In this document: positions 1 to 64,000 of the stretch, piece by piece
Numbering within the stretch: the first letter of the stretch is position 1
Layout: each line of letters starts with the position of its first letter
Made by a program: the position numbers and the translations under genes
DNA from: Bacteroidia bacterium
Lineage (GTDB): Bacteria > Bacteroidota > Bacteroidia > J057
Length of the DNA: 64,000 nt
NCBI GenBank assembly: GCA_033391075.1
Contig: JAWPMV010000001.1
Location: forward strand, 6,696,001 to 6,760,000
Reading direction: 5' to 3'
The notes under the pieces: model-generated
Database searches by the model: none
What the model was told of the DNA's origin: nothing
What the model saw: only the letters and a program-made list of their open reading frames with translations

Positions 1-1
1 T

Positions 2-1618
2 GCTTCTCTGAAAAAAACCCTGGATACGGCTCAGGAAAAGGTAGAGGCTTTAGGGGCAACCATCTTGCTTTCAGGGATTTTGCCCACTATACGTAAAGCA
101 GATGTTGAGATAGAAAATATTACTCCTTTGGATCGCTATCGTGCGTTGATGGATGGTTTAAAAGAACTAAGAGGGGAAGCTTTTGAGTTGCGAATAGAAG
201 GGATAGATGAACTTAATCTGAAACAGGATACAGCTATGTTGGAGGCTTGTAATACCAGCTTCCAGGTCCACCTGCAGGTCGCGCCCAATGATTTCGTTCG
301 CAAATACAATTACGCACAGGCTCTGGCAGCTCCTGTCATGGCAATTTCTGTGAATTCTCCCCTTTTGTTTGGAAGAAGATTGTGGAAAGAAACGCGAATC
401 GCTTTGTTCCAGCAATCCATAGATATCCGCACCCTGACAGAACACTTTAGAGACAGAAGCCCACGGGTAACTTTCGGAAGCGACTGGCTGAAAAATTCCA
501 TTATGGAAATTTATCAGGAAGACCTTGCACGATTTCAGGTCTTGCTTTCCACAGACGTAGACGAAGATGTTTTTGAGAAACTTAATAAGGGAATCACCCC
601 CAAACTTCGTGCACTCAATATCCACAACTCAACGGTTTATCGCTGGAACCGGCCTTGTTATGGTATTTCCCCCAATGGCAAGCCTCATTTGCGAATTGAG
701 AATCGCATCCTTCCAGCTGGTCCAAGCCTTCCCGATACCATGGCAAATGCCACTTTCTGGTTGGGATTGATGAATGGAATGGAAGAGACCTATCCGGATA
801 TTTCCCAGGAGCTAGACTTTGCCGATGTGAAAGCCAATTTCTTCAAGGCTGCCCGTTTTGGAATGGATACGCAATTCTGTTGGACAAAGGGGCGGAAGAT
901 TTCGCCTGCTCAACTCATATTAGAAGAGCTTTTGCCTATTGCAAAAGCAGGCCTTGAGAAAGCCAAAATTTCACCCAAAGATATCGAGTACTATCTGGGC
1001 ATCATCGAAGCCCGCTGTAAGTCCGGAATGACAGGTTCCCACTGGATCCTTACCTCATTCTCTAATCTTCGCAAAGAGGGAGTAACCCGGGATGAAACCA
1101 TTTCTGCCATTACCGCATCCATTTATCGTCAACAACATCAAGGCAAACCTGTCCATGAATGGGAGTTGGCCAAATCTGACGATACCGATTACGAACCTAC
1201 AGCACTCCTTGTAGAAGAATTTATGAGTACCGATCTCATTACGGTCAAAGAAGATGATCTCATCGATTTTGCTGCCAGTTTGATGGACTGGCGAAAAATC
1301 AGGCATGTTCCTGTAGAAGATAAAAAAGGTAAGCTTGTAGGAGTATTGACTATGCGGAGGTTGCTACGGTCTTATTTGGAAAGAAATCATGAGAATAAAT
1401 CGGAAGATGTACCGACCGTAAAATCTGTCATGTTCAAAAATCCCAAAGGAATATCTCCAGAAGATAGCATTCACAAAGCCATGGAGATTATGCAGGATCA
1501 TCAGATCGGTTGTTTACCTGTTCTTAAAAATGATACCCTTGTGGGCATGATCACCGAGACTGATTTCCTAACGATTACTGGAAATCTGATTCGAAGATTG
1601 GCGAGGAAGCTGAACTAG
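2..1618 (+). CDS. GCS2-like glutamate-cysteine ligase domain fused to a CBS pair (5' truncated by window edge)
   Basis: The reading frame is open from base 2, so the start lies outside the window and 538 residues are visible. The first ~390 residues resemble the carboxylate-amine/glutamate-cysteine ligase family 2 fold; segments such as SGILPTIRKADVE and RIENRILPAGPSLPDTMAN are typical of that family, which makes gamma-glutamyl peptide bonds using ATP. The last ~130 residues form two CBS motifs (starting near FMSTDLITVKEDD and VKSVMFKNPKGIS), an adenylate-sensing regulatory module. The natural inference is an amino-acid ligase controlled by adenine nucleotides, but the true substrate is not known from sequence. 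The next gene begins 3 bases after the stop, so the two are probably co-transcribed. Family assignment is fairly sure; reaction is not. Confidence 0.75.
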   Translation, partial: ASLKKTLDTAQEKVEALGATILLSGILPTIRKADVEIENITPLDRYRALMDGLKELRGEAFELRIEGIDELNLKQDTAMLEACNTSFQVHLQVAPNDFVRKYNYAQALAAPVMAISVNSPLLFGRRLWKETRIALFQQSIDIRTLTEHFRDRSPRVTFGSDWLKNSIMEIYQEDLARFQVLLSTDVDEDVFEKLNKGITPKLRALNIHNSTVYRWNRPCYGISPNGKPHLRIENRILPAGPSLPDTMANATFWLGLMNGMEETYPDISQELDFADVKANFFKAARFGMDTQFCWTKGRKISPAQLILEELLPIAKAGLEKAKISPKDIEYYLGIIEARCKSGMTGSHWILTSFSNLRKEGVTRDETISAITASIYRQQHQGKPVHEWELAKSDDTDYEPTALLVEEFMSTDLITVKEDDLIDFAASLMDWRKIRHVPVEDKKGKLVGVLTMRRLLRSYLERNHENKSEDVPTVKSVMFKNPKGISPEDSIHKAMEIMQDHQIGCLPVLKNDTLVGMITETDFLTITGNLIRRLARKLN

Positions 1619-1621
1619 TTT

Positions 1622-2731
1622 ATGAGAATAGGATTCGACGCAAAAAGACTCTTCCACAATTTTACCGGCCTGGGAAACTATAGCAGAAGTCTGCTGAGCA
1701 ATCTTTCGCAATATGCGAATGAGGATTGGGAACTTCATTTATATTCTCCAAAGCTATCTTCACATGCCCGAGTACAGGAATTTTTGGACAAACCTTATCA
1801 TCGGCATACAGGAAAGGGAGTATTGTGGCGAAGTAGAGGCATTAGCAAAGATCTCCAAAAAGATGGGATCGATATCTATCACGGCCTTAGTCATGAGATT
1901 CCTTTGAGGGTAGGGGAGAAGGGAATCAAGAGCATTGTAAGCATGCATGACCTGATCTTTCTCCATCATCCCCATCTCTATCCCTTTATCGATAGGAAAA
2001 TCTATAATTGGAAATTTAAATATGCAGCCAAACATGCGGATAAGATTCTGGCCATAAGCGAAAGTACCAAAGCCGATCTCATCCGCTTTTATCAAACAGC
2101 CGAAGAAAAGATAGAGGTCCTCTATCAGGCTTGTGATGAACAATTTTATCAACTCAATCCGCAAGAAGTAAATCGACAGGTCCTTGACAGACACCAACTG
2201 CCTAAAGAATATCTCCTTTATGTGGGTTCTATTATAGAAAGGAAAAATCTTTTAGGATTGGTTAAAGCCATTGAGATGCTGCCTACTGATCTGCAAATTC
2301 CTCTCTTGGTACTGGGAGAAGGAAAGGCTTATAAACAAAAAGTTCAGGAATACATTGCCAGGAATAAGCTGGAGAAGCTATTCGTGTTTTGCGAAGGGGT
2401 TCCTTTCTCCGACTTTCCGGCCATTTATCAGGAGGCTAAATCTCTGATTTACCCTTCTCATTTTGAAGGATTCGGGATTCCCATCATTGAGGCCTTATGG
2501 AGTCAAACTCCTGTGATTACCTCCCATACTTCCTCTCTACCCGAAGCAGGAGGTCCGGATTCCCTCTATATCGATCCGAAAAAAGTTGAAGAAATCTCGA
2601 AAGCCATCGAAAGGGTTTTGACAGATCCAGCACGAGCAAAGTATATGCAGGAAAAAGGAGCCGCTTATGTAAAGCGCTTCCACGGAAAGCTCCTGACAGA
2701 ACAACTTGTCAATATCTATAAAAGCCTGTAA
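1622..2731 (+). CDS. GT4-type glycosyltransferase (family 1 group)
   Basis: A 369-residue GT-B glycosyltransferase. The N-terminus MRIGFDAKRLFHNFTGLGNY is the typical nucleotide-sugar glycosyltransferase opening with a glycine loop (TGLGNYSR). The C-terminal domain carries the E-x7-E signature of the GT4 family (E282 and E290 in HFEGFGIPIIEALW), which contacts the donor sugar nucleotide. The length is normal. It probably transfers a sugar to a lipid-linked or surface glycan at the cytoplasmic face; acceptor and sugar cannot be told from sequence. It follows the GCS2-CBS gene by 3 bases and converges with the next gene, with 3 bases between the stops. Confidence 0.85.
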   Translation: MRIGFDAKRLFHNFTGLGNYSRSLLSNLSQYANEDWELHLYSPKLSSHARVQEFLDKPYHRHTGKGVLWRSRGISKDLQKDGIDIYHGLSHEIPLRVGEKGIKSIVSMHDLIFLHHPHLYPFIDRKIYNWKFKYAAKHADKILAISESTKADLIRFYQTAEEKIEVLYQACDEQFYQLNPQEVNRQVLDRHQLPKEYLLYVGSIIERKNLLGLVKAIEMLPTDLQIPLLVLGEGKAYKQKVQEYIARNKLEKLFVFCEGVPFSDFPAIYQEAKSLIYPSHFEGFGIPIIEALWSQTPVITSHTSSLPEAGGPDSLYIDPKKVEEISKAIERVLTDPARAKYMQEKGAAYVKRFHGKLLTEQLVNIYKSL

Positions 2732-2734
2732 GTC

Positions 2735-5233
2735 TTATTTCAGTACCCATCTTCGCATCACAGAATTTTTCCCATTTCTTAACTGGGCATAATACATACC
2801 TTTCGCCCAACCTTTTACCTCCACATTTTCTTCTGCTCCATTTCTACTCAATTGAACAGGGATGGTTTGCATTACATTTCCGGTTAGGTTCAGGATTCTG
2901 ATTTCAGATGGGCCTGGTTTCAATACCTGATAACTAAGCTTGATGGATTCATTCGAAGGGTGAACTCGCACATCTAAATCAAGCCCCTCATCTTCCTGGC
3001 CAACCACTATTTTGGTAACCGGACTATAAGCACTTTTCCCCATGCCGCCTTTCATTTTGATTCGATAAGCTAGAATAGAGGTTTCTACTTCATCAATCAG
3101 GTAATCTTTGTACTCATATTCCTGCATATCTTCATGGCTTCCTTTAGGCTCTACCCCTCCAATCGATTCATAATGGATGCCATCCTCAGATCGTAAAACT
3201 TCGAAGACTTTTGCATTCACTTCTTTGGAGGTAGCCCATTCCAATTGCACCCCTCCTTCTGATAATTTTCCCCGAATTCCTGCCCATCTGATATTGGGAC
3301 TATTGGAGATATGGCTGACGGCAAAATTGGCGGGGAAGTAATCTGCCCCACTCAATGTCGTTTTATGAGAAACAATGATCGAGCTATAGCTACTACTTAC
3401 AAAACCTTCCGGCAAACTTTCCTCATCTATTTGAAATTCCGTCATGCCTTTTTCATAGGTTCGGTAAATGTAGTCTCCCTTTTCATTGGGATATATTGAG
3501 AGCACCTCATTCTCCTTCGTATTATGCGATCGGACCTTTAAACCGACCTTGTGAAGGTATCTTTCATCAGCATCCAGCTTTTCATTGAGGTTTTTATCAT
3601 CATAGACCCGTGTACTGATTTTGTAAGGAGCTACAGCCATACAGGAACAATTGCGAGCACCTCCCTGTATTTTCTGTTTACTGATCAGACTCATCAACTG
3701 ATAATCCGGATCGATCTTGAAAATATCATGGCTTCCTTCTTCTATCTGATTATTCATTATCCAAATATCTCCTTCTGGTCGAATCTCAAAGCCCGTGATA
3801 TGTTTCAATGCTTTACCAGCATCAAGTATGGGGCCTAAGGGTCGATAGGAGGATCCATCCATCTTAATCTTATTCAAGGAAGTCAATTTTCCTTTGTCTT
3901 GGGTCAGGAAATAGATTTCATCTTTCCTAGTATCGATAGCCATGCGATAAATTTCCCCCGGAAAAGACCTGGCCTTTTCCTTCCAATCCGCAACAAACCT
4001 TAGATCAGTCACACTTACTGCTTCCCCCTCTCTTGAAAGGGGAAGCTTCCACAATTTATCGTTCTTGTCCCACATCCAAATTTCATCCGCCAGCGCATGA
4101 TAGGCATAAGCTTTCAGACAAGATCCTTGATCAGGACAAAAAGGCAGGCGGAGTTTTTCTTCTTTGATGAGATCCGTCCGACTATTTAACCATTGCAAAT
4201 ATGGACCTTCAATTCGCCACCAGGAGGCCGTTTGAGGGTCGGCAATAAGGGGATAAGAATCTGTACCTAATTGACTATTGAGAGAAACGCCTACCTCGGT
4301 ATTTCTATTGAAAAGGATCAATTGGCCCTGCTTGTTTTGAAGCAGGCATTGAGAAGGCTTTCCCGTATAGGAAAGCAGAAGATTCTCATGGGCCTGATTA
4401 TTGAGGCAGCTGACAGCATGAATGGGATTCCCCTTTTTATCCAGGCCATTCTCAAAGGCCAATAAATAGGGGGTGTCTGTATTCTCAAATTTTATATGGA
4501 GATAGACATCTGCTTTGATTTTCCGCGGCGAGATTCCTTCTAAAAATTTAAACTCCAGTTGGAAAACATCCGCTTGTTTCCGGGAATTTAATAAAGGTTT
4601 CAAAAGCTTCTTCATGTCTGGACTTTGGAAGTGCTTTCCCATTTTCCAGGGTTGGTGGTTCCACCTCAATTTCTTCTTTTCTCCCTTTAAACTGATTTCT
4701 GTAATAGCGAAATCAGCATTGTCTTCCTGAGGATAAACTTCCAGCCATATACTCTTGATTTTCCTGATATGCTGAAGTTCTGTATTATCAAAAGTTAGGC
4801 TAAAGCTATTATTTGTATCCCAACTCCCATATTTCCCAAAAACTCTGGGTCGGATGTTGAAGGTATTTATTTCGGGTAATTCAAAAGAAAAGTCTCCTTG
4901 AATTCCTGAAAAGCTTTGTCCTAAATACAAATCATAAGGATCTATACTCCCATTTTTATTGAGATCACTGTAAACGCGAAGGTTTACATTACTCATAGGC
5001 AAGTCCTCGGCCTCCATGATCCCATTCTTATTGAGGTCTCTAACGACCGTCCCTTTAAGTTGATAGGATTTGCCAACAGAGACCCATGAAAAGTCTATGC
5101 TATATAAAACCGCGGCCATAATAATGCCCGCACTCGAAATGAGGCCAGTAGAAAGCTTTAGTTTGTGGGTGAGATTCGATAAAAGGCCTGTCCTAGCGGC
5201 AGGGCTTAATTTTTCTTTCCCGGCTTTTTTCAT
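2735..5233 (-). CDS. T9SS type A secreted protein with SdrD-B-like domain
   Basis: An 832-residue envelope protein. After an unusually long, basic N-terminal region (~1-35) comes one hydrophobic stretch (about 35-50), so it may have an uncleaved anchor or an atypical signal peptide. Residues ~58-120 look like an SdrD B-like fold, with two EF-hand-like calcium loops (DLNKNGIMEAED and DLNKNGSIDPYD). A central region contains WIMNN/WMWDKND-type segments compatible with a propeller; a second SdrD-like stretch (DDKNLNEKLDADERYL) follows. The last ~85 residues resemble a T9SS type A sorting domain ending RRWVLK. Function unknown; likely a cell-surface or secreted protein. It is transcribed alone, convergent with the glycosyltransferase gene. 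Confidence 0.7.
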   Translation of the reverse strand: MKKAGKEKLSPAARTGLLSNLTHKLKLSTGLISSAGIIMAAVLYSIDFSWVSVGKSYQLKGTVVRDLNKNGIMEAEDLPMSNVNLRVYSDLNKNGSIDPYDLYLGQSFSGIQGDFSFELPEINTFNIRPRVFGKYGSWDTNNSFSLTFDNTELQHIRKIKSIWLEVYPQEDNADFAITEISLKGEKKKLRWNHQPWKMGKHFQSPDMKKLLKPLLNSRKQADVFQLEFKFLEGISPRKIKADVYLHIKFENTDTPYLLAFENGLDKKGNPIHAVSCLNNQAHENLLLSYTGKPSQCLLQNKQGQLILFNRNTEVGVSLNSQLGTDSYPLIADPQTASWWRIEGPYLQWLNSRTDLIKEEKLRLPFCPDQGSCLKAYAYHALADEIWMWDKNDKLWKLPLSREGEAVSVTDLRFVADWKEKARSFPGEIYRMAIDTRKDEIYFLTQDKGKLTSLNKIKMDGSSYRPLGPILDAGKALKHITGFEIRPEGDIWIMNNQIEEGSHDIFKIDPDYQLMSLISKQKIQGGARNCSCMAVAPYKISTRVYDDKNLNEKLDADERYLHKVGLKVRSHNTKENEVLSIYPNEKGDYIYRTYEKGMTEFQIDEESLPEGFVSSSYSSIIVSHKTTLSGADYFPANFAVSHISNSPNIRWAGIRGKLSEGGVQLEWATSKEVNAKVFEVLRSEDGIHYESIGGVEPKGSHEDMQEYEYKDYLIDEVETSILAYRIKMKGGMGKSAYSPVTKIVVGQEDEGLDLDVRVHPSNESIKLSYQVLKPGPSEIRILNLTGNVMQTIPVQLSRNGAEENVEVKGWAKGMYYAQLRNGKNSVMRRWVLK

Positions 5234-5330
5234 GCAATACGCTGTATTCGTTTATCATAAGCAGATTGAAATTAATTACAATAAATCGTAAATTTCAATC
5301 AATAAACTATCAGGCATTACATAAAAAAAA

Positions 5331-5355
5331 GGCTCATCCGAAGATGAGCCTTTTT
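5331..5355 (-). terminator. Rho-independent terminator, bidirectional in form
   Basis: A perfect 8-bp stem GGCTCATC/GATGAGCC around loop CGAA, flanked by A8 on one side and T5 on the other. It lies 21 bases beyond the stop of the alanine-rich lipoprotein gene and should end that transcript. Confidence 0.85.
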
Positions 5356-5376
5356 GTGTGTGTAACGGGAACGGGA

Positions 5377-5667
5377 TTAATTTCCTTCTCCTTCTACCGC
5401 TTCTTTAACGGCTTCTTTTGCTTCTTCCATAGTAGAATCTACTGCTTCTGCAGCATCTTCCATGGCATCACCTGCAGCATCTGCTGCATTTTCAGCAGCA
5501 TCACCGGCTGCGTCCATAGCATCACCGGCAGCATCTGCTGCATTATCAGCAGCGTTTTCTACTGCATCAGCGGCATCGTTTGCTGCTTTTTTAGTCTCTT
5601 GACATCCAAAAGCAAACAAGCTGAACATGAGGGAAATAGCTAAAAAGTTTAAAAACTTTGCTTTCAT
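5377..5667 (-). CDS. Small alanine/aspartate-rich repeat lipoprotein
   Basis: 96 residues starting at the ATG on the minus strand at 5667. A longer frame exists upstream, but the lipoprotein signal dictates this start: MKAKFLNFLAISLMFSLFAFGC has a basic N-terminus, hydrophobic core and a lipobox ending in Cys22. The mature part is almost wholly a degenerate 11-residue-like repeat rich in Ala, Asp and Glu (units such as NAADAAGDAMDAAGDA), predicted to be one long amphipathic acidic helix. Similar small lipoproteins are common in Bacteroidetes and have no assigned function; surface or periplasmic scaffolding is a guess. It has its own terminator and seems monocistronic. Confidence 0.8.
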   Translation of the reverse strand: MKAKFLNFLAISLMFSLFAFGCQETKKAANDAADAVENAADNAADAAGDAMDAAGDAAENAADAAGDAMEDAAEAVDSTMEEAKEAVKEAVEGEGN

Positions 5668-5808
5668 TTTTTTAATTAATTTGGTTCGGGCCAAATAAAC
5701 CCAATTAATTCGACTATTGCAAATATTTAAACTCATAATTAGATCAAATGTAGAAAATATCAAGGCCTGGGGATAAGTGATATATCTACCTGATAGCCAG
5801 AGAAAAAG

Positions 5809-6783
5809 CTATTTTTTTCTCATGATGGCGTAGTTGATCAGTTCGTGAAGTGACTGTCGAGCGGGCGTGTCATCAAAGGTATTCAGGATCTCGCGAGCCT
5901 CCTCTACATATTGATGCATGACTTCCTCTGAATAGCTTATGCCATTATTCTCTTTGACGAAGTTTATTACATATCCAACCTTCTTGGGATCGGTATTATG
6001 ATTTCGAATAATGTTGATCACTTTTCGTCGCTCTTTCCAGCTGGACTTATTGAGGACATGGATCAAAGGCAGGGTCATTTTCCTTTCCTTTATATCAATT
6101 GCAAGCGGTTTCCCTACATCATCCGTTCCATAATCAAAGAGATCATCTTTGATTTGATAAGCTATGCCGACTTTTAGGCCAAAATCGCGCATATTTTTGA
6201 TTTTTTCCTCATCATCTGTGGCACTGGCTGCTCCCGTTTCGCAGCAACAGGCAAATAGAGATGCGGTTTTATGCTTGATGATCTTTAGGTAAACGGCTTC
6301 ATCTATATTGAGCTTTCGGGCCTTCTCCATTTGCAGGAGCTCTCCCTCTGTAATCAACTTTACTGCATTGGAAAAAATCTTCAGGAGATCGTAGTCATTG
6401 TGCTCTAAGGACATCAACATCCCCCTGGAAAGTAAAAAGTCGCCGACGAGTACAGCGATCTTGTTTTTCCAAAGTGCATTTAGAGAAAAGAAGCCCCTTC
6501 TCCGATCTGCATCATCTACTACATCATCATGGATCAAACTTGCTGTATGAAAAAGCTCCACCAAAGCAGCGCCTCTATAAGTTGATGGATTGATCCCACC
6601 GCACAGATTGGCACTAAATAAAACCATCATAGGTCTCATTTGCTTCCCTTTAGTCTTGATCAGATAGCGCATTACTCTATCCATCAAAGCCACGTCGGTT
6701 TTCATAGCAGACTTGAAGTACTTATCAAAGTAAACCAGTTCCTGCGCTATGGGAGCCTGTATGCTTTTTAGAGCTTCTGACAT
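5809..6783 (-). CDS. Polyprenyl diphosphate synthase
   Basis: 324 residues, the usual length for a trans-isoprenyl diphosphate synthase. The first aspartate-rich motif is D86-D87-V-V-D90 (LIHDDVVDDADRRRG) and the second is D213-D214-L-F-D217 (QIKDDLFDYG); both bind the magnesium that holds the diphosphates. The enzyme elongates farnesyl or geranyl diphosphate with isopentenyl diphosphate, most likely giving the side chain of menaquinone in this phylum (octaprenyl/heptaprenyl type). Chain length cannot be fixed from sequence alone. It stands alone, divergent from the giant surface-protein gene. Confidence 0.92.
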   Translation of the reverse strand: MSEALKSIQAPIAQELVYFDKYFKSAMKTDVALMDRVMRYLIKTKGKQMRPMMVLFSANLCGGINPSTYRGAALVELFHTASLIHDDVVDDADRRRGFFSLNALWKNKIAVLVGDFLLSRGMLMSLEHNDYDLLKIFSNAVKLITEGELLQMEKARKLNIDEAVYLKIIKHKTASLFACCCETGAASATDDEEKIKNMRDFGLKVGIAYQIKDDLFDYGTDDVGKPLAIDIKERKMTLPLIHVLNKSSWKERRKVINIIRNHNTDPKKVGYVINFVKENNGISYSEEVMHQYVEEAREILNTFDDTPARQSLHELINYAIMRKK

Positions 6784-7176
6784 ATTAGCTGTAAAAGTAC
6801 ATTATTTTCTTCGCTTGTACCTACAATTTACATATTAACTTTCAAAAGTTACTGAAAGTTTTGGCATTTTCCTTGTCTTTCATATACCCTCCTCAGCATC
6901 AGCTTTTACCATATATGTAAAAGAATATACTAGCATTTATTGTTTATGATTATTCTTGGGAAAATTTGTAATTTAATAATGTTTACTTTTTCAAAAACAT
7001 CGTTAGGGGCAATTCAGTTTCATTTGTCTCAGGATAAGGAGACAGAGCAGCGAAATCACAGCCTAAGACGTTAAACTAGAAGAAAACACAAGCCATTGTC
7101 CATAAGCTGACAAGTAGCTCGCTGTTCGTTTCTTAACTCACATTTTGACCTCTGAGAACAAGCTAACTTTCCAACA
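6784..7176. other. 393-bp divergent intergenic region
   Basis: It separates the polyprenyl synthase from the first giant surface-protein gene and must carry promoters for both. It is AT-rich with no open frame of note. I find no exact TAnnTTTG box and no strong hairpin, so no promoter is called. Confidence 0.5.
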
Positions 7177-10100
7177 ATGAAGCGACTATTCGCAACGTTA
7201 GTGTGCCTCACATTTCTCACTTTCAACGGAAAAGCGACCCATATCGTGGGTTCTGAGCTATTCTATGAATGTATAGATTCTGTGAACCACGAATACAAAG
7301 TCACCCTAAAACTTTATAGGGATTGTATAAACGGGCAGGCACCTTTTGACGCCTCCATTACTTTATTTGTCTTTCCTGCTAATGCGGGGCCCAATGGTAC
7401 CCATATCCAAACTGTAACCATTACAGCGCCTCCTAATACTCCGCAAATTGTTCCCGAAGACTTACCGGACTGTGTTGCGCAAACTCCACGAATATGTGTG
7501 GAAGAGGGTATTTATGAGGAAATTGTAACCTTACCCCCTCGAGCTGGAGGATATGATCTCGGTTGGTCCCGATGTTGTAGGAACCAGGCCATTGACAATC
7601 TGGCAAACCCGCTAGGGCAGGGGATTACCTATCTGGCGCATGTCCCGGACCCAAATGAGGCGAATTGTAACAATATGCCGACTTTTGATGAGGTCCCCCC
7701 AATCTTTTTATGCGTAAACCAGCAGTTTAGTTTCGATCACTCCGCATCAGATATTGATGGGGATAGCCTGGTTTATAGAATCGTTGATCCTTACTCAGGA
7801 TTGAATACAGCTGGAAGAGGAACTGGAAACCCTATGCAAGGAGGACCTGATCCAACAGTTGATCCTTTCAACAATCCTATGGGACCTCCTCCATACGCGA
7901 CTGTTCCTTTCCTACCCGGCTTTAGTTTTGATGATCCTTTTGGTTCTGGTGATTTTGTCATTGATCCTCAATCTGGTTTTATGACTGTTACTCCCAATCA
8001 AACGGGGATATTTGTCTTTGCTATATCAGTATTTGAATATCGAAATGGAGTTCTCTTAAGTGAAAATCGACGAGACTTCCAGATACATATTATCAATTGT
8101 TTACCACAAGGGGTACCTCCGCGAATCAACCATAATACAGCGGGATTAACCACCTCTACAGATGGAGATACCATTTATGCTACTGCAGGGGTTCCTTTCT
8201 GCTATGATGTAACCCTGAGGGATACTGTACCCGGAGATGTGCTTTCTGCTTATACGGTTAGTGCGGCTTTTGGAAACGGTAATTTTTTCCCGCCTGCTGC
8301 TTCTTTTAATTTTAGTGGAGTAAATCCTATAAATGGGCAGGTATGTTGGAATCCTTCCTGTGGCTATGATGGTGATACAATCCCACTTATTGTGGGAGGT
8401 TTCGATATAGGAGATTGCCAGAATGTGGGGGATGTTTTTGATACCGTTTGGGTAATTATTGACGTACCTCCCAACCAACCTCCGACCATCACTCCGGATT
8501 TAACGGGATTGCAGGTAAGCAATGATACCATTATCATCAATGCCGGTAACAGTTTCTGTTATCAATTCAATGTAACGGATCCCAATCCGGATGATATCCT
8601 TTTTGCATTTGCAAATAGTGCCATCTTCAATAGTCCGGATGGACCTAGTTTCAATATCTTAACCCAGGACCCTCTGGTTGGAGAAATTTGCTGGACGCCA
8701 GGTTGTAATTTTGAAGGACAAACGGTGGAATTATCCATCGCTGCTTCTGACATTACTACCTGTACCAATTCGCAACCGGCTAATAATACGCTCTTTGTTC
8801 GAATAGAATCTCCGCCAAATGCACCGCCAGCTATTGTTACCGATCTGAGCGCAAATGTCTTTAGCAATGACACCATCTTTGTGTCAGCACTGGATAATCT
8901 CTGTTTCGATCTGACAGCAACAGATCCGAATTTGGGCGACATCATTACCCTCTCGACCTTGAGTCCGGTTTTCAATGATCCCAATCCACCTACTCTGACA
9001 ACTACAGGAAATAATCCTTTGCAAGGGCAAGTCTGTTGGACGCCTTCTTGTGATTATGAGAACCAGGTCGTTCCCTTTATTTTCAAAGTCAATGATCCTG
9101 GGGTTTGTTCCAGCATAGGAGAAGCTTTCGATACAGTCTATGTTTCGGTTGCCGTACCTCCCAATGATCCGCCAAATATCGTAGCAGATCTCAGTGGAAA
9201 TTCATTTAGCAATGACACCATTTTTGTTAATGCTAATGATGCATTCTGTTACGACTATGTAGCAAGTGATTTGAATCTAAGAGATAATTTGAATGCCTTT
9301 ACGGTCAGTACAATTTTCAATGATCCTAATGGACCTAGCTTTAGCTTAAATGGAAATAATCCTGTATCAGGTCAGATTTGCTGGACGCCATCTTGTGATT
9401 TTGTAAATCAAACCATAGAGCTAATTATCGGGGTAGGGGATGATGCTCCCTGTACTTCTTCGGCTCAGGCCTTTGATACGGTTTATATTGAAATTGCCTT
9501 TCCTCCGAATGATCCTCCGCAAACTTTTGCGAATCTGGCGAACCTGACTACTGATGGGGATACCATTTTTGTGGATGCGCAAGAATCCTTCTGTTTCAAC
9601 CTTAATTTTACTGACCCTAATATTGCGGATACGCTCACTGCCTTTGCGATCAGCCCGATCTTCAGTCAGCCAGACGGCCCCAGCTTCACCTTCCAGGGAG
9701 TAAATCCTGCTTCTGCTCAGGTCTGCTGGATGCCTTCTTGTGATTATGAAGGTCAGCTCATCGAATTGGTATTTAGAGTTGAGGACAATGGGGATTGTGA
9801 TAATATTCTCGAAGACTTTGACACCGTTTATGTCAAGCTCAGCGACCCTAATACTATCGCACCAGATGTGGGCCACGATCTATCGATGAACCCCAGTGTG
9901 GTGGGCGATACCGTTTTCATAGAAATCGGTTCTGGTATGTGCTATGATTTCTTCGTCGCTGATAATACGCCAGAGAATGGAGTAGACTTCGTTCACGATT
10001 TTGATTTTGCAACTTTGGCGGGTACAAACCTAACGCTTACCAGTTTGGATTTTGTACAAAGAAATGACTCTATCATAGGTACCGTCTGTTTTGCTTCGGA

Positions 10101-12495
10101 TTGTTCAAATGGGGGTAGTGTCTTCCGCAGTGTAATAACGGGAAGTGATAAAGAAACCTGCCCTCCCTTTGCCTCCAATAGCGATACGGTCTTTATCAAA
10201 GTCAATACAGACTTCCGCTCCTTTGCCGGAAATGATATCTCTTTCTGTGAAGGTAGCGGAGGAGTACAGCTCAATGTTACACCTATCGGTGGTACAGCTC
10301 CCTATTTCTTCGAATGGGGATGCGATGATCCCAATGGTGCCTGTGGACTCAGCAGTCCTGCCGTTTCCAATCCCATCGTCAATCCTACCGATACCACTAC
10401 CTATTTCGTGCAGGTAACTGATCGAAATGGATGTACCTCTGAGATCGATGGAGTGCAAGTCAATGTCAAAAAACTGCCCATCGTCGATGCCGGACCCGAT
10501 CAGTTCCTCTGTGAAGATGGCATTGGAACCAATTTAGAGGTTAACGTCCTCAATCCCATCGCAGCACCCGGACCCTACACTTACACCTGGACACCCGGAG
10601 CTACCCTCAATGATCCTACTTTGGTCAATCCAAGAGCCAATCCTACACAAACAACCATCTATACCGTTGTCGTTAGCTCTGCCAATGGATGTACCAGTGA
10701 TAATACTACCCTCGATACCCTCAGTACCATTACGGTGCATGTCAATGATAAACCCGTCGCAAGTACTGGACCTACGGTCGATATCTGTTTCGGGGATACC
10801 ACCATGCTGAGAGGATTTGCCAGTCAAGGAGGACCCGACTACCAATTTGTCTGGACACCTTCTACCGGTTTGGATGATTCTACCTCTCAAACGCCTATGG
10901 CTTCCCCCCCTCAGACTACCACATACTCATTGGTAGCCTGGTCTAATGGATGTCAAAGTGATGCCGAGCAATTGACCGTTGTGGTGCATACCTTGCCCAC
11001 TTCTGATCCCGGTCTGGTAGCTGAAATATGCGGAGGAGATTCGGTGCAGTTAAATGGAATTGCAAGTTCAGAGCCTGGAGCTACGCATACCTATCAGTGG
11101 ACACCTGCCATTGGTTTAGATGATGCCACTAGTGCTATGCCTATGGCCAGTCCTTCCATAACGACCACCTATACTTTGGTTGCTACTTCCAATTTTGGAT
11201 GTGAAAGTCCGGAGTATAATATCGATGTAAATGTGCTTCCTGCTCCTCAGGCTTTTGCCGGAGTGGATAGTTTCCTTTGTAGAGGAGATAGTCTTGCCTT
11301 GCAAGGAAGTCATACGATGATAGGCGGGCCAGCAACTGGACCGGTATTCTATAATTGGGATCCAAGCCCGACTTTGAATGTGCCTACGATCCCCGGACCG
11401 AATGCAGGACCTACAGCAACTACTGTATATACCCTGACTGTTTCCACAGGATCCTGCTCAACAACGGATGAAGTAAAAATCGATGTCTTTGATGAAGTCA
11501 TTGCGGTGGCTTCTGCTGATACCAGTCGTATCTGTGAAGGGGATTCTGTCCAGCTCTTTGTGAGCGGCGGAACACCAGCTTCAACCTATAGCTGGACACC
11601 GGGCACAAGCATCGGAAATCCGGGAGAAGCCAATCCACAAGTGGCTCCAGATCAAACGACCATTTACTATGTTACCGTAACGCAGGGTACTTGTAGTGGA
11701 ATGGATTCGGTGCAAATTGACGTGAATCCAGCTCCTGGAGCTGATTTCTTTGCCAGTCAGGATTCCGGTTGTAATGATCTGACCATTGCCTTTCTGGAGA
11801 ACTCTGACAATGGAAGCAATTACATCTGGGACTTTGGAGATGGCTCGCCCATCAGCAATGAGCCCAATCCTGAGCATACTTATACAAGCCCCGGAGTATA
11901 TACTGCCTCTTTCCAGGCATTTGGTATGGGAGGCTGTATCTCCGATATTCAAACCAAAGAAATTACCGTCTTCCCAGCAGGAGTGGCTGACTTTACTTCC
12001 AGTCCGGATCTCGGAGCAGAATTACCGCTGCCCAATGTCGAGATTCAGTTTACCAATCAATCCACAGATGCTGTAAGCTTCCTTTGGGACTTTGGAGATG
12101 GTAATTTTTCAACAGAAGAAAATCCCCTACATGTCTACAATGAAGCAGGAGAATATACCGTAAGCCTGACCATCACGGATGCAGGAGGATGTACAGATGT
12201 CATCCAATACGGTCCTTACAAAATTTTCATCCCGGGACTTTTGATCCCCAATGTCTTCTCGCCTAATGGAGACGGGATCAATGACAACTTCCGCATTACC
12301 TATGATGGAAGGGAAGTCTTCACCATCAAGGTCTATGACCGCTGGGGGAGGTTGATGTTTGAAGATGAAAATTCGCCCATAAATGGTTGGAATGGAAAAG
12401 CCTCTAATGGACAGGATGCAAGTGATGGTGTTTACTATTACTCCATTAACATTGGCTCGAAAACCTTTACCGGAAATGTCACTCTCTTGAGGTAA
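7177..12495 (+). CDS. Giant T9SS type B surface protein, copy 1 (PKD/cadherin-like repeats)
   Basis: 1772 residues with a signal peptide (MKRLFATLVCLTFLTFNGKA) followed by a THIVGSEL-type N-terminal domain common at the start of large Bacteroidetes adhesins. Residues ~310-1010 hold six modules of 110-118 residues, each with a paired-cysteine motif close to GQVCWTPSCDYE and most closed by a PPNxPP linker. Residues ~1012-1560 hold PKD/Ig-like units opening with AGxDxxLCxGD, then two clear PKD domains (WDFGDGSP and WDFGDGNF). The C-terminus (IPNVFSPNGDGINDNF ... GVYYYSIN) is the gliding-motility-associated type B sorting domain. It is probably secreted by T9SS and displayed as an adhesin or structural filament. 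It is followed by a terminator and a paralogue with identical length. Confidence 0.9.
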   Translation: MKRLFATLVCLTFLTFNGKATHIVGSELFYECIDSVNHEYKVTLKLYRDCINGQAPFDASITLFVFPANAGPNGTHIQTVTITAPPNTPQIVPEDLPDCVAQTPRICVEEGIYEEIVTLPPRAGGYDLGWSRCCRNQAIDNLANPLGQGITYLAHVPDPNEANCNNMPTFDEVPPIFLCVNQQFSFDHSASDIDGDSLVYRIVDPYSGLNTAGRGTGNPMQGGPDPTVDPFNNPMGPPPYATVPFLPGFSFDDPFGSGDFVIDPQSGFMTVTPNQTGIFVFAISVFEYRNGVLLSENRRDFQIHIINCLPQGVPPRINHNTAGLTTSTDGDTIYATAGVPFCYDVTLRDTVPGDVLSAYTVSAAFGNGNFFPPAASFNFSGVNPINGQVCWNPSCGYDGDTIPLIVGGFDIGDCQNVGDVFDTVWVIIDVPPNQPPTITPDLTGLQVSNDTIIINAGNSFCYQFNVTDPNPDDILFAFANSAIFNSPDGPSFNILTQDPLVGEICWTPGCNFEGQTVELSIAASDITTCTNSQPANNTLFVRIESPPNAPPAIVTDLSANVFSNDTIFVSALDNLCFDLTATDPNLGDIITLSTLSPVFNDPNPPTLTTTGNNPLQGQVCWTPSCDYENQVVPFIFKVNDPGVCSSIGEAFDTVYVSVAVPPNDPPNIVADLSGNSFSNDTIFVNANDAFCYDYVASDLNLRDNLNAFTVSTIFNDPNGPSFSLNGNNPVSGQICWTPSCDFVNQTIELIIGVGDDAPCTSSAQAFDTVYIEIAFPPNDPPQTFANLANLTTDGDTIFVDAQESFCFNLNFTDPNIADTLTAFAISPIFSQPDGPSFTFQGVNPASAQVCWMPSCDYEGQLIELVFRVEDNGDCDNILEDFDTVYVKLSDPNTIAPDVGHDLSMNPSVVGDTVFIEIGSGMCYDFFVADNTPENGVDFVHDFDFATLAGTNLTLTSLDFVQRNDSIIGTVCFASDCSNGGSVFRSVITGSDKETCPPFASNSDTVFIKVNTDFRSFAGNDISFCEGSGGVQLNVTPIGGTAPYFFEWGCDDPNGACGLSSPAVSNPIVNPTDTTTYFVQVTDRNGCTSEIDGVQVNVKKLPIVDAGPDQFLCEDGIGTNLEVNVLNPIAAPGPYTYTWTPGATLNDPTLVNPRANPTQTTIYTVVVSSANGCTSDNTTLDTLSTITVHVNDKPVASTGPTVDICFGDTTMLRGFASQGGPDYQFVWTPSTGLDDSTSQTPMASPPQTTTYSLVAWSNGCQSDAEQLTVVVHTLPTSDPGLVAEICGGDSVQLNGIASSEPGATHTYQWTPAIGLDDATSAMPMASPSITTTYTLVATSNFGCESPEYNIDVNVLPAPQAFAGVDSFLCRGDSLALQGSHTMIGGPATGPVFYNWDPSPTLNVPTIPGPNAGPTATTVYTLTVSTGSCSTTDEVKIDVFDEVIAVASADTSRICEGDSVQLFVSGGTPASTYSWTPGTSIGNPGEANPQVAPDQTTIYYVTVTQGTCSGMDSVQIDVNPAPGADFFASQDSGCNDLTIAFLENSDNGSNYIWDFGDGSPISNEPNPEHTYTSPGVYTASFQAFGMGGCISDIQTKEITVFPAGVADFTSSPDLGAELPLPNVEIQFTNQSTDAVSFLWDFGDGNFSTEENPLHVYNEAGEYTVSLTITDAGGCTDVIQYGPYKIFIPGLLIPNVFSPNGDGINDNFRITYDGREVFTIKVYDRWGRLMFEDENSPINGWNGKASNGQDASDGVYYYSINIGSKTFTGNVTLLR
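8104..10211 (+). repeat. Six-fold cysteine-paired module array in giant protein copy 1
   Basis: Six consecutive protein modules of about 110-118 residues, recognised by a starting (S/G)NDTIFV-like strand, an FCYD/LCFD strand, the VCWTPSC motif and a final FDTVYV strand. The sixth module is the most diverged (TVCFASDCSNGG). Confidence 0.8.
10168..12480 (+). repeat. Near-identical tract shared with 15650-17962 (copy 1 side)
   Basis: About 2.3 kb at a constant offset of 5482 bases from the second gene. By eye, 10487-11528 shows no difference from 15969-17010, silent sites included. Only scattered substitutions occur elsewhere, clustering toward the 3' end (for example near 11805 and 12180). Confidence 0.85.
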
Positions 12496-12514
12496 GTCCT
12501 AAAAATATTTTATA

Positions 12515-12547
12515 AAAAAGGCCTGTCTAAGACAGGTCTTTTTTTTT
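12515..12547 (+). terminator. Rho-independent terminator after giant protein copy 1
   Basis: The stem AGGCCTGTC/GACAGGTCT (one G-T pair) with a three-base loop is followed by nine T, 20 bases after the stop codon. It separates the transcripts of the tandem paralogues. Confidence 0.85.
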
Positions 12548-12605
12548 GCATTCAATTTAATCCTCATCAATTAAATTAAATGCTTATCATATAGAAGGAT
12601 AAGCG

Positions 12606-12613
12606 TATTTTTG
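12606..12613 (+). promoter_or_regulatory. Candidate Bacteroidetes -7 box for giant protein copy 2
   Basis: TATTTTTG matches the TAnnTTTG consensus used by the Bacteroidetes primary sigma factor, 45 bases upstream of the ATG. No good TTG is seen at the -33 spacing, so this is tentative. Confidence 0.45.
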
Positions 12614-12658
12614 GCGTCTAAGCTTTAACCTAATTTAAGGATCAGGAACTACTATAGC

Positions 12659-15600
12659 ATGAAGCGACTATTCCTCTTAATAGTATGCCTCACATTTCTA
12701 GCTTTCAATGGCAAAGGCTCCCATATTGTGGGTTCCGAGCTTACATATGAATGCGTTGATTCTGTGAATCATATTTACAATATCAAAGTGATACTGTACC
12801 GAGACTGTATCAACAGTAACACTCCTTTTGATCAATCTATCAGCCTATTCATATTTGCTGGAGGAGCTGCTCAAAATGCCGCTCCCTTACAAACGGTAAA
12901 CATTCCTATACCTACAAATATTCCTCAAATTGTTCCCAATGATTTAGGAGATTGTGTGGTAGGAAATCCTTCCATTTGCGTTGAAGTAGGAGTCTATGAA
13001 ACGACGGTAACCCTCCCTCCGCGAGCTGATGGATATGATCTGGGTTGGGCAAAATGTTGTCGAAGTGTAACCATCAATAATATCGCAACGCCTATTGCTT
13101 ACGGTATAACTTTCGCGGCCCATATACCTGATCCTGGAGACGCGCTATGCAATAACATGCCGACCTTCAATCAATTTCCACCAGTATTCCTCTGTGCAAA
13201 TCAGCCATTTAGTTTTGACCATTCAGCCACAGATATAGATGGTGATAGCCTGGTTTATTCATTGGTACATCCCTACACAGGCGTAAATCAGATCGGTCGG
13301 GGAGCAGGAAATCCAGGTCGTGGTGGGCCTCCGCCAACCGTTGATCCTGTCGGGAATCCTATGGGCCCACCTCCCTATACACGATTGCCTTTTCTTCCCG
13401 GCTTTAGTTTTGATGACCCTTTTGGTTCTGGTGATTTTGTCATTGATCCTCAGTCTGGTTTTTTAACTGTTACTCCAGCTATGGTAGGAGTATTTGTCTA
13501 TGCGATTTCTGTTTTTGAATATAGAGATGGAGTTCTGCTAAGTGAAAATCGACGAGATTTTCAGATCAACATCATTACTTGCCTTCCGCAGGGCGCTCCC
13601 CCTTTTATTTCACATTCAACTACTGGTTTACCTACCTCTACCAATGGCGATACCATATATGCTCAGGCAGATGTTCCCTTCTGTTATGATGTAACGCTGG
13701 AAGATACCATCCCTGGAGATGTACTTTCGGCTTATACAGTCAGCGCGGCTTTTGGAAATGGCAACTTTTTCCCACCTGCTGCTACTTTTAATTTTAGCGG
13801 AGTAAATCCCATAAATGGTCAGGTTTGCTGGACGCCCAGCTGTCAGTATGATGGGGATACTATTCCACTAATCGTCGGTGGTTTTGACATAGGGGATTGT
13901 GAAAATGTGGGGGATGTGTTTGATACGGTCTGGGTCATTGTAAATAAGCCTCCCAATCAACTGCCGAGCATCGTTCCGGATTTGACAGGCTTACAGGTGA
14001 ACAATGATACCATCATCATAAGTGCAGGAAGCAATTTATGCTATGATTTGAACATCACAGATCCCAATCCCAATGATATACTCCATGCTTTTCCATTAAG
14101 TAGCATTTTCAATGCTCCCAATGGACCAACTTTTAATATAGTGAGCCAAAATCCTATGCTTGCTCAGGTCTGTTGGACACCTGGATGTGATTTTGAAGAT
14201 CAGATATTTGAATTTCGAACCGCAGCCTCAGATGTATCTCTGTGTAATAATACCCAGCCGGTTGAAAATCTATTGTTTGTCAAAGTAGTTATTCCCCCCA
14301 ATGATCCCCCAGATATAGCTTTTGATTTAAGCGCTAATGTTTTCAGCAATGATACCATTTTTGTATCTGCACTTGATAATCTCTGTTTCGATATAACAGC
14401 GAGCGATCCAAACCTGGCAGACATCATTACCCTTTCGACCCTGAGTCCGATATTTAATGATCCTAATCCTCCCACCCTGACTACAACGGGTAATAATCCG
14501 CTTCAGGGACAGGTTTGCTGGATGCCTTCCTGCGATTATGAAAATCAGGTAATTCCTTTCATTTTCAAAGTCAATGATCCGGGTGTTTGTTCCAGCATAG
14601 GAGAAGCTTTCGATACAGTCTATGTTTCGGTTGCCGTACCTCCCAATGATCCGCCAAATATCGTAGCAGATCTCAGTGGAAATTCATTTAGCAATGACAC
14701 CATTTTTGTTAATGCTAATGATGCATTCTGTTACGACTATGTAGCCAGTGATTTGAATGTAGGAGATAATCTCAATGCTTTTACAGTCAGCAGCATTTTC
14801 AATGATCCTAATGGACCTAGCTTTAGCTTAAATGGAAATAATCCTGTATCAGGTCAGATTTGCTGGACGCCATCTTGTGATTTTGTAAATCAAACCATAG
14901 AGCTAATTATCGGGGTAGGGGATGATGCTCCCTGTACTTCTACGGCTCAAGCCTTTGATACGGTTTATATTGAAATTGCCTTTCCTCCGAATGATCCGCC
15001 AGAGACATTTGCTAACCTGGCGAATTTGACGACAGATGGTGATACCATTTTTGTAGATCCGCAGGAATCATTCTGTTTCAACCTCAACTTTACCGATCCC
15101 AATATTGCCGATACGCTTACTGCCTTTGCGATCAGCCCGATCTTCAGTCAGCCCGATGGCCCCAGCTTCACTTTCCAGGGAGTAAATCCTGCTTCTGCTC
15201 AGGTCTGCTGGATTCCCTCTTGTGATTATGAAGGTCAGCTCATCGAATTGGTATTTAGAGTTGAGGATAATGGAGACTGCGATAATGAATTGGAGGATTT
15301 TGATACGGTTTTTGTAAAAATAAATGATCCCAATACGATTGCTCCTAATCTGGGTCACGATATAAGTGGGAATCTAAATACAGGAGGCGATACCATCTAC
15401 ATAGAAATTGGAGGGAATTTATGTTATGACTTTTATGTAGCTGATAATACGCCGGAAAATGGAGTTGACTTTGTACATGCCTTAGAACTTGCAAGTCTGG
15501 CGGGCAGCAATTTAAGTTTAACAAATCTCGATTATGTTCGCCGCAATGATTCTATTATCGGATCCGTTTGCCTAAGCTCCAGTTGTTCTAATGGAGGAAG

Positions 15601-17977
15601 TCTTTTCAGAAGCATAATTAGAGGAATAGATCAGGAAACTTGTCCGCCTTTTGCCTCCAATAGCGATACGGTCTTTATCAAAGTCAATACAGACTTCCGC
15701 TCCTTTGCCGGAAATGATATCTCTTTCTGTGAAGGTAGCGGAGGAGTACAGCTCAATGTTACACCTATCGGTGGTACAGCTCCCTATTTCTTCGAATGGG
15801 GATGCGATGATCCCAATGGTGCCTGTGGACTCAGCAGTCCTGCCGTTTCCAATCCCATTGTCAATCCTACCGATACCACTACCTATTTCGTGCAGGTAAC
15901 TGATCGAAATGGATGTACCTCTGAGATCGATGGAGTGCAGGTCAATGTCAAAAAACTGCCCATAGTCGATGCCGGACCCGATCAGTTCCTCTGTGAAGAT
16001 GGCATTGGAACCAATTTAGAGGTTAACGTCCTCAATCCCATCGCAGCACCCGGACCCTACACTTACACCTGGACACCCGGAGCTACCCTCAATGATCCTA
16101 CTTTGGTCAATCCAAGAGCCAATCCTACACAAACAACCATCTATACCGTTGTCGTTAGCTCTGCCAATGGATGTACCAGTGATAATACTACCCTCGATAC
16201 CCTCAGTACCATTACGGTGCATGTCAATGATAAACCCGTCGCAAGTACTGGACCTACGGTCGATATCTGTTTCGGGGATACCACCATGCTGAGAGGATTT
16301 GCCAGTCAAGGAGGACCCGACTACCAATTTGTCTGGACACCTTCTACCGGTTTGGATGATTCTACCTCTCAAACGCCTATGGCTTCCCCCCCTCAGACTA
16401 CCACATACTCATTGGTAGCCTGGTCTAATGGATGTCAAAGTGATGCCGAGCAATTGACCGTTGTGGTGCATACCTTGCCCACTTCTGATCCCGGTCTGGT
16501 AGCTGAAATATGCGGAGGAGATTCGGTGCAGTTAAATGGAATTGCAAGTTCAGAGCCTGGAGCTACGCATACCTATCAGTGGACACCTGCCATTGGTTTA
16601 GATGATGCCACTAGTGCTATGCCTATGGCCAGTCCTTCCATAACGACCACCTATACTTTGGTTGCTACTTCCAATTTTGGATGTGAAAGTCCGGAGTATA
16701 ATATCGATGTAAATGTGCTTCCTGCTCCTCAGGCTTTTGCCGGAGTGGATAGTTTCCTTTGTAGAGGAGATAGTCTTGCCTTGCAAGGAAGTCATACGAT
16801 GATAGGCGGGCCAGCAACTGGACCGGTATTCTATAATTGGGATCCAAGCCCGACTTTGAATGTGCCTACGATCCCCGGACCGAATGCAGGACCTACAGCA
16901 ACTACTGTATATACCCTGACTGTTTCCACAGGATCCTGCTCAACAACGGATGAAGTAAAAATCGATGTCTTTGATGAAGTCATTGCGGTGGCTTCTGCTG
17001 ATACCAGTCGCATCTGTGAAGGGGATTCTGTCCAGCTCTTTGTGAGCGGCGGAACACCAGCTTCAACCTATAGCTGGACACCGGGCACAAGCATCGGAAA
17101 TCCCGGAGAAGCCAATCCACAAGTGGCTCCCGATCAAACGACCATTTACTATGTTACCGTAACGCAGGGTACTTGTAGTGGAATGGATTCGGTGCAAATT
17201 GACGTGAATCCAGCTCCTGGAGCTGATTTCTTTGCCAGTCAGGATTCCGGTTGTAATGATCTGACCATTGCCTTTCTGGAGAATTCTGCAAATGGAAGCA
17301 ATTACATTTGGGACTTTGGAGATGGGTCGCCCATCAGCAATGAGCCCAATCCTGAGCATACTTATACAAGCCCCGGAGTATATACTGCCTCTTTCCAGGC
17401 ATTTGGTATGGGAGGCTGTATCTCCGATATTCAAACCAAAGAAATTACCGTCTTCCCAGCAGGAGTGGCTGACTTTACTTCCAGTCCGGATCTCGGAGCA
17501 GAATTACCGCTGCCCAATGTCGAGATTCAGTTTACCAATCAATCCACAGATGCTGTAAGCTTCCTTTGGGACTTTGGAGATGGTAATTTTTCAACAGAAG
17601 AAAATCCCCTACATGTCTACAATGAAGCGGGAGAATATACAGTAAGCCTGACCATCACGGATACCGGAGGATGTACAAACATCATTCAATATGGGCCTTA
17701 CAAAATTTTCATCCCGGGACTTTTGATCCCCAATGTCTTCTCTCCAAATGGAGACGGGATCAATGACAATTTCAGAATCACCTATGATGGAAGGGAAGTA
17801 TTCACCATCAAGGTCTATGACCGTTGGGGGAGGTTGATGTTTGAAGATGAAAATTCGCCCATAAATGGTTGGAATGGAAAGGCCTCTAATGGACAGGATG
17901 CCAGCGATGGAGTTTATTATTACTCCATTAACATTGGCTCGAAAACCTTTACCGGAAATGTCACCCTGATGAGGTAA
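12659..17977 (+). CDS. Giant T9SS type B surface protein, copy 2 (tandem paralogue)
   Basis: 1772 residues, exactly as long as copy 1, with the same architecture: signal peptide (MKRLFLLIVCLTFLAFNGKG), SHIVGSEL N-terminal domain, six VCWTPSC modules, AGxDxxLCxGD units, two PKD domains and a type B sorting domain. Residues 1 to ~640 differ at many positions from copy 1, while from about residue 998 to the end the two are almost identical in protein and DNA. Shorter identical patches occur in modules 3-5. It is probably exported by T9SS to the cell surface. Having its own upstream box and a terminator between the genes suggests independent expression. The role is unproven; two variants with a shared stalk and different N-terminal parts is the simplest reading. 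Confidence 0.9.
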   Translation: MKRLFLLIVCLTFLAFNGKGSHIVGSELTYECVDSVNHIYNIKVILYRDCINSNTPFDQSISLFIFAGGAAQNAAPLQTVNIPIPTNIPQIVPNDLGDCVVGNPSICVEVGVYETTVTLPPRADGYDLGWAKCCRSVTINNIATPIAYGITFAAHIPDPGDALCNNMPTFNQFPPVFLCANQPFSFDHSATDIDGDSLVYSLVHPYTGVNQIGRGAGNPGRGGPPPTVDPVGNPMGPPPYTRLPFLPGFSFDDPFGSGDFVIDPQSGFLTVTPAMVGVFVYAISVFEYRDGVLLSENRRDFQINIITCLPQGAPPFISHSTTGLPTSTNGDTIYAQADVPFCYDVTLEDTIPGDVLSAYTVSAAFGNGNFFPPAATFNFSGVNPINGQVCWTPSCQYDGDTIPLIVGGFDIGDCENVGDVFDTVWVIVNKPPNQLPSIVPDLTGLQVNNDTIIISAGSNLCYDLNITDPNPNDILHAFPLSSIFNAPNGPTFNIVSQNPMLAQVCWTPGCDFEDQIFEFRTAASDVSLCNNTQPVENLLFVKVVIPPNDPPDIAFDLSANVFSNDTIFVSALDNLCFDITASDPNLADIITLSTLSPIFNDPNPPTLTTTGNNPLQGQVCWMPSCDYENQVIPFIFKVNDPGVCSSIGEAFDTVYVSVAVPPNDPPNIVADLSGNSFSNDTIFVNANDAFCYDYVASDLNVGDNLNAFTVSSIFNDPNGPSFSLNGNNPVSGQICWTPSCDFVNQTIELIIGVGDDAPCTSTAQAFDTVYIEIAFPPNDPPETFANLANLTTDGDTIFVDPQESFCFNLNFTDPNIADTLTAFAISPIFSQPDGPSFTFQGVNPASAQVCWIPSCDYEGQLIELVFRVEDNGDCDNELEDFDTVFVKINDPNTIAPNLGHDISGNLNTGGDTIYIEIGGNLCYDFYVADNTPENGVDFVHALELASLAGSNLSLTNLDYVRRNDSIIGSVCLSSSCSNGGSLFRSIIRGIDQETCPPFASNSDTVFIKVNTDFRSFAGNDISFCEGSGGVQLNVTPIGGTAPYFFEWGCDDPNGACGLSSPAVSNPIVNPTDTTTYFVQVTDRNGCTSEIDGVQVNVKKLPIVDAGPDQFLCEDGIGTNLEVNVLNPIAAPGPYTYTWTPGATLNDPTLVNPRANPTQTTIYTVVVSSANGCTSDNTTLDTLSTITVHVNDKPVASTGPTVDICFGDTTMLRGFASQGGPDYQFVWTPSTGLDDSTSQTPMASPPQTTTYSLVAWSNGCQSDAEQLTVVVHTLPTSDPGLVAEICGGDSVQLNGIASSEPGATHTYQWTPAIGLDDATSAMPMASPSITTTYTLVATSNFGCESPEYNIDVNVLPAPQAFAGVDSFLCRGDSLALQGSHTMIGGPATGPVFYNWDPSPTLNVPTIPGPNAGPTATTVYTLTVSTGSCSTTDEVKIDVFDEVIAVASADTSRICEGDSVQLFVSGGTPASTYSWTPGTSIGNPGEANPQVAPDQTTIYYVTVTQGTCSGMDSVQIDVNPAPGADFFASQDSGCNDLTIAFLENSANGSNYIWDFGDGSPISNEPNPEHTYTSPGVYTASFQAFGMGGCISDIQTKEITVFPAGVADFTSSPDLGAELPLPNVEIQFTNQSTDAVSFLWDFGDGNFSTEENPLHVYNEAGEYTVSLTITDTGGCTNIIQYGPYKIFIPGLLIPNVFSPNGDGINDNFRITYDGREVFTIKVYDRWGRLMFEDENSPINGWNGKASNGQDASDGVYYYSINIGSKTFTGNVTLMR
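13586..15693 (+). repeat. Six-fold cysteine-paired module array in giant protein copy 2
   Basis: Counterpart of the array in copy 1 at the same offset. Modules 1, 2 and 6 are clearly diverged from copy 1; modules 3, 4 and 5 contain identical DNA patches. Confidence 0.8.
15650..17962 (+). repeat. Near-identical tract shared with 10168-12480 (copy 2 side)
   Basis: Second member of the 2.3-kb near-identical pair. The abrupt left boundary falls at the start of the TTTGCCTCCAATAGCGATAC sequence within module 6, not at a gene or domain boundary. Confidence 0.85.
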
Positions 17978-17980
17978 AAG

Positions 17981-18018
17981 AGAAAGCTCCTGCTTCTAAT
18001 TCTGAACAGGAGCTTTCT
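17981..18018. terminator. Hairpin between convergent genes
   Basis: A perfect 12-bp stem AGAAAGCTCCTG/CAGGAGCTTTCT with a 14-base loop begins 3 bases after the copy 2 stop. It lacks a strong T-run but sits between convergent genes, so a role as shared terminator is likely. Confidence 0.65.
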
Positions 18019-18033
18019 TAAGAAAAAGCCTAT

Positions 18034-21015
18034 TTACTTCTTGAAAATTTTCAATTGGGCTTGTTTAGTATCGGCCATAATCTGAACAAAGTACATTCCT
18101 TTTTCATCAGGCATTGCTACTTCCATCTGAGCCTGATTTCTAAGCTTCTCCTGAGAAATCAGTTGCCCATTCACATTGAAGATCGAGATTTGAATCGTAG
18201 AGAACATTTCCCCTAAATCAATATGTAATCGATCTTCAACCGGATTAGGGTAGTACTCAATTTGAGATTGAAAGATTTCATCCAATCCAACATTTGTAAT
18301 CGTAAAACAGTCCGACGTAGTTTCACAGCCTCCTTCACGAATTACAACAGCATAAGTCCCATTAGTTGAAGGAACAAAGCTTTGCTGATTCGCGCCCGCA
18401 ATTTCTGATCCGTCTGAACAGTCAATCCATTGATAAGTAATTGCTGAATTGGGCAGTTGATTAGAAATAAGAGTTGAACTCATTTGGCTGATCGTAGGAT
18501 CATAGATAGGAATTTGATCCGTTACCGTATTTAGAACGGTATTGGTTATCACAGCTTCGTTAAAATCGAAATATATACCTGCGCGATTCCGAATTTCCGT
18601 TCCAGAGGGCAAATTGGGTTTGGGCATCACCTGATAGATTACATAGCCATGACTCAAAGGCTCGCTCATAGCTGTAGAAGGGAGGTGTATGTTATCAAAA
18701 CTAAATTTTAAAATTCCTCCTTCTTGTAATTCAGTAATCATGGGTTTATGGCTTTGGCCAATGACTTTAATCGTTGACAAATCCAAATTTACATCCAGGC
18801 TATCCAGGATAAAGATATTGATCGCATCTGCATTCCCGGTATTTTGAAATCTGACTTTATAGGTCAAAAGCTGATCATTGAGGATATAGCCTTCTTCGCA
18901 TGCTCCTTGAGGATTCACCTGTATGTCATTAGGATCAAAGCCATTTATAATATTTCTACAAAGGTTTTCCTGATAGCTCAAACTGTCAAGGCCTCCATAG
19001 TTTCTGATAAGCTCAACATAGACACAGGCTTGCTGTCCAATCATAGCCTGGAGACTCACTGCAGCATCCAGCCTTATCATCACATTTGAACTATCATAAT
19101 TTAGGCTGTCTATATACCAGATCAAGGTATCCCCGATCGTCGTATCGGGCATAGGATTATCAAGTATAAGTAAAGAATCAACCAGAACCCTCAATTCTCC
19201 GCTGAAGGGATTACAGCTTCTATTTGATGCATCCAGCCAAATATGGGCAGGAAATCCGGGCCGGAGAGGAGTGGTAAGAACATTTACTTCCCATACAGCT
19301 GTTTGACTACTGTCAGGTCCTTCGATCAGGTAATTCGCACTCCTTTCACACCCAAAAGAATCGCTAGCCCTGATTTCATAAAAACCTCTTTGACTAATGC
19401 TAATAAAAGAATCTATAACAGGAGGATTTGTATTCCAGAGATAGCTAATAGGTTCGCTTCCCCCCTCTGCATGCAAAGCAATATAAGCGGAATTGGTACA
19501 GCTAAGTTCTCTGAGGCTATCAATCACCAGGAAAAAATCAGAACATTCATCCTGTTTAAATTTTGCCACATAAAAATCAGGTTCTGGACCATTAGCATTG
19601 AGGGTATAAGTGCCGGGTCCGGGATCCAGATCAAAAGGAGCTATAAAATTTCCCGTAGCGTAGATATCATTTTCCGAATCAAATTCGATATCCCAAATCT
19701 CTGTATAATTGGGATTCGTCAGAAAACTTTCGGACCAAATAAAATCCCCATCAGGACTGAATTTGCCAATATAATTTCCTGTGGTATCAGCAAAGCCTAC
19801 TATTTCTACATTGGGTCCGGGATCAATATCTACCTCTCCATTAATATGCCCTCCCATATACAGAAGTCCATTTTGATCGATTTTGAGGTAAATGATTTCC
19901 ATAAAGCCCCTGGGCTGGTTTTCAAATGGATAAGCCCAGACCAAATTACCTTGAGGATCGAATTTCTGCAGGTATCCACTTAGGCTACTTCCATTGGAAG
20001 CTGAAGTCAAAAGGCGTTGATTAGGTCCGGGATCAAAATCTGCTGTTCCTGCAAATAAACCTGTGCTATACAGATTGCCGAATTCGTCCAGCACTGTATG
20101 CCGGGCAGCTCCGGCTATGCTAGGTTCCAAATTTAGCAGCCATAGAATATTCCCTTGTGAATCCATTTTCAGGCTAAACATCGACCAGCCATCATTGGGA
20201 GAATTCAGGATATAATTGCCAGAGCCTGGATCAAAATCCGTCATCCCATTATAAGTTCCTACACAGAAGATATTTCCTTGCGCATCTACCTCCAGCGAAT
20301 TTACGGTAACGAAACTATCACTTTCAAAAAATCGAGCCCATAAAAGATTAGCATTGGCATCCAGTTTTTGGACAAAATCCTTGCTGCGATTCAGAGAGGT
20401 ATCATTGAAAGTTCCGGGTCCGGGATCAAGGTCTATCGTTCCTTTAAAATCTCCCGCCATGATAATTTCTCCAGAAGAAGCTTGGGTGAGGCTATATATT
20501 TGCTTTTCACTTGCTCCACTAAGGCTAAACACATTCGAAAAATTTCCCAAAGAATCCAGACTTAGAAAAAAGTAATCATCATGTGTCATATTGAAACTGG
20601 AAACAAATTGACTATCTGGCCCGGGATCAAAATCGAGTCTCCCCCGAAATTTTGCACTCAAAAAGATATCTCCATCAGCAGCGCTTGTAATGCTTAAGTG
20701 ATATCGGGGAGAAATGCTATCATCGGGAATTATGTTTTTCGCCCATAACAAATTTCCCTGCGGATCGAGTTTTTGAAGAAAGAAATCTTTGTTGGAAAAG
20801 GAGCTATTGAAAATCAGGTTAGCGGGACCGGGATCCATGTCCAGGCTTCCTTCAAAACGACCAGCGAGGTATACATTGTTTTGGGAATCCAGCTCTAATC
20901 CACTTGAATAACTAAATGCCGGATTGTTGTAAGTTTTTGCCCACTCTAAAGATTCAATCTGCGCATGTACAGATAAAAGCGTCAGCATAAACATGCTTAA
21001 GAAAACAGTTTTCAT
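18034..21015 (-). CDS. T9SS type A secreted protein with DPGP propeller-like repeats
   Basis: 993 residues from the ATG at 21015; an alternative TTG nine codons upstream is less likely because MKTVFLSMFMLTLLSVHAQ is a complete signal peptide. The first ~500 residues contain seven repeats carrying DxDPGPG-like motifs (for example DMDPGPANL, DLDPGPGTY) and strands of the type GNLLWAK, an SBBP-like beta-propeller pattern. Then comes an Ig-like stretch (about 510-570) and a conserved domain with YKVRFQNTGNADAINI and NRAGIYFDFNEAVITNTV, widespread in Bacteroidetes secreted proteins. The last ~75 residues (YYPNPVEDRLHIDLGE ... LKIFKK) are a type A sorting domain. Substrate or partner unknown. Confidence 0.82.
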   Translation of the reverse strand: MKTVFLSMFMLTLLSVHAQIESLEWAKTYNNPAFSYSSGLELDSQNNVYLAGRFEGSLDMDPGPANLIFNSSFSNKDFFLQKLDPQGNLLWAKNIIPDDSISPRYHLSITSAADGDIFLSAKFRGRLDFDPGPDSQFVSSFNMTHDDYFFLSLDSLGNFSNVFSLSGASEKQIYSLTQASSGEIIMAGDFKGTIDLDPGPGTFNDTSLNRSKDFVQKLDANANLLWARFFESDSFVTVNSLEVDAQGNIFCVGTYNGMTDFDPGSGNYILNSPNDGWSMFSLKMDSQGNILWLLNLEPSIAGAARHTVLDEFGNLYSTGLFAGTADFDPGPNQRLLTSASNGSSLSGYLQKFDPQGNLVWAYPFENQPRGFMEIIYLKIDQNGLLYMGGHINGEVDIDPGPNVEIVGFADTTGNYIGKFSPDGDFIWSESFLTNPNYTEIWDIEFDSENDIYATGNFIAPFDLDPGPGTYTLNANGPEPDFYVAKFKQDECSDFFLVIDSLRELSCTNSAYIALHAEGGSEPISYLWNTNPPVIDSFISISQRGFYEIRASDSFGCERSANYLIEGPDSSQTAVWEVNVLTTPLRPGFPAHIWLDASNRSCNPFSGELRVLVDSLLILDNPMPDTTIGDTLIWYIDSLNYDSSNVMIRLDAAVSLQAMIGQQACVYVELIRNYGGLDSLSYQENLCRNIINGFDPNDIQVNPQGACEEGYILNDQLLTYKVRFQNTGNADAINIFILDSLDVNLDLSTIKVIGQSHKPMITELQEGGILKFSFDNIHLPSTAMSEPLSHGYVIYQVMPKPNLPSGTEIRNRAGIYFDFNEAVITNTVLNTVTDQIPIYDPTISQMSSTLISNQLPNSAITYQWIDCSDGSEIAGANQQSFVPSTNGTYAVVIREGGCETTSDCFTITNVGLDEIFQSQIEYYPNPVEDRLHIDLGEMFSTIQISIFNVNGQLISQEKLRNQAQMEVAMPDEKGMYFVQIMADTKQAQLKIFKK

Positions 21016-21328
21016 GAGTTGATTGGTTTTCAGGTTAAACAATAAAAAGCCACCCTGAGGGTGAATTCAGGAAATGATTTTAACTACCCAATAAGCTAAG
21101 CAGATATATATATTCGTCTGAAAATAGTTGGTAGGAAGAAGTAGTAGGGGAGGTTAAAAACAGAATCCATAAAAAGAACGAGTTCTCAATTGAGGATTTC
21201 TTGTTTTCTAAATTTGACGTGCTTCTATACCTAAACAACGCCTGGCATTTTGTATAGGTTGCTTTTATTTCTTGTCGCTAAAACTTATTTGATTTAAAAT
21301 CTTATCCAGGCCGAAGTAATTATTCTTC
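21016..21328. other. 313-bp intergenic region
   Basis: It lies between two minus-strand genes and must include the promoter of the DPGP-repeat protein. The only structure seen is a short palindrome CACCCTGAGGGTG at 21052-21064. No gene is visible. Confidence 0.4.
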
Positions 21329-22534
21329 TTATTGCTTGCCAAGATTACGTTTTAGCAGATATCTTGCCTCTTCCATTTGCGCTGTTGCTTCATTCAGTTC
21401 TCTCCAGCGATATCGTGCGGCCCACTTGTGATCATTTCCTTGCGCAACAGCTGCAATAATTTGTCCCACCACAGGACCCATTTTCATTCCATGACCACTT
21501 CCTCCTGAACCTATTGACAGACCCCTGATCTCTGGATGCTGATCTATCCAGAAATGTCCATCCAAAGTATCTGTATAACAGCACCTACGAGTATAGACAA
21601 TCGGATCATTCGCAAGCTTTGGAAAGGCAAAGGAAAGGAATTCCCGGAGTTCCTGTATATCTGACTCATATACTTTGCGCTCATCCTTGGCAGGATCTAA
21701 TTCAAGTCCCAGGCCATGTTTCGCCACTTTTACTACTTTTTCGATAGGGTGTAAGGGAAAACCATACCAACCGGTATTTGCTATATCGGCAGCGAATACT
21801 GGAAAACGCTCTGCTTCATATAGTTCTGGATTGCTGGCTTTTAGGTGAAAGACCGGATGACCCGTGATTTTCATATAGGGTTTGAGATCAGGGACAAGAA
21901 ATGGAGTAAAATTACCCGCGCATACAATTGTATGTGCTGCTGAAATTTTAGTCCCTTTAGTAGTCACAACTCCTTTTGCCTGATTATTTTCAATCCATAT
22001 ACTTTTCGCTCCTTCTGTCAGGCTTTCTATCCCGATTTCAACTGCATATTGATTTAGCCTTTGAACAATTCTTCCAGACTCAACATATCCTCCTTCTTTA
22101 TTAAAAGAACCCTCCACAAAAGCTTTCGGATTGTAAGCTGGGAAACGAGATTTGAATTCTTCATAGCCAATCCTCTCCAGTGGAATCCCACGTTTACTCA
22201 CATGCTGATAGCTGATTTTTTCGTAAGTATCCTCTTCTGTATCCAAAGCTTGTGCACTGAGCAGAATATAATGGCCTTCATGGTAAAAGATTTCCTCAAA
22301 AAGCTCATTCCATTCTCTCCAGATCTGCATGCTTTCCCGGGTCATATCCAGGTATTCCTCATCTGAACCATATTCCATGCGAATTACTTTACTAATATCT
22401 GTTCCAGCAGCTAAAGGATCAGGTCCCTCCGTTGGGTTTAATACGCAGACACTAAAACCGGTCTTTCGAAGTTCCAGAGCAGCACTTATTCCGAATATGC
22501 CCGCTCCAACTATGAGAAAATCATAATTTTTCAT
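21329..22534 (-). CDS. FAD-dependent oxidoreductase, DAO/sarcosine oxidase-like
   Basis: 401 residues with the dinucleotide-binding loop at the N-terminus (LIVGAGIFGISAALELR) and the C-terminal glycine-rich FAD contact (IGSGGSGHGMKMGP) found in the DAO superfamily (sarcosine oxidase, N-methyl amino-acid oxidases, glycine oxidase). It would oxidise an amine or N-methylated amino acid with FAD in the cytoplasm. The start codon overlaps the stop of the DUF1611 gene by 4 bases (ATGA), so the two are translated as a pair. The precise amine is not predictable. Confidence 0.85.
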   Translation of the reverse strand: MKNYDFLIVGAGIFGISAALELRKTGFSVCVLNPTEGPDPLAAGTDISKVIRMEYGSDEEYLDMTRESMQIWREWNELFEEIFYHEGHYILLSAQALDTEEDTYEKISYQHVSKRGIPLERIGYEEFKSRFPAYNPKAFVEGSFNKEGGYVESGRIVQRLNQYAVEIGIESLTEGAKSIWIENNQAKGVVTTKGTKISAAHTIVCAGNFTPFLVPDLKPYMKITGHPVFHLKASNPELYEAERFPVFAADIANTGWYGFPLHPIEKVVKVAKHGLGLELDPAKDERKVYESDIQELREFLSFAFPKLANDPIVYTRRCCYTDTLDGHFWIDQHPEIRGLSIGSGGSGHGMKMGPVVGQIIAAVAQGNDHKWAARYRWRELNEATAQMEEARYLLKRNLGKQ

Positions 22535-23583
22535 CTTGCTATAAGTTGCTTGAGAGTAGGTAAAATATCCTCAACTCCTTCTATGATCGGGAGTAAAACA
22601 GGTATTTCTAATTCTTCTTTGTATTGCTGTTGAAAGTTTCTGGCTTCTGATTCCGTACAATCATGGGTGTTGAGTGCAAGGCCAATCAGATTGCTGTCAA
22701 ATTTCTCCAGGATCTCTTTTTCAGATGCTAGCGTAGGAATTTCTCCCCAATGCACTTCGTCTTCATAATATTTTCTTTTGGGTGCATGTACCAGGATCAC
22801 CTGCTTTGCCATACCAGAAATAAGAAATTCGAGCCCGCAAGGACCACTGGGATTTCGAAGGGCTGACTGCCCTTCAATCAATATTATATCCGGATTGCTT
22901 TCTTTCCAGCAAGAAAGGATGGCATGTTCCAATTCGCCTGAGACAAAATCATTGAGGGTAGAGTCGAGGATGAAGCCGTACTTTCCTCCCTGAAGCCAAC
23001 CCGTCTGTCCTGTATAAATCATCTGAATATTGATACCCGCTTTCTGACCAGCCTCCATAATCATACGACAAGTTGTCCTTTTCCCCAAAGCACAATCCAT
23101 TCCCATGACAGCGATGATAGGCACGTCCACTTTGAAGATTTCTCCTGTCCAGAAATGAAGGTCTGTAGGTTTTTTCGGTCGGCGAATATCTAATAGCTCG
23201 GCCCCATGCTCAAAAGCAAGTTTTCTTAGCTGCTCTCGGTCGTTCAAATAATCATGCAAGCCATTTACAATCGAAATTCCTTTCCCCAAAGCCTCTTCAA
23301 TGATGGGCAACATTTCATCCGGTAATACACCTCCAACTGTTGCAACCCCTATGATTAAATACTGAACCTCAGGAAATATTTCCAAAGCTTCTTCCAGTTG
23401 GGATAAAATGGGAATGTTCCGTTTTCTTCCGTCCAGTAGTTCTCCGGCATCAGCAGTTGCATGCTGATGATCAATAAGAGCCTTTATTTCAAATCGATCT
23501 GTTCCGCGGACCAAACCATGAGCCGTTTTGGCATTGTCGGTCATATAATATCCTTGAGTAAGGACAAGAGCAGGAGTTTTCAT
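22531..23583 (-). CDS. DUF1611 family protein (DgcN-like)
   Basis: 350 residues of the DUF1611 family: an N-terminal Rossmann-like half (QYLIIGVATVGGVLPDEM) and a C-terminal P-loop-like half with GMDCALGKRTT (about 165-175) and ILIEGQSALRNP. One characterised member, DgcN, acts as a D-glutamate N-acetyltransferase working with an enolase-superfamily partner. Here the partner is instead an FAD oxidoreductase, so a related but different amino-acid route is possible. It lies 30 bases after the Crp/Fnr gene and overlaps the next gene by 4 bases, so all three look like one operon. Family is sure, reaction uncertain. Confidence 0.8.
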   Translation of the reverse strand: MKTPALVLTQGYYMTDNAKTAHGLVRGTDRFEIKALIDHQHATADAGELLDGRKRNIPILSQLEEALEIFPEVQYLIIGVATVGGVLPDEMLPIIEEALGKGISIVNGLHDYLNDREQLRKLAFEHGAELLDIRRPKKPTDLHFWTGEIFKVDVPIIAVMGMDCALGKRTTCRMIMEAGQKAGINIQMIYTGQTGWLQGGKYGFILDSTLNDFVSGELEHAILSCWKESNPDIILIEGQSALRNPSGPCGLEFLISGMAKQVILVHAPKRKYYEDEVHWGEIPTLASEKEILEKFDSNLIGLALNTHDCTESEARNFQQQYKEELEIPVLLPIIEGVEDILPTLKQLIAR

Positions 23584-23613
23584 AGAGAGTAAAATTTTGC
23601 GAAATAATGATAC

Positions 23614-24261
23614 TCAAAAATAATGGGACATCAAGTTTTCAATCCCTCCTTTTGACAGGATATTTATCTGATTTCCCTTGCTTTCAATGAGGGCTTTCTC
23701 TTTCAAATCCTTTAAGACCCGATTTAAACTCCTGATCGGCAAGGCCAAATAATCAGCCAAATCTGATTTACTGAGCCCTGCTTCTTCATTCTCCCACAGC
23801 AAAAGAAATTTGAGGACTTTGTATTCGGCGGGGAAAATTTGTTGATAAGAAGCCCTTCTTGCCGTATTCCTCAATCGATAGGCAAATTCTCTAAGGATCA
23901 GTTGATTGAAATCTGAATCCTCTTTTAACAGGCGATCAAAAAATCTTCGCTTTATTCTAAATACCTCTAAAGAAGTAAGTGATAAAATGTTGCTCAGATT
24001 TTCTGAACCAAGTACCGCTTCCACCTCTCCGATTATTTCTCCTTTGCCCAGAAATTCCAATACATACTCTCTCCCATTTTCTTCCCGAATAAAACATTTG
24101 GCTATACCTTCAATCACCAGGAACAAATCAGCGGAATCATCTCCTTGCCAAAGAAGATTTTCATTTGCTTTAAACCGCTGTAGCAGAATATCTCTTGCTT
24201 CCGGATGCTTTTCCCTCCATTTTTCGAAGAATTCAAGAAGCTGTTGATTTGTTTTAATCAT
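23614..24261 (-). CDS. Crp/Fnr family transcriptional regulator
   Basis: 215 residues. Residues ~20-115 form a cyclic-nucleotide-binding jelly roll (DLFLVIEGIAKCFIREENGR, then FLGKGEIIGEVEAVL), and the C-terminal ~70 residues form a winged helix (LSKSDLADYLALPIRSLNRVLKDLKEK). The N-terminus has no cysteine cluster, so an oxygen-sensing iron-sulfur site is unlikely. It heads the DUF1611/FAD oxidoreductase operon and is divergent from nucleoside hydrolase, with only 77 bases between, so it may control one or both. Confidence 0.88.
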   Translation of the reverse strand: MIKTNQQLLEFFEKWREKHPEARDILLQRFKANENLLWQGDDSADLFLVIEGIAKCFIREENGREYVLEFLGKGEIIGEVEAVLGSENLSNILSLTSLEVFRIKRRFFDRLLKEDSDFNQLILREFAYRLRNTARRASYQQIFPAEYKVLKFLLLWENEEAGLSKSDLADYLALPIRSLNRVLKDLKEKALIESKGNQINILSKGGIENLMSHYF

Positions 24262-24290
24262 TAAGAACTAGCTTTGGGACAAATGACCTT

Positions 24291-24309
24291 GACAAGCTAT
24301 TATATTGTC
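24291..24309. promoter_or_regulatory. Candidate operator, 19-bp inverted repeat
   Basis: GACAA-N9-TTGTC sits in the middle of the 77-base gap between the divergent Crp/Fnr and nucleoside hydrolase genes. Its location suits an autoregulatory site. It does not match the classic Crp or Fnr consensus, so this is a suggestion only. Confidence 0.3.
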
Positions 24310-24338
24310 GGTGTTCATTCAAAAACATTTTCGAAAAA

Positions 24339-25268
24339 ATGCGACACATTTTAATAGATACAGATACTGCCTCCGATGATGCCATTGCCCTCATCATGGC
24401 CTTAAGAAATCCAAAGGTAAAAGTGGAAGCTATTACTCTGGTGGCGGGTAATGTTCCCATTGAGATGGGCTTGCAGAATGCCCTCTATACCTGTGATTTA
24501 TGTGGTGTGAAAGTACCCCTTTATCGAGGGGCTGCCAAGCCGATGATGCGAGAACTTGAGACTGCCCAATTTGTCCATGGGAAAGATGGAATGGGAGATA
24601 TAGGTTTGGATTTGCAGGGTCGAAAAGAAGATGAAGGAAATGCCATAGATGTAATCATCGATACGATTCACAAGTTTGAGGGAGAATTGGAATTGGTAAC
24701 CCTAGGTCCTCTTAGCAATATTGCCCTCGCCATTTTGAAAGACCCATCCATTGTAGCCAAAGTAAAAAAATGCACCATCATGGGAGGAATAGGGGAGGGT
24801 GTAGGTAATATCACTCCTGTTTCCGAATTCAATATTTGGGTTGATCCGGAAGCAGCGAAAATTGTCTACGATTCCGGTATGAATATGCAAATGGTAGGCT
24901 GGGACATTTCGCGGAAATACGCCACCTTTGATGATGATGAATCCGCAAAACTCAGAAGCATAGGTACCAAATACGCCCACTTTACTGTAGACATACAAAA
25001 GACACTGGTAGAGTTTTCAAAAAACGTAAGCAAACTTGCGGGTTTTGACCTTCCTGACCCGATCGCTATGGCAGTTGCACTTGATCCAACAGTAGCCACC
25101 CGCATCGAAACACATAATGTCGAAGTCATTTGTCATGAAGGGAGTACTCGCGGCCAGACCGTAGTCGATCATTCAGATTCTACTGGAAGGCCGATGAATA
25201 TGAAGGTAGTTCTGGAAGCTTCCCGAGAAAAATTTCTGGAATTTCTGTATAGCTCTTTAACAGAATAA
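24339..25268 (+). CDS. Inosine-uridine-preferring nucleoside hydrolase
   Basis: 309 residues. The N-terminal calcium-binding aspartate cluster is present (HILIDTDTASDDAIAL, the DTDxxxDD signature), as are the VSEFNIWVDPEAAKIV stretch and a C-terminal HSDSTGRP segment. The enzyme splits the N-glycosidic bond of nucleosides to base and ribose. Adenosine deaminase starts 2 bases after its stop, so the pair forms a purine nucleoside salvage operon: deamination of adenosine to inosine, then hydrolysis to hypoxanthine and ribose. Confidence 0.92.
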   Translation: MRHILIDTDTASDDAIALIMALRNPKVKVEAITLVAGNVPIEMGLQNALYTCDLCGVKVPLYRGAAKPMMRELETAQFVHGKDGMGDIGLDLQGRKEDEGNAIDVIIDTIHKFEGELELVTLGPLSNIALAILKDPSIVAKVKKCTIMGGIGEGVGNITPVSEFNIWVDPEAAKIVYDSGMNMQMVGWDISRKYATFDDDESAKLRSIGTKYAHFTVDIQKTLVEFSKNVSKLAGFDLPDPIAMAVALDPTVATRIETHNVEVICHEGSTRGQTVVDHSDSTGRPMNMKVVLEASREKFLEFLYSSLTE

Positions 25269-25270
25269 TC

Positions 25271-26260
25271 ATGGACTATACTCAATTACCCAAAGTCGAA
25301 TTACATCTGCACCTGGATTGCTCCTTAAGTTATGAGATCGTAAAGAAATTCCGTCCAGGGACGACTTATGAGGAATATAAATCCTCTTTCATCGCTCCTC
25401 CTAAATGCACGGATTTGGCCGCTTATATCAGTCGAGCCATTAGCGGAGTGGAGCTTATGCAAACAGAAGAGCAATTGCGATGGGTTACTCTGGACCTGTT
25501 TGACCAGCTAAAAGCAGACAAGGTAATTTATGCTGAGATTCGATTCGCTCCTTTGCTCCATACCCAGCAAGGACTGAAAGCAGAGGAAGTAGTTCAAATC
25601 GTACATGATGCCGCTGAGGAAGGCATACAAAAAACAGGAGTAAGAGCAGGAATTATCCTCTGTACTTTGAGACATTATTCAGAGGAAGAAAGTATGAAGA
25701 CCGTTCAGCTGGTGGAAAGATTTCAGGGAACTAAAATCCTGGGCTTTGACATTGCTGCAGATGAAGCGGGTTTCCCCATCGATAATCATATTCAGGCATT
25801 TCGGTATGCCAATGAAAAGGGAATCCCGTGTACAGCTCATGCAGGAGAAGCTAAAGGAGCGGATAGTGTATGGGAAACTTTGGAGAATTTTCAACCCAAA
25901 AGAATTGGGCATGGCGTAAGAAGTGCCGAGGATGACAAACTTTTAGCCCATCTAAAAGCAAACAACATCCATCTGGAAGTTTGTCCTACCAGCAATGTGC
26001 AAACCCATGTTTTTCAAAGAATTCAGGACCATAGCTGCAATAAGATCTACGAAGCCGGAGTATCCATGAGCATCAATACGGATGCGAGGACCATTTCCAA
26101 TGTTAGCCTTGCGGATGAATATCAAACCCTGGAAAAGATATTTGGATGGGAAAAAGCGCATTTCCTGAAATGCAATCTGGAGGCCATTCAGCATGCCTTT
26201 ATTTCGGAGGAAGAAAAGACAGAATTGAGGAAAGTGATACTAGAGGCTTATAAGGATTGA
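25271..26260 (+). CDS. add: Adenosine deaminase
   Basis: 329 residues of the amidohydrolase fold. The metal-binding HxH is at KVELHLHLDCS near residue 10, the third metal histidine in CTAHAGEAKG, the catalytic-region histidine in KRIGHGVRS, and the metal aspartate in SINTDARTISN. It converts adenosine to inosine in the cytoplasm. NTDA replaces the NTDDP seen in many ADAs, so an adenosine-like substrate is likely but not certain. It is the second gene of the operon with nucleoside hydrolase. Confidence 0.88.
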   Translation: MDYTQLPKVELHLHLDCSLSYEIVKKFRPGTTYEEYKSSFIAPPKCTDLAAYISRAISGVELMQTEEQLRWVTLDLFDQLKADKVIYAEIRFAPLLHTQQGLKAEEVVQIVHDAAEEGIQKTGVRAGIILCTLRHYSEEESMKTVQLVERFQGTKILGFDIAADEAGFPIDNHIQAFRYANEKGIPCTAHAGEAKGADSVWETLENFQPKRIGHGVRSAEDDKLLAHLKANNIHLEVCPTSNVQTHVFQRIQDHSCNKIYEAGVSMSINTDARTISNVSLADEYQTLEKIFGWEKAHFLKCNLEAIQHAFISEEEKTELRKVILEAYKD

Positions 26261-26274
26261 ATAAAAGCTCAGTC

Positions 26275-26387
26275 TGTTATCCCGGAAAACTTTGGGAGCA
26301 AGCGAACAAAATTTATCCGGAATCTTTTGCAGCTGCCAGGGATCCCGGATATTTTTTCCATTCCATCGTAAAAATTCTGGGATGACA
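26275..26387. repeat. Intergenic inverted-repeat element, copy 1
   Basis: A 113-bp element bounded by tgttatcccgga and tctgggatgaca, inverted copies of each other with two mismatches. It has an internal GGATCCCGGATAT. A second element with the same ends and core occurs at 47277-47369. It is non-coding, between add and gatC. Confidence 0.6.
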
Positions 26388-26459
26388 GTTTGTTTTAGAT
26401 TTATTTTGGCTAAGCCATAAAGGAAAAAGCATCCACCCTCCCGTTTACAAATTATTGCG

Positions 26460-26467
26460 TACCTTCG
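26460..26467 (+). promoter_or_regulatory. Candidate -7 box close to gatC start
   Basis: TACCTTCG, one mismatch from TAnnTTTG, ends only 4 bases before the ATG. If used, transcription would start at or within a few bases of the start codon, giving a nearly leaderless message. Confidence 0.4.
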
Positions 26468-26471
26468 CGCT

Positions 26472-26762
26472 ATGCAGATTACAGATGAATTGCTGGATCG
26501 AATTGAGGCTTTGAGCATGCTTAGTTTCAAGCCGGAAGAGCGTGAAAAAACCAAAGAAGGTTTTCAGCGCATGCTGGATTTTGTCGCCAAACTGCAAGAG
26601 CTGGATACGACGGGTGTTGAGCCCCTCATTCACATGACGGATGAGGTAAATCGACTGATCCCGGACGAAGCAACAGAACCCCTTCCTCAAAAGCTCGTAC
26701 TCAAAAATGCACCGGCAAGTGATGATGCCCATTTCCACGTGCCGAAAGTGCTAAAAAAGTAA
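26472..26762 (+). CDS. gatC: Asp-tRNA(Asn)/Glu-tRNA(Gln) amidotransferase subunit C
   Basis: 96 residues, standard for GatC, with the family pattern MQITDELLDRIEALSMLSF at the start and QELDTTGVEPLIHM in the middle. GatC is the small clamp holding GatA and GatB in the complex that amidates misacylated tRNA. GatB is encoded separately at 55914-57374 and GatA is not in the window. The next gene, a membrane TPR protein, starts 18 bases downstream. Confidence 0.9.
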   Translation: MQITDELLDRIEALSMLSFKPEEREKTKEGFQRMLDFVAKLQELDTTGVEPLIHMTDEVNRLIPDEATEPLPQKLVLKNAPASDDAHFHVPKVLKK

Positions 26763-26780
26763 GTTCGAAATAGCTGATAC

Positions 26781-29700
26781 ATGGATTTGAAGAAATTGCC
26801 TTTCCTTCCACTGCATTATTTTTATGTGCTGTTTGAGAAATTCCAGAAAGGCCTTTTCCTGATCTTATTTACTTGCTTAGTCGGAGCCGGTTTATGGACT
26901 CTGGCAGGTTCGGTATGGCCGGAGTTCTTCTCATTGGAAGTACTTGAATTGGCAGAAAATGAGGTAGACAAAGTCCTGATACAGGAAGTTGAACATAACT
27001 ATCGTTCATTCGACCTTTCCCTCAATGCCTACAGAAGCTGGGTGAGTTTTTCTGCCGGACCTATTCTCCCCAAAGCAGGAATTGTTTATGCATTTACACT
27101 GCTCCAAATTCTGGCCTGGTCTGTTTTCCTTGCAACTGCATCTGAAATAAAATCTCGATGGGCGTATTTGTTCTATATTCTCTATGCTCTTTTCCTCTTT
27201 AGTTCAGATGTCTTTAGCTATATCATTTCGGATGAAAGCCTGCTGAGTGCAGTAGGGAATCTGGATTTCATAGCCAGAACGCTCAAGTTCTTGCTGGCGA
27301 TTCCTCCCATTATTCTTGCGCTCTGTTTTCAGATGGATATACTAAAATGGAAAAGGCCCTTGAGGTTATTCATGTTTCTCGCATGGAATCTCATACTTTT
27401 TGCCTTGCCGTTCGGCGAAGGGAATTGGCAAGCCTTGCATCAGGTCGCAGTAAATGGATATACCTACAATGTTGCCCTGGCTTTGCTCTTCTTTTTCTTT
27501 TTGGGAAAAGAGCCTACAAAAATACTGTTCGCCGCTGCGACTAACAGACCTATAAAAAGTGCTCGTTTGGATTATAGATTGATCCTGAGCTTCTGTATCA
27601 TCCTCTTGATAGTCGAATTCCTCTGGCTCTTTGAATATGTAAATTTTGGGTTCCTTTCTGATTATGAATTGGGATTCCGACCTATCTATTTGATTGTTCT
27701 TTCAGCTATCCTGATGGTATTTACTTCTCAGAACCATTATCATCAGGTGAAAGAAATTTTTGGTACCCAATCCAACTTCAGTTTCATCCTTTTGAGCTGG
27801 GCGTTGATTGTCATGAGTTTCATGGCTTATCAGTATTCTATGGGAGATCCTCTCATAAATTTCACCCTGGAAAGAGCTGCTGTAATCTTTTTTCTCAGTA
27901 TGGGTATCCTCCATACGATTTTTGTTTTTGCCAATCATCTTCCCCTTCTCAAAGGCAAGGTCAATCTTTATTATCTGATGGCTAATGGAAGAGGGAGATT
28001 TGAATTCTGGATCATCTGGACTGCCGGAATCGTTTCAATCATTACTGCAGGAGGATATGAAAATTGGAAAAGCTGGAATCTCTTCCAACACAGTTATTAC
28101 AATCAGGCCGGAGATCAGGCTTTGATAAATGGAGATGCAGATAGAGCTACAACTGCATATAATCTTGCCAGGGGAAATAGTGGGATTAGTCCCAAAGCCA
28201 ATTATAATCTGGCTTCTATTTTGGTTGCCAATCCTTATAAAGTCGCAGATGCAGTCAGGCACTACCAGGATGCCAGCCGGCTGATCGAATTTCCTTATGC
28301 ACGCATCAATGCTGCGGCTTTGCTGGCCTTAAACAATCAGCCAGAGGATGCACGTAAAGTATTGTCAACAGCTAGAGAAGTAAGTCCTTTCGTAGAAAAC
28401 AATCTGGGACTCATATTTTTGAAAGCGGGAGAAGTAGATTCAGCCATTGTACATTTCAAAAAAGCATTACTGGCCGATCCTGCTAATTCACCTATTTATA
28501 GCAATCTCTCCTTATTATATCTGGATCAGGGCTTCCTAACAGAATCGCAAGAATTTATGCGCTTCGCAAATGAGTCGGGTAAAAGCCAGGCAAGTAGAAG
28601 CAATCAACTCTTTCTACAACTCAAACATCCTGAACTATATTTTGAAACTCTTCCTGCCGATTCGGAGGATGACCTTTTCTTTCGCTACAATCAAATACTG
28701 ACGGGCCTGCAAAAGTCTGTCGACACCTTCAATACCCTAGAGATTCGATCTCTTTTGGAGGAAAGCGAAATGCAGTCTCCGGATATCCTGCTGCTCGATG
28801 GCATGCGCCTGTTTTACCAGGACTCTATCAAATATGCCATGACACGGACGGACTTCATCGACGAAGCCTACGAATCCTATGCAGCTGATGCAAATTATCT
28901 CATGGCTCTGGGTTTCTACCAAAAGGGAATCCCGGAAATGGCCTTGAAGTATTTCAATAAATCGGGAGCAGCAGGTAATGGAAAAGCCCTTTTGCATGCA
29001 GCTCAAATGGAAATTGAACTCGGCCAGCCAGATAGTGCCAATGCACATCTTTCTTTATTGAGTGTAAGCCAGGAAGAACTCTATGACGAAATAGCCAAAG
29101 AGCGAGCCATGCTACTTTTGCCCTATGTCCAAAATGACGTCTTCGTCTCAAAAATGGTCAATTTGGATGCCTTGAGTTTTAACGACAACATACTCTTGGG
29201 TATGTATTCGGATAGCCTCAATCAATACATCACAGCACTCAATGCCTTCAGAAAGGCCATAGAACAAGATAGTTCATCGACAGCTCCCTATCTGGAACTT
29301 GGAAAAATCTATAATAAATACAGTGACTCACTAGCTATCAGCAATCTTCAATACGGACTAACAGAAACGGGAAAAGCAGAAGATATTCCCTTACAGTTAG
29401 AACTGGCAAGAGCCTATTTGAAACAAGGACAGATGTCCCGGGCTGAAAAATTATTTCAAAAGATTGAGCCGAATGTTGTGTTGGAAACAGAAAAATTACG
29501 ATTTTCGGGAGAGTTGGCCCTTGCTAAAAAGGATACTGTAAAAGCGATTGAACATTATGCGTCGCTACACGGACATCAAGCCATGGATCAAGACGCGATC
29601 TTGCAACTTTGTAAGATCTTCAAGGAGCAAAAGAATTATGAGGCTGGAAACGCCTTAATTACCGAAGCCCTTGAAAGCAATACAGAAAATGCCGAATATT

Positions 29701-29855
29701 GGTATTACTATGCTGTCTTCTCCAAAGGCTGGAATCTGGCGGACGATGCTGGATACGGTGCCTTGAAGGCCATAGAATTAACGTATTTGTCCCAGAGAAA
29801 AAAGGAAATCGAAAGAGAGTTTTCTCAAGAAATACGTACCCTTAGTTCAGAATAA
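26781..29855 (+). CDS. Polytopic membrane protein with C-terminal TPR repeats
   Basis: 1024 residues. The first ~425 residues contain about eleven hydrophobic segments (for example GLFLILFTCLVGAGLWTLAG, LILSFCIILLIVEFLWLF, FEFWIIWTAGIVSIITAGG). The rest is helical repeat with tetratricopeptide units (SAIVHFKKALLADPANSPIY; KALEL-like spacing near TAYNLARGNSG and TAPYLELGKIYNKY). The family has no clear known role; a membrane-bound assembly or scaffolding function is plausible. The next gene, polyphosphate kinase, starts 3 bases after its stop, suggesting co-transcription with gatC and ppk1. Confidence 0.75.
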   Translation: MDLKKLPFLPLHYFYVLFEKFQKGLFLILFTCLVGAGLWTLAGSVWPEFFSLEVLELAENEVDKVLIQEVEHNYRSFDLSLNAYRSWVSFSAGPILPKAGIVYAFTLLQILAWSVFLATASEIKSRWAYLFYILYALFLFSSDVFSYIISDESLLSAVGNLDFIARTLKFLLAIPPIILALCFQMDILKWKRPLRLFMFLAWNLILFALPFGEGNWQALHQVAVNGYTYNVALALLFFFFLGKEPTKILFAAATNRPIKSARLDYRLILSFCIILLIVEFLWLFEYVNFGFLSDYELGFRPIYLIVLSAILMVFTSQNHYHQVKEIFGTQSNFSFILLSWALIVMSFMAYQYSMGDPLINFTLERAAVIFFLSMGILHTIFVFANHLPLLKGKVNLYYLMANGRGRFEFWIIWTAGIVSIITAGGYENWKSWNLFQHSYYNQAGDQALINGDADRATTAYNLARGNSGISPKANYNLASILVANPYKVADAVRHYQDASRLIEFPYARINAAALLALNNQPEDARKVLSTAREVSPFVENNLGLIFLKAGEVDSAIVHFKKALLADPANSPIYSNLSLLYLDQGFLTESQEFMRFANESGKSQASRSNQLFLQLKHPELYFETLPADSEDDLFFRYNQILTGLQKSVDTFNTLEIRSLLEESEMQSPDILLLDGMRLFYQDSIKYAMTRTDFIDEAYESYAADANYLMALGFYQKGIPEMALKYFNKSGAAGNGKALLHAAQMEIELGQPDSANAHLSLLSVSQEELYDEIAKERAMLLLPYVQNDVFVSKMVNLDALSFNDNILLGMYSDSLNQYITALNAFRKAIEQDSSSTAPYLELGKIYNKYSDSLAISNLQYGLTETGKAEDIPLQLELARAYLKQGQMSRAEKLFQKIEPNVVLETEKLRFSGELALAKKDTVKAIEHYASLHGHQAMDQDAILQLCKIFKEQKNYEAGNALITEALESNTENAEYWYYYAVFSKGWNLADDAGYGALKAIELTYLSQRKKEIEREFSQEIRTLSSE

Positions 29856-29858
29856 CGC

Positions 29859-31970
29859 ATGGACACTAGAAACACCGTTGCAGCAAAAGGTTCCAAGTTC
29901 TTTGATCGGGACCTGAGCTGGCTTTCCTTTAATTATCGGGTTTTACTGGAAGCTACTGACAAAAGTTTGCCCCTCTACGAGCGAATCAAATTCCTCGCTA
30001 TCTATTCTTCAAATCTGGATGAATTTTTTCGGGTGAGGGTCGCCTCTCTCAGAAGTTTATTGGGCGTGAAGAAGAAAAGCCTGGATTTAGTTGGCCTGGA
30101 GCCCGAAAAGCTTCTGGCCCAGATTTATGCAGAGGTAAATCGACAACAAGAAGAGTTTGGAGCCATTTTCCAACAAGACATACTTCCCGGCCTCAATAAA
30201 AATGACATTTACTTATTGCAGGATGGTCCCAAAGAGGATGTACACAAAGAATTTATAGAGAAATTCTTCGAGGAAGATGTATTTCCCTTTATCCATACAG
30301 AACTTTTGCGGAGAAAGAGGATCAAACATTTTCTCAGGGAAAATGCTTTGTACCTGGCCATCAAACTGTATAGCAACTCAAGGATAGCATTAAAGGAAGA
30401 AAAAGAGACGGGAAATACAGAAAGGCGTTCAAGAAGAGCTATAATTCAAATTCCGACCCATTATTTCCCTCGCTTTATAGAACTACCAGCAATCGGAAAG
30501 AAGCGTTATTATATGTTTCTGGATGATATCATTCGCTTCAATCTGGATAAAATCTTTCCAGGTTATGAAGTTGCAGGTGCTTATTCATTCAAGCAAAACA
30601 GAAATGCAGACTTACTGATTGATGATGAGTATGGGGGAAATTTGGTAGAAAAGATCAGAAAGAGCCTTAAGAGAAGACAAACGGGTGTGCCCGCACGTTT
30701 TCTCTATGATAGCGAAATGCCTAAAAACCTGCTGCGTTATCTGAGAGATACATTTAGCCTGGCAAAAGAGGATTTACTGGCTGGAGGAAAGTACCACAAC
30801 TTCTCTGATTTCTTCCGCTTTCCAAATCCACTAGCGCCCGAATTGGAAGGAAAAGCCTATCCACCTTTGCCACACCTGGAACTGGAATCCAAAACTTCAA
30901 TGTTGGATGCGATTTCGGAGAAAGACTACATGGTTCATTTTCCTTATCAGTCGTACGACTATGTCATTCGCTTCCTCACAGAAGCCGCCAATGACCCAAA
31001 TGTCGAAGCTATTCACGCTACTCAATATCGCGTAGCTGCCAATTCTGCTGTGGTAAATGCCATGATCCTGGCCGCGCAAAATGGGAAGAAGGTCTCTGTA
31101 TTCGTAGAACTAAAAGCTCGATTTGACGAAGCTCTGAACCTTCACTCAGCAGAGGAAATGGAACGGGCAGGAGTAAAAATCATTTATAGTTTCCCCGGAC
31201 TCAAAGTACATGCAAAAACGGCTTTGGTCTTGAGAAAAGAAGGTAAGGATACCAAAGGCTATGCTTTCCTCAGTACAGGTAACTTCAATGAAAAGACCGC
31301 AAAGATCTATGCAGATCATGGATTCTTTTCTTCTGATGATGAAATCATTAACGACCTGAAAGGAGTTTTTGAACATCTGGAAGGAGGAGGGAAATCCAAG
31401 CCCAATTTCAAGCAGCTCCTCGTCGCTCAATTCAATATGCGACCGGACTTGGAAAAGCTCATCGATCGGGAAATAGAGCATGCAAAGGCTGGCAGAAAGG
31501 CCAAGGTCCTTGTAAAACTCAATAATCTTGAGGACAAAAAAATGATCCGCAAGCTCTATGAAGCCAGTAATGCCGGAGTCAAAATCACAATGATTATTAG
31601 AGGAATTTGTTGTTTGCGGCCTGGAATACCCGGATTGAGTGAGAACATTAAGATCACGCGCTTGGTGGATCAATTCCTCGAACATGCTCGTGTTTTTATT
31701 TTCCACAATCAGGGAGAAGATGCCCTGTATATGGGATCTGCGGATTGGATGAAACGAAATCTAAGCAGAAGGATAGAAGTTGTTTTTCCTATCAAAGATA
31801 AAAACCTGAAAAATGAGGTAATCAAAATCATTGACCTTCAACTGGCCGATAATGTGAAAGCTGTTAGCCTGGATAAAGACATGATCAATACCTCCATCAA
31901 AAATGATAAATCCAGTGTTCGAGCTCAAATAGATGCTTATGAACTGATCAAGGCAGGTAAGCTGATCTAA
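29859..31970 (+). CDS. ppk1: Polyphosphate kinase 1
   Basis: 703 residues, typical of PPK1. The N-terminal FFDRDLSWLSFNYRVL motif binds substrate; the two phospholipase-D-like catalytic halves carry H451 (LKVHAKTALV, the autophosphorylated histidine) and H609 (QFLEHARVFIF), followed by SADWMKRN. The enzyme reversibly moves the terminal phosphate of ATP to polyphosphate. It is the last gene of the gatC-TPR-ppk1 run and is followed by a strong terminator. Confidence 0.95.
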   Translation: MDTRNTVAAKGSKFFDRDLSWLSFNYRVLLEATDKSLPLYERIKFLAIYSSNLDEFFRVRVASLRSLLGVKKKSLDLVGLEPEKLLAQIYAEVNRQQEEFGAIFQQDILPGLNKNDIYLLQDGPKEDVHKEFIEKFFEEDVFPFIHTELLRRKRIKHFLRENALYLAIKLYSNSRIALKEEKETGNTERRSRRAIIQIPTHYFPRFIELPAIGKKRYYMFLDDIIRFNLDKIFPGYEVAGAYSFKQNRNADLLIDDEYGGNLVEKIRKSLKRRQTGVPARFLYDSEMPKNLLRYLRDTFSLAKEDLLAGGKYHNFSDFFRFPNPLAPELEGKAYPPLPHLELESKTSMLDAISEKDYMVHFPYQSYDYVIRFLTEAANDPNVEAIHATQYRVAANSAVVNAMILAAQNGKKVSVFVELKARFDEALNLHSAEEMERAGVKIIYSFPGLKVHAKTALVLRKEGKDTKGYAFLSTGNFNEKTAKIYADHGFFSSDDEIINDLKGVFEHLEGGGKSKPNFKQLLVAQFNMRPDLEKLIDREIEHAKAGRKAKVLVKLNNLEDKKMIRKLYEASNAGVKITMIIRGICCLRPGIPGLSENIKITRLVDQFLEHARVFIFHNQGEDALYMGSADWMKRNLSRRIEVVFPIKDKNLKNEVIKIIDLQLADNVKAVSLDKDMINTSIKNDKSSVRAQIDAYELIKAGKLI

Positions 31971-31990
31971 GATCAGGACGAAAATATATC

Positions 31991-32029
31991 AAAGGCGAAG
32001 CTGAATTTTATTTAGCTTCGCCTTTCGAT
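31991..32029 (+). terminator. Rho-independent terminator after ppk1
   Basis: A 12-bp perfect stem AAAGGCGAAGCT/AGCTTCGCCTTT with an 11-base loop, followed by CGATTTT. It marks the boundary between the ppk1 unit and the psuG/type III PKS run. Confidence 0.8.
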
Positions 32030-32048
32030 TTTACTCAATTTATAGCTT

Positions 32049-32978
32049 ATGAACTCCTTTGTCGATTTTTCTCCGGAAGTAAAGGATGCCCTGGCAACAG
32101 GTAAAGCCCTGGTTGCACTTGAATCAACCATCATTGCTCACGGCATGCCCTATCCGGAAAACAAAAAGACAGCCCTGAATCTTGAAGCAATCATTCGTTC
32201 CAAAGGAGCCATTCCGGCTACGATGGCTATACTGGGAGGCAGGATAAAGGTAGGATTGACCGGAGAAGAACTCGAGTACCTTGCTACTGCTCCTGATGTA
32301 GTAAAAGCGAGCCGAAGAGATATTTCCTACCTCATTTCCCAAAAAAAAGATGCGGCCACTACTGTAGCTGCTACGATGATCTGCGCAAAATTGGCCGGAA
32401 TCAAAATCTTTGCCACAGGTGGAGTAGGGGGCGTACATAGAAAAGCTCAGGAGAGCTTCGATATATCAGCTGATTTGCAGGAATTGGCTCAAACACAAGT
32501 AGCAGTCGTTTCTGCAGGCGTGAAATCAATTCTGGATATTCCCCTGACGCTCGAATATCTGGAAACCTATGGAGTGCCTGTCATTGGAGTAGGGACAGAA
32601 GAATTTCCGGCCTTTTATACCCGAGAAAGTGGATCGAAATGTCCCCTTCGGCTTGAAAGCTCTGCTGAGATTGCGCATCTGCTTCATACACAATGGGCAT
32701 TAGGCTTCAAAAATGGCGCTTTGATCGCCAATCCTATTCCCACAGAATACTCTATGGATAAAGGAAAAATAGATCAGGTCATCGAACAGGCGATAGAAGA
32801 AGCAGAAGCCGCAAATATCGCAGGAAAAGAACTCACCCCTTTCCTCCTCAACAGAATTAAAGAACTCACTGAGGGAAATAGTCTCTTTTCCAATATCCAA
32901 CTCGTCCAAAATAATGCAGCCGTAGCCGGAGAAATTGCCGTAGAACTCAATCAACTGGAAAAACAAAATCGCAGTTAA
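32049..32978 (+). CDS. psuG: Pseudouridine-5'-phosphate glycosidase
   Basis: 309 residues, the normal size, with family signatures ALESTIIAHGMPYPEN near residue 25, the ATTVAATMICAKLAGI stretch, FATGGVGGVHRKAQ and IANPIPTEYSMDKG. The enzyme splits pseudouridine 5'-phosphate into uracil and ribose 5-phosphate. The partner kinase PsuK is not adjacent. It is the first gene after the ppk1 terminator and is followed 14 bases later by the FAD oxidoreductase of the polyketide cluster, so it may lead that transcript without being functionally part of it. Confidence 0.92.
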   Translation: MNSFVDFSPEVKDALATGKALVALESTIIAHGMPYPENKKTALNLEAIIRSKGAIPATMAILGGRIKVGLTGEELEYLATAPDVVKASRRDISYLISQKKDAATTVAATMICAKLAGIKIFATGGVGGVHRKAQESFDISADLQELAQTQVAVVSAGVKSILDIPLTLEYLETYGVPVIGVGTEEFPAFYTRESGSKCPLRLESSAEIAHLLHTQWALGFKNGALIANPIPTEYSMDKGKIDQVIEQAIEEAEAANIAGKELTPFLLNRIKELTEGNSLFSNIQLVQNNAAVAGEIAVELNQLEKQNRS

Positions 32979-32992
32979 GCGATTCTTTGTAT

Positions 32993-34126
32993 ATGAAAGA
33001 GGCCGATGTCATAGTTATTGGAGGAGGATTAGGCGGCTGGTGTAGTGCCATTCATTTGAGAAAGGCAGGCCTAAAGGTCATGCTCATCGAAAAACGTCAA
33101 TATCCCTTTCACAAATTCTGTGGAGAATATTTATCTGCCGAAGTCGAGCCCTATTTGTCCAGTCTGGGTCTTTCGCTTGAAAAATCAGGAGCAAATCGGA
33201 TCAGAAAATTTAAGTTAAGTTCGCATACTGGAAAGTATGTTACTTCTAAACTAAGCATTGGAGGATTTGGGATTCGCAGATATACACTTGATTATCAATT
33301 AGCTATACTTGGTCAAAAAGAAGGCATCAAACTCATCGAAGGCAAAGAAGTACGAAAAATTCAATTTGAATCAGGATATCACAAACTCATATGCAAAGAT
33401 AAATCAAGCTATCGTGCAGAGCTCATCATTGGAGCCTATGGTAAAAGAACGGGCCTGGACAAAGAGCTGAAGCGGGATTTTTTAGGAAGTAGTTCCAGTT
33501 ATATCGGAGTAAAACAGTATTTCGATTATGATTATCCAGCTGCTGAGGTTTCTCTCCATAATTTTGAAGGAGGATATTGTGGAATGGCCCGCATGGAAGA
33601 CGGGAGCTTAAATCTTTGTTATCTCAGTAAAAAAGAAATCCTAAATAAATATGGAGGCATTGATGAGTTGGAATCAAAGGTCTTAAGTAAAAATCCCTTT
33701 ATAAAAGAAGTATTCCACTCATCGCGCAAACTCCTGGACAAGCCCATAGTTATATCCAATATATATTTTGAGGAAAAGAACTTGGTGGAAAATCACGTCC
33801 TCATGTGTGGAGATGCAGCAGGAATGATATTTCCCCTGGCAGGAAATGGAATGGCAATGAGCATACACGCTGCTAAAATCCTTGCTGAGCAAATTGTGTT
33901 GTTTAAGCAAGGGAAATTGAGTCGAACGGAATTGGAAAATAGCTATCAAAAAGAATGGAATGACAAGTTTGCCTCGCGCTTATCCTGGGGACGCAACTTT
34001 CAGCCATTTATGGGAAGTAACCGACTTTCCTCATTCGCAGTTTCCAGTCTAAAACTGCTGCCTCCTTTGCTTCCTGCTATCATCAAGCGAACACACGGAC
34101 ATTATCTCGATGCCTACACTCAATAA
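32993..34126 (+). CDS. FAD-dependent oxidoreductase of the type III PKS cluster
   Basis: 377 residues from the ATG at 32993 (an upstream TTG is less likely). It has the Rossmann loop VIGGGLGGWCSAIHLRKAG near residues 7-24 and the second FAD motif CGDAAGMIFPLAGNGMAMS, as in the geranylgeranyl-reductase/para-hydroxybenzoate-hydroxylase group. In the Streptomyces srs phenolic-lipid pathway an FAD hydroxylase oxidises the resorcinol ring to a quinone; the same role is inferred here. An alternative is reduction or desaturation of the alkyl chain. The stop overlaps the start of methyltransferase 1 by 17 bases. Confidence 0.8.
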   Translation: MKEADVIVIGGGLGGWCSAIHLRKAGLKVMLIEKRQYPFHKFCGEYLSAEVEPYLSSLGLSLEKSGANRIRKFKLSSHTGKYVTSKLSIGGFGIRRYTLDYQLAILGQKEGIKLIEGKEVRKIQFESGYHKLICKDKSSYRAELIIGAYGKRTGLDKELKRDFLGSSSSYIGVKQYFDYDYPAAEVSLHNFEGGYCGMARMEDGSLNLCYLSKKEILNKYGGIDELESKVLSKNPFIKEVFHSSRKLLDKPIVISNIYFEEKNLVENHVLMCGDAAGMIFPLAGNGMAMSIHAAKILAEQIVLFKQGKLSRTELENSYQKEWNDKFASRLSWGRNFQPFMGSNRLSSFAVSSLKLLPPLLPAIIKRTHGHYLDAYTQ

Positions 34127-34823
34127 AAGATCAAAAAAACAGGAAGCTTTGGATAATCTGAATCTTTCTGGCAAGAAGCTGGAGCAAACGCTCAGACAAT
34201 TGGCCTTTATCAACAAAAGTCTGGGCAATACCTCTTCCCTGATTGGGGAAGTATTGAAAGTAGCTGAAGAACATCAACTAAAAGAAATCAAAGTCATTGA
34301 CCTGGGATGCGGAGGAGGAGATGTATTGACTGTATTGGCAAAAAAACTAAAAAGAAAAGGAATCACATACTCATTGGTAGGGATTGATGGAAATATGCAT
34401 GCTTTGGAACATGCAAAGAAAGCAAGTCAGGACATTTCTTCTCTAAGCTTCAAACAAGCTGATATACTGGCAAAGGACTTCGAACTAGATACCTGCGATA
34501 TTTTGATTAGTAGTCATTTTATGTATCATTTCGAAGAAGAGGCCCTCATCCAATTTCTACGAAAACACATAACTTCTGTCAAATACAGCATCCTCATCAG
34601 CGAACTTGAGCGGAGCAAATGGTCTTTTCTACTTTTCCGTATATTTTCACCCCTCTTTGGTTTTAACCAATTGGTTAAAACTGATGGCTTGACTGCAATC
34701 CAAAGAGCCTATAAGAGATCGGAAATCAAACAACTCCTCTCCATTTTTGGTCAGGGAACTGTTCAAATCATTCCCAAATTTTTCTTCCGAATGATTATCA
34801 AAATCAATCCTCAAGGCCTATGA
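34110..34823 (+). CDS. SAM-dependent methyltransferase 1 of the PKS cluster
   Basis: 237 residues of class I methyltransferase fold with motif I IDLGCGGGDVLTVLAKK (about 62-78), the acidic SAM ribose contact GIDGNMHALE and post-I/IV segment ADILAKDFELDTCDILISS. The N-terminal segment LSGKKLEQTLRQLAFINKSLG is shared with the next gene (MEGNLLEKTLDQLAWISVWLG), so they are paralogues. It probably O- or C-methylates the polyketide ring. It overlaps the upstream gene by 17 bases and the downstream methyltransferase by 4. Confidence 0.82.
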   Translation: MPTLNKRSKKQEALDNLNLSGKKLEQTLRQLAFINKSLGNTSSLIGEVLKVAEEHQLKEIKVIDLGCGGGDVLTVLAKKLKRKGITYSLVGIDGNMHALEHAKKASQDISSLSFKQADILAKDFELDTCDILISSHFMYHFEEEALIQFLRKHITSVKYSILISELERSKWSFLLFRIFSPLFGFNQLVKTDGLTAIQRAYKRSEIKQLLSIFGQGTVQIIPKFFFRMIIKINPQGL

Positions 34824-35536
34824 TCTTTTCGCAGTTTGCCACCCGAAGTAGAGAGCAAGAGATCATGGATGACCTTGAAATGGAAGGAAATCTTCTGGAG
34901 AAGACCCTCGACCAACTCGCCTGGATCAGTGTCTGGTTAGGAGGAAATAACATCACCTGGACAGGCCTGAAGAAAATAGTCTCTAAGTTTCCCCAAGCTA
35001 AAATCAACTTACTTGACCTGGGAACAGGTGGGGGAGATGCCTTGAGATATTTGGCTAAAAAAAGTCGGAATTCCAGACAGGAATTTTCTTTCCTTGGATG
35101 GGATGCAAATCAGGCAACACTCGCCTATGCGACCAAAATGTCAAAAGCATATTGTAATATTGCCTATCAAAAAGTCAATATACTTGATCCTGATACGACT
35201 TATCAGGGAATAGATATTGTAACTTGTGCGCTCTTTCTGCATCATTTTTCAGATGAGGAAATTATAGCGCTTATCAGCCAATTGAAATCAGATGGTGTTC
35301 AATACCTCATCATCAATGATCTCCAAAGACACTGGCTTCCCTACATTCTGTTTATGTTGGTGAGTAAAGTCTTGAGATTTAGTAAAATGGCGCATCATGA
35401 TGGTTTGCTTTCCATAAGGAAAGGATTTAAAAAACAGGAATTACAAGATCTATTGAAAGAGTCTCAATCTGAAGTGACATACATCGGATGGAAATGGGCA
35501 TTCCGCTACTTAATCGTTGCAAAACTCACTCCCTGA
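34820..35536 (+). CDS. SAM-dependent methyltransferase 2 of the PKS cluster
   Basis: 238 residues, paralogous to the preceding gene over its length, with motif I LDLGTGGGDALRYLAKKS, GWDANQATLAYA, and CALFLHHFSDEEI. The tryptophan-rich N-terminus (LAWISVWLG) and C-terminus (GWKWAFRYLIVA) suggest a hydrophobic or membrane-bound substrate, fitting a lipid with a phenolic head group; that is inference. Translation is coupled to methyltransferase 1 through an ATGA overlap. The PKS gene follows after 61 bases. Confidence 0.82.
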   Translation: MIFSQFATRSREQEIMDDLEMEGNLLEKTLDQLAWISVWLGGNNITWTGLKKIVSKFPQAKINLLDLGTGGGDALRYLAKKSRNSRQEFSFLGWDANQATLAYATKMSKAYCNIAYQKVNILDPDTTYQGIDIVTCALFLHHFSDEEIIALISQLKSDGVQYLIINDLQRHWLPYILFMLVSKVLRFSKMAHHDGLLSIRKGFKKQELQDLLKESQSEVTYIGWKWAFRYLIVAKLTP

Positions 35537-35597
35537 TTAGCCTTACAACAGATTTACCTAAAAATATTTTTAGACGTCTATAAATTTTACCTCATAC

Positions 35598-36653
35598 ATG
35601 AGTTCTGCCAAAATACTCGCAACTGCCATTGAACTTCCTGCTTATAGCAAGACTACCGAGGAGATTCTGGAAGATATGTCCCAACATCTGGAGGGACATG
35701 ACGAGAGATTTAAACGGAAAGTCTTGCGAATCTTTAAGTATGCTGAAGTAGATCGCAGGTATTCTATCATGCCAGCAGATCGGGTTTTGGCACCTCTGAG
35801 TTTTGAGGAAAAGAATGATCTGTATATAAAATCCGTCATTGATCTTTCGGAGAAAGTATTGGTCAAAGCCCTCAAAAATGCAGAGATGAATCCCGATGAG
35901 ATCGATTATATCATTACCGTCAGCTGTACAGGATTTATGATCCCTTCAGTAGATGCCTTTCTGATCAATCGATTGAGGATGCGACAAGATGTGGTCCGAC
36001 TACCCGTAACGGAAATGGGATGTGCAGCAGGGATTTCCGGCCTCATTTACGCCAATAATTTCCTCAAAGCACATCCGGACAAAAGAGTAGCCCTGATTGC
36101 TGTAGAATCTCCCATGAGTACTTTCCAATGGAATGATTTCTCCATGGTCAATATGGTGAGCGCAGCAATTTTCGGAGATGGAGCTGCCTGCGCGATATTA
36201 GGTCCGAGTGATAAAGCAGCTCCCAGCATTGTCGATACTGAGATGTTTCATTTCTATGATGAAATCGGAATGATGGGATACAATGTGCGGAATTCCGGTT
36301 TTCAAATGGTACTTGATCCACAGGTTCCTCAGAAAATCGAAGAGAATTTCGATCAGATTATCCACCCCTTTCTCCAAAAAAACCATAGCAATATCCAAGA
36401 GATCGATCACCTCATCTTCCATCCGGGAGGTAAAAAGATTGTGAAAATGGTAGAAGGTCTTTTTGGCCAAATGGGAAAAAATATCGATGCAACTAAAAAG
36501 GTATTGAGAGAATATGGAAATATGTCCAGTGCTACTGTACTTTATGTTTTGGACGAAATCCTAAAAAAGCCTATCTCTGTGGGAGAGAAAGGTCTGATGT
36601 TAAGTTTTGGACCGGGCTTCTCTGCACAAAGAGTATTACTAGAATGGAAATAA
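35598..36653 (+). CDS. Type III polyketide synthase (chalcone/stilbene synthase family)
   Basis: 351 residues with the complete catalytic triad: C142 in TEMGCAAGISGL, H275 in HLIFHPGGKK and N308 in REYGNMSSAT; the FGPGFS loop of the family is near 337-342. Such homodimers load an acyl starter, extend it with malonyl units and cyclise the chain. Bacterial relatives (ArsB/ArsC, SrsA, BpsA) use long acyl starters to make alkylresorcinols or alkylpyrones; the fatty-acid genes beside it suggest the same here. The SDR gene begins within its last codons (10-base overlap). Product class is inferred. Confidence 0.9.
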   Translation: MSSAKILATAIELPAYSKTTEEILEDMSQHLEGHDERFKRKVLRIFKYAEVDRRYSIMPADRVLAPLSFEEKNDLYIKSVIDLSEKVLVKALKNAEMNPDEIDYIITVSCTGFMIPSVDAFLINRLRMRQDVVRLPVTEMGCAAGISGLIYANNFLKAHPDKRVALIAVESPMSTFQWNDFSMVNMVSAAIFGDGAACAILGPSDKAAPSIVDTEMFHFYDEIGMMGYNVRNSGFQMVLDPQVPQKIEENFDQIIHPFLQKNHSNIQEIDHLIFHPGGKKIVKMVEGLFGQMGKNIDATKKVLREYGNMSSATVLYVLDEILKKPISVGEKGLMLSFGPGFSAQRVLLEWK

Positions 36654-37558
36654 ATAGAACCTTTATAGATAAAGGATATTGGGCCGTCATATTGGGGGGA
36701 TCCAGTGGGATAGGATTGGCGAGTGCAAAAAAACTGGCGCAGGAAGGCATGCATCTCTGCATCCTACACCGAGACAGAAAAAAAGATCTCCCTCAGATCG
36801 AAGCACATTATGATTCCTTTCGGCAGTTTGGGGTAAAAGTCCTGAATTTTAATTTGGATGCTACCCGCTCTGAAAATATTGAAATGGTCTTGAAGGAGTT
36901 GAAAAATGAGATGGGAGAAAATGAGGGAGTCAGGCTTCTCCTCCATTCGATCGCTAAAGGCAACCTCAAACCCATGACCGATGCGCAGGGAACCAAAGAG
37001 AATAGCCTGAATGAAAAAGCAGGAGTGGAACAAACGCCACTTTCGCAAGCTTTCAAAGATTTACAATCGATCTTGCAAGATGAAGGTGCAGATATAGACA
37101 GACCTGTCCTGACCCGCCAGGATTTTGAGTTGACAATAGAAGCCATGGCATTGAGCATCTACGAATGGGTTCAATTTATCCATAATGCTTCCCTCTTTGC
37201 TGCGGATGCTCGTGTGATAGGGCTTACAAGTGCAGGCAATACCAAAGCATGGAGAGATTATGCCGCAGTAAGTGCTGCGAAATCAGCTTTGGAAGCCATC
37301 TGCAGATCAATTTCTCTGGAGTTTGCGAGATTTGGTATTCGATGCAATGTGGTGCAACCCGGTATTACAGATACTCCCTCACTTCGCATGATTCCCAGCA
37401 GTGATATTCTAAAACTCAATGCAGCTGTTCGTAACCCTTTCCAGAGACTCACACTTCCAGCCGATGTAGCCAATGCACTTTATCTCCTATGCACAGATGA
37501 AGCAGCCTGGATTAATGGAGCGGTGATTCCGGTTGATGGTGGAGAAAAGAATGCCTAA
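36644..37558 (+). CDS. SDR enoyl-ACP reductase-like protein
   Basis: 304 residues, short-chain dehydrogenase fold. The cofactor loop is GGSSGIG (18-24), a FabI-like LLHSIAKG lies at 99-106, and the catalytic pair is Y206 and K213 in DYAAVSAAK, that is Tyr-x6-Lys. Ordinary ketoreductases have Tyr-x3-Lys, while Tyr-x6-Lys is the enoyl reductase pattern of FabI/FabL. A ~50-residue insert (110-160) makes it longer than FabI. It likely reduces the trans-2-enoyl-ACP in chain building for the type III PKS starter. The gene overlaps both neighbours, indicating coupled translation. Confidence 0.8.
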   Translation: MEINRTFIDKGYWAVILGGSSGIGLASAKKLAQEGMHLCILHRDRKKDLPQIEAHYDSFRQFGVKVLNFNLDATRSENIEMVLKELKNEMGENEGVRLLLHSIAKGNLKPMTDAQGTKENSLNEKAGVEQTPLSQAFKDLQSILQDEGADIDRPVLTRQDFELTIEAMALSIYEWVQFIHNASLFAADARVIGLTSAGNTKAWRDYAAVSAAKSALEAICRSISLEFARFGIRCNVVQPGITDTPSLRMIPSSDILKLNAAVRNPFQRLTLPADVANALYLLCTDEAAWINGAVIPVDGGEKNA

Positions 37559-38012
37559 TTCTATGGAGCTTGCAGAAGAAATCAGAACTTTGCTGCCCTA
37601 TAAGGAGCCCTTTCTATTCGTAGATGAGTTGGAGTCAGTAGATGAAAAAGGAGCAAAAGGCAGTTTTACCTTTCAGGAAAGTATGCCCTTCTATGAGGGA
37701 CACTTTCCCGATAATCCCATTACGCCCGGCGTTATCCTTATCGAATGTATGGCACAAATCGGATTGGTAAGCCTGGGAATTTTTCTTTCTGGCGCATACC
37801 AGACAAAAGAGCATATACCCTTTGCCTTTACTTCGTCAGAAGTTGAATTTTATAAGCAAGTCTTACCTGGTGAAAAAGTAGTTGTCCATTCCGAGAAAAT
37901 ATATTTTCGACTGGGTAAACTAAAATGCAAAGTATCTATGAACAATGAGCAAGGTGAGACGGTTTGTAAAGGAATCCTGAGTGGGATGAGTATCAGGAAT
38001 AGGTTTTTATAG
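37551..38012 (+). CDS. FabZ-like 3-hydroxyacyl-ACP dehydratase (hot-dog fold)
   Basis: 153 residues from the ATG at 37551, preceded by GGAGAAAAGA at good ribosome-binding spacing and overlapping the SDR stop by 8 bases; other in-frame starts at 37536 and 37563 are possible. The active-site helix FYEGHFPDNPITPGVILIE contains H51 and E65, the catalytic pair of FabZ. It would dehydrate 3-hydroxyacyl-ACP made by the cluster ketosynthase. The ketosynthase gene follows after 17 bases. Confidence 0.85.
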   Translation: MPNSMELAEEIRTLLPYKEPFLFVDELESVDEKGAKGSFTFQESMPFYEGHFPDNPITPGVILIECMAQIGLVSLGIFLSGAYQTKEHIPFAFTSSEVEFYKQVLPGEKVVVHSEKIYFRLGKLKCKVSMNNEQGETVCKGILSGMSIRNRFL

Positions 38013-38029
38013 GAAAACAGAAAGAGTCA

Positions 38030-39307
38030 ATGCAACACAAACGCATAGTTATAACGGGTATGGGAGTGGTATCACCGAATGGTATTGGCCTGGGTGATTT
38101 TGAAGAAGCCTTACGTGCGGGGAAATCCGGAATCAGAAAGATGGAAAAAATGGAGAAATTGGGTTTCTCCTGTCAGGTCGGCGCCGAACCGGAAATCAGC
38201 GAAGATTTACTCAATCAATACTTTACTCCCCTGCAACAAAAAAGACTAAGTGCAGACGGCCTGATATATGGATTGATCTCTGCCATAGATGCCTGGAAAG
38301 ATGCAAAACTTCCCTATGGAAAAAATGAAGAGCCGGATTGGGATAGTGGATGTATTATGGGGCAAGGCTTGGCTGGAGCAGACGTAATCCGCGAATCAAC
38401 CTATCAAATAGATGAAGGCAAAGTAAAAAGACTGGGGAGTACCACCGTTCCGCAAACCATGTCGAGTGGGATTAGTGCACATCTGGGAGGAATGCTGGGA
38501 CTGGGAAATCAGGTAAGCAGCAATGCCTCAGCCTGTGCTACAGGAACCGAGGCGCTGATTATGGGTATGGAGCGAATCAGAATGGGCAAGGCCAAGCGTA
38601 TGCTTTGTGGCGCATGTGATAGTAGTAGCGTTCATGTTTGGGGAGGTTTTGACGCTATGCGGGTCCTTACCCGTAAGCATAATGATTCTCCTCTAGAAGC
38701 TTCTCGACCTATGAGCGCATCTGCCTCTGGTTTTGTACCCGGAGGTGGGGGAGCAGCTTTGGTTTTGGAAGAATTGAGTTCTGCTTTGAGAAGAAACGCT
38801 CACATTTATGCTGAAGTCCTCGGAGGTTTTACCAATTCCGGAGGCCAAAGAAATAAAGGCTCTATGACGGCCCCAAATCCAGAAGGAGTGTTACGATGCA
38901 TTCATGGAGCAATTGCAGATGCAGAAATATTGAGCAAGGACATTGATCTCATTTCAGGCCATCTTACCTCTACCATCTTTGACCCTCGCGAAGTTGAACT
39001 TTGGGTAAATGCTCTCAAAATCAAACGAGATAACTTCCCTAAAATACAAGCCCTCAAATCCATGACAGGCCACTGCCTGAGTGCATCCGGAGCAATAGAA
39101 GCAGTCGCCGCAGTATTACAGATACATAAAACTTTCGTCCATAAAAGCCTAAACTGTGAGGATCTACATCCGGAAGTAGAGGCAGTTGTTCCAAAAACAT
39201 CTATTCCTTCCAAGACAGAAAACATCCAGGTCGATACAGTGGCCAGTAGCAGTTTTGGCTTTGGAGATGTGAATAGTTGCATTATTTTCAAGCGATTTCA
39301 AGGATAG
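38030..39307 (+). CDS. Beta-ketoacyl-ACP synthase (FabF/FabB type)
   Basis: 425 residues with the triad C169 (SNASACATGTEAL), H311 (SGHLTSTIFDP) and H348 (SMTGHCLSASGA). The usual AHGTST around the first histidine reads GHLTST, as in ketosynthases from specialised pathways such as aryl polyenes rather than housekeeping FabF. It condenses acyl chains with malonyl-ACP, presumably on the ACP encoded next. It is placed in a set with dehydratase, enoyl reductase and ACP; a dedicated ketoreductase is missing, so FabG of primary metabolism would have to be shared. Confidence 0.87.
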   Translation: MQHKRIVITGMGVVSPNGIGLGDFEEALRAGKSGIRKMEKMEKLGFSCQVGAEPEISEDLLNQYFTPLQQKRLSADGLIYGLISAIDAWKDAKLPYGKNEEPDWDSGCIMGQGLAGADVIRESTYQIDEGKVKRLGSTTVPQTMSSGISAHLGGMLGLGNQVSSNASACATGTEALIMGMERIRMGKAKRMLCGACDSSSVHVWGGFDAMRVLTRKHNDSPLEASRPMSASASGFVPGGGGAALVLEELSSALRRNAHIYAEVLGGFTNSGGQRNKGSMTAPNPEGVLRCIHGAIADAEILSKDIDLISGHLTSTIFDPREVELWVNALKIKRDNFPKIQALKSMTGHCLSASGAIEAVAAVLQIHKTFVHKSLNCEDLHPEVEAVVPKTSIPSKTENIQVDTVASSSFGFGDVNSCIIFKRFQG

Positions 39308-39328
39308 AACCTAAAGACATTAGCTAAT

Positions 39329-39580
39329 ATGAAGCCCGAAGAAATAACAGAAAAACTCAAGAAGATCATGAAGGCCTATCTTGAGGAAGGCATTGATCTC
39401 GAAAATATCACCTCTGACACAGACCTGATCAATGATCTAAAAATAAACTCTATGCACCTGGTAGATATCATTCTCGATCTGGAGGACGAATTTAACATAG
39501 AGATCAGCGATGATGATGCAGAACAGATGTTGACCGTTGGGAAATCCATCGAGGTAATTCAAGCGCAGCTGGCCAAATGA
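39329..39580 (+). CDS. Acyl carrier protein
   Basis: 83 residues, acidic, four-helix ACP fold. The phosphopantetheine attachment serine is S41 in LKINSMHLVDIILDLEDEF; the canonical DSL reads NSM. It would carry the growing acyl chain for the cluster ketosynthase. Its stop overlaps the start of the phosphopantetheinyl transferase by 4 bases, tying carrier and activating enzyme together. Confidence 0.9.
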   Translation: MKPEEITEKLKKIMKAYLEEGIDLENITSDTDLINDLKINSMHLVDIILDLEDEFNIEISDDDAEQMLTVGKSIEVIQAQLAK

Positions 39581-40185
39581 TCGGCACGGACATCATAGAC
39601 CTGAATTATCAAGATCATCCCAGTCGATGGAAAGAAGAACGTTATTGGCAGAAAGTATTAGTAGAGGAGGAATTAGTATGGGTGAAAGCGCAGGAAAAGC
39701 CCTTTATAGCATTTCTGATTTCCTGGGCGATAAAAGAAGCAGCATACAAATTGGTATGCAATATTGATCACCAGCACAGATTTATACCTAAAATATTTAC
39801 TATCAATTATTTAAGGGAAATCAAATATTACGATTCGATATATTATAAGGTAAATTCTCCCTATGGGGAGCTGTTTGCAGAGCTTAAAAGCACAGCTACT
39901 TTTATTCAAGCAATTGCTGTCTTTAAACAATCAGATCTTCATCAAGCAAAGACCTATTCTTTTCCCTTATCAGAAACAGACCTTCGTTCACAATCTTTCC
40001 AGACAAAAAAAATTATCCTGGAACATTTCTCCAAGAATTCTTCTTTCGACAATAGAATTCTTGAGATTAGAAAGAAAAATTCCATTCCTGGCCTTTATAT
40101 TTCAGGAAAAGAAAGCCAAATCGAGCTTTCTATCAGTCATCATGGTCATTGGGGAGCCTTTGCCTATGTGGATACGCCTTTATGA
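39577..40185 (+). CDS. 4'-phosphopantetheinyl transferase superfamily protein
   Basis: 202 residues. The magnesium-binding opening MIGTDIIDL (D5) and the WAIKEAAYKL helix (W50, K53, E54, K58) are the two signature motifs of AcpS/Sfp enzymes, which transfer phosphopantetheine from CoA to the ACP serine. The C-terminal half is diverged but ends in IELSISHHGHWGAFAYV, a second-domain-like SxSHxxxxAxA strand, so the protein may be a compact two-domain Sfp type. It most likely activates the adjacent ACP. It overlaps the exporter gene by 4 bases. Confidence 0.8.
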   Translation: MIGTDIIDLNYQDHPSRWKEERYWQKVLVEEELVWVKAQEKPFIAFLISWAIKEAAYKLVCNIDHQHRFIPKIFTINYLREIKYYDSIYYKVNSPYGELFAELKSTATFIQAIAVFKQSDLHQAKTYSFPLSETDLRSQSFQTKKIILEHFSKNSSFDNRILEIRKKNSIPGLYISGKESQIELSISHHGHWGAFAYVDTPL

Positions 40186-42431
40186 TACCTAAAAGACAGA
40201 GCCTACTTGTTCTCCTGCTCATTCTGATGGGTACTGTCTTTATGGCCTTTCAGATTCCCAAACTCACATTTGATTACGATATAGAAAACTTCTTCCCGAT
40301 TGGCAGTGAAGAAACCGCCTACTTTGATAGCTATAGAGAAATTTTTGGCAGTGACAATGATTTCATCCTGATTGCTATAAAGCCCAGCTCCGGAATTTTC
40401 AATCAATCCTTTCTACAAAACCTCCAACAACTGACTGATTCTTTAGAAAGTCATCCCTTGATTGAAAAAGCTTATTCACTCAGCAATATCTATGATTACA
40501 AATTCATCCCAGGATTTCGGAGAGCAAGAAAAATCCCGTTTATCCATCCAAAGGATGCGAGTAAGATGGACCAAGATAGTCTCAAACTCATGCAGCATCC
40601 TGTTTTACCCGGATATCTCATCGCTCCGGACGGAAGTTCCGTTCTTATCTACCTTAGTAATAAGGCATTTGCAGATGCAGATGAATGTAAGAGCCTAAAC
40701 AGGGATCTCAGAGAAATTCTTTCAGGCTTTGAAGTGGGTAACTATTATTTATCCGGGAAATGTATCGGGCAAAGCACTTTCGCAAATACCATTCAAAAAG
40801 AGATAGGCATCTTTATTATAGCTTCTGTACTGGTCATTATGCTGGTGCTCTTTATCATGTTCAGAAGCCTGCCAGCACTCATTCTTCCGCTTATCGTTGT
40901 TGGACTGGCTGTTCTTTGGACCATAGCGACTATGGTTTTACTCGATCGGCCGCTGAGTCTGGTTTCCAATATCATTCCCAGTATGCTTTTGGTGATTGGG
41001 GTTTCGGATGTAATTCATTTGCTTTCTCATTATATCAGCCTGAGAAAAAATGGATGGGAGAGCCAGAAAGCCCTCAAAGAAGCCATCCGGAAAGTCGGGA
41101 TTGCAACCCTGCTCACCAGTATCACTACCATTCTGGGATTTTTGAGCTTGCTGAGTACTCGTTTTTTTCTTTTACATGAATTGGGATTGTTTGCCAGTCT
41201 GGGGGTCTTCCTCGCCCTGATTATGACCTATGCCATCATTCCTGCACTCATTCAATTTTTTCCACAGATTCGATTTAGCAATACCTCTGTCAAACAAAGG
41301 CTGCATGATTTTTTAGTCCGCTTATTTCATTTCACCCAGGAACATGCAAAAAGAATCGTACTCGCCTCAATGGGACTCTTACTCCTCTTCGCTTTTCTCA
41401 CTACATATTTAGAAGTCAATATTTTTCTTCTCACAGATTTGAGAAAAGAGCATCCCCTGGTACAGGATTTCTCTTTCATTAGCGATAGCTATGGAGGGAG
41501 CAGGCCGCAGGAAATTTCTGTAAAACTTCGAGATAGCAGTGAACATATTTTTTCGCCTCAGGTATTAGCAGAGCTGGATAGGGTAGAGGCCTATTTAGAA
41601 AATGAGTATAAACTTCAGAATATCAATTCTCCACTAAGTTTTATAAAAAGTGCCAATCAGGTATTTAACTCAGGCAGAAGTTCCGCTTATCAAATCCCGG
41701 ATAGCAATACCCTCCAATTTTTGCTAAGCCAAAATATTGAAGAGGAATTCAAAGCAAATAGTGATCGCATCTTGTTCAGTTCAGACTATAGCGAAGGTCG
41801 CATTATGGGATTTTTACCGGATTTGGGCAGCAGAAAGGTATATCAGATGAATGCCGACTTCCATCGCTTTCTGGAAGAAGAACTTCCAGAAAGAAAATGT
41901 GAATATCGATTTACCGGCACCTCACATTTGTTGGAACTCAATACCGAATTCCTGGCCATGGATATCTTAAGTGGATTGACATTGGCTATTTTGGGCATCA
42001 GTCTTTTTATGGGATTGGTATTACGTTCGGCTAAAGTTGTGCTTATAGCCCTTTTACCCAATATTCTTCCCCTACTATGTCTGGCCGCCATCATGGCAAT
42101 CTTTGGGATCAGTATAAAAATATCTACTGCGATTATATTTTTAATTGCATTGGGTATCAGTGTGGATGATAGCATTCATTTTCTAAGTCATTATCGATTG
42201 GAAAGAAAAGAAAATGGTGTTTTGGAGTCTGTCAAAAACACCTATATCCATACCGGCAGGGCTATTATCCTGACTTCAGTCATTTTATCTTTGGGCTTTT
42301 TGGTTCTTTGTTTGTCAAATTTTCTGGGAACCTTTTATATTGGCGCCCTGGTAGCGCTGAGCATGATCCTTGCCCTAATTGCAGATCTTCTCTTATTGCC
42401 TGCCTTGATCCTATTATTTCTGAAAGAATAA
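40182..42431 (+). CDS. MMPL/RND superfamily exporter
   Basis: 749 residues from the ATG at 40182, which overlaps the preceding stop (ATGA); an upstream start would overlap more. There is one N-terminal membrane helix, a periplasmic loop, five helices (from IFIIASVLVIMLVLFIMF), one further helix (IVLASMGLLLLFAFLTTYL), a second loop, and five helices at the C-terminus, that is the 12-helix RND layout. GVSDVIHLLSHY and GISVDDSIHFLSHYRLE are the paired proton-relay motifs of the MMPL branch. MMPL proteins export lipids such as mycolates and aryl polyenes; here it probably moves the phenolic lipid or its precursor to the outer membrane. Confidence 0.87.
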   Translation: MIPKRQSLLVLLLILMGTVFMAFQIPKLTFDYDIENFFPIGSEETAYFDSYREIFGSDNDFILIAIKPSSGIFNQSFLQNLQQLTDSLESHPLIEKAYSLSNIYDYKFIPGFRRARKIPFIHPKDASKMDQDSLKLMQHPVLPGYLIAPDGSSVLIYLSNKAFADADECKSLNRDLREILSGFEVGNYYLSGKCIGQSTFANTIQKEIGIFIIASVLVIMLVLFIMFRSLPALILPLIVVGLAVLWTIATMVLLDRPLSLVSNIIPSMLLVIGVSDVIHLLSHYISLRKNGWESQKALKEAIRKVGIATLLTSITTILGFLSLLSTRFFLLHELGLFASLGVFLALIMTYAIIPALIQFFPQIRFSNTSVKQRLHDFLVRLFHFTQEHAKRIVLASMGLLLLFAFLTTYLEVNIFLLTDLRKEHPLVQDFSFISDSYGGSRPQEISVKLRDSSEHIFSPQVLAELDRVEAYLENEYKLQNINSPLSFIKSANQVFNSGRSSAYQIPDSNTLQFLLSQNIEEEFKANSDRILFSSDYSEGRIMGFLPDLGSRKVYQMNADFHRFLEEELPERKCEYRFTGTSHLLELNTEFLAMDILSGLTLAILGISLFMGLVLRSAKVVLIALLPNILPLLCLAAIMAIFGISIKISTAIIFLIALGISVDDSIHFLSHYRLERKENGVLESVKNTYIHTGRAIILTSVILSLGFLVLCLSNFLGTFYIGALVALSMILALIADLLLLPALILLFLKE

Positions 42432-42434
42432 TTC

Positions 42435-42848
42435 ATGCAAGAGATTTTAAGCCCTTTAATTGAACTTCCCTGGCAAAAGTGGATGGTGTATGTGCTTTTT
42501 TATGGTATTTGGGGAGTGGCCATGAATCAAGTGGGGATAATTGCCAAAATCGCACGCTTTAAATACAAGGCGCAAATCATCAGCTGCTACATTTTGTACA
42601 TGGTTCCTGTATCCATTCTTTTGAGTCCATTGCCCTGGTATGAGCAATATTTTTATGGTCTCTTTTTTATGGGCATACTGGAATTGGGCGGCTATTCGAT
42701 CAAGTCTTCAATCGCTTATGAAGACAATATTCTGGACAAGATTTTCAGTCCTAGAAATTTCACCCTGGCAATGACCCTCTTCTTTTCCACTTATTTCCCT
42801 TTAGGAAACTGGATTGTAGACGGGCTTTATGCTGCAATATTTACCTAA
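42435..42848 (+). CDS. Small membrane protein of unknown function in PKS cluster
   Basis: 137 residues with about four hydrophobic segments (WMVYVLFYGIWGVAMNQ, IISCYILYMVPVSILL, YFYGLFFMGILELGGY, FTLAMTLFFSTYFPLGNW). No family recognised. It begins 3 bases after the exporter stop, so it is surely co-transcribed, and might assist transport or membrane anchoring of the biosynthetic enzymes. No catalytic motif seen. Confidence 0.7.
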   Translation: MQEILSPLIELPWQKWMVYVLFYGIWGVAMNQVGIIAKIARFKYKAQIISCYILYMVPVSILLSPLPWYEQYFYGLFFMGILELGGYSIKSSIAYEDNILDKIFSPRNFTLAMTLFFSTYFPLGNWIVDGLYAAIFT

Positions 42849-42875
42849 AATCAAAATTCATAAATACTCATTAGT

Positions 42876-43166
42876 ATGTTTATCCATCACGTATTTTTCT
42901 GGTTAAAAGAAGGAGCTGATCACGCAGCATTTAAAGCTAGTCTGGATGCCCTCATCAAAAGTCCTATGGTTAAAGAAGCTCATGTGGGCCTGGCCGCTAA
43001 ATCAGATCGGGAGGTCGTAGAAGATTCCTTCGATTTCTCTTTGCTTGTCTTTTTCGAAACCAAAGAAAAGCACGACATCTACCAGACTACAGACGAAGTT
43101 CATCAGGTCTTCATTGATAGCTGCAAAGATATGTGGACCAAGGTCCAGGTTTTTGATGCGATTTAG
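42876..43166 (+). CDS. DABB (stress-responsive alpha/beta barrel) protein, possible polyketide cyclase
   Basis: 96 residues of the dimeric A+B barrel family: an N-terminal strand with two histidines (MFIHHVFFWLKEG), a central FSLLVFFETKEKHDIYQTTD, and a C-terminal VHQVFIDSCKDMWTKVQVFD. Most bacterial members have no known role, but plant olivetolic acid cyclase has this fold and folds a linear polyketide from a type III PKS. Of its functional residues, the N-terminal histidine and a Tyr/His pair have possible equivalents (H5, Y71, H78; the spacing of the pair is one residue longer); the second tyrosine has none obvious. It lies 27 bases after the membrane protein gene. The fold is sure, cyclase role is a hypothesis. 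Confidence 0.8.
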   Translation: MFIHHVFFWLKEGADHAAFKASLDALIKSPMVKEAHVGLAAKSDREVVEDSFDFSLLVFFETKEKHDIYQTTDEVHQVFIDSCKDMWTKVQVFDAI

Positions 43167-43374
43167 ATTTAGCTCGCACGTTTGGGCTTAGATCCCATAC
43201 GCTCAGGACAGGATTGGGCAAAAGCCGGCAGAATCTGTAGGCGATGAAAGCAAACACCGCCTTTATTCAGATCGAAAAAATACTGGAGGAATTGAACCTT
43301 TGAATCACAAAGGTGTATGTACACTTGAATTCGGATTCAAGCTATATTCACCTATATCAAAAAATACGTTCAAG

Positions 43375-44487
43375 ATGTATAAATTCCTTCCCATCTTTCT
43401 CCTCTTTTCTTTTGGACTACAGGCACAAACGCCTCAGAAGGTGTACCGGATCACCAAAGAGATGAAAAAGCCTGAATGGTACCAGGAACAAATACAGGCA
43501 TGGAAAAAAGTGGTCGAAAAGAATCCCAAAAATGGAGATGCCTGGATGAATTACTACTGGGCTACTAGAGCAGGAGGACAGGTTTCAGGAGGTCCCTGGC
43601 CACAAGCAGCCATGGAGAAAGTAGTTACTGACCTTCAGAAAGCTATGCCCAATAGTTTTGAATACTACTTCCTCTCATCCTTTACCAATGGATCTGATTT
43701 CGATGAGAAATTAGAAATGCTCAAAAAGGCCTATGAGGCAGATCCCAGTCGCCTGGAATTGAATGAAGAATTTGCCCTTCAATATGAAATCAAAAGAAAC
43801 CTGGGCAAACGTAAAGAATTCAACCTCAAATGGTACCAAAGCAATGAGCTTTCTCCTCATTTGCTAGCCATCAATTACAATGTCTTGATGAGCCTGGATC
43901 GCAATGCAGTAGTTATTACCCATGGCGATAATGATACCATGCCTTTATGGCTTCTGCAGGACGCTTTGGGAGTAAGACCGGATGTTACGGTTATCAATGC
44001 TTCTTTAGCTAATCTGCCAAAGTATCGCGCCAAACTTATGGAGCAGCTAGGCATTTCTAAAAGTAAAGCTGAGCAGGTAAAAGTAGATGTACCTTCTATG
44101 GTTAAATTCCTGTCTGCAGAAAATATCCCGGTACATATCGTTCTGACTTTAAAAGAAAGCCTATATGAGTCCATCAAATCGGATTTGTATATGGTGGGAC
44201 TGACCTCAAAATACAGCGAGAAAAGGTTTGATAATATCCGTGTGCTGGCCGATAATGTGGAGAATAAGTTTCGAATGAATCATATTGAGGATATCTTCTC
44301 CTATCTTTCCCCTGAATCGACGGTACGCTACCACATGGGAACATATTTAGCTCCCCTCATGCGATTGCAAAAGCATTATGAAGAGAAGGGAGAGAAAGGA
44401 AAGGCAAAAATCAATAAAGATCGACTCCTGCAAGTAGCAGAAAGGTGCGGGAGAACAGAGGAAGTCAAAAAATGGCTATCCAGATAG
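43375..44487 (+). CDS. Secreted protein with GDNDT motif, related to DUF2723 C-terminal region
   Basis: 370 residues from the ATG at 43375, chosen because MYKFLPIFLLFSFGLQAQ is a signal peptide. A TPR-like helical segment follows (KKVVEKNPKNGDAWMNYYW). The stretch ITHGDNDTMPLWLLQD with GVRPDVTVINASL matches a motif found in the soluble part of Bacteroidetes DUF2723 membrane proteins, here without the membrane domain. Function unknown; probably periplasmic. The sigma factor gene starts within its last 16 bases, so it is the first gene of a sigma/anti-sigma operon and could be its sensor or an unrelated passenger. Confidence 0.7.
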   Translation: MYKFLPIFLLFSFGLQAQTPQKVYRITKEMKKPEWYQEQIQAWKKVVEKNPKNGDAWMNYYWATRAGGQVSGGPWPQAAMEKVVTDLQKAMPNSFEYYFLSSFTNGSDFDEKLEMLKKAYEADPSRLELNEEFALQYEIKRNLGKRKEFNLKWYQSNELSPHLLAINYNVLMSLDRNAVVITHGDNDTMPLWLLQDALGVRPDVTVINASLANLPKYRAKLMEQLGISKSKAEQVKVDVPSMVKFLSAENIPVHIVLTLKESLYESIKSDLYMVGLTSKYSEKRFDNIRVLADNVENKFRMNHIEDIFSYLSPESTVRYHMGTYLAPLMRLQKHYEEKGEKGKAKINKDRLLQVAERCGRTEEVKKWLSR

Positions 44488-45071
44488 TGAAAGAGATTCA
44501 GCAGAGAAATATCAAAAACGGGCTGCAAATCCCGGATGAAATTCTCATCGGGCGCATTGCTGCACTCGATGAGGCTGCTTTTACGGAAATCTACAATCGC
44601 TATTCGAACAAGATGCTGCGCTACTTTTATCGCATGCTCAAACAAAATCCCGAGATCGCCCAGGACTTTGTACAGGACCTATTTTTAAAACTCATCGAGA
44701 AAGCGGATGCATTCAATCCCAAACTCAAATTCTCGACCTGGTTCTATACCCTGGCTTCCAATATGGTAAAAAATGAATACCGCAAATGGAAGGTTCGTGA
44801 TCTCTATGACCAGGAACAAAGCCTGCATCCAGGTAGTTTTGATCCTGATCTGGAAAAGCAATTGGATGTCAAAGCTTTTAATCAGGAATTGATCAAAGCA
44901 TTGGATCTACTTTCACCCGATCAAAAAAATGCCTTCATACTCAAGTATCAGGAAGGTCTGTCTCTCAAAGAAATAGGCCAGATCTGTCGATGTGCAGAAG
45001 GTACGGTGAAATCGCGCTTGTACTATGGTTTACAAAAACTGGCAAATAAACTCGCCATTTATCGTTCTTAA
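44472..45071 (+). CDS. ECF-type RNA polymerase sigma factor
   Basis: 199 residues from the ATG at 44472 (a GTG nine codons upstream is possible). The sigma-70 region 2 is at EIYNRYSNKMLRYFYRML ... DFVQDLFLKLIEKAD, with the core-binding WFYTLASNMVKNEYRKW, and region 4 is a helix-turn-helix near LSLKEIGQICRCAEGTVKSR. It would direct RNA polymerase to a stress-type regulon. The following gene, 18 bases on, encodes a single-pass membrane protein of anti-sigma form. Confidence 0.9.
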   Translation: MAIQIVKEIQQRNIKNGLQIPDEILIGRIAALDEAAFTEIYNRYSNKMLRYFYRMLKQNPEIAQDFVQDLFLKLIEKADAFNPKLKFSTWFYTLASNMVKNEYRKWKVRDLYDQEQSLHPGSFDPDLEKQLDVKAFNQELIKALDLLSPDQKNAFILKYQEGLSLKEIGQICRCAEGTVKSRLYYGLQKLANKLAIYRS

Positions 45072-45089
45072 GATTTAATACCTAAAAGG

Positions 45090-45536
45090 ATGAAACATAT
45101 ATTTTCTGAAAGTGATATTTGGGCGCTGATCGAAGAAAAAGACTTCGCCCAATTGAGCGAGCAGGAGAAAAAAGAAGTCCTGCAATTTATGAGCGAGAAA
45201 GATTACCTCCATCAGAGGGAATTGCATCTCAGTATCTCAGAAAGCTTATCAGTTCTGCCTCCGGAATTGAAGATGAAGCCTGCAGTTGCCTCTCAGATTT
45301 TTGAGCAAGGGAAAAAGAAAAGAAATTCTCTGATCAAGAAATTTGCTCGCTTTCAAATTCCAGCCTGGCAAGCCGCTGCCGCTGCTTTCTTTATGGCTTT
45401 TGCCTTCTATACCTGGGGAGCTACTTCTCCGGTCAATCGAACTCAAAGCAGCCCTTCTGGTTTTACCAATGACAGTCTGGCTGGGATTTCTTTGGAAGAG
45501 GACAGTTCCCTTAATAGCTTTCTGATTGAAATTTGA
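45090..45536 (+). CDS. Putative single-pass anti-sigma factor
   Basis: 148 residues: a cytoplasmic helical part (1-~88, LSEQEKKEVLQFMSEKDYL), one membrane helix (WQAAAAAFFMAFAFYTW, about 93-109) and a short ~38-residue extracytoplasmic tail. No zinc-binding HxxxCxxC motif is seen, so assignment rests on size, topology and position just after the ECF sigma gene. It probably holds the sigma factor at the membrane until signalled. The AlkB gene follows 9 bases later. Confidence 0.7.
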   Translation: MKHIFSESDIWALIEEKDFAQLSEQEKKEVLQFMSEKDYLHQRELHLSISESLSVLPPELKMKPAVASQIFEQGKKKRNSLIKKFARFQIPAWQAAAAAFFMAFAFYTWGATSPVNRTQSSPSGFTNDSLAGISLEEDSSLNSFLIEI

Positions 45537-45545
45537 TTTGCGTTT

Positions 45546-46130
45546 ATGTTGCAGGAAATCCCCATCGTGGATGCTGAAGTTTTGTATGATCCCATTTTTC
45601 TTTCTGTTGAGGAAAGTGAAAAGCTCTTTATGCATTTGTTAAATGAGATTCATTGGGAACAAGACGAAATCATGATGTTTGGGAAAAAAGTCCTGCAACC
45701 TCGTAAACATGCCTGGTATGGAGATGAAGGTATAAGCTATACCTATTCTGGTCTGGAAATGAAAGCCAGATCCTGGACAGCTCCCCTCAGAGCGATAAAG
45801 GAAAGGATTGAAGAAGTATTTTCCGCAAATTATAATAGTGTCCTCTTAAACCTCTACAGAGATGGCAAGGATAGCATGGGATGGCACAGCGATGATGAAA
45901 AGGAATTGGGAAAGAATCCTGTGATTGCCTCTTTGAGTTTGGGACAAATCCGTCGCTTTCACCTAAAGCATAAGCAAAAAAAAGAGATCGAACCCCTCAG
46001 ATTTGATCTCGATAATGGGAGTTTGCTCATTATGGCAGGAAGTACGCAGCATTTTTGGAAACATCAGATTTCTCGTACCGCTAAAGAAGTACAGCCACGC
46101 ATTAATCTTACCTTCCGATTGATAAAATAA
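45546..46130 (+). CDS. AlkB-like Fe(II)/2-oxoglutarate dioxygenase
   Basis: 194 residues. Iron ligands are H114 and D116 (MGWHSDDEKEL) and H173 (FWKHQISR); the 2-oxoglutarate contacts are R185 and R191 in the RINLTFR motif. The LNLYRDGKDSMGWHSD segment is typical of the AlkB/ALKBH2-3 group that removes methyl groups from 1-methyladenine and 3-methylcytosine in nucleic acids. It lies 9 bases after the anti-sigma gene, so it may be co-expressed with this stress sigma module. Confidence 0.9.
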   Translation: MLQEIPIVDAEVLYDPIFLSVEESEKLFMHLLNEIHWEQDEIMMFGKKVLQPRKHAWYGDEGISYTYSGLEMKARSWTAPLRAIKERIEEVFSANYNSVLLNLYRDGKDSMGWHSDDEKELGKNPVIASLSLGQIRRFHLKHKQKKEIEPLRFDLDNGSLLIMAGSTQHFWKHQISRTAKEVQPRINLTFRLIK

Positions 46131-46336
46131 GGCGATTCATTTCGCTCTCCTCAAATCGCTTAGGCTAGCTGTTTTAGGGTTTAGCTTTTCTTGTCGTTAG
46201 TACAAATCTCTTCCTGGAAAATATTCCATATACACGCCTGCAAACAAAGGTTACACGCTGAATAATTAGGCCTTCCAAGTTTGGTGTTTTTTAGGTATTG
46301 AGTGGGTTTCAGAAACTCATTTACAAATTATTACCT

Positions 46337-46768
46337 ATGAAAAAAATCAGCTTAATCCTTTCTTTTTTACTTTTTATGTCTTCTTTTCAGAGCCAGGCTC
46401 AAGAAGACTTTTTTACAACTGAGGGTGTTGCCCTTTCAAATCTAGATCAGGACTTGATTGCTGTTTCTTTCTTGCGAGCAAACTTCGGCTCAAGGGACAG
46501 AAGCTTTTACATCGTAGTGAATCAAGGACAGGATTGTATGAATGTCAACGGAATAATGAATCGTGTGAAATTTGTTAAAAGCTGTGGGGGCTTACTAGAT
46601 GAAAACGGAGAACCCATCAAAATAGCAAACTATGTGAAAGCCTTGAATCTCCTGGAAAAACAGGGATGGAAATTGCTTACGATTGCTGTTGATACCGGAT
46701 TGGAAGGACAGTCAGAACCTGAATCGCATCAATATATATTCAGGAAAAGAGAAGTCTTCAGTCCTTAA
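46337..46768 (+). CDS. Small secreted protein of unknown function
   Basis: 143 residues from the ATG at 46337, where MKKISLILSFLLFMSSFQSQAQ is a clean signal peptide. The mature part has a single cysteine pair (QDCMNVNG and KSCGGLLDENG) and ends with HQYIFRKRE, a pattern (LEKQGWKLLTIA ... YIFRK) seen in small Bacteroidetes secreted proteins. No function assigned. It is followed by a terminator at 46858. Confidence 0.7.
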   Translation: MKKISLILSFLLFMSSFQSQAQEDFFTTEGVALSNLDQDLIAVSFLRANFGSRDRSFYIVVNQGQDCMNVNGIMNRVKFVKSCGGLLDENGEPIKIANYVKALNLLEKQGWKLLTIAVDTGLEGQSEPESHQYIFRKREVFSP

Positions 46769-46857
46769 GAAAAAAGAAAATGGCCTTGCACGCATGTCTA
46801 GCTTGAATTTGTAGAAACTCAATGCTCTTCATTGCTAAGAAAGAATTGGAATAGCTG

Positions 46858-46889
46858 AATCCGGTTGATTATATCGACCGGATTTTTTA
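46858..46889 (+). terminator. Rho-independent terminator
   Basis: An 11-bp stem AATCCGGTTGA/TCGACCGGATT (one G-T pair), five-base loop, then TTTTATT. It lies about 90 bases after the small secreted protein stop and 11 bases beyond the stop of the opposing GlsB-type gene. Confidence 0.8.
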
Positions 46890-46900
46890 TTGGACCTAAG

Positions 46901-47146
46901 TTATTTGGATTTGCCGCCAATCAATCTGGCAAGCCAAATGAGGGCTATTGCACCAAAGGTGGCTGTCATTACCGATGGAATCAATCCTGAACCGGCAAAG
47001 AAACCCAGTTTCCCAATCATCCAGCTACCAAACATCCCACCTATTAAACCGAGGATCAGATTTCCAATTAGTCCGTGCCCTCTTCCTTTCATGATTTGGC
47101 CGCTGAGCCAGCCTGCGAGGATTCCTACTATTGCACCGTAAAGCAT
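46901..47146 (-). CDS. GlsB/YeaQ/YmgE family (transglycosylase-associated) membrane protein
   Basis: 81 residues from the ATG at 47146, which matches the family start (MLYGAIVGILAGWLSGQIMK); a start 13 codons further up is unlikely. Three hydrophobic glycine-rich helices are present, with the conserved GLIGNLILGLIGGMFGSWM. Members are small inner-membrane proteins induced by stress, biochemical role unknown. Monocistronic, convergent with the preceding gene. Confidence 0.88.
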   Translation of the reverse strand: MLYGAIVGILAGWLSGQIMKGRGHGLIGNLILGLIGGMFGSWMIGKLGFFAGSGLIPSVMTATFGAIALIWLARLIGGKSK

Positions 47147-47814
47147 GTTGATGTGATTTTTATTAAAGCTATTGTTTAGCTGCATTTTAAAGACGTAGGG
47201 GAGTAGGGAAAGGTTTAAATGGATTAAAAATTAGCGTTCAATTGCTGGGCTGCAATTATATCAGCTTTTCCAAAGTTGTCATCCTGGTCTTAAGCCAAGA
47301 GCCGGGATCTCTTGCAAGCTCAATGAATAAGCTAGTGATCCCGGATATCTGATAGATTCTGGGATGACAGACTATTTGGTTCTAAGTAGCCTGTCACATT
47401 TATCTTGCGAAGGGCCCTAAGAGAAGTAAAAACAAGGAATGAAAAAGTGAGAAGGAGGTTTTCAGCAAGTACTACTTGCCCGTTCTCTCAAATTAGACAT
47501 CTACATTCTTAATTCCTTGTTCCTTGTTCTTCATTAAATTCAGGTCCCTCGACTGGGCTCGTGATGACACAGTTTGTTTAGCCTTTAAACCCAAAGGAAA
47601 ATGCCTCCTCAGATATAAATCCGAGAAGGCATCAAAGTGGGTTAATTAGATTGCTTCTTGAGAAAAATTAGGGGACTCAATCCCAATTTGGGAGAGTCAA
47701 CCCTAACCCCTAGCTTCTGTATCTGGCGTAATGCCTAAAGACATTACAATAGTAGGGATTAATATTTCACAATGCAAACTATTTTTATTTTGTAATAAAT
47801 ACAGGGTGGAAATA
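47147..47814. other. 668-bp non-coding region
   Basis: No credible gene. It holds the second intergenic inverted-repeat element (47277-47369), a possible fragment of the same family near 47560-47580 (gtgatgacacagtttgttt, compare gatgacagtttgtttt at 26381), an imperfect palindrome TGCCTCCTCAGAT/ATCCGAGAAGGCA near 47602-47631, and a hairpin GACTC..TCCC/GGGA..GAGTC near 47676-47700. The GlsB promoter should lie near its left end. Confidence 0.5.
47277..47369. repeat. Intergenic inverted-repeat element, copy 2
   Basis: 93 bp bounded by tgtcatcctggt and tctgggatgaca, with internal GTGATCCCGGATAT. It shares the ends and core with the element at 26275-26387 but differs between them, as expected of a miniature or REP-like family. 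Confidence 0.6.
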
Positions 47815-48576
47815 TCAAGCTTCTTTTGGTTCTTTTTTACTTAACCAAAAATTGTTATAGCCTTCGCCTATGGTCATAGACAGCTTCTGGGATTGTACCA
47901 GTTCGAGGATAGCTAAGAAACTGAATACCACGTAAATGCGGTCTCCGACTTCCATAACAAATGACACAAAATCAAAGCGATCTTTTACAATCACTGCTTC
48001 AAGCATCCGATTTTTTATATCAGTTACAGTGTAAGGATATTGGCGAATTACATGCTTGGGTTTCTGCAATTGTTCGTGATGTCTCTCCCAAATTCTTTTG
48101 AAGGCACGCATCAATTTGTAAAGATCCATTCCCACCAATTCTTCTTCGGGATATTCAGTTTTGAGAAAGTACTTTTCTTCTGCTTTTGCGAAACCTCTAG
48201 TCTCTCTCAATTGTTGCTCTTTTTCCATATTGGCGATATCCTCAAGTACAGATTTGTAGCGTTTATACTCGATCAATCGTTTTACCAACTCTTCCCGTGG
48301 ATCTACAACTTCTCCTTCTTCATTGAGGACAGGGCGGGGGAGAAGCATCTTGGCTTTGATGCGCATCAGGGTGCTGGCCACCAGAATAAACTCTGCAGCC
48401 AACTCAATATTGCGAGCCTCCATTTCCTGGATATAGGAGAGGAAGTCTTCAGTTACTCTGGAGATAGGAATGTCATAGATATCAATTTCATCTCTTTCGA
48501 TGAAAAATAGCAGAAGGTCGAAGGGGCCTTCAAACTCCGGCAAATTGATTCTATATGTGGCTTCCACCTGAGACAT
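47815..48576 (-). CDS. scpA: Segregation and condensation protein A
   Basis: 253 residues from the ATG at 48576 (MSQVEATYRINLPEFEGPFD), preferred to one six codons upstream because it gives the standard ScpA beginning. EFEGPFDLLLFFIERDEIDI is the N-terminal Smc-head-binding motif; AEFILVASTLMRIKAKMLLP is also diagnostic; the C-terminal winged-helix contains FSFLAILELVQSQK. ScpA is the kleisin that bridges the Smc dimer in chromosome condensation. ScpB is not in the window. Confidence 0.93.
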   Translation of the reverse strand: MSQVEATYRINLPEFEGPFDLLLFFIERDEIDIYDIPISRVTEDFLSYIQEMEARNIELAAEFILVASTLMRIKAKMLLPRPVLNEEGEVVDPREELVKRLIEYKRYKSVLEDIANMEKEQQLRETRGFAKAEEKYFLKTEYPEEELVGMDLYKLMRAFKRIWERHHEQLQKPKHVIRQYPYTVTDIKNRMLEAVIVKDRFDFVSFVMEVGDRIYVVFSFLAILELVQSQKLSMTIGEGYNNFWLSKKEPKEA

Positions 48577-48675
48577 AAGGCCGTCAAGATACAATATTCA
48601 ACAATTAATTGAAGGAGAAGTAATCCACAGTTTGTGGGGAAGTGAGAAAAGGAAAGAAGGGGATATTCTCAGATT

Positions 48676-49245
48676 CTATTTTAGAATATTCAAGAGGTGA
48701 GTGATAGAATTTTGAAAGCGCTCTCGATCATGATTAAATTTTACTTCCTGCTTCATACCCATCACAAAAGTCATCAACAAATCAATAAATGAATCCCGAT
48801 CAATTTTGTAATCCCAATTTAGCTTCTTTAGATAAGTTGAAAACTTTTTATGAATCGCCTGATGATGCCCCATTAAACTCTCCCTAATAAAATTATCTCT
48901 CCCACCTAATTCAGCACTGGTATTAGCAACCAGACAGCCTTTTCTTTTTTCATCGGAAAGCATTTCATCCAGGATTGCTGTCAGGATTTTCATCAAGGCT
49001 GCTTTTATATCTTTTTCCTCAGTAAATACTTTTTCAAAGGCTTCCAGTCTCATTGACATATAAAGATCTAAGCAGTTCTCAAAGAGCTTTCGTTTGCCCT
49101 CAAACGTATCGTAAAAGCTGCTTTTACTGATCCCCAAAAAAGAAGTCAAATCCGAAAGAGAAGTAGCTTCATAACCTTTTTCCCAAAACAAAATCATGGC
49201 CTTATTCAGGGCCTCATTTTTATCAAATGATTTAACTCTTGGCAT
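48676..49245 (-). CDS. TetR/AcrR family transcriptional repressor
   Basis: 189 residues with an N-terminal helix-turn-helix (ALNKAMILFWEKGYEATSLS ... LGISKSSFYDTFEGKRKLF) and a TetR_C-like ligand domain. It is divergent from the gene at 49351, and the space between contains a paired palindromic sequence fitting its operator. It probably represses itself and that gene until a small ligand binds. Confidence 0.9.
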   Translation of the reverse strand: MPRVKSFDKNEALNKAMILFWEKGYEATSLSDLTSFLGISKSSFYDTFEGKRKLFENCLDLYMSMRLEAFEKVFTEEKDIKAALMKILTAILDEMLSDEKRKGCLVANTSAELGGRDNFIRESLMGHHQAIHKKFSTYLKKLNWDYKIDRDSFIDLLMTFVMGMKQEVKFNHDRERFQNSITHLLNILK

Positions 49246-49285
49246 AAAACTTCTTTCAACAAAGATAGAAAAAAAATTATACCGT

Positions 49286-49327
49286 ACCGATTGGTCCAGT
49301 ATTTTTATTATATTTGGACCGATCGGT
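49286..49327. promoter_or_regulatory. Paired TetR operator candidate
   Basis: ACCGATTGGTCC (49286-49297) and GGACCGATCGGT (49316-49327) are inverted copies of each other with one mismatch. The second contains the perfect 10-bp palindrome ACCGATCGGT and the first an imperfect version of it. They lie between the TetR start (49245) and the divergent gene (49351), where a repressor would block both promoters. Confidence 0.75.
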
Positions 49328-49350
49328 TCAGAATAATAAATAAAGTGATC

Positions 49351-50157
49351 ATGAAAAGAAATATATACAAAGCTTCGATAGCTATTGTAGGAGGATTGTT
49401 GCTATTGATTATTGCAGTGTTTAATACTCCCTTTTTCCTCTCCGACATCAGACCTGATGAATTTCGTGGGGATTACACGCTCAGCCATTCTGGGAGGCCG
49501 TTTTTAGAGAAAAGTCAGCTCGCACACGGGATGCAGAAATGGATGAAGCAGGATTCTATCCTCTTCGAAATAGAGCATGACATTCAAAATCCTTTAGCAA
49601 AATTCAAACTCGCTCCAGATGATAACTCCCTCCATCGATATTCGATGATCAGCTTTCCCAAAAATAGAGGATCTTCATATTATCGATCTACAAAGACGGA
49701 TCCTTCTTATCTCATTGGCAAGGATGAACAAGGAGTTTATAAGGAAAGTAATGGAGGCAGAGCCTACGATCAACATAATATTGATTTCTTCTATCATGCC
49801 ATCCTTCACTTGTTTGAATTTTCATTTGAGATGAATTCGGCGGACATCCTGGAATATATCGGAGAAAAAAAGATGAAGGCCAATACCTATGATCTTGTGT
49901 TTGCCAGTTGGGAAACGATCAAACCCTCAGCAGACTATGACCAATACATTATCTGGATCAACCAGGAAACCGGACTAATCGATAGATTTGATGCTACAGG
50001 TCGTGGAATCATGCCTTTTGCAAAAGCCAAAGTAGACTTTGAATATCCTGATGTCAAAGGAGCGGTGATTTTTCCAAATCTGGTGAGGGTAAATTCTGCA
50101 GGTTTTGATGAAAAAGAGATTATGAGACTCCGCTTGCTCTCAGTCGAGCAAAATTGA
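49351..50157 (+). CDS. Membrane-anchored protein of unknown function under TetR control
   Basis: 268 residues from the ATG at 49351. One N-terminal hydrophobic helix (ASIAIVGGLLLLIIAVF) is followed by a ~240-residue extracytoplasmic domain with beta-strand pattern (IIWINQETGLIDRFDATGRG; MKANTYDLVFASWET). The layout recalls the LolA-like half-barrels of several Bacteroidetes DUF families that handle lipids, but no specific family is recognised. Its divergence from TetR and the operator pair indicate ligand-induced expression. Confidence 0.65.
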   Translation: MKRNIYKASIAIVGGLLLLIIAVFNTPFFLSDIRPDEFRGDYTLSHSGRPFLEKSQLAHGMQKWMKQDSILFEIEHDIQNPLAKFKLAPDDNSLHRYSMISFPKNRGSSYYRSTKTDPSYLIGKDEQGVYKESNGGRAYDQHNIDFFYHAILHLFEFSFEMNSADILEYIGEKKMKANTYDLVFASWETIKPSADYDQYIIWINQETGLIDRFDATGRGIMPFAKAKVDFEYPDVKGAVIFPNLVRVNSAGFDEKEIMRLRLLSVEQN

Positions 50158-50209
50158 TGAATGAAATCAATCTCTGCCCAGATATTGAAACATCCGTACA
50201 GACAGGATT

Positions 50210-51616
50210 TTATTCCCCCGAAAGCTTATTCAATTCAGATCTCGCCTGATTGGAAAACTTTCCTCCAGCTGTAGCGATCTTCATAAGAAGCTTTTTAGCA
50301 GCTGAGGATTTCCTACGTGCCAAATATACCAAAGCCAATTCCCACTGCGCATACTCATAAGTAGGAGAGTCTATATGTTTGATCGCTTCTTTCAGGTAGT
50401 CGGTAGCTGTTTTCATTTGGGAGAAATTGCGGTAAATGCTACCTGCATAATAATTGGCGGCCGGATGCTCAGGTGAGCTTTGCATAACTTCCTTTAGATA
50501 AACCAGCGATTTATCGAACTGAGCGGACTCATATAGCTTGACAGCTTCCAGCATCAAATCAGCGAGGTGCTGGCCTTTAGAAATTTTGCCAAATACACGG
50601 TCTTCTTCCGACTGCTCTGGAAATTCAGGGCCGTTGTCGTCCAGTCTTTTTTTGCGGGGTGCTGCATTTGCTTTCTGCTCACGCCCCTCATTAAAAGCTT
50701 CTGTATCAATGGCTTTTTCCTCCAAAGGAATGCTACTCAACTCTTCTTCACTGAGAACTTTGAGCTTTTCCTCATCTTTTAGCAGGCTTTCTTTTGCTTC
50801 AGCAATTTCTGATTTATTAATAGGCTTTGCAGCTTCTATTTCAAGGCTCTCTTCTTGTTTGCTTCTTCCCTTGGCGAGGACTTCTTCTTTCGCTATTTCA
50901 GAAGCAGATGCTCCCAAGTCATTCTCTTCATCATCCTTATTCCTCAGTTCGACTGGATTTTCAACAATAAAATCATCTGCCGATGGAGGCGGAGTGGCGG
51001 TAGCAGTATTGGCATCTCTCAGGATACTTGAGGCAGGAGCGTCTTCTACTCGAGCGTTAAATTGAGGACTATTATTCGCGTCAAAAACTACGATCTTCTC
51101 ATCCTGAGCTTCTTCTTCTTTTGCTTCTTTCTCTTCACCTGCTGATAGGGGAGGAGCGATGATTACGTCTGGATTATTGGGAGCCTGAACCTGTGTTTCT
51201 TCTACAGTATTTGCATCAGCAAGAGAAGAGCTTTCCTGAGCAGGTTCACTCATTCTAATTACCCAGACCGTACTGATAAGTACGGCCACAGCAGCTGCCG
51301 CCGCAACATAGTAATTGGTAAAGCGAAAATTGTTGTGCTCAACACGTGAACGTCTTTTGGAAAGCTGATCCCGCTTCTTGATGTATTTGTTGAGCTTTGT
51401 TTGAGAACCTTCTGTGATCCTTCCCAAAGCCACTTTCATCGCCTCTTTGTCCTCTATCAGAGAAAGCCCTTCCATCGCATCAGCCAGGATGGGATCATTG
51501 GCAAGGTTCTCTTCCATCTCCTTGCGCTCCTCTTCACTCAAACTCCCCTCAAGGTAGCGTTCCATCAATTCAAGATTGACGACTTCTGTATCTATATGTG
51601 GAGTATAATCACTCAT
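50210..51616 (-). CDS. Anti-sigma-like transmembrane TPR protein
   Basis: 468 residues. Residues 1-~100 are cytoplasmic with an anti-sigma-like start (LELMERYLEGSLSEEERKEM), one membrane helix lies at about 102-122 (YYVAAAAAVAVLISTVWVI), then comes a long acidic, low-complexity linker (~125-340) rich in Glu, Ala and Ser, and a C-terminal TPR region (FDKSLVYLKEVMQSSPEHPA onward). The gene starts 10 bases after the sigma factor stop. It likely holds that sigma factor at the membrane while sensing through the extracytoplasmic TPR; the disordered linker could be a cleavage site. Confidence 0.78.
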   Translation of the reverse strand: MSDYTPHIDTEVVNLELMERYLEGSLSEEERKEMEENLANDPILADAMEGLSLIEDKEAMKVALGRITEGSQTKLNKYIKKRDQLSKRRSRVEHNNFRFTNYYVAAAAAVAVLISTVWVIRMSEPAQESSSLADANTVEETQVQAPNNPDVIIAPPLSAGEEKEAKEEEAQDEKIVVFDANNSPQFNARVEDAPASSILRDANTATATPPPSADDFIVENPVELRNKDDEENDLGASASEIAKEEVLAKGRSKQEESLEIEAAKPINKSEIAEAKESLLKDEEKLKVLSEEELSSIPLEEKAIDTEAFNEGREQKANAAPRKKRLDDNGPEFPEQSEEDRVFGKISKGQHLADLMLEAVKLYESAQFDKSLVYLKEVMQSSPEHPAANYYAGSIYRNFSQMKTATDYLKEAIKHIDSPTYEYAQWELALVYLARRKSSAAKKLLMKIATAGGKFSNQARSELNKLSGE

Positions 51617-51626
51617 TTCATTTGTT

Positions 51627-52214
51627 CTAAGAGCTACTGGCCATGTTCTCCAGATGCTTCTTTAAATTTCTTTTACCATTCTGAATGTAGCTCTTCACTT
51701 TTTTCAGGTCATAGCCTGTCATTTCAGCAACTTCTACATAGCTCTTCTTCTGCAGGTAAAACAGCTTGATACATTCCTGCTGCCCCTCATTGAGCATGGT
51801 AATTGCTTCTTCCAGATTGCTTAGCTGAATCTCTTTTTCATCTATAAGATCAAATTCAACCCCATTTTCCACAATTCCCTGCTGCATATCCTGATAATTA
51901 TCTTCCTTGTGTCGCTTGCGCTTTTGTTTATCAAGAAAGACCAGACACTGATTTTTACTTACGGTATGCAGCCAGTACTTAAAATTCCTGACTTCGTACT
52001 TAGGTAAGTCCTTCATCAGCTTCTCAAAGATCACCATAGACATATCTTCCGCCTCCATAGGATCTTTCAGATATTTCATGCATACCAGGTATACCATATG
52101 GGTGTAACGCTCAAATAATTCCCCTACATACTCAGCCTCCCCGGAATCTTTATATCCCTGGACCAACTCATCATCGGAGCGCTCTTTTATATGCTTCTTT
52201 TTGCGGAAAAACAT
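51627..52214 (-). CDS. ECF-like sigma-70 family RNA polymerase sigma factor
   Basis: 195 residues. Region 2 is seen at LFERYTHMVYLVCMKYL ... MEAEDMSMVIFEKLMKDL, with YWLHTVSKNQCLVFL, and region 4 at SYVEVAEMTGYDLKKVKSYI, which fits the sigma-70 helix-turn-helix. The N-terminus is lysine-rich (MFFRKKKHIKER). It is transcribed with the downstream TPR anti-sigma-like gene and sits 109 bases after the caspase gene on the same strand. Confidence 0.9.
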   Translation of the reverse strand: MFFRKKKHIKERSDDELVQGYKDSGEAEYVGELFERYTHMVYLVCMKYLKDPMEAEDMSMVIFEKLMKDLPKYEVRNFKYWLHTVSKNQCLVFLDKQKRKRHKEDNYQDMQQGIVENGVEFDLIDEKEIQLSNLEEAITMLNEGQQECIKLFYLQKKSYVEVAEMTGYDLKKVKSYIQNGKRNLKKHLENMASSS

Positions 52215-52275
52215 GAATGAATCTGCTCTAATATACGAGAATCAAATGGAAAAAGCAGCTTCTCAAAATGCAAGA

Positions 52276-52301
52276 AGCCGGGTTCAAATAGAATCCCGGC
52301 T
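52276..52301 (-). terminator. Weak hairpin between caspase and sigma genes
   Basis: A 7-bp GC-rich stem AGCCGGG/CCCGGCT with a 12-base loop follows the caspase stop by 22 bases on the minus strand. The T-run is poor, so readthrough into the sigma gene is possible. Confidence 0.45.
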
Positions 52302-52323
52302 CCTTATATTCTCTTCAAATATC

Positions 52324-54114
52324 TTATTTGCGGAAAAGACCTTTACGGTAGAAACGGAACTGGCCTCCTTCGTCTCCTACACTTTTCAGTGGACTCCCTT
52401 TTGGTGTTTGAGCTGTGTTGCGCTCTACTACAGAACGAACATTGTCAATCAACTCCTGCGCACCGAAACTATCTTTACGATTGTTGGTGAGGTAACGGAG
52501 CAGGTAGCGGGCGAAAGGACTGTTTTCTCCAGGCTGTCCATCCCATACTTTCTCAATGTCTCCAGAAGTGAAGGCCCATCTTGAACGAGCTTCTTCATTG
52601 ATTACGCCTCTCGTATTGGCGAAGAGAGAACCTGCATAACAAGCATCAGCGATCAAGAGGGTGTTCTTGGAGTTGATGGTGCGTAGGTAATCGTGGATGG
52701 TTGAGTTGCGGATGAAATCAGGAATCTTATTCAGTCTCGCATTTACTGGTACCCAATATCCCAACTCAGACTGAGGATCGTAGAAACCATGTCCTGCATA
52801 ATAGATGAGGAGGTTGTCATGCGGTCCCACTTTGTCCTGAAGGGTTTCGAAAGTTTCGAGGATATTTTCACGAGTTGCTTCGCGATTGTAAAGGGTAATT
52901 ACATCCGTAGCATTGAACTGATATTCGGCAGTCAATACTTGCGTGATATCATCACAATCTTTTACTGCATTGTGAAGACGGTTCCAATATTTGTATTCAT
53001 TTACTCCGATCAGCAGGAGGTAGCTTTTTCCTTGCTTGGTGCTATTACCAATTCCGGAATTGTAGTAACTACTAGCATAGCTGTCTTTATGAGGAGTATA
53101 TTTTCCAGGTCTTGTTTCCGGCTGATACGCAACTGGAGCTTGCGGCTCCGTGTATTGCATGCGGAATTTTTTGCGAGAGATATTTTCGAAACGATCTTTC
53201 GCAACGATCTCGATAGAAGAAACTCCACCTCCCATAGGAAGTTTAACTCTTGCTGAGAATTCTCCATCTTCAGAAACCGTGATATTTTGTTTGTTGATGG
53301 TCAGGGCAGAAACACCTGATACATCATATACAGTTCCTCTGATTACCTGGCTGGGATTTTCAAATTCCAGAATTCTATCATCCGTAATGTTGATCGGCTG
53401 ATTCAGGGTGATTTGAGGACCATTTCTGTCTGTAGTGCGGATTTCAGAAACGCGGATGTTATCTACTTCAACTGCTGTATTTCCACCAACCGTAAAGCCA
53501 AAGCTATTTCCAAACAGCTCCTGCGCTTCCATTTCATATACTTTTTCCTGATTGATGAAGAAGTACCATTTGTCGGATACCTTTCTTACCATCAGGGTAT
53601 TGTAAGCATGTTTGCTGTATCGAGACCCAAAGTATTGCCAACGCTGGAAGTCGAATGGACGATTTCCTGTAAACTTGGATACTTTGAAACGATTGCGGGG
53701 ATTAGTAGGATTGAAGAAGAAACCAAATTCGTTTCCTCTTACATCGCGACCGAAGGTTAGCCCTGTTACACTTCTGTCATCTCCTTTTACAAAACGAATG
53801 CGAATTTCAATCTCATAGTTACCCGTTTGGTTCATGGTAACTGGACGATGCTTTACATACGTAAAAGAAGTCAGAGAGGCACAGTAGTATTCTCCGTCCT
53901 GAATTCTTTCCTCTAAATACATAGAGCCCAGATCCCAACGGTTCCGGTTATCGTCGAATTCATCATAAAATACATTTACCTTATCGGCTTTAGGTATACC
54001 GAAATAATCTTTAGGTTTCCAATTTCTCTGAGAGAAAAGAGAACCATTAAAGACAAGTAACAAGGAAAAGAGCAAGTAATAGATGTTGGTGAAAGGGCTT
54101 GAAATGAGTCTCAT
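52324..54114 (-). CDS. Secreted caspase-family (C14) protease
   Basis: 596 residues from the ATG at 54114, chosen because a signal-type hydrophobic segment follows (about 10-28, ending SLFSQ); the frame is open further upstream but without a signal. Residues ~40-225 look like a LamG/concanavalin jelly roll (FYDEFDDNRNRWDLGS ... VEVDNIRVSEI); ~230-320 is an Ig-like strand domain; ~362-590 is a caspase fold with catalytic H442 (IYYAGHGFYDP) and C492 (LLIADACYAGSLF). It probably cleaves protein after basic or acidic residues outside the cytoplasm. Substrate unknown; the adjacent sigma/anti-sigma pair makes the anti-sigma TPR protein a candidate. Confidence 0.88.
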   Translation of the reverse strand: MRLISSPFTNIYYLLFSLLLVFNGSLFSQRNWKPKDYFGIPKADKVNVFYDEFDDNRNRWDLGSMYLEERIQDGEYYCASLTSFTYVKHRPVTMNQTGNYEIEIRIRFVKGDDRSVTGLTFGRDVRGNEFGFFFNPTNPRNRFKVSKFTGNRPFDFQRWQYFGSRYSKHAYNTLMVRKVSDKWYFFINQEKVYEMEAQELFGNSFGFTVGGNTAVEVDNIRVSEIRTTDRNGPQITLNQPINITDDRILEFENPSQVIRGTVYDVSGVSALTINKQNITVSEDGEFSARVKLPMGGGVSSIEIVAKDRFENISRKKFRMQYTEPQAPVAYQPETRPGKYTPHKDSYASSYYNSGIGNSTKQGKSYLLLIGVNEYKYWNRLHNAVKDCDDITQVLTAEYQFNATDVITLYNREATRENILETFETLQDKVGPHDNLLIYYAGHGFYDPQSELGYWVPVNARLNKIPDFIRNSTIHDYLRTINSKNTLLIADACYAGSLFANTRGVINEEARSRWAFTSGDIEKVWDGQPGENSPFARYLLRYLTNNRKDSFGAQELIDNVRSVVERNTAQTPKGSPLKSVGDEGGQFRFYRKGLFRK

Positions 54115-54310
54115 GTTACAATTTCGTTCTTCGGTCTTTGCTGCATCTATTTCCTTCAAGAATAACCATTCATTTTTGGAAGAAAAGCAATTTCCGGGTT
54201 TTATCCCTGAACTGCAAGTTCCCGTTATTTTTGATTCAATAAATAATGAAAAAAATGCGTCGAAAGCAGATGAACCTACTCCCAAAGCTTACACACTTTT
54301 CATCAAATAA

Positions 54311-55333
54311 CTATACCGGCGGGTTCGATAGGGTAGAAAGTAGTTTTAAAGTATCTACATTATCCGCAAAATCACTCAAAGCTGGATTTTGTGCGTATCC
54401 GTATGCGGTTTTTTGACCCACGATAATTTGGATATCATCACGGTGCTTCGCCAACAGTTCTTTATCTTCTCCTTCTTGCTGAATATGTACCCCGAACATC
54501 AATCCCATACTGGCAAAAGAGAGGTGGGAGGAATTATCGACCAGTATTTTAGGAAAAGCCTTAAAATTTCCACCCAACTGCTCTAGTCTACTTCTTTCAT
54601 ACAAAACCCGTTCCAAATAAAATGGATTGAGTAAGTTTTGTGGATAATCATTTAATATTTCGTAGAAAGTTTGCAGATCAGCTTCGGGAAAGATCAACAA
54701 ATTGCTTACGTTTCTGCAACCCAGGCCATTATATAGAAAAATATCCTTCGCCAGGCCCTTCATTTCATCTTCACTCATTTCCGCCTTTAATAAACCTACA
54801 CTAAATCGATTTTTGCGAATAAGCTTGGGAGTCTGTGGGTATTTTGCTTCAATGTATCGTGCAGTATTGTTGCTTCCGGTAGAAATAAGAAAATCACATT
54901 CTTCCACTTTCTCCACTAACAGGAGATAATCCTGGATTTCCGGAAAGATCTCAATCCACAATTTGCGAACATGGCTAATGAGGACGCTATCCCGGTGAGA
55001 GCTTTTCAACAGACATCTATGTCCTGCCAGTAGCGTCATCAATATATCATGAAAGCAAACCAGTGGGAGGTTGCCCGCAGCAATTACAGCTACCTTTTTA
55101 GGGGGATATTCGTAAATGGGATAATTTGCCAAAAATTTCTCAAGCCTCTCCTTTTGCAGCCAAATTCGAATTCCTTCCAGGGAAGATTGTATATAATAAA
55201 GCGTGAACCAGGGATTCTCTTCCACTGCTTTTTGTATGATTTCTTCCGGAAATTTTTCAATATGGAGCTCTTCTCCCAGCTTTAGTAAGCTGTTCAGTAT
55301 TTCTTCTCTCGATATAGATGGACGATTATTCAA
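54311..55333 (-). CDS. Acyl-CoA reductase (LuxC-like)
   Basis: 340 residues of the LuxC/aldehyde dehydrogenase-like family, with KKVAVIAAGNLPLVCFHD, LISTGSNNTARYIEAKYP and FLYNGLGCRNVSNLLIFP, the last containing the catalytic cysteine of the acyl-enzyme. It reduces an acyl-CoA to aldehyde with NADPH. In Bacteroidetes this gene is often divergent from a small ferredoxin, as here. There is no aldehyde-using partner in the window, though a link to the fatty-acyl pathway at 36-40 kb cannot be excluded. Confidence 0.85.
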   Translation of the reverse strand: MNNRPSISREEILNSLLKLGEELHIEKFPEEIIQKAVEENPWFTLYYIQSSLEGIRIWLQKERLEKFLANYPIYEYPPKKVAVIAAGNLPLVCFHDILMTLLAGHRCLLKSSHRDSVLISHVRKLWIEIFPEIQDYLLLVEKVEECDFLISTGSNNTARYIEAKYPQTPKLIRKNRFSVGLLKAEMSEDEMKGLAKDIFLYNGLGCRNVSNLLIFPEADLQTFYEILNDYPQNLLNPFYLERVLYERSRLEQLGGNFKAFPKILVDNSSHLSFASMGLMFGVHIQQEGEDKELLAKHRDDIQIIVGQKTAYGYAQNPALSDFADNVDTLKLLSTLSNPPV

Positions 55334-55420
55334 TTGTCAACAAAGATATCAATCGGCCAACAATATCGCATGCATGCCGTAAAGCAATTGGATAATTAGC
55401 AAAACATTCAAGAAAACAGA

Positions 55421-55450
55421 TTGTTAATTAATCGAATAAGCTTATTTTTG
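55421..55450 (+). promoter_or_regulatory. Bacteroidetes promoter for the ferredoxin gene
   Basis: TTG at 55421-55423, 19 bases, then TATTTTTG at 55443-55450: an exact match to the TTG-N19-TAnnTTTG promoter of this phylum, 33 bases before the ATG. Confidence 0.7.
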
Positions 55451-55483
55451 CCCTTCAAATTCAAATTAGAATAAAACGGAATT

Positions 55484-55834
55484 ATGGCCATCATTATAAC
55501 AGATGAGTGCATCAATTGCGGTGCTTGCGAACCGGAATGCCCAAACAACGCCATTTATGAGCCTGGGGTACCCTGGAAATTCTCTGATGGTACAGATTTG
55601 AGCGGTTCTATCGACTTTGGCGACGGAACTTCTATTGAAGCTGACGACGAACAGGAAGCTGTATCAGATGAGGTGTATTATATCACTCCTTTTAAATGTA
55701 CCGAATGTATCGGTTTTCATGAGGAACCTCAGTGTGCAGCCGTTTGTCCGGTTGATTGTTGTGTTCCTGATCCCGATTACGAAGAATCAGAAGAAGAATT
55801 ATTGCAGAAAAAAGATTGGCTTCATATAGAGTAG
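55484..55834 (+). CDS. 4Fe-4S dicluster ferredoxin
   Basis: 116 residues. The first cluster motif is [19 protein letters not shown] (C-x2-C-x2-C-x3-C-P). The second is [20 protein letters not shown], where an insertion separates the second and third cysteines, as in Chromatium-type 8Fe ferredoxins. Between the motifs is an acidic ~50-residue insertion. It serves as a low-potential electron carrier. Divergent from acyl-CoA reductase; followed by a terminator. Confidence 0.92.
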
Positions 55835-55869
55835 TCTCTCTATAGGTGAAAGTCCAAAGAATATGTAAT

Positions 55870-55906
55870 TTGCCTTCCCGAGTACTACGGGAAGGCAATT
55901 GTTTTT
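55870..55906 (+). terminator. Rho-independent terminator immediately before gatB
   Basis: A perfect 11-bp stem TTGCCTTCCCG/CGGGAAGGCAA with a seven-base loop, followed by TTGTTTTT. It ends 7 bases before the gatB ATG. Confidence 0.85.
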
Positions 55907-55913
55907 CAGAGCT

Positions 55914-57374
55914 ATGTCTAATTCGGAACTATCGTCCAAATACGAGACGGTTATTGGACTGGAAGTCCACATTCAGCTAAAAACTAATCGAAAAGTTTTC
56001 GCACCGGAGAATTTCGTTTTCGGAAGTCCTCCCAATCAGCATGTATCTCCGGTAAGTATGGCCCATCCGGGAGCCCTTCCTTCCCCCAACCTCAGATGTA
56101 TCGAACATATCGTAAAGTTGGGACTGGCAATCGGATGTGAAATAGCCCAAAATTCCTATTTCGCCAGAAAGAATTACTTCTATCCCGATCTTCCCAAAGG
56201 CTATCAATTGTCTCAGGATACCCTGCCAGTAGTGGGAGAAGGAAAAATGGATATATATGTGGATGGGAAAGAGAAGAAAAGTATCGAGATTGAGCGAATC
56301 CACCTGGAAGAAGATGCGGGAAAATCTATCCATGATATTCATCCTAGCCAAAGTTTGATCGATCTCAATCGCGCCGGCGTTGGCTTAGCCGAATTGGTTA
56401 CAAAACCGGATTTACGCTCTGCACAGGAAGCTGGTGCCTTTTTGGCCGAAATCAGACGAATAGTTCGCTATTTGCAAATCAGTGATGGTAATATGGAGGA
56501 GGGCTCCTTACGCTGCGATGCCAATGTTTCTGTCATGCCTAAAGGATCCGATACCTATGGAACCCGGGTAGAGATCAAAAATATCAATTCTATCAGCCAG
56601 GTAATCAAAGCCATCAATTATGAAAGTGGCCGGCAAATGCAATGCGTGGATAGGGGAGAAGCTTTGGTACAGGAAACGAGGACCTGGGATGTGGCCAAAG
56701 GAAAAACGGCTCCGATGCGTGACAAGGAGACAGCGGATGATTATCGCTATTTCCCTGAGCCAGATTTACAACCCCTCAAAATCAGTCAAGCCAAGATTCT
56801 AGATATAAAAGCAGAAATCCCCCGTTTACCTCAAAGCAGATTTCTCCAATACATAGAGGAGTATAAAATCGCAAAAAATGAGGCCCAAAGCCTGGCCGAT
56901 CAGCGTGAAGTCTCCGATTATTTCGAAGCTCTAATCCCCTTTACTGATAGCCCAAAAACTGCTGCCAACTGGGTACTGGGTCCGGTAAAAACCTGGCTCA
57001 ATGAACATAATGAAGACATAATCAATTTCCCCATACAGGCAAAAAAACTGGGTGACCTAAGTCAATTGGTCAAGTCAGGAAAAGTGAACCTTAATGCTGC
57101 CAAGGAAGTCATTTTCCCCAGACTATGTGAAAATCCGGAAGGAATTCCTGAAACGATCGCTCAGGAAAATGATCTTATCATGGAGTCCGCAGAGAATGAA
57201 TTGCAGAATGCAATGGAGAGTTTGATAGAAAAATTTCCTGCGGAAGTAAAAAAATATAGAGGAGGAAAAAAGAATCTGGCAGGCTTTTTTGTAGGACAAT
57301 TGATGAGGCAGTTTAAAGGAAAAGCAAATCCAAAAGAAGTGAATGAAGTAGTACGAAAGTTGCTGGAAGGCTGA
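55914..57374 (+). CDS. gatB: Asp-tRNA(Asn)/Glu-tRNA(Gln) amidotransferase subunit B
   Basis: 486 residues from the ATG at 55914 (five codons after an in-frame start that falls inside the terminator). The YETVIGLEVHIQLKT opening and the HLEEDAGKSIHD and DLNRAGVGLAELVTKPDL motifs are the GatB signatures; the C-terminal YqeY-like helical tail ends in NEVVRKLLEG. GatB recognises misacylated tRNA and supplies the kinase active site that activates the Glu/Asp before amidation. Confidence 0.95.
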   Translation: MSNSELSSKYETVIGLEVHIQLKTNRKVFAPENFVFGSPPNQHVSPVSMAHPGALPSPNLRCIEHIVKLGLAIGCEIAQNSYFARKNYFYPDLPKGYQLSQDTLPVVGEGKMDIYVDGKEKKSIEIERIHLEEDAGKSIHDIHPSQSLIDLNRAGVGLAELVTKPDLRSAQEAGAFLAEIRRIVRYLQISDGNMEEGSLRCDANVSVMPKGSDTYGTRVEIKNINSISQVIKAINYESGRQMQCVDRGEALVQETRTWDVAKGKTAPMRDKETADDYRYFPEPDLQPLKISQAKILDIKAEIPRLPQSRFLQYIEEYKIAKNEAQSLADQREVSDYFEALIPFTDSPKTAANWVLGPVKTWLNEHNEDIINFPIQAKKLGDLSQLVKSGKVNLNAAKEVIFPRLCENPEGIPETIAQENDLIMESAENELQNAMESLIEKFPAEVKKYRGGKKNLAGFFVGQLMRQFKGKANPKEVNEVVRKLLEG

Positions 57375-57487
57375 GAAAAATCAGCATTTACTTGACAATT
57401 TCGCAGTTTCTGCTTTATTCTGACTTGAGGAAAAATTTTACTCTTAGTATTATTGTAAACTCAAACATCGACTTAATATAGAAACGC

Positions 57488-58048
57488 ATGGAAGATATTA
57501 AACTAATTCTTGACATGGTCAATGAAGGGATGGAGAAGGCTATTGATCACTTTAGAAATTCACTCGTGAAAATTCGCGCAGGGAAAGCAAGTACCAGTAT
57601 GGTCGATGGTGTATCGGTAGATTACTATGGGACCTCGACCCCATTAAATCAGGTTGCGAATGTGTCTGTTTCTGATGCAAGGACACTCGCCATCACTCCC
57701 TGGGAAAAGCATATGATTCCAATCATTGAGAAAGCTATCCGGGATGCAAATCTGGGATTCAATCCTCAAAGTGATGGAGAAATGGTAAGAATTCCTATTC
57801 CCATGTTGACCGAAGAAAGAAGAAAAGATTTGGTGAAACAAGCAAAATCAGAAGCTGAGAATGCCAGAATTGCTTTGAGAAAAGCCAGACAAGATGCAAA
57901 TAGTGAGCTAAAAGATCTCTTGAAAGGCGGTACTTCTGAGGATGCTGTAAAAGAAGGAGAAAAGAAAGTTCAGGACATCACCAATGATTATAATAATAAG
58001 GTCGAAGCCATTATGAAAGAAAAAGAAAACCAGATCATGACTGTATAG
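57488..58048 (+). CDS. frr: Ribosome recycling factor
   Basis: 186 residues, standard size. LVKIRAGKASTSMVDGVSVDYYG, the RTLAITPWEK turn and PIPMLTEERRKDLVKQAK in the C-terminal helix are invariant features. With EF-G it splits the post-termination ribosome. It is encoded 113 bases after gatB and followed by a terminator. Confidence 0.96.
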   Translation: MEDIKLILDMVNEGMEKAIDHFRNSLVKIRAGKASTSMVDGVSVDYYGTSTPLNQVANVSVSDARTLAITPWEKHMIPIIEKAIRDANLGFNPQSDGEMVRIPIPMLTEERRKDLVKQAKSEAENARIALRKARQDANSELKDLLKGGTSEDAVKEGEKKVQDITNDYNNKVEAIMKEKENQIMTV

Positions 58049-58120
58049 TTCAAGCCATCTGATTTTCTGCTTATTCGTCGCAAAGACCGATAATCAATTA
58101 AAAAGATTCACTTCAAACAA

Positions 58121-58149
58121 AAAGCTTAGGGATTTCCTAAGCTTTTTTT
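58121..58149 (+). terminator. Rho-independent terminator after frr
   Basis: A 10-bp perfect stem AAAGCTTAGG/CCTAAGCTTT, five-base loop, then four T. It lies 72 bases after the frr stop. Confidence 0.85.
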
Positions 58150-58150
58150 C

Positions 58151-58158
58151 TACTTTTG
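58151..58158 (+). promoter_or_regulatory. -7 box directly before the DUF368 gene
   Basis: TACTTTTG matches TAnnTTTG exactly and ends 5 bases before the ATG at 58164. With the usual spacing transcription would begin at or beside the start codon, giving a leaderless or nearly leaderless message. No matching -33 TTG is seen. Confidence 0.5.
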
Positions 58159-58163
58159 CCCGC

Positions 58164-59114
58164 ATGAAATCATACGTTTTCGTTTTTCTGAAAGGGCTTG
58201 CTATGGGTGCTGCGAATGTAATCCCCGGGGTATCGGGTGGTACTATCGCACTAATCACCGGAATCTACGAAAAGCTGATAAACTCCTTAAAAGCCATAGA
58301 TTTAGAGGTAATCAAAATGGTTTTTACTGGAAAAATCAAGCAAGCCTGGGAACACGTAAACGCTACGTTTTTGGTGCTTCTCTTCGCCGGAGTAGGAGTA
58401 AGCCTCGTCAGTCTCGCAAAACTTTTCAAGTTTTTCCTGGAGCATGAGAACCCTGCATATGAGATTGGTCTGATGGCCTTTTTCTTTGGATTGATTCTCG
58501 CTTCTCTTTTTTCGGTTGGGAAAACAGTTGAAAAATGGAATCCAGTAGTGATTCTCTCCTTTATTATAGGCGTAGCAGCAGCAGTAGGGATCGCATTGCT
58601 AACACCCGCCAGTGAAAATGGAAATTGGTGGTACCTTATTATTTGCGGAATTGTGGGGATGTGTAGTATGATCCTTCCCGGCCTGTCGGGTTCTTTCGTC
58701 CTCATCATCATGGGCAACTATAAACTCATCATGCTGGATGCAGTAAGTGAGTTTAACCTCAAAGTTTTGATGCCCGTAATGATCGGAGTGGTCGTGGGGA
58801 TGGTTGCTCTATCGAGAGTTCTTTCCTGGATATTTAAACACTACCGGGATATCACAATTTCTTTGATGACTGGATTTATCCTGGGTTCACTTCTGATTAT
58901 TTGGCCCTGGAAAAATGAGCTTTACTATACAGATGCTGCTGGTGAGTTTATCCTGAAGAAAGGGGAAAAGCTTGTAAGCGGATACGACTGGTACATGCCT
59001 GACTTTGGAACTAATGCCACCTGGGTAGCTATTCTGATGGCTGTACTGGGAGCCGCAAGTATTTGGGGAACTGAATATTTTGCCGCTAAACTGGGAGGAA
59101 AAGAAGAAGTCTGA
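58164..59114 (+). CDS. DUF368 (PopT-like) polyprenyl-phosphate transporter
   Basis: 316 residues with about eight membrane helices. The N-terminal GAANVIPGVSGGTIALITGIYE and the repeated MCSMILPGLSGSFVLIIMG are the twin re-entrant PGxSGxxxxLxxGxY motifs of the family. DUF368 proteins (PopT) are known to return undecaprenyl phosphate to the cytoplasmic face for peptidoglycan and glycan synthesis. It is convergent with the next gene, 11 bases apart. Confidence 0.9.
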   Translation: MKSYVFVFLKGLAMGAANVIPGVSGGTIALITGIYEKLINSLKAIDLEVIKMVFTGKIKQAWEHVNATFLVLLFAGVGVSLVSLAKLFKFFLEHENPAYEIGLMAFFFGLILASLFSVGKTVEKWNPVVILSFIIGVAAAVGIALLTPASENGNWWYLIICGIVGMCSMILPGLSGSFVLIIMGNYKLIMLDAVSEFNLKVLMPVMIGVVVGMVALSRVLSWIFKHYRDITISLMTGFILGSLLIIWPWKNELYYTDAAGEFILKKGEKLVSGYDWYMPDFGTNATWVAILMAVLGAASIWGTEYFAAKLGGKEEV

Positions 59115-59125
59115 TTCTCAAATAC

Positions 59126-62100
59126 TTATCGGATCAAATGGATGACACCCTGTTCCCACCAGGGAGTGGGTCCGTAGTCTATCAAAGGATTATCACTTTT
59201 GTAAATAAGGTTTAGGAAATAGGTATAAACTCCAGCCGCAGCTTCTCTCCCTCTGAATTTCCCATCCCAGGCCTGATGGATATCTTTCGATTGGAAAACG
59301 ATATTCCCCCACTGATCAAATATTTTCAAATCATATTCCAGGACTCCTACTCCAAAAATCTGAAAGAAGTCATTGATATTATCTCCATTTGGAGTAAAAG
59401 AATTGGGAATATAAATGCGAGGCTTTTCGGGCAAGACGCATATCACTTGCTCTGTTGTATCCCAACAACCCGCTTCATTTTCTATATAAAGACTTACAGC
59501 ATATTCTCCTATTTTCTGATAGCTATGGGTGGGATTTTCATTGGGGTAAAAGTCTGCCGAACTCCCATCTCCGAACTCCCATTTACCCTGCGAAGCTCCT
59601 TTACTCTGGTTTAAAAAGGTAATACCTGGATCTTCCATAGTTACACACTCTCCATTGGGATTGGGAGAAAAAGCTGCGAATACAAATTCATAGGAAGGTA
59701 TTTCCGTTTGATCTTCTAATAAACAGCCTGAATTTAGATCTTCTACTTCCAGCTCATATTCAAAATGACTGGGAGCCCAAAGGGTATCTCCCTGAAGCGG
59801 TGGATTTGTTCTCCAGCGTACCTCATAATTTCCGGGAGGATCCATATTAGCCATAACAAATCCCAGGTCTCCTTCACAAACGGTATCTCCATGTACAAAT
59901 TCAATTGAAAAACCGTCTTTGACAGCCAAAAATGCTTCCGCTGTATCCGGCATGCTACAACCATCCTCCAATAGAACCTGATATGTAGTCGAATGCTGAG
60001 GTCTGACTACGAGAGAATCTGCCTTTCCACCCGAATGCAACCAAGTATACTGATACGAATTTTCCATCCCTCCAGAAGCAAGTGCAAAAACTCCGGCAAA
60101 TCCTCCTGAGCAAATGGTGTCTGTTGAAGTGAATGCCCAGACTTCCAGGCCTTCTTTCACCTGTGTTATAGATCGAGCTTTCAGGAAACAGGCACCTGAT
60201 CCAAATTCGTAATTGATTATGTGCTCTCCAGGTCCTGCTATGAGGGGATTAAACATATTCCCTACAATTCCCGGCCCACTAAAAGTGCCTCCATTTCTTG
60301 TAGCGGAAAGTTCGATGAAGCTATCCTGATAACAATAGGTATCCCCTAAATTGAGGATGACAGGTGTCTCAGGAACAAAAACTTCCAGCTCAATAGAGTC
60401 CAGACATCCCTGGGGCGATTCATAATATATCTGGTGAAAACCTCTTCCTGCCAGTCCCGGATCAAAAATTCCATTTAGGCTATCCGTTATCCCAGTACCA
60501 AACCAGTTTCCTCCTGGTCGATCGGATTGCAATTGGATGGGATCAGAAAACTCACATAAGGCAGTATCTGTTGCAATAGGATTTCCATAAACCACAAAGA
60601 CAATGCTATCCATGCAGCCATTTGCTTCATAGTAAAGCGTATGCGCTCCCGGGCCCGCAAATTCTGCTTGAAAAATGCCGGGATTATCGGCAACCGTTAC
60701 TCCATTTCCTGTCCATTTTCCATTGTAGGGACTACGACGGGTTCGATCAAAGTCGAGCGGAATTCGTCCATCATTCATGCAAAACCAGGCCGTGTCGATG
60801 GGCACCCGGGTTTCCCTCACCTGCAATATTTTCTCGGCATAGCATCCATTTACTGTATATCGCAATGTTTGATTATAATCACGTAAACCCGCTAATCCCG
60901 GATCAAATATACCCGAGTCTGCATCAATTATGCCCATTCCTGACCAAAGACCTCCATCCGGATCTACATCTCCAAGCCAAATAGGATCAGCATCTGTGCA
61001 TACACTCAAAAAGCCTCCGATATTGATATTTCTCACATGAACAAAAACAGAGTCTTTACAACCTTGCATTTGGTAGATCAATTTATGTGTACCTCCTCTC
61101 GCTAATCTGGGAGAGAAGATACCCAATAGGGTATCGAAGATTCCATTGCCTTTCCATACGCCACCTATGGGGCTGAAATCCAGGGTAAAATCCGGATCAG
61201 ATTCGCAGAGGGTATCTTTAGGTACTGCTGAAGTAAGATCAATCGTTCCTACGACCACATCTTTTGTATCCGTACATCCATTTACAAAATAGCTAAGGCT
61301 AAAAATCCCACTTTGCTGGGGCGTAAACACCCCCGAATCAGCCACAAAATCTCCACTCCAAATACCTCCTTTAGGCTCAAAGTCCACAAATGCAAAAGGC
61401 GGAGCGCCTGTACAAGCAGCTTCATCCCGACCTGCATAAATGCCATTTACCTGGATTTTCATTCGATTTCGACAAGCAAACTCATCTTCATACTCAATGG
61501 TATGAATCCCATCTCCTGCACTATCAGGATGAAAAGTCCCCGATGCTCCATCAATAATTCCTTGTCCTGACCAAAATCCTCCATCGGGTATTGCTGATAA
61601 ATCAAAAGGGGGAGCCGTTTGGCAGACAATGGAATCCTCTGGCAGCTGTGGGTTTTCCCTTACAAAAATATGCACACTATCCTCCGCAGTGGGCGAGCCA
61701 TTTTCATCATAAACTCGGACATGATAGGTCTTGCTTTCGGAAGGACAAACTAAAATGGGATCACCAGAATCAGGAAAACCTTCCAGCCAATCAAAGTGAT
61801 AGGTCTGTAAATCTCCTCCGCTTACCTCAAGCAAAATCCGATTACATTCACCCGGACATACGCTATCTCTGTCCACATAGACCTCGATCTCTATTGGACA
61901 ATCTCTTACTTTCAGGGTATCACTGGAATATAATTCCCATATATCGCCGCATGCATCTACATAAGGCGAAAGAAAGGAAACATAATAATCTCCACTTTTA
62001 AAAAGGCCTTCCTCCAATACGATTTCAGCTTTCCTTGTACTATCTCCCTGACAATTAATGGGATAGGCCTGAAGTATCCTGACTGGTACAGGTCCGTTTA

Positions 62101-62644
62101 ATACGAAAGCATTTGTATCAATATTCGCGCAGGCTATATTTCTTTCGAAATCAACCTGAAGGACTTTTGTACTACAGGAAGGTGATTTGGGGTTCACATC
62201 AATGAGAGCAGCAATTGGATCTTCTATTTCAACCGACCACTGTGCGCGCCATCCCGTACAGGTAATATTTTCATCTGATTTCCAATGAATCGTCAGACAG
62301 GATCCACTAGAAAAAACCAGGCCCGGAGATTGCACACCAGAATAGGGAACACCAATGAGGGGAGCCAGGGTATCTGGTCCATCAAATATCCGGAGTAAAT
62401 CAAAATTAGATTCGGTACAAAATGAGGTGAAGATCAATTTGATCTGGCTGGCATCATCAATACAAATGTTGAAGATATATTCCTCATTATGGTCATAATT
62501 GCCTTGTATATCTCCATTTCCACTATCCAATAATATTCCTTCACATTCCTCAACTCGCTGTGTGGACATATTATAGATCGTTTGGGCATTCCCATAAATG
62601 AGAAACCCTGTTGATATACCTATCCATAATAAAATTCGCAACAT
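59126..62644 (-). CDS. CUB-domain T9SS type B surface protein with GGxWxGxG modules
   Basis: 1172 residues from the ATG at 62644 (MLRILLWIGISTGFLIYGNAQ is the signal peptide; an upstream ATG exists). Residues ~27-135 form a CUB-like domain (CTESNFDLLRIFDGPDTLAP). Ig-like domains follow, then seven modules of 65-85 residues with a GGxWxGxG core (GGFWSGQG, GGIWSGDF, GGVWKGNG, GGLWSGMG, NGKWTGNG, GGNWFGTG, GGTFSGPG), each closed by an AGxHxxxYE-like strand. A PKD domain (WEFGDGSSADF) and a type B sorting domain (IPNSFTPNGDNINDFF) end the protein. A T9SS-exported adhesin or matrix protein is likely. Confidence 0.87.
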   Translation of the reverse strand: MLRILLWIGISTGFLIYGNAQTIYNMSTQRVEECEGILLDSGNGDIQGNYDHNEEYIFNICIDDASQIKLIFTSFCTESNFDLLRIFDGPDTLAPLIGVPYSGVQSPGLVFSSGSCLTIHWKSDENITCTGWRAQWSVEIEDPIAALIDVNPKSPSCSTKVLQVDFERNIACANIDTNAFVLNGPVPVRILQAYPINCQGDSTRKAEIVLEEGLFKSGDYYVSFLSPYVDACGDIWELYSSDTLKVRDCPIEIEVYVDRDSVCPGECNRILLEVSGGDLQTYHFDWLEGFPDSGDPILVCPSESKTYHVRVYDENGSPTAEDSVHIFVRENPQLPEDSIVCQTAPPFDLSAIPDGGFWSGQGIIDGASGTFHPDSAGDGIHTIEYEDEFACRNRMKIQVNGIYAGRDEAACTGAPPFAFVDFEPKGGIWSGDFVADSGVFTPQQSGIFSLSYFVNGCTDTKDVVVGTIDLTSAVPKDTLCESDPDFTLDFSPIGGVWKGNGIFDTLLGIFSPRLARGGTHKLIYQMQGCKDSVFVHVRNINIGGFLSVCTDADPIWLGDVDPDGGLWSGMGIIDADSGIFDPGLAGLRDYNQTLRYTVNGCYAEKILQVRETRVPIDTAWFCMNDGRIPLDFDRTRRSPYNGKWTGNGVTVADNPGIFQAEFAGPGAHTLYYEANGCMDSIVFVVYGNPIATDTALCEFSDPIQLQSDRPGGNWFGTGITDSLNGIFDPGLAGRGFHQIYYESPQGCLDSIELEVFVPETPVILNLGDTYCYQDSFIELSATRNGGTFSGPGIVGNMFNPLIAGPGEHIINYEFGSGACFLKARSITQVKEGLEVWAFTSTDTICSGGFAGVFALASGGMENSYQYTWLHSGGKADSLVVRPQHSTTYQVLLEDGCSMPDTAEAFLAVKDGFSIEFVHGDTVCEGDLGFVMANMDPPGNYEVRWRTNPPLQGDTLWAPSHFEYELEVEDLNSGCLLEDQTEIPSYEFVFAAFSPNPNGECVTMEDPGITFLNQSKGASQGKWEFGDGSSADFYPNENPTHSYQKIGEYAVSLYIENEAGCWDTTEQVICVLPEKPRIYIPNSFTPNGDNINDFFQIFGVGVLEYDLKIFDQWGNIVFQSKDIHQAWDGKFRGREAAAGVYTYFLNLIYKSDNPLIDYGPTPWWEQGVIHLIR

Positions 62645-62888
62645 ATTGTGTTCCTGAACAGGCCAGATACACAAAGCATATAGAAGGGATTCTCTAAAGT
62701 AAGCAGAGCACCAGAAACTTACGAATCATTGATAGTCAAGCTCTTTCAATGAATAGCTAGAAGAATTTTTACCCCCTATTATCCAATTTTACGGATTTAT
62801 GTTTAAGAAGAAGAAAAAAATCGGCTCTCAGTAAATGTATTTCACGATTATGAAATAAATTAACTATTCGTTCAATTTTTAATGCATA

Positions 62889-62921
62889 AAAAAATCCTCT
62901 GCGAAAACAGAGGATTTTTAT
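62889..62921 (-). terminator. Rho-independent terminator
   Basis: A perfect 11-bp stem AAAATCCTCTG/CAGAGGATTTT with a six-base loop and A/T flanks on both sides. It lies 17 bases after the stop of the right-edge gene on the minus strand. Confidence 0.85.
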
Positions 62922-62937
62922 TTTTTCTAACAGCTCG

Positions 62938-64000
62938 CTAATTGTTGAGATAGCGTATGTTATCTTCTACAATACGAGATAGGGGAGAAGTGGCAAAACC
63001 AGGCACATATTTAATGGCTTCCAGCTGACTCCGTAAATCTCTATCAGAATAGGTATTCAGTGCGGTATGCAATAAAGTCGCAATTTGAAGATCTTCTTCT
63101 TCAATACTGATATTCCCGAGGCTTTTTATCCAGGCGGATTTTTGCCCGTTTCGACTGACTGCTTTAACCATACCTTCTCTATAGTCTTCTAAAATGACTA
63201 ATTCGCCAGCCTTGAAAAGCACAGCATTTCTGTCATTATTCCGCATATTGATTTTTGGGTATCCGCGGGTATTTTCCAATAAAACCGCAAGCTCTCCTCT
63301 TTGAACAATTGCTTCAGATGGAACCCATCCTGTTCTACCTCCTCTAACTTCCACCTTCATATAAGATTTTCCGCCTTTCACGACAGGAGCTTGAGATGGA
63401 ACGCGAAGTGCATATTCTCCAAATCCTAAACTTTCACCCGTCAAGCTTTTTACTCCGGGCTTATCCATCAATTCAATTCTTTCATTTTTCGCGATCAAAT
63501 CACCTTCCAATAAAGGTTCTCTTTGTCCACGACTAATTTGCCTGTAATTTCCTCTACTCACTCGCGCATTTGCATATTCTTCTGCATAACGAGCTCTTTC
63601 TTCACTGAAGGTATACAGGATGTCATTTTCTCGCTCGCGCGGATTGGAACGATGATTACCCACAAATTTGATGTAATCAATTGGATTTACATCGGTGATG
63701 TTTCCTACATAACCGTAAGGCTCACCTTCTTTATCGTAGGTAGGATTGGGCTTAAACTTGGGATATTTTGAGTATTCGTCTCCGTCCGCATATTGTCGTG
63801 AAAAACCGGGACTGGGCTCTGGATTTCTTTGCCCACGATCTACTTCAGCAATATCTTTTGAAAAGCGAATCACATTGGTTTTTCTCCAGGGAGAAGCATT
63901 TACTCCTCTGGCATTTTGGACATAACGATCTCTCCGGTCGAGATCCAGATCATAAGCCAGATCGGCAAGAACTACTTCCAGGCCTTCTGCACGGGTATAA
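62938..64000 (-). CDS. Unrecognised protein with SH3-like segments (5' truncated by window edge)
   Basis: The frame stays open to base 64000, so at least 354 residues and an unseen N-terminus. The visible N-terminal part is charged and helical (EEYANARVSRGNYRQISRGQ) with two strand-rich segments resembling bacterial SH3 folds (RTGWVPSEAIVQ and KSAWIKSLGNIS). The C-terminus is helical (LEAIKYVPGFATSPLSRIVE). I do not recognise the family. The SH3-like pieces would suit binding to peptidoglycan or a surface complex, but this is weak. Terminated at 62889. Confidence 0.6.
   Translation of the reverse strand, partial: YTRAEGLEVVLADLAYDLDLDRRDRYVQNARGVNASPWRKTNVIRFSKDIAEVDRGQRNPEPSPGFSRQYADGDEYSKYPKFKPNPTYDKEGEPYGYVGNITDVNPIDYIKFVGNHRSNPRERENDILYTFSEERARYAEEYANARVSRGNYRQISRGQREPLLEGDLIAKNERIELMDKPGVKSLTGESLGFGEYALRVPSQAPVVKGGKSYMKVEVRGGRTGWVPSEAIVQRGELAVLLENTRGYPKINMRNNDRNAVLFKAGELVILEDYREGMVKAVSRNGQKSAWIKSLGNISIEEEDLQIATLLHTALNTYSDRDLRSQLEAIKYVPGFATSPLSRIVEDNIRYLNN

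Follow-up and report, generated by a model that had tools for sequence, protein, structure and literature searches.

A Bacteroidota gene cluster that couples a clade of type III polyketide synthases to a type II fatty-acid module

Results

Gene content of the locus

In the window, by which we mean the whole 64,000-nucleotide stretch of Bacteroidia bacterium DNA analysed here (GenBank assembly GCA_033391075.1), twelve open reading frames run in one direction from position 32987, or from an ATG at 32993, to 43166. The ORF list confirmed all twelve on the + strand, and Pfam and NCBIfam profile scans confirmed the families that the initial annotation had given them. Within the cluster, neighbouring genes are spaced by -37 to +61 bases. 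We place the cluster most likely at 32987–42848, eleven genes ending after a small membrane protein (MEM), because the twelfth gene, DABB (42876–43166), most likely belongs to the flank. The -37 value depends on a TTG start of the MMPL gene; an ATG at 40182 would give a 4-base overlap instead.

32987–34126, +, FAD-dependent oxidoreductase, geranylgeranyl-reductase / UbiH-like flavoprotein (Pfam FAD_binding_3; ATG possible at 32993)
34110–34823, +, SAM methyltransferase 1, extra copy (Methyltransf_31/25)
34820–35536, +, SAM methyltransferase 2, the copy adjoining the PKS (PRK06202)
35598–36653, +, type III polyketide synthase (PKS), clade A (Chal_sti_synt N and C, Pfam PF00195/PF02797)
36644–37558, +, SDR enoyl-ACP reductase (ER), FabL-like, Y-x6-K (adh_short_C2)
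37533–38012, +, FabZ-like 3-hydroxyacyl-ACP dehydratase (DH) (FabA domain)
38030–39307, +, elongating beta-ketoacyl-ACP synthase (KS), FabF/FabB-like, Cys-His-His (fabF profile)
39329–39580, +, acyl carrier protein (ACP) (Pfam PP-binding)
39577–40185, +, 4'-phosphopantetheinyl transferase (PPTase) (ACPS domain)
40149–42431, +, MMPL/HAE3 RND transporter, lineage-specific addition (MMPL domain; ATG possible at 40182)
42435–42848, +, small integral membrane protein (MEM), helical, cluster-linked (best Pfam E-value 0.029, 15 members)
42876–43166, +, DABB, most likely a flank gene (Pfam Dabb)

Enzymes of the cluster and their active sites

The FAD enzyme matched NCBIfam TIGR02032 at 106 bits, below cut-off; its GxGxxG and CGE motifs are present in 83 of 85 sequences and GD in 85/85, including some sequences from other PKS clades. 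Both methyltransferases matched PRK06202 below cut-off (128 bits for the first, 124 for the second), and at nearly every locus the second is nearer than the first to the single methyltransferase of the relatives. Two methyltransferase matches occur in 8 of 82 loci of the clade, in one case (L038) as a result of split ORFs.

Both PKS domains, N (PF00195) and C (PF02797), scored above the Pfam cut-off, and the Cys142-His275-Asn308 triad is present in 81/81 distinct clade A members (85 rows, four of which are extra copies of two genes). The best solved-structure relatives of the window PKS are PKS11, THNS and CylI, with no ArsC entry among its 60 best solved-structure matches. At the position of ArsB Trp281, an equivalence that we infer by mapping through PKS11, the window enzyme has Tyr228 and the other 80 of the 81 distinct members have Phe, as against Trp in all 24 other Bacteroidota type III PKSs that were left after three FabH paralogues (L042, L149, L153) had been dropped. 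By this residue, so mapped, the window PKS falls outside the ArsB-like alkylresorcinol synthases. Trp at this position is reported to separate resorcinol from pyrone formation; because the clade carries Phe or Tyr there, its ring chemistry is uncertain and the product type cannot be transferred from ArsB. CylI, which is linked to alkylresorcinols, carries Leu at the same position, so loss of the Trp would still be compatible with a resorcinol product. The N-terminal helix, presumably at the CoA entrance as in chalcone synthase, has a mean charge of +3.9 in the 81 distinct clade A members versus +0.9 in the 24 others, and positions 41 (Lys in 81/81) and 44 (Lys or Arg in 81/81) fall at what we take, again from chalcone synthase, to be the CoA-phosphate site.

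The fatty-acid proteins are separate and single-domain, and not of the multidomain type I kind. The KS (fabF profile, 279 bits, below cut-off; nearest solved structures 3u0f/3lrf) has HLTST where its relatives have HLTAT, and keeps C169, H311, H348 and K343 in 76/76 sequences. Likewise kept are His57 and Glu71 of the DH in 77/77 (fabZ, 78 bits, below cut-off), Ser41 of the ACP in 76/76, and Asp5, Lys53, Glu54 and Lys58 of the PPTase in 47/47. The ER (FabL, 126 bits, below cut-off) has Tyr206 in 62 of 65 sequences and Lys213 in 64 of 65, so that the catalytic residues which the initial annotation had called intact in PKS, KS, DH, ACP and SDR are indeed retained across the clade, in the SDR with these few exceptions. 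We take the Y-x6-K spacing of the SDR to be the enoyl-reductase type of motif; because it is retained, we judged it unlikely that the ER is a disguised ketoreductase. Among the eleven cluster proteins, the Pfam and NCBIfam scans found no ketoreductase and no malonyl transferase. Contrary to the initial annotation, the cluster is not self-contained, since it lacks a ketoreductase.

Distribution and conservation of the cluster

The locus belongs to a cluster family that is widespread in Bacteroidota. PKSs at least 58% identical to that of the window occur in 33 of 395 phylum genomes and form a tight clade, clade A, which we divided from distant type III PKSs with a profile score of 500 bits as the boundary. 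Gene content was compared in 82 clade loci (66 from one search, 15 hand-picked from the 33 genomes, and the window), including five pairs with PKSs at least 97% identical, and in 25 distant loci hand-picked from the 139 genomes with weaker PKS matches (172 minus 33), of which 22 have at least 4.5 kb of flank on both sides. The search for cluster genes covered the strand of the PKS to a distance of 7.5 kb; FAD enzyme and methyltransferase were counted in the 76 of 82 clade loci whose upstream flank reaches 2.2 kb or more, and the module in the 72 with 4.5 kb or more downstream.

An FAD enzyme and a methyltransferase adjoin the clade A PKS, forming the trio typical of hid, pkq and srs, in 75 of 76 loci, and the same trio also occurs without the module in Bacteroidota, with other PKS clades. 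DH, KS and ACP lie beside the clade A PKS in 71 of 72 loci versus 0/25 of the loci examined around other Bacteroidota type III PKSs, the kind of dedicated fatty-acid neighbourhood that marks ars-type systems. Module content varies, since the ER (present in 56/72) is missing in 16/72 and the PPTase (present in 43/72) in 29/72. At one locus, L034, the PKS is 73% identical and no other cluster gene lies within 10 kb on either side. Gene-neighbourhood comparison, a check proposed with the initial annotation, showed that gene order is kept in other genomes.

Distances between PKSs correlated with those between KSs at r 0.87 over 71 loci (L038 was left out because its genes are split), versus at most 0.17 in 500 shuffles; the corresponding values were 0.83 for the FAD enzyme, 0.82 for the methyltransferase, 0.72 for DH and 0.52 for ACP. 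As read from these distances, the correlations show inheritance as one unit, and are not evidence of function. Together with the 71/72 pairing, they support a type II module dedicated to the clade A PKS, as the earlier idea of a type II feeder would have it, although gene order is no proof of acyl transfer and the feeder is not self-contained.

We also considered a mobile origin and rejected it: the type III PKSs returned by a plasmid search were all less than 60% identical, the best among the matches listed at 35%, and gave no plasmid link.

Membrane proteins

The MMPL gene, first proposed as an added exporter, proved to be an accessory and not a defining part, present in 2 of 72 clade loci. 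It matched TIGR00921 at 203 bits, below cut-off. The source genome holds at least four MMPL-type genes (four candidates were scored per genome), matches at E≤1e-40 occur in 82 of 247 phylum genomes, and the five best matches outside the source genome are 31–35% identical. As evidence on the cluster, the transporter is of little informative value.

MEM is present in 16 of 72 clade loci. A search of phylum genomes found it in 5 of 395, every time less than 6 kb from a clade A PKS and solely with the clade A cluster. Its predicted model is helical (mean pLDDT 86). Neither Pfam nor PHROGs gave a trustworthy family match, Foldseek against the PDB returned two matches (best E 5.2), and a second structure search (VIA) returned 11 chains, the best being a Kir channel (Z 4.3, rmsd 5.5, 85 aligned). 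Such a lack of trustworthy matches does not demonstrate a new fold.

Discussion

A model for the pathway and its alternatives

We propose, with moderate confidence, a polyketide-lipid cluster in which an acyl chain is assembled by the type II module on the cluster ACP and passed on to the type III PKS. The PPTase would activate the cluster ACP, and the FabF-like KS would extend acyl-ACP drawn from primary metabolism; a ketoreductase of the genome, encoded outside the cluster, would reduce the chain, the DH would dehydrate it and the FabL-like ER would saturate it. The PKS would then take the acyl group from the ACP, add malonyl units and close the chain into either a pyrone or an aromatic ring with an alkyl substituent, which the flavoprotein would oxidise and one or both methyltransferases methylate, while MEM and MMPL may act on the lipid or export it in the envelope. 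The transfer from ACP to PKS, the chain length, the ring type, a quinone or methoxy product and export are steps that we infer. The product is probably a modified oily phenol; a quinone would be a guess.

The pairing of module and PKS clade and the kept catalytic residues support this ACP-fed model at the level of genes. The presence of just one further full-profile ketosynthase match in the genome and the more basic N-terminal helix of clade A also speak for it. ArsB and ArsC receive their acyl groups from the ACP domain of an FAS (PMC6274091), and CylI, a near solved relative, is reported to use both CoA- and ACP-bound starters (PMC8086630). Against the model stand the common use of acyl-CoA by type III PKSs, the solitary PKS of L034, the variable absence of ER and PPTase, the Phe or Tyr at the mapped ArsB Trp281 position and the lack of quinone formation by the Planctomycetota FAD enzyme in its expression host (PMC10896814).

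It is improbable, in our view, that the module instead makes an unusual polyenoic or partly unsaturated chain, like that of aryl polyenes, with an optional ER setting the saturation, so that related species would make differently unsaturated ring lipids. Loss of the ER from loci that keep DH, KS and ACP would fit such a scheme, as would the antiSMASH label 'T3pks-arylpolyene' in Aequorivita sp. CIP 111184 (PMC6139392), a strain whose locus (L081) carries the cluster. However, the window ER is present with its Tyr and Lys intact, a primary ER could serve the cluster ACP, and no pair of KS and chain-length factor (CLF) was seen: besides the one cluster KS, the genome has one other full-profile ketosynthase match (C1:1035113) and three short partial ones.

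We also think it unlikely that the PKS uses acyl-CoA while KS, DH, ER and ACP make a different fatty acid, for example a second acyl group on the ring. The invariably basic positions 41 and 44 agree with CoA use. CoA thioesters are, moreover, the general substrates of type III PKSs (PMC6274091), and the same conservation would be expected if the chain from the module ended up in a distinct lipid moiety attached at a later stage. Yet Pfam found no acyltransferase or acyl-CoA ligase family among the eleven proteins, and pairing of the module with a single PKS clade is more simply read as direct use.

Olivetolic acid cyclase has the DABB fold and works alongside a plant type III PKS, and the initial annotation had counted DABB as a cluster member on the same strand, 27 bases downstream of MEM. 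That the gene encodes a product cyclase of this kind, as its family name would allow, is nonetheless very improbable, and synteny and linkage led us to reject it as a pathway cyclase: the window is the only one of 72 clade A loci with DABB; in a same-family genome that has no clade A PKS, DABB directly follows psuG at a distance of 8 bases; 34 other DABB loci (L103–L107, L115–L143; four further matches were left out) have no cluster gene in flanks of up to 1.5 kb; and of its two solved-structure matches the best is a 'ferredoxin-like protein' (3bn7), neither being olivetolic acid cyclase. On this evidence DABB very probably lies outside the cluster, which looks as if inserted between psuG and DABB; the other eleven genes of the initial proposal stand.

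Significance

Taken together, type III PKS clusters of every kind account for 10.74% (PMC10734526) or 9% (PMC7440613) of the biosynthetic clusters in surveys of Flavobacteriaceae. Surveys list Bacteroidota clusters such as this one merely as 'T3PKS' or 'T3PKS-arylpolyene', and the literature searched, as far as its accounts of them go, describes no fixed gene set and assigns no product to this cluster type. Should the PKS indeed be fed by the module, type III PKS chemistry supplied by an ACP would be a standing feature of many Bacteroidota. We suggest, tentatively, that clade A represents a class, spread across the Bacteroidota, of type III PKSs that are fed by ACP, each with its own type II module. 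Joined in part of the lineage by a membrane protein not described before, this class would make undescribed envelope ring-lipids or quinones. Culturable hosts, among them Pedobacter, Aequorivita (including A. lipolytica) and Winogradskyella, make ACP feeding directly testable, and the cluster-linked MEM is a clear new target.

Comparison with known systems

Flexirubin and aryl polyene clusters have a KS and CLF pair. They likewise use separate KS, DH and ACP proteins; here, however, a single cluster KS with full Cys-His-His was seen, with no such pair, and a type III PKS would make the ring. A relative of the cluster was nevertheless labelled T3pks-arylpolyene by antiSMASH (PMC6139392).

The hidABC genes of picocyanobacteria (hierridins) and a Planctomycetota operon share the adjacent FAD enzyme, methyltransferase and type III PKS (PMC10896814, PMC8086630). 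The accounts cited mention no fatty-acid module for either, whereas here DH, KS, ACP, usually ER and often PPTase lie 3' of the PKS. The Planctomycetota PKS is reported to make alkylresorcinols, to which methyltransferase and FAD enzyme added one methyl group, while the FAD enzyme showed no quinone formation in the expression host (PMC10896814). Operons of the same three genes in mycobacteria and Streptomyces are linked to polyketide quinones (PMC9927152). Both pkqABC (mycobacteria, Streptomyces) and srs of Streptomyces griseus are described as three-gene operons, their accounts including no fatty-acid module, MMPL or MEM, and their PKSs keep Trp281 where the window PKS has Tyr.

CylI of the cylindrocyclophane pathway is among the best solved matches. 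Like the window PKS in its proposed role, it can take an ACP-bound chain (PMC8086630). The starter of CylI, reportedly made by a type I PKS within the cylindrocyclophane pathway, does not derive from free-standing type II FAS components.

The initial annotation had named Azotobacter ars as the closest parallel, which stands for the logic of the pathway but not for kinship of the enzymes, as the best relatives of the window PKS lie elsewhere and the position of ArsB Trp281, as mapped, is Tyr. In Azotobacter vinelandii the ACP domain of a type I FAS passes acyl groups to the type III PKS (PMC6274091); here a similar transfer would run from separate, single-domain proteins.

A conserved cluster family in Bacteroidota

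Twelve consecutive open reading frames lie on the + strand at 32987-43166 of the window, which spans C1:6696001-6760000 in an assembly of five contigs and 9.49 Mb, and profile searches of the predicted proteins bore out the families assigned to all twelve in the initial annotation. The eleven genes kept as the cluster, spaced by -37 to +61 bases from their neighbours, encode an FAD oxidoreductase (FAD), SAM methyltransferases (MT), a type III PKS, an SDR enoyl reductase (ER), a FabZ-like dehydratase (DH), a FabF/FabB-like ketosynthase (KS), an ACP, a PPTase, an MMPL transporter and a small membrane protein (MEM). On sequence grounds, they are one instance of a conserved cluster family.

With each species represented by a single genome, a scan reaching close relatives only found the PKS at 66 loci, every record being titled as a Bacteroidota group, including Flavobacteriaceae, Saprospiraceae, Pedobacter, Brumimicrobium, Chitinophagales, Bacteroidia and others. 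Among 395 sampled genomes of the phylum, 172 had a PKS match at E<=1e-20. A tight group (clade A) comprised 33 of these, window counted, at identities of at least 58% and with the gene order FAD-MT-PKS-(ER)-DH-KS-ACP-(PPTase)-(MEM); outside it, identity was at most 38% among the matches listed. Distribution is patchy: within the same family the PKS was matched at E<=1e-50 in 3 of 13 genomes, window counted.

The fatty-acid module accompanies one PKS clade

Genes were counted at 82 clade A loci (window among them) and at 25 loci, chosen by hand, of Bacteroidota type III PKSs outside the clade, by six-frame reading with clade-built profiles, on the PKS strand and within 7.5 kb of the PKS; FAD and MT counts were limited to loci with at least 2.2 kb upstream, and module counts to those with at least 4.5 kb downstream. 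FAD and MT were each present at 75/76 clade loci, and DH, KS and ACP each at 71/72, accompanied by ER (56/72), PPTase (43/72), MEM (16/72), MMPL (2/72) and the Dabb protein gene DABB (1/72). At the other loci DH, KS, ACP, ER, PPTase, MEM and MMPL were each found in 0/25 with these profiles, which could miss remote homologues there, and FAD plus MT in 9/25. The sole module-less locus of the 72 carries a PKS with 73% identity to that of the window:

L034, 9992-11047: lone type III PKS in a metagenome-assembled genome; other cluster genes absent within 10 kb on each side

Two MT matches occurred at 8 of the 82 clade loci, one of them via split reading frames; the window has two MT genes. Besides the window, only L042 (Winogradskyella ouciana) matched the MMPL profile, with a transporter of 26% identity at 14703-16955, in the same place after PPTase. 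In L038 (Lacinutrix neustonica, 8100-15600), several cluster genes are each broken into more than one reading frame, which suggests decay or sequencing errors.

Across 71 loci, PKS distances correlated with those of KS (0.87), FAD (0.83), MT (0.82), DH (0.72) and ACP (0.52), values that include a contribution from shared species history; the highest correlation in 500 shuffles per gene was 0.20. The window's nearest locus was L035 by PKS and KS and different loci by DH, ACP, FAD and MT, so its genes need not come from one single source.

MEM, a 137-residue membrane protein, has relatives in other clusters at 42-51% identity, with 41 invariant columns in an alignment of 15 sequences; against Pfam, these 15 members gave a best E-value of 0.029. 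Its profile matched 5 of the 395 phylum genomes, in every case with a clade A PKS under 6 kb away, and its predicted model is helical (mean pLDDT 86). Our guess is that MEM modifies or anchors the lipid.

Active sites and reliance on primary metabolism

The catalytic triad of the PKS was kept in 81/81 distinct clade sequences, DH His57 and Glu71 in 77/77, ACP Ser41 in 76/76, and PPTase Asp5, Lys53, Glu54 and Lys58 in 47/47. KS Cys169, His311, His348 and Lys343 were intact in 76/76, and KS therefore looks like an elongating enzyme rather than a chain-length factor. ER retained Tyr206 in 62/65 and Lys213 in 64/65, one of the 65 being a second SDR in L066. The window ER (36644-37558) has an insertion of ~37 residues missing from the consensus of its relatives, giving 304 versus about 265 residues.

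By family assignment, none of the eleven cluster proteins is a ketoreductase or malonyl transferase, indicating reliance on primary metabolism. The rest of the genome holds one further full-profile ketosynthase match (199 bits, C1:1035113) and three short partial ones.

The 3' boundary

DABB (42876-43166), downstream of MEM and included in the cluster by the initial annotation, was dropped as a member. In the draft genome G400 (91% complete), of the same family and with no PKS at E<=1e-50, DABB (49% identity) comes 8 bases after psuG (65% identity), and no cluster genes were found at the 34 other DABB loci examined (L103-L107, L115-L143). The window has the FAD gene 8 bases after psuG; the simplest reading, based on the one genome G400, is that the cluster was inserted between psuG and DABB. 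In the other five same-family genomes with psuG, no DABB lay in the available flank of at most 1.5 kb, and in the two same-family relatives with the cluster, G402 and G403, psuG and PKS are on separate contigs.

Two genes upstream of the cluster, the window encodes a polyphosphate kinase (29859-31970); five Pedobacter loci (L082, L084, L085, L087, L090) have such a gene a short way downstream of theirs and on the other strand, possibly by coincidence.

Starter and ring chemistry

The N-terminal helix of the PKS (residues 36-46), which from chalcone synthase we take to lie at the CoA entrance, has a mean charge of +3.9 in 81 distinct clade A sequences versus +0.9 in 24 others. This is a weak argument for acyl-ACP, as a basic helix suits CoA as well. 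An acyl-ACP starter is suggested by the module-clade pairing, this helix and the precedents described in the available text on CylI, ArsB/ArsC and germicidin synthase (PMC8086630, PMC6274091).

In ArsB, Trp281 to Gly is reported to switch resorcinol formation to pyrone (PMC6274091, in part). At the corresponding position, inferred through PKS11 (MGW), clade A has Phe in 80/81 distinct sequences and Tyr in one (window), Trp occupies it in 24/24 Bacteroidota type III PKSs from outside the clade, and CylI has Leu; ring type is thus not predictable, and the bulky aromatic would lean away from an ArsC-like glycine.

Comparison with known systems

Other type III PKS arrangements occur in the phylum. 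In L162 and L165 a PKS with Trp at the ArsB 281 position is followed by a 167-residue membrane protein (L162:10528-11031; L165:8592-9095), presumably of isoprenylcysteine-methyltransferase type; this is perhaps a second class of cluster. A third, PKS-MT-FAD without the fatty-acid module, has that order in L177 and L180-L183; in L178 and L184-L186, FAD precedes and MT follows the PKS. In L180 the genes are preceded by a protein resembling a UbiA-type prenyltransferase (L180:7886-8755).

According to the portions available, the PKS of Planctomycetota FAD, MT and type III PKS operons produces alkylresorcinols; when MT and the FAD enzyme were added, one more methyl group was introduced, but the expression host formed no quinone (PMC10896814). 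Similar operons in mycobacteria and Streptomyces are linked to alkyl benzoquinones (PMC9927152). Surveys, likewise available in part, have counted T3PKS clusters in Flavobacteriaceae (PMC10734526, PMC7440613), Aquimarina and Kordia (PMC9323603, PMC7477175), and a T3pks-arylpolyene cluster is reported in Aequorivita (PMC6139392). 'Type III' and 'T3PKS' are absent from the main text of a phylum-wide natural product survey (PMC9248904), and the literature searched, largely lacking subscription papers and available in part, yielded no published account of this fixed module or of a product. Type III PKS lipid clusters as a kind are already known; what we rate as new here is a widespread one with a type II, not type I, feeder.
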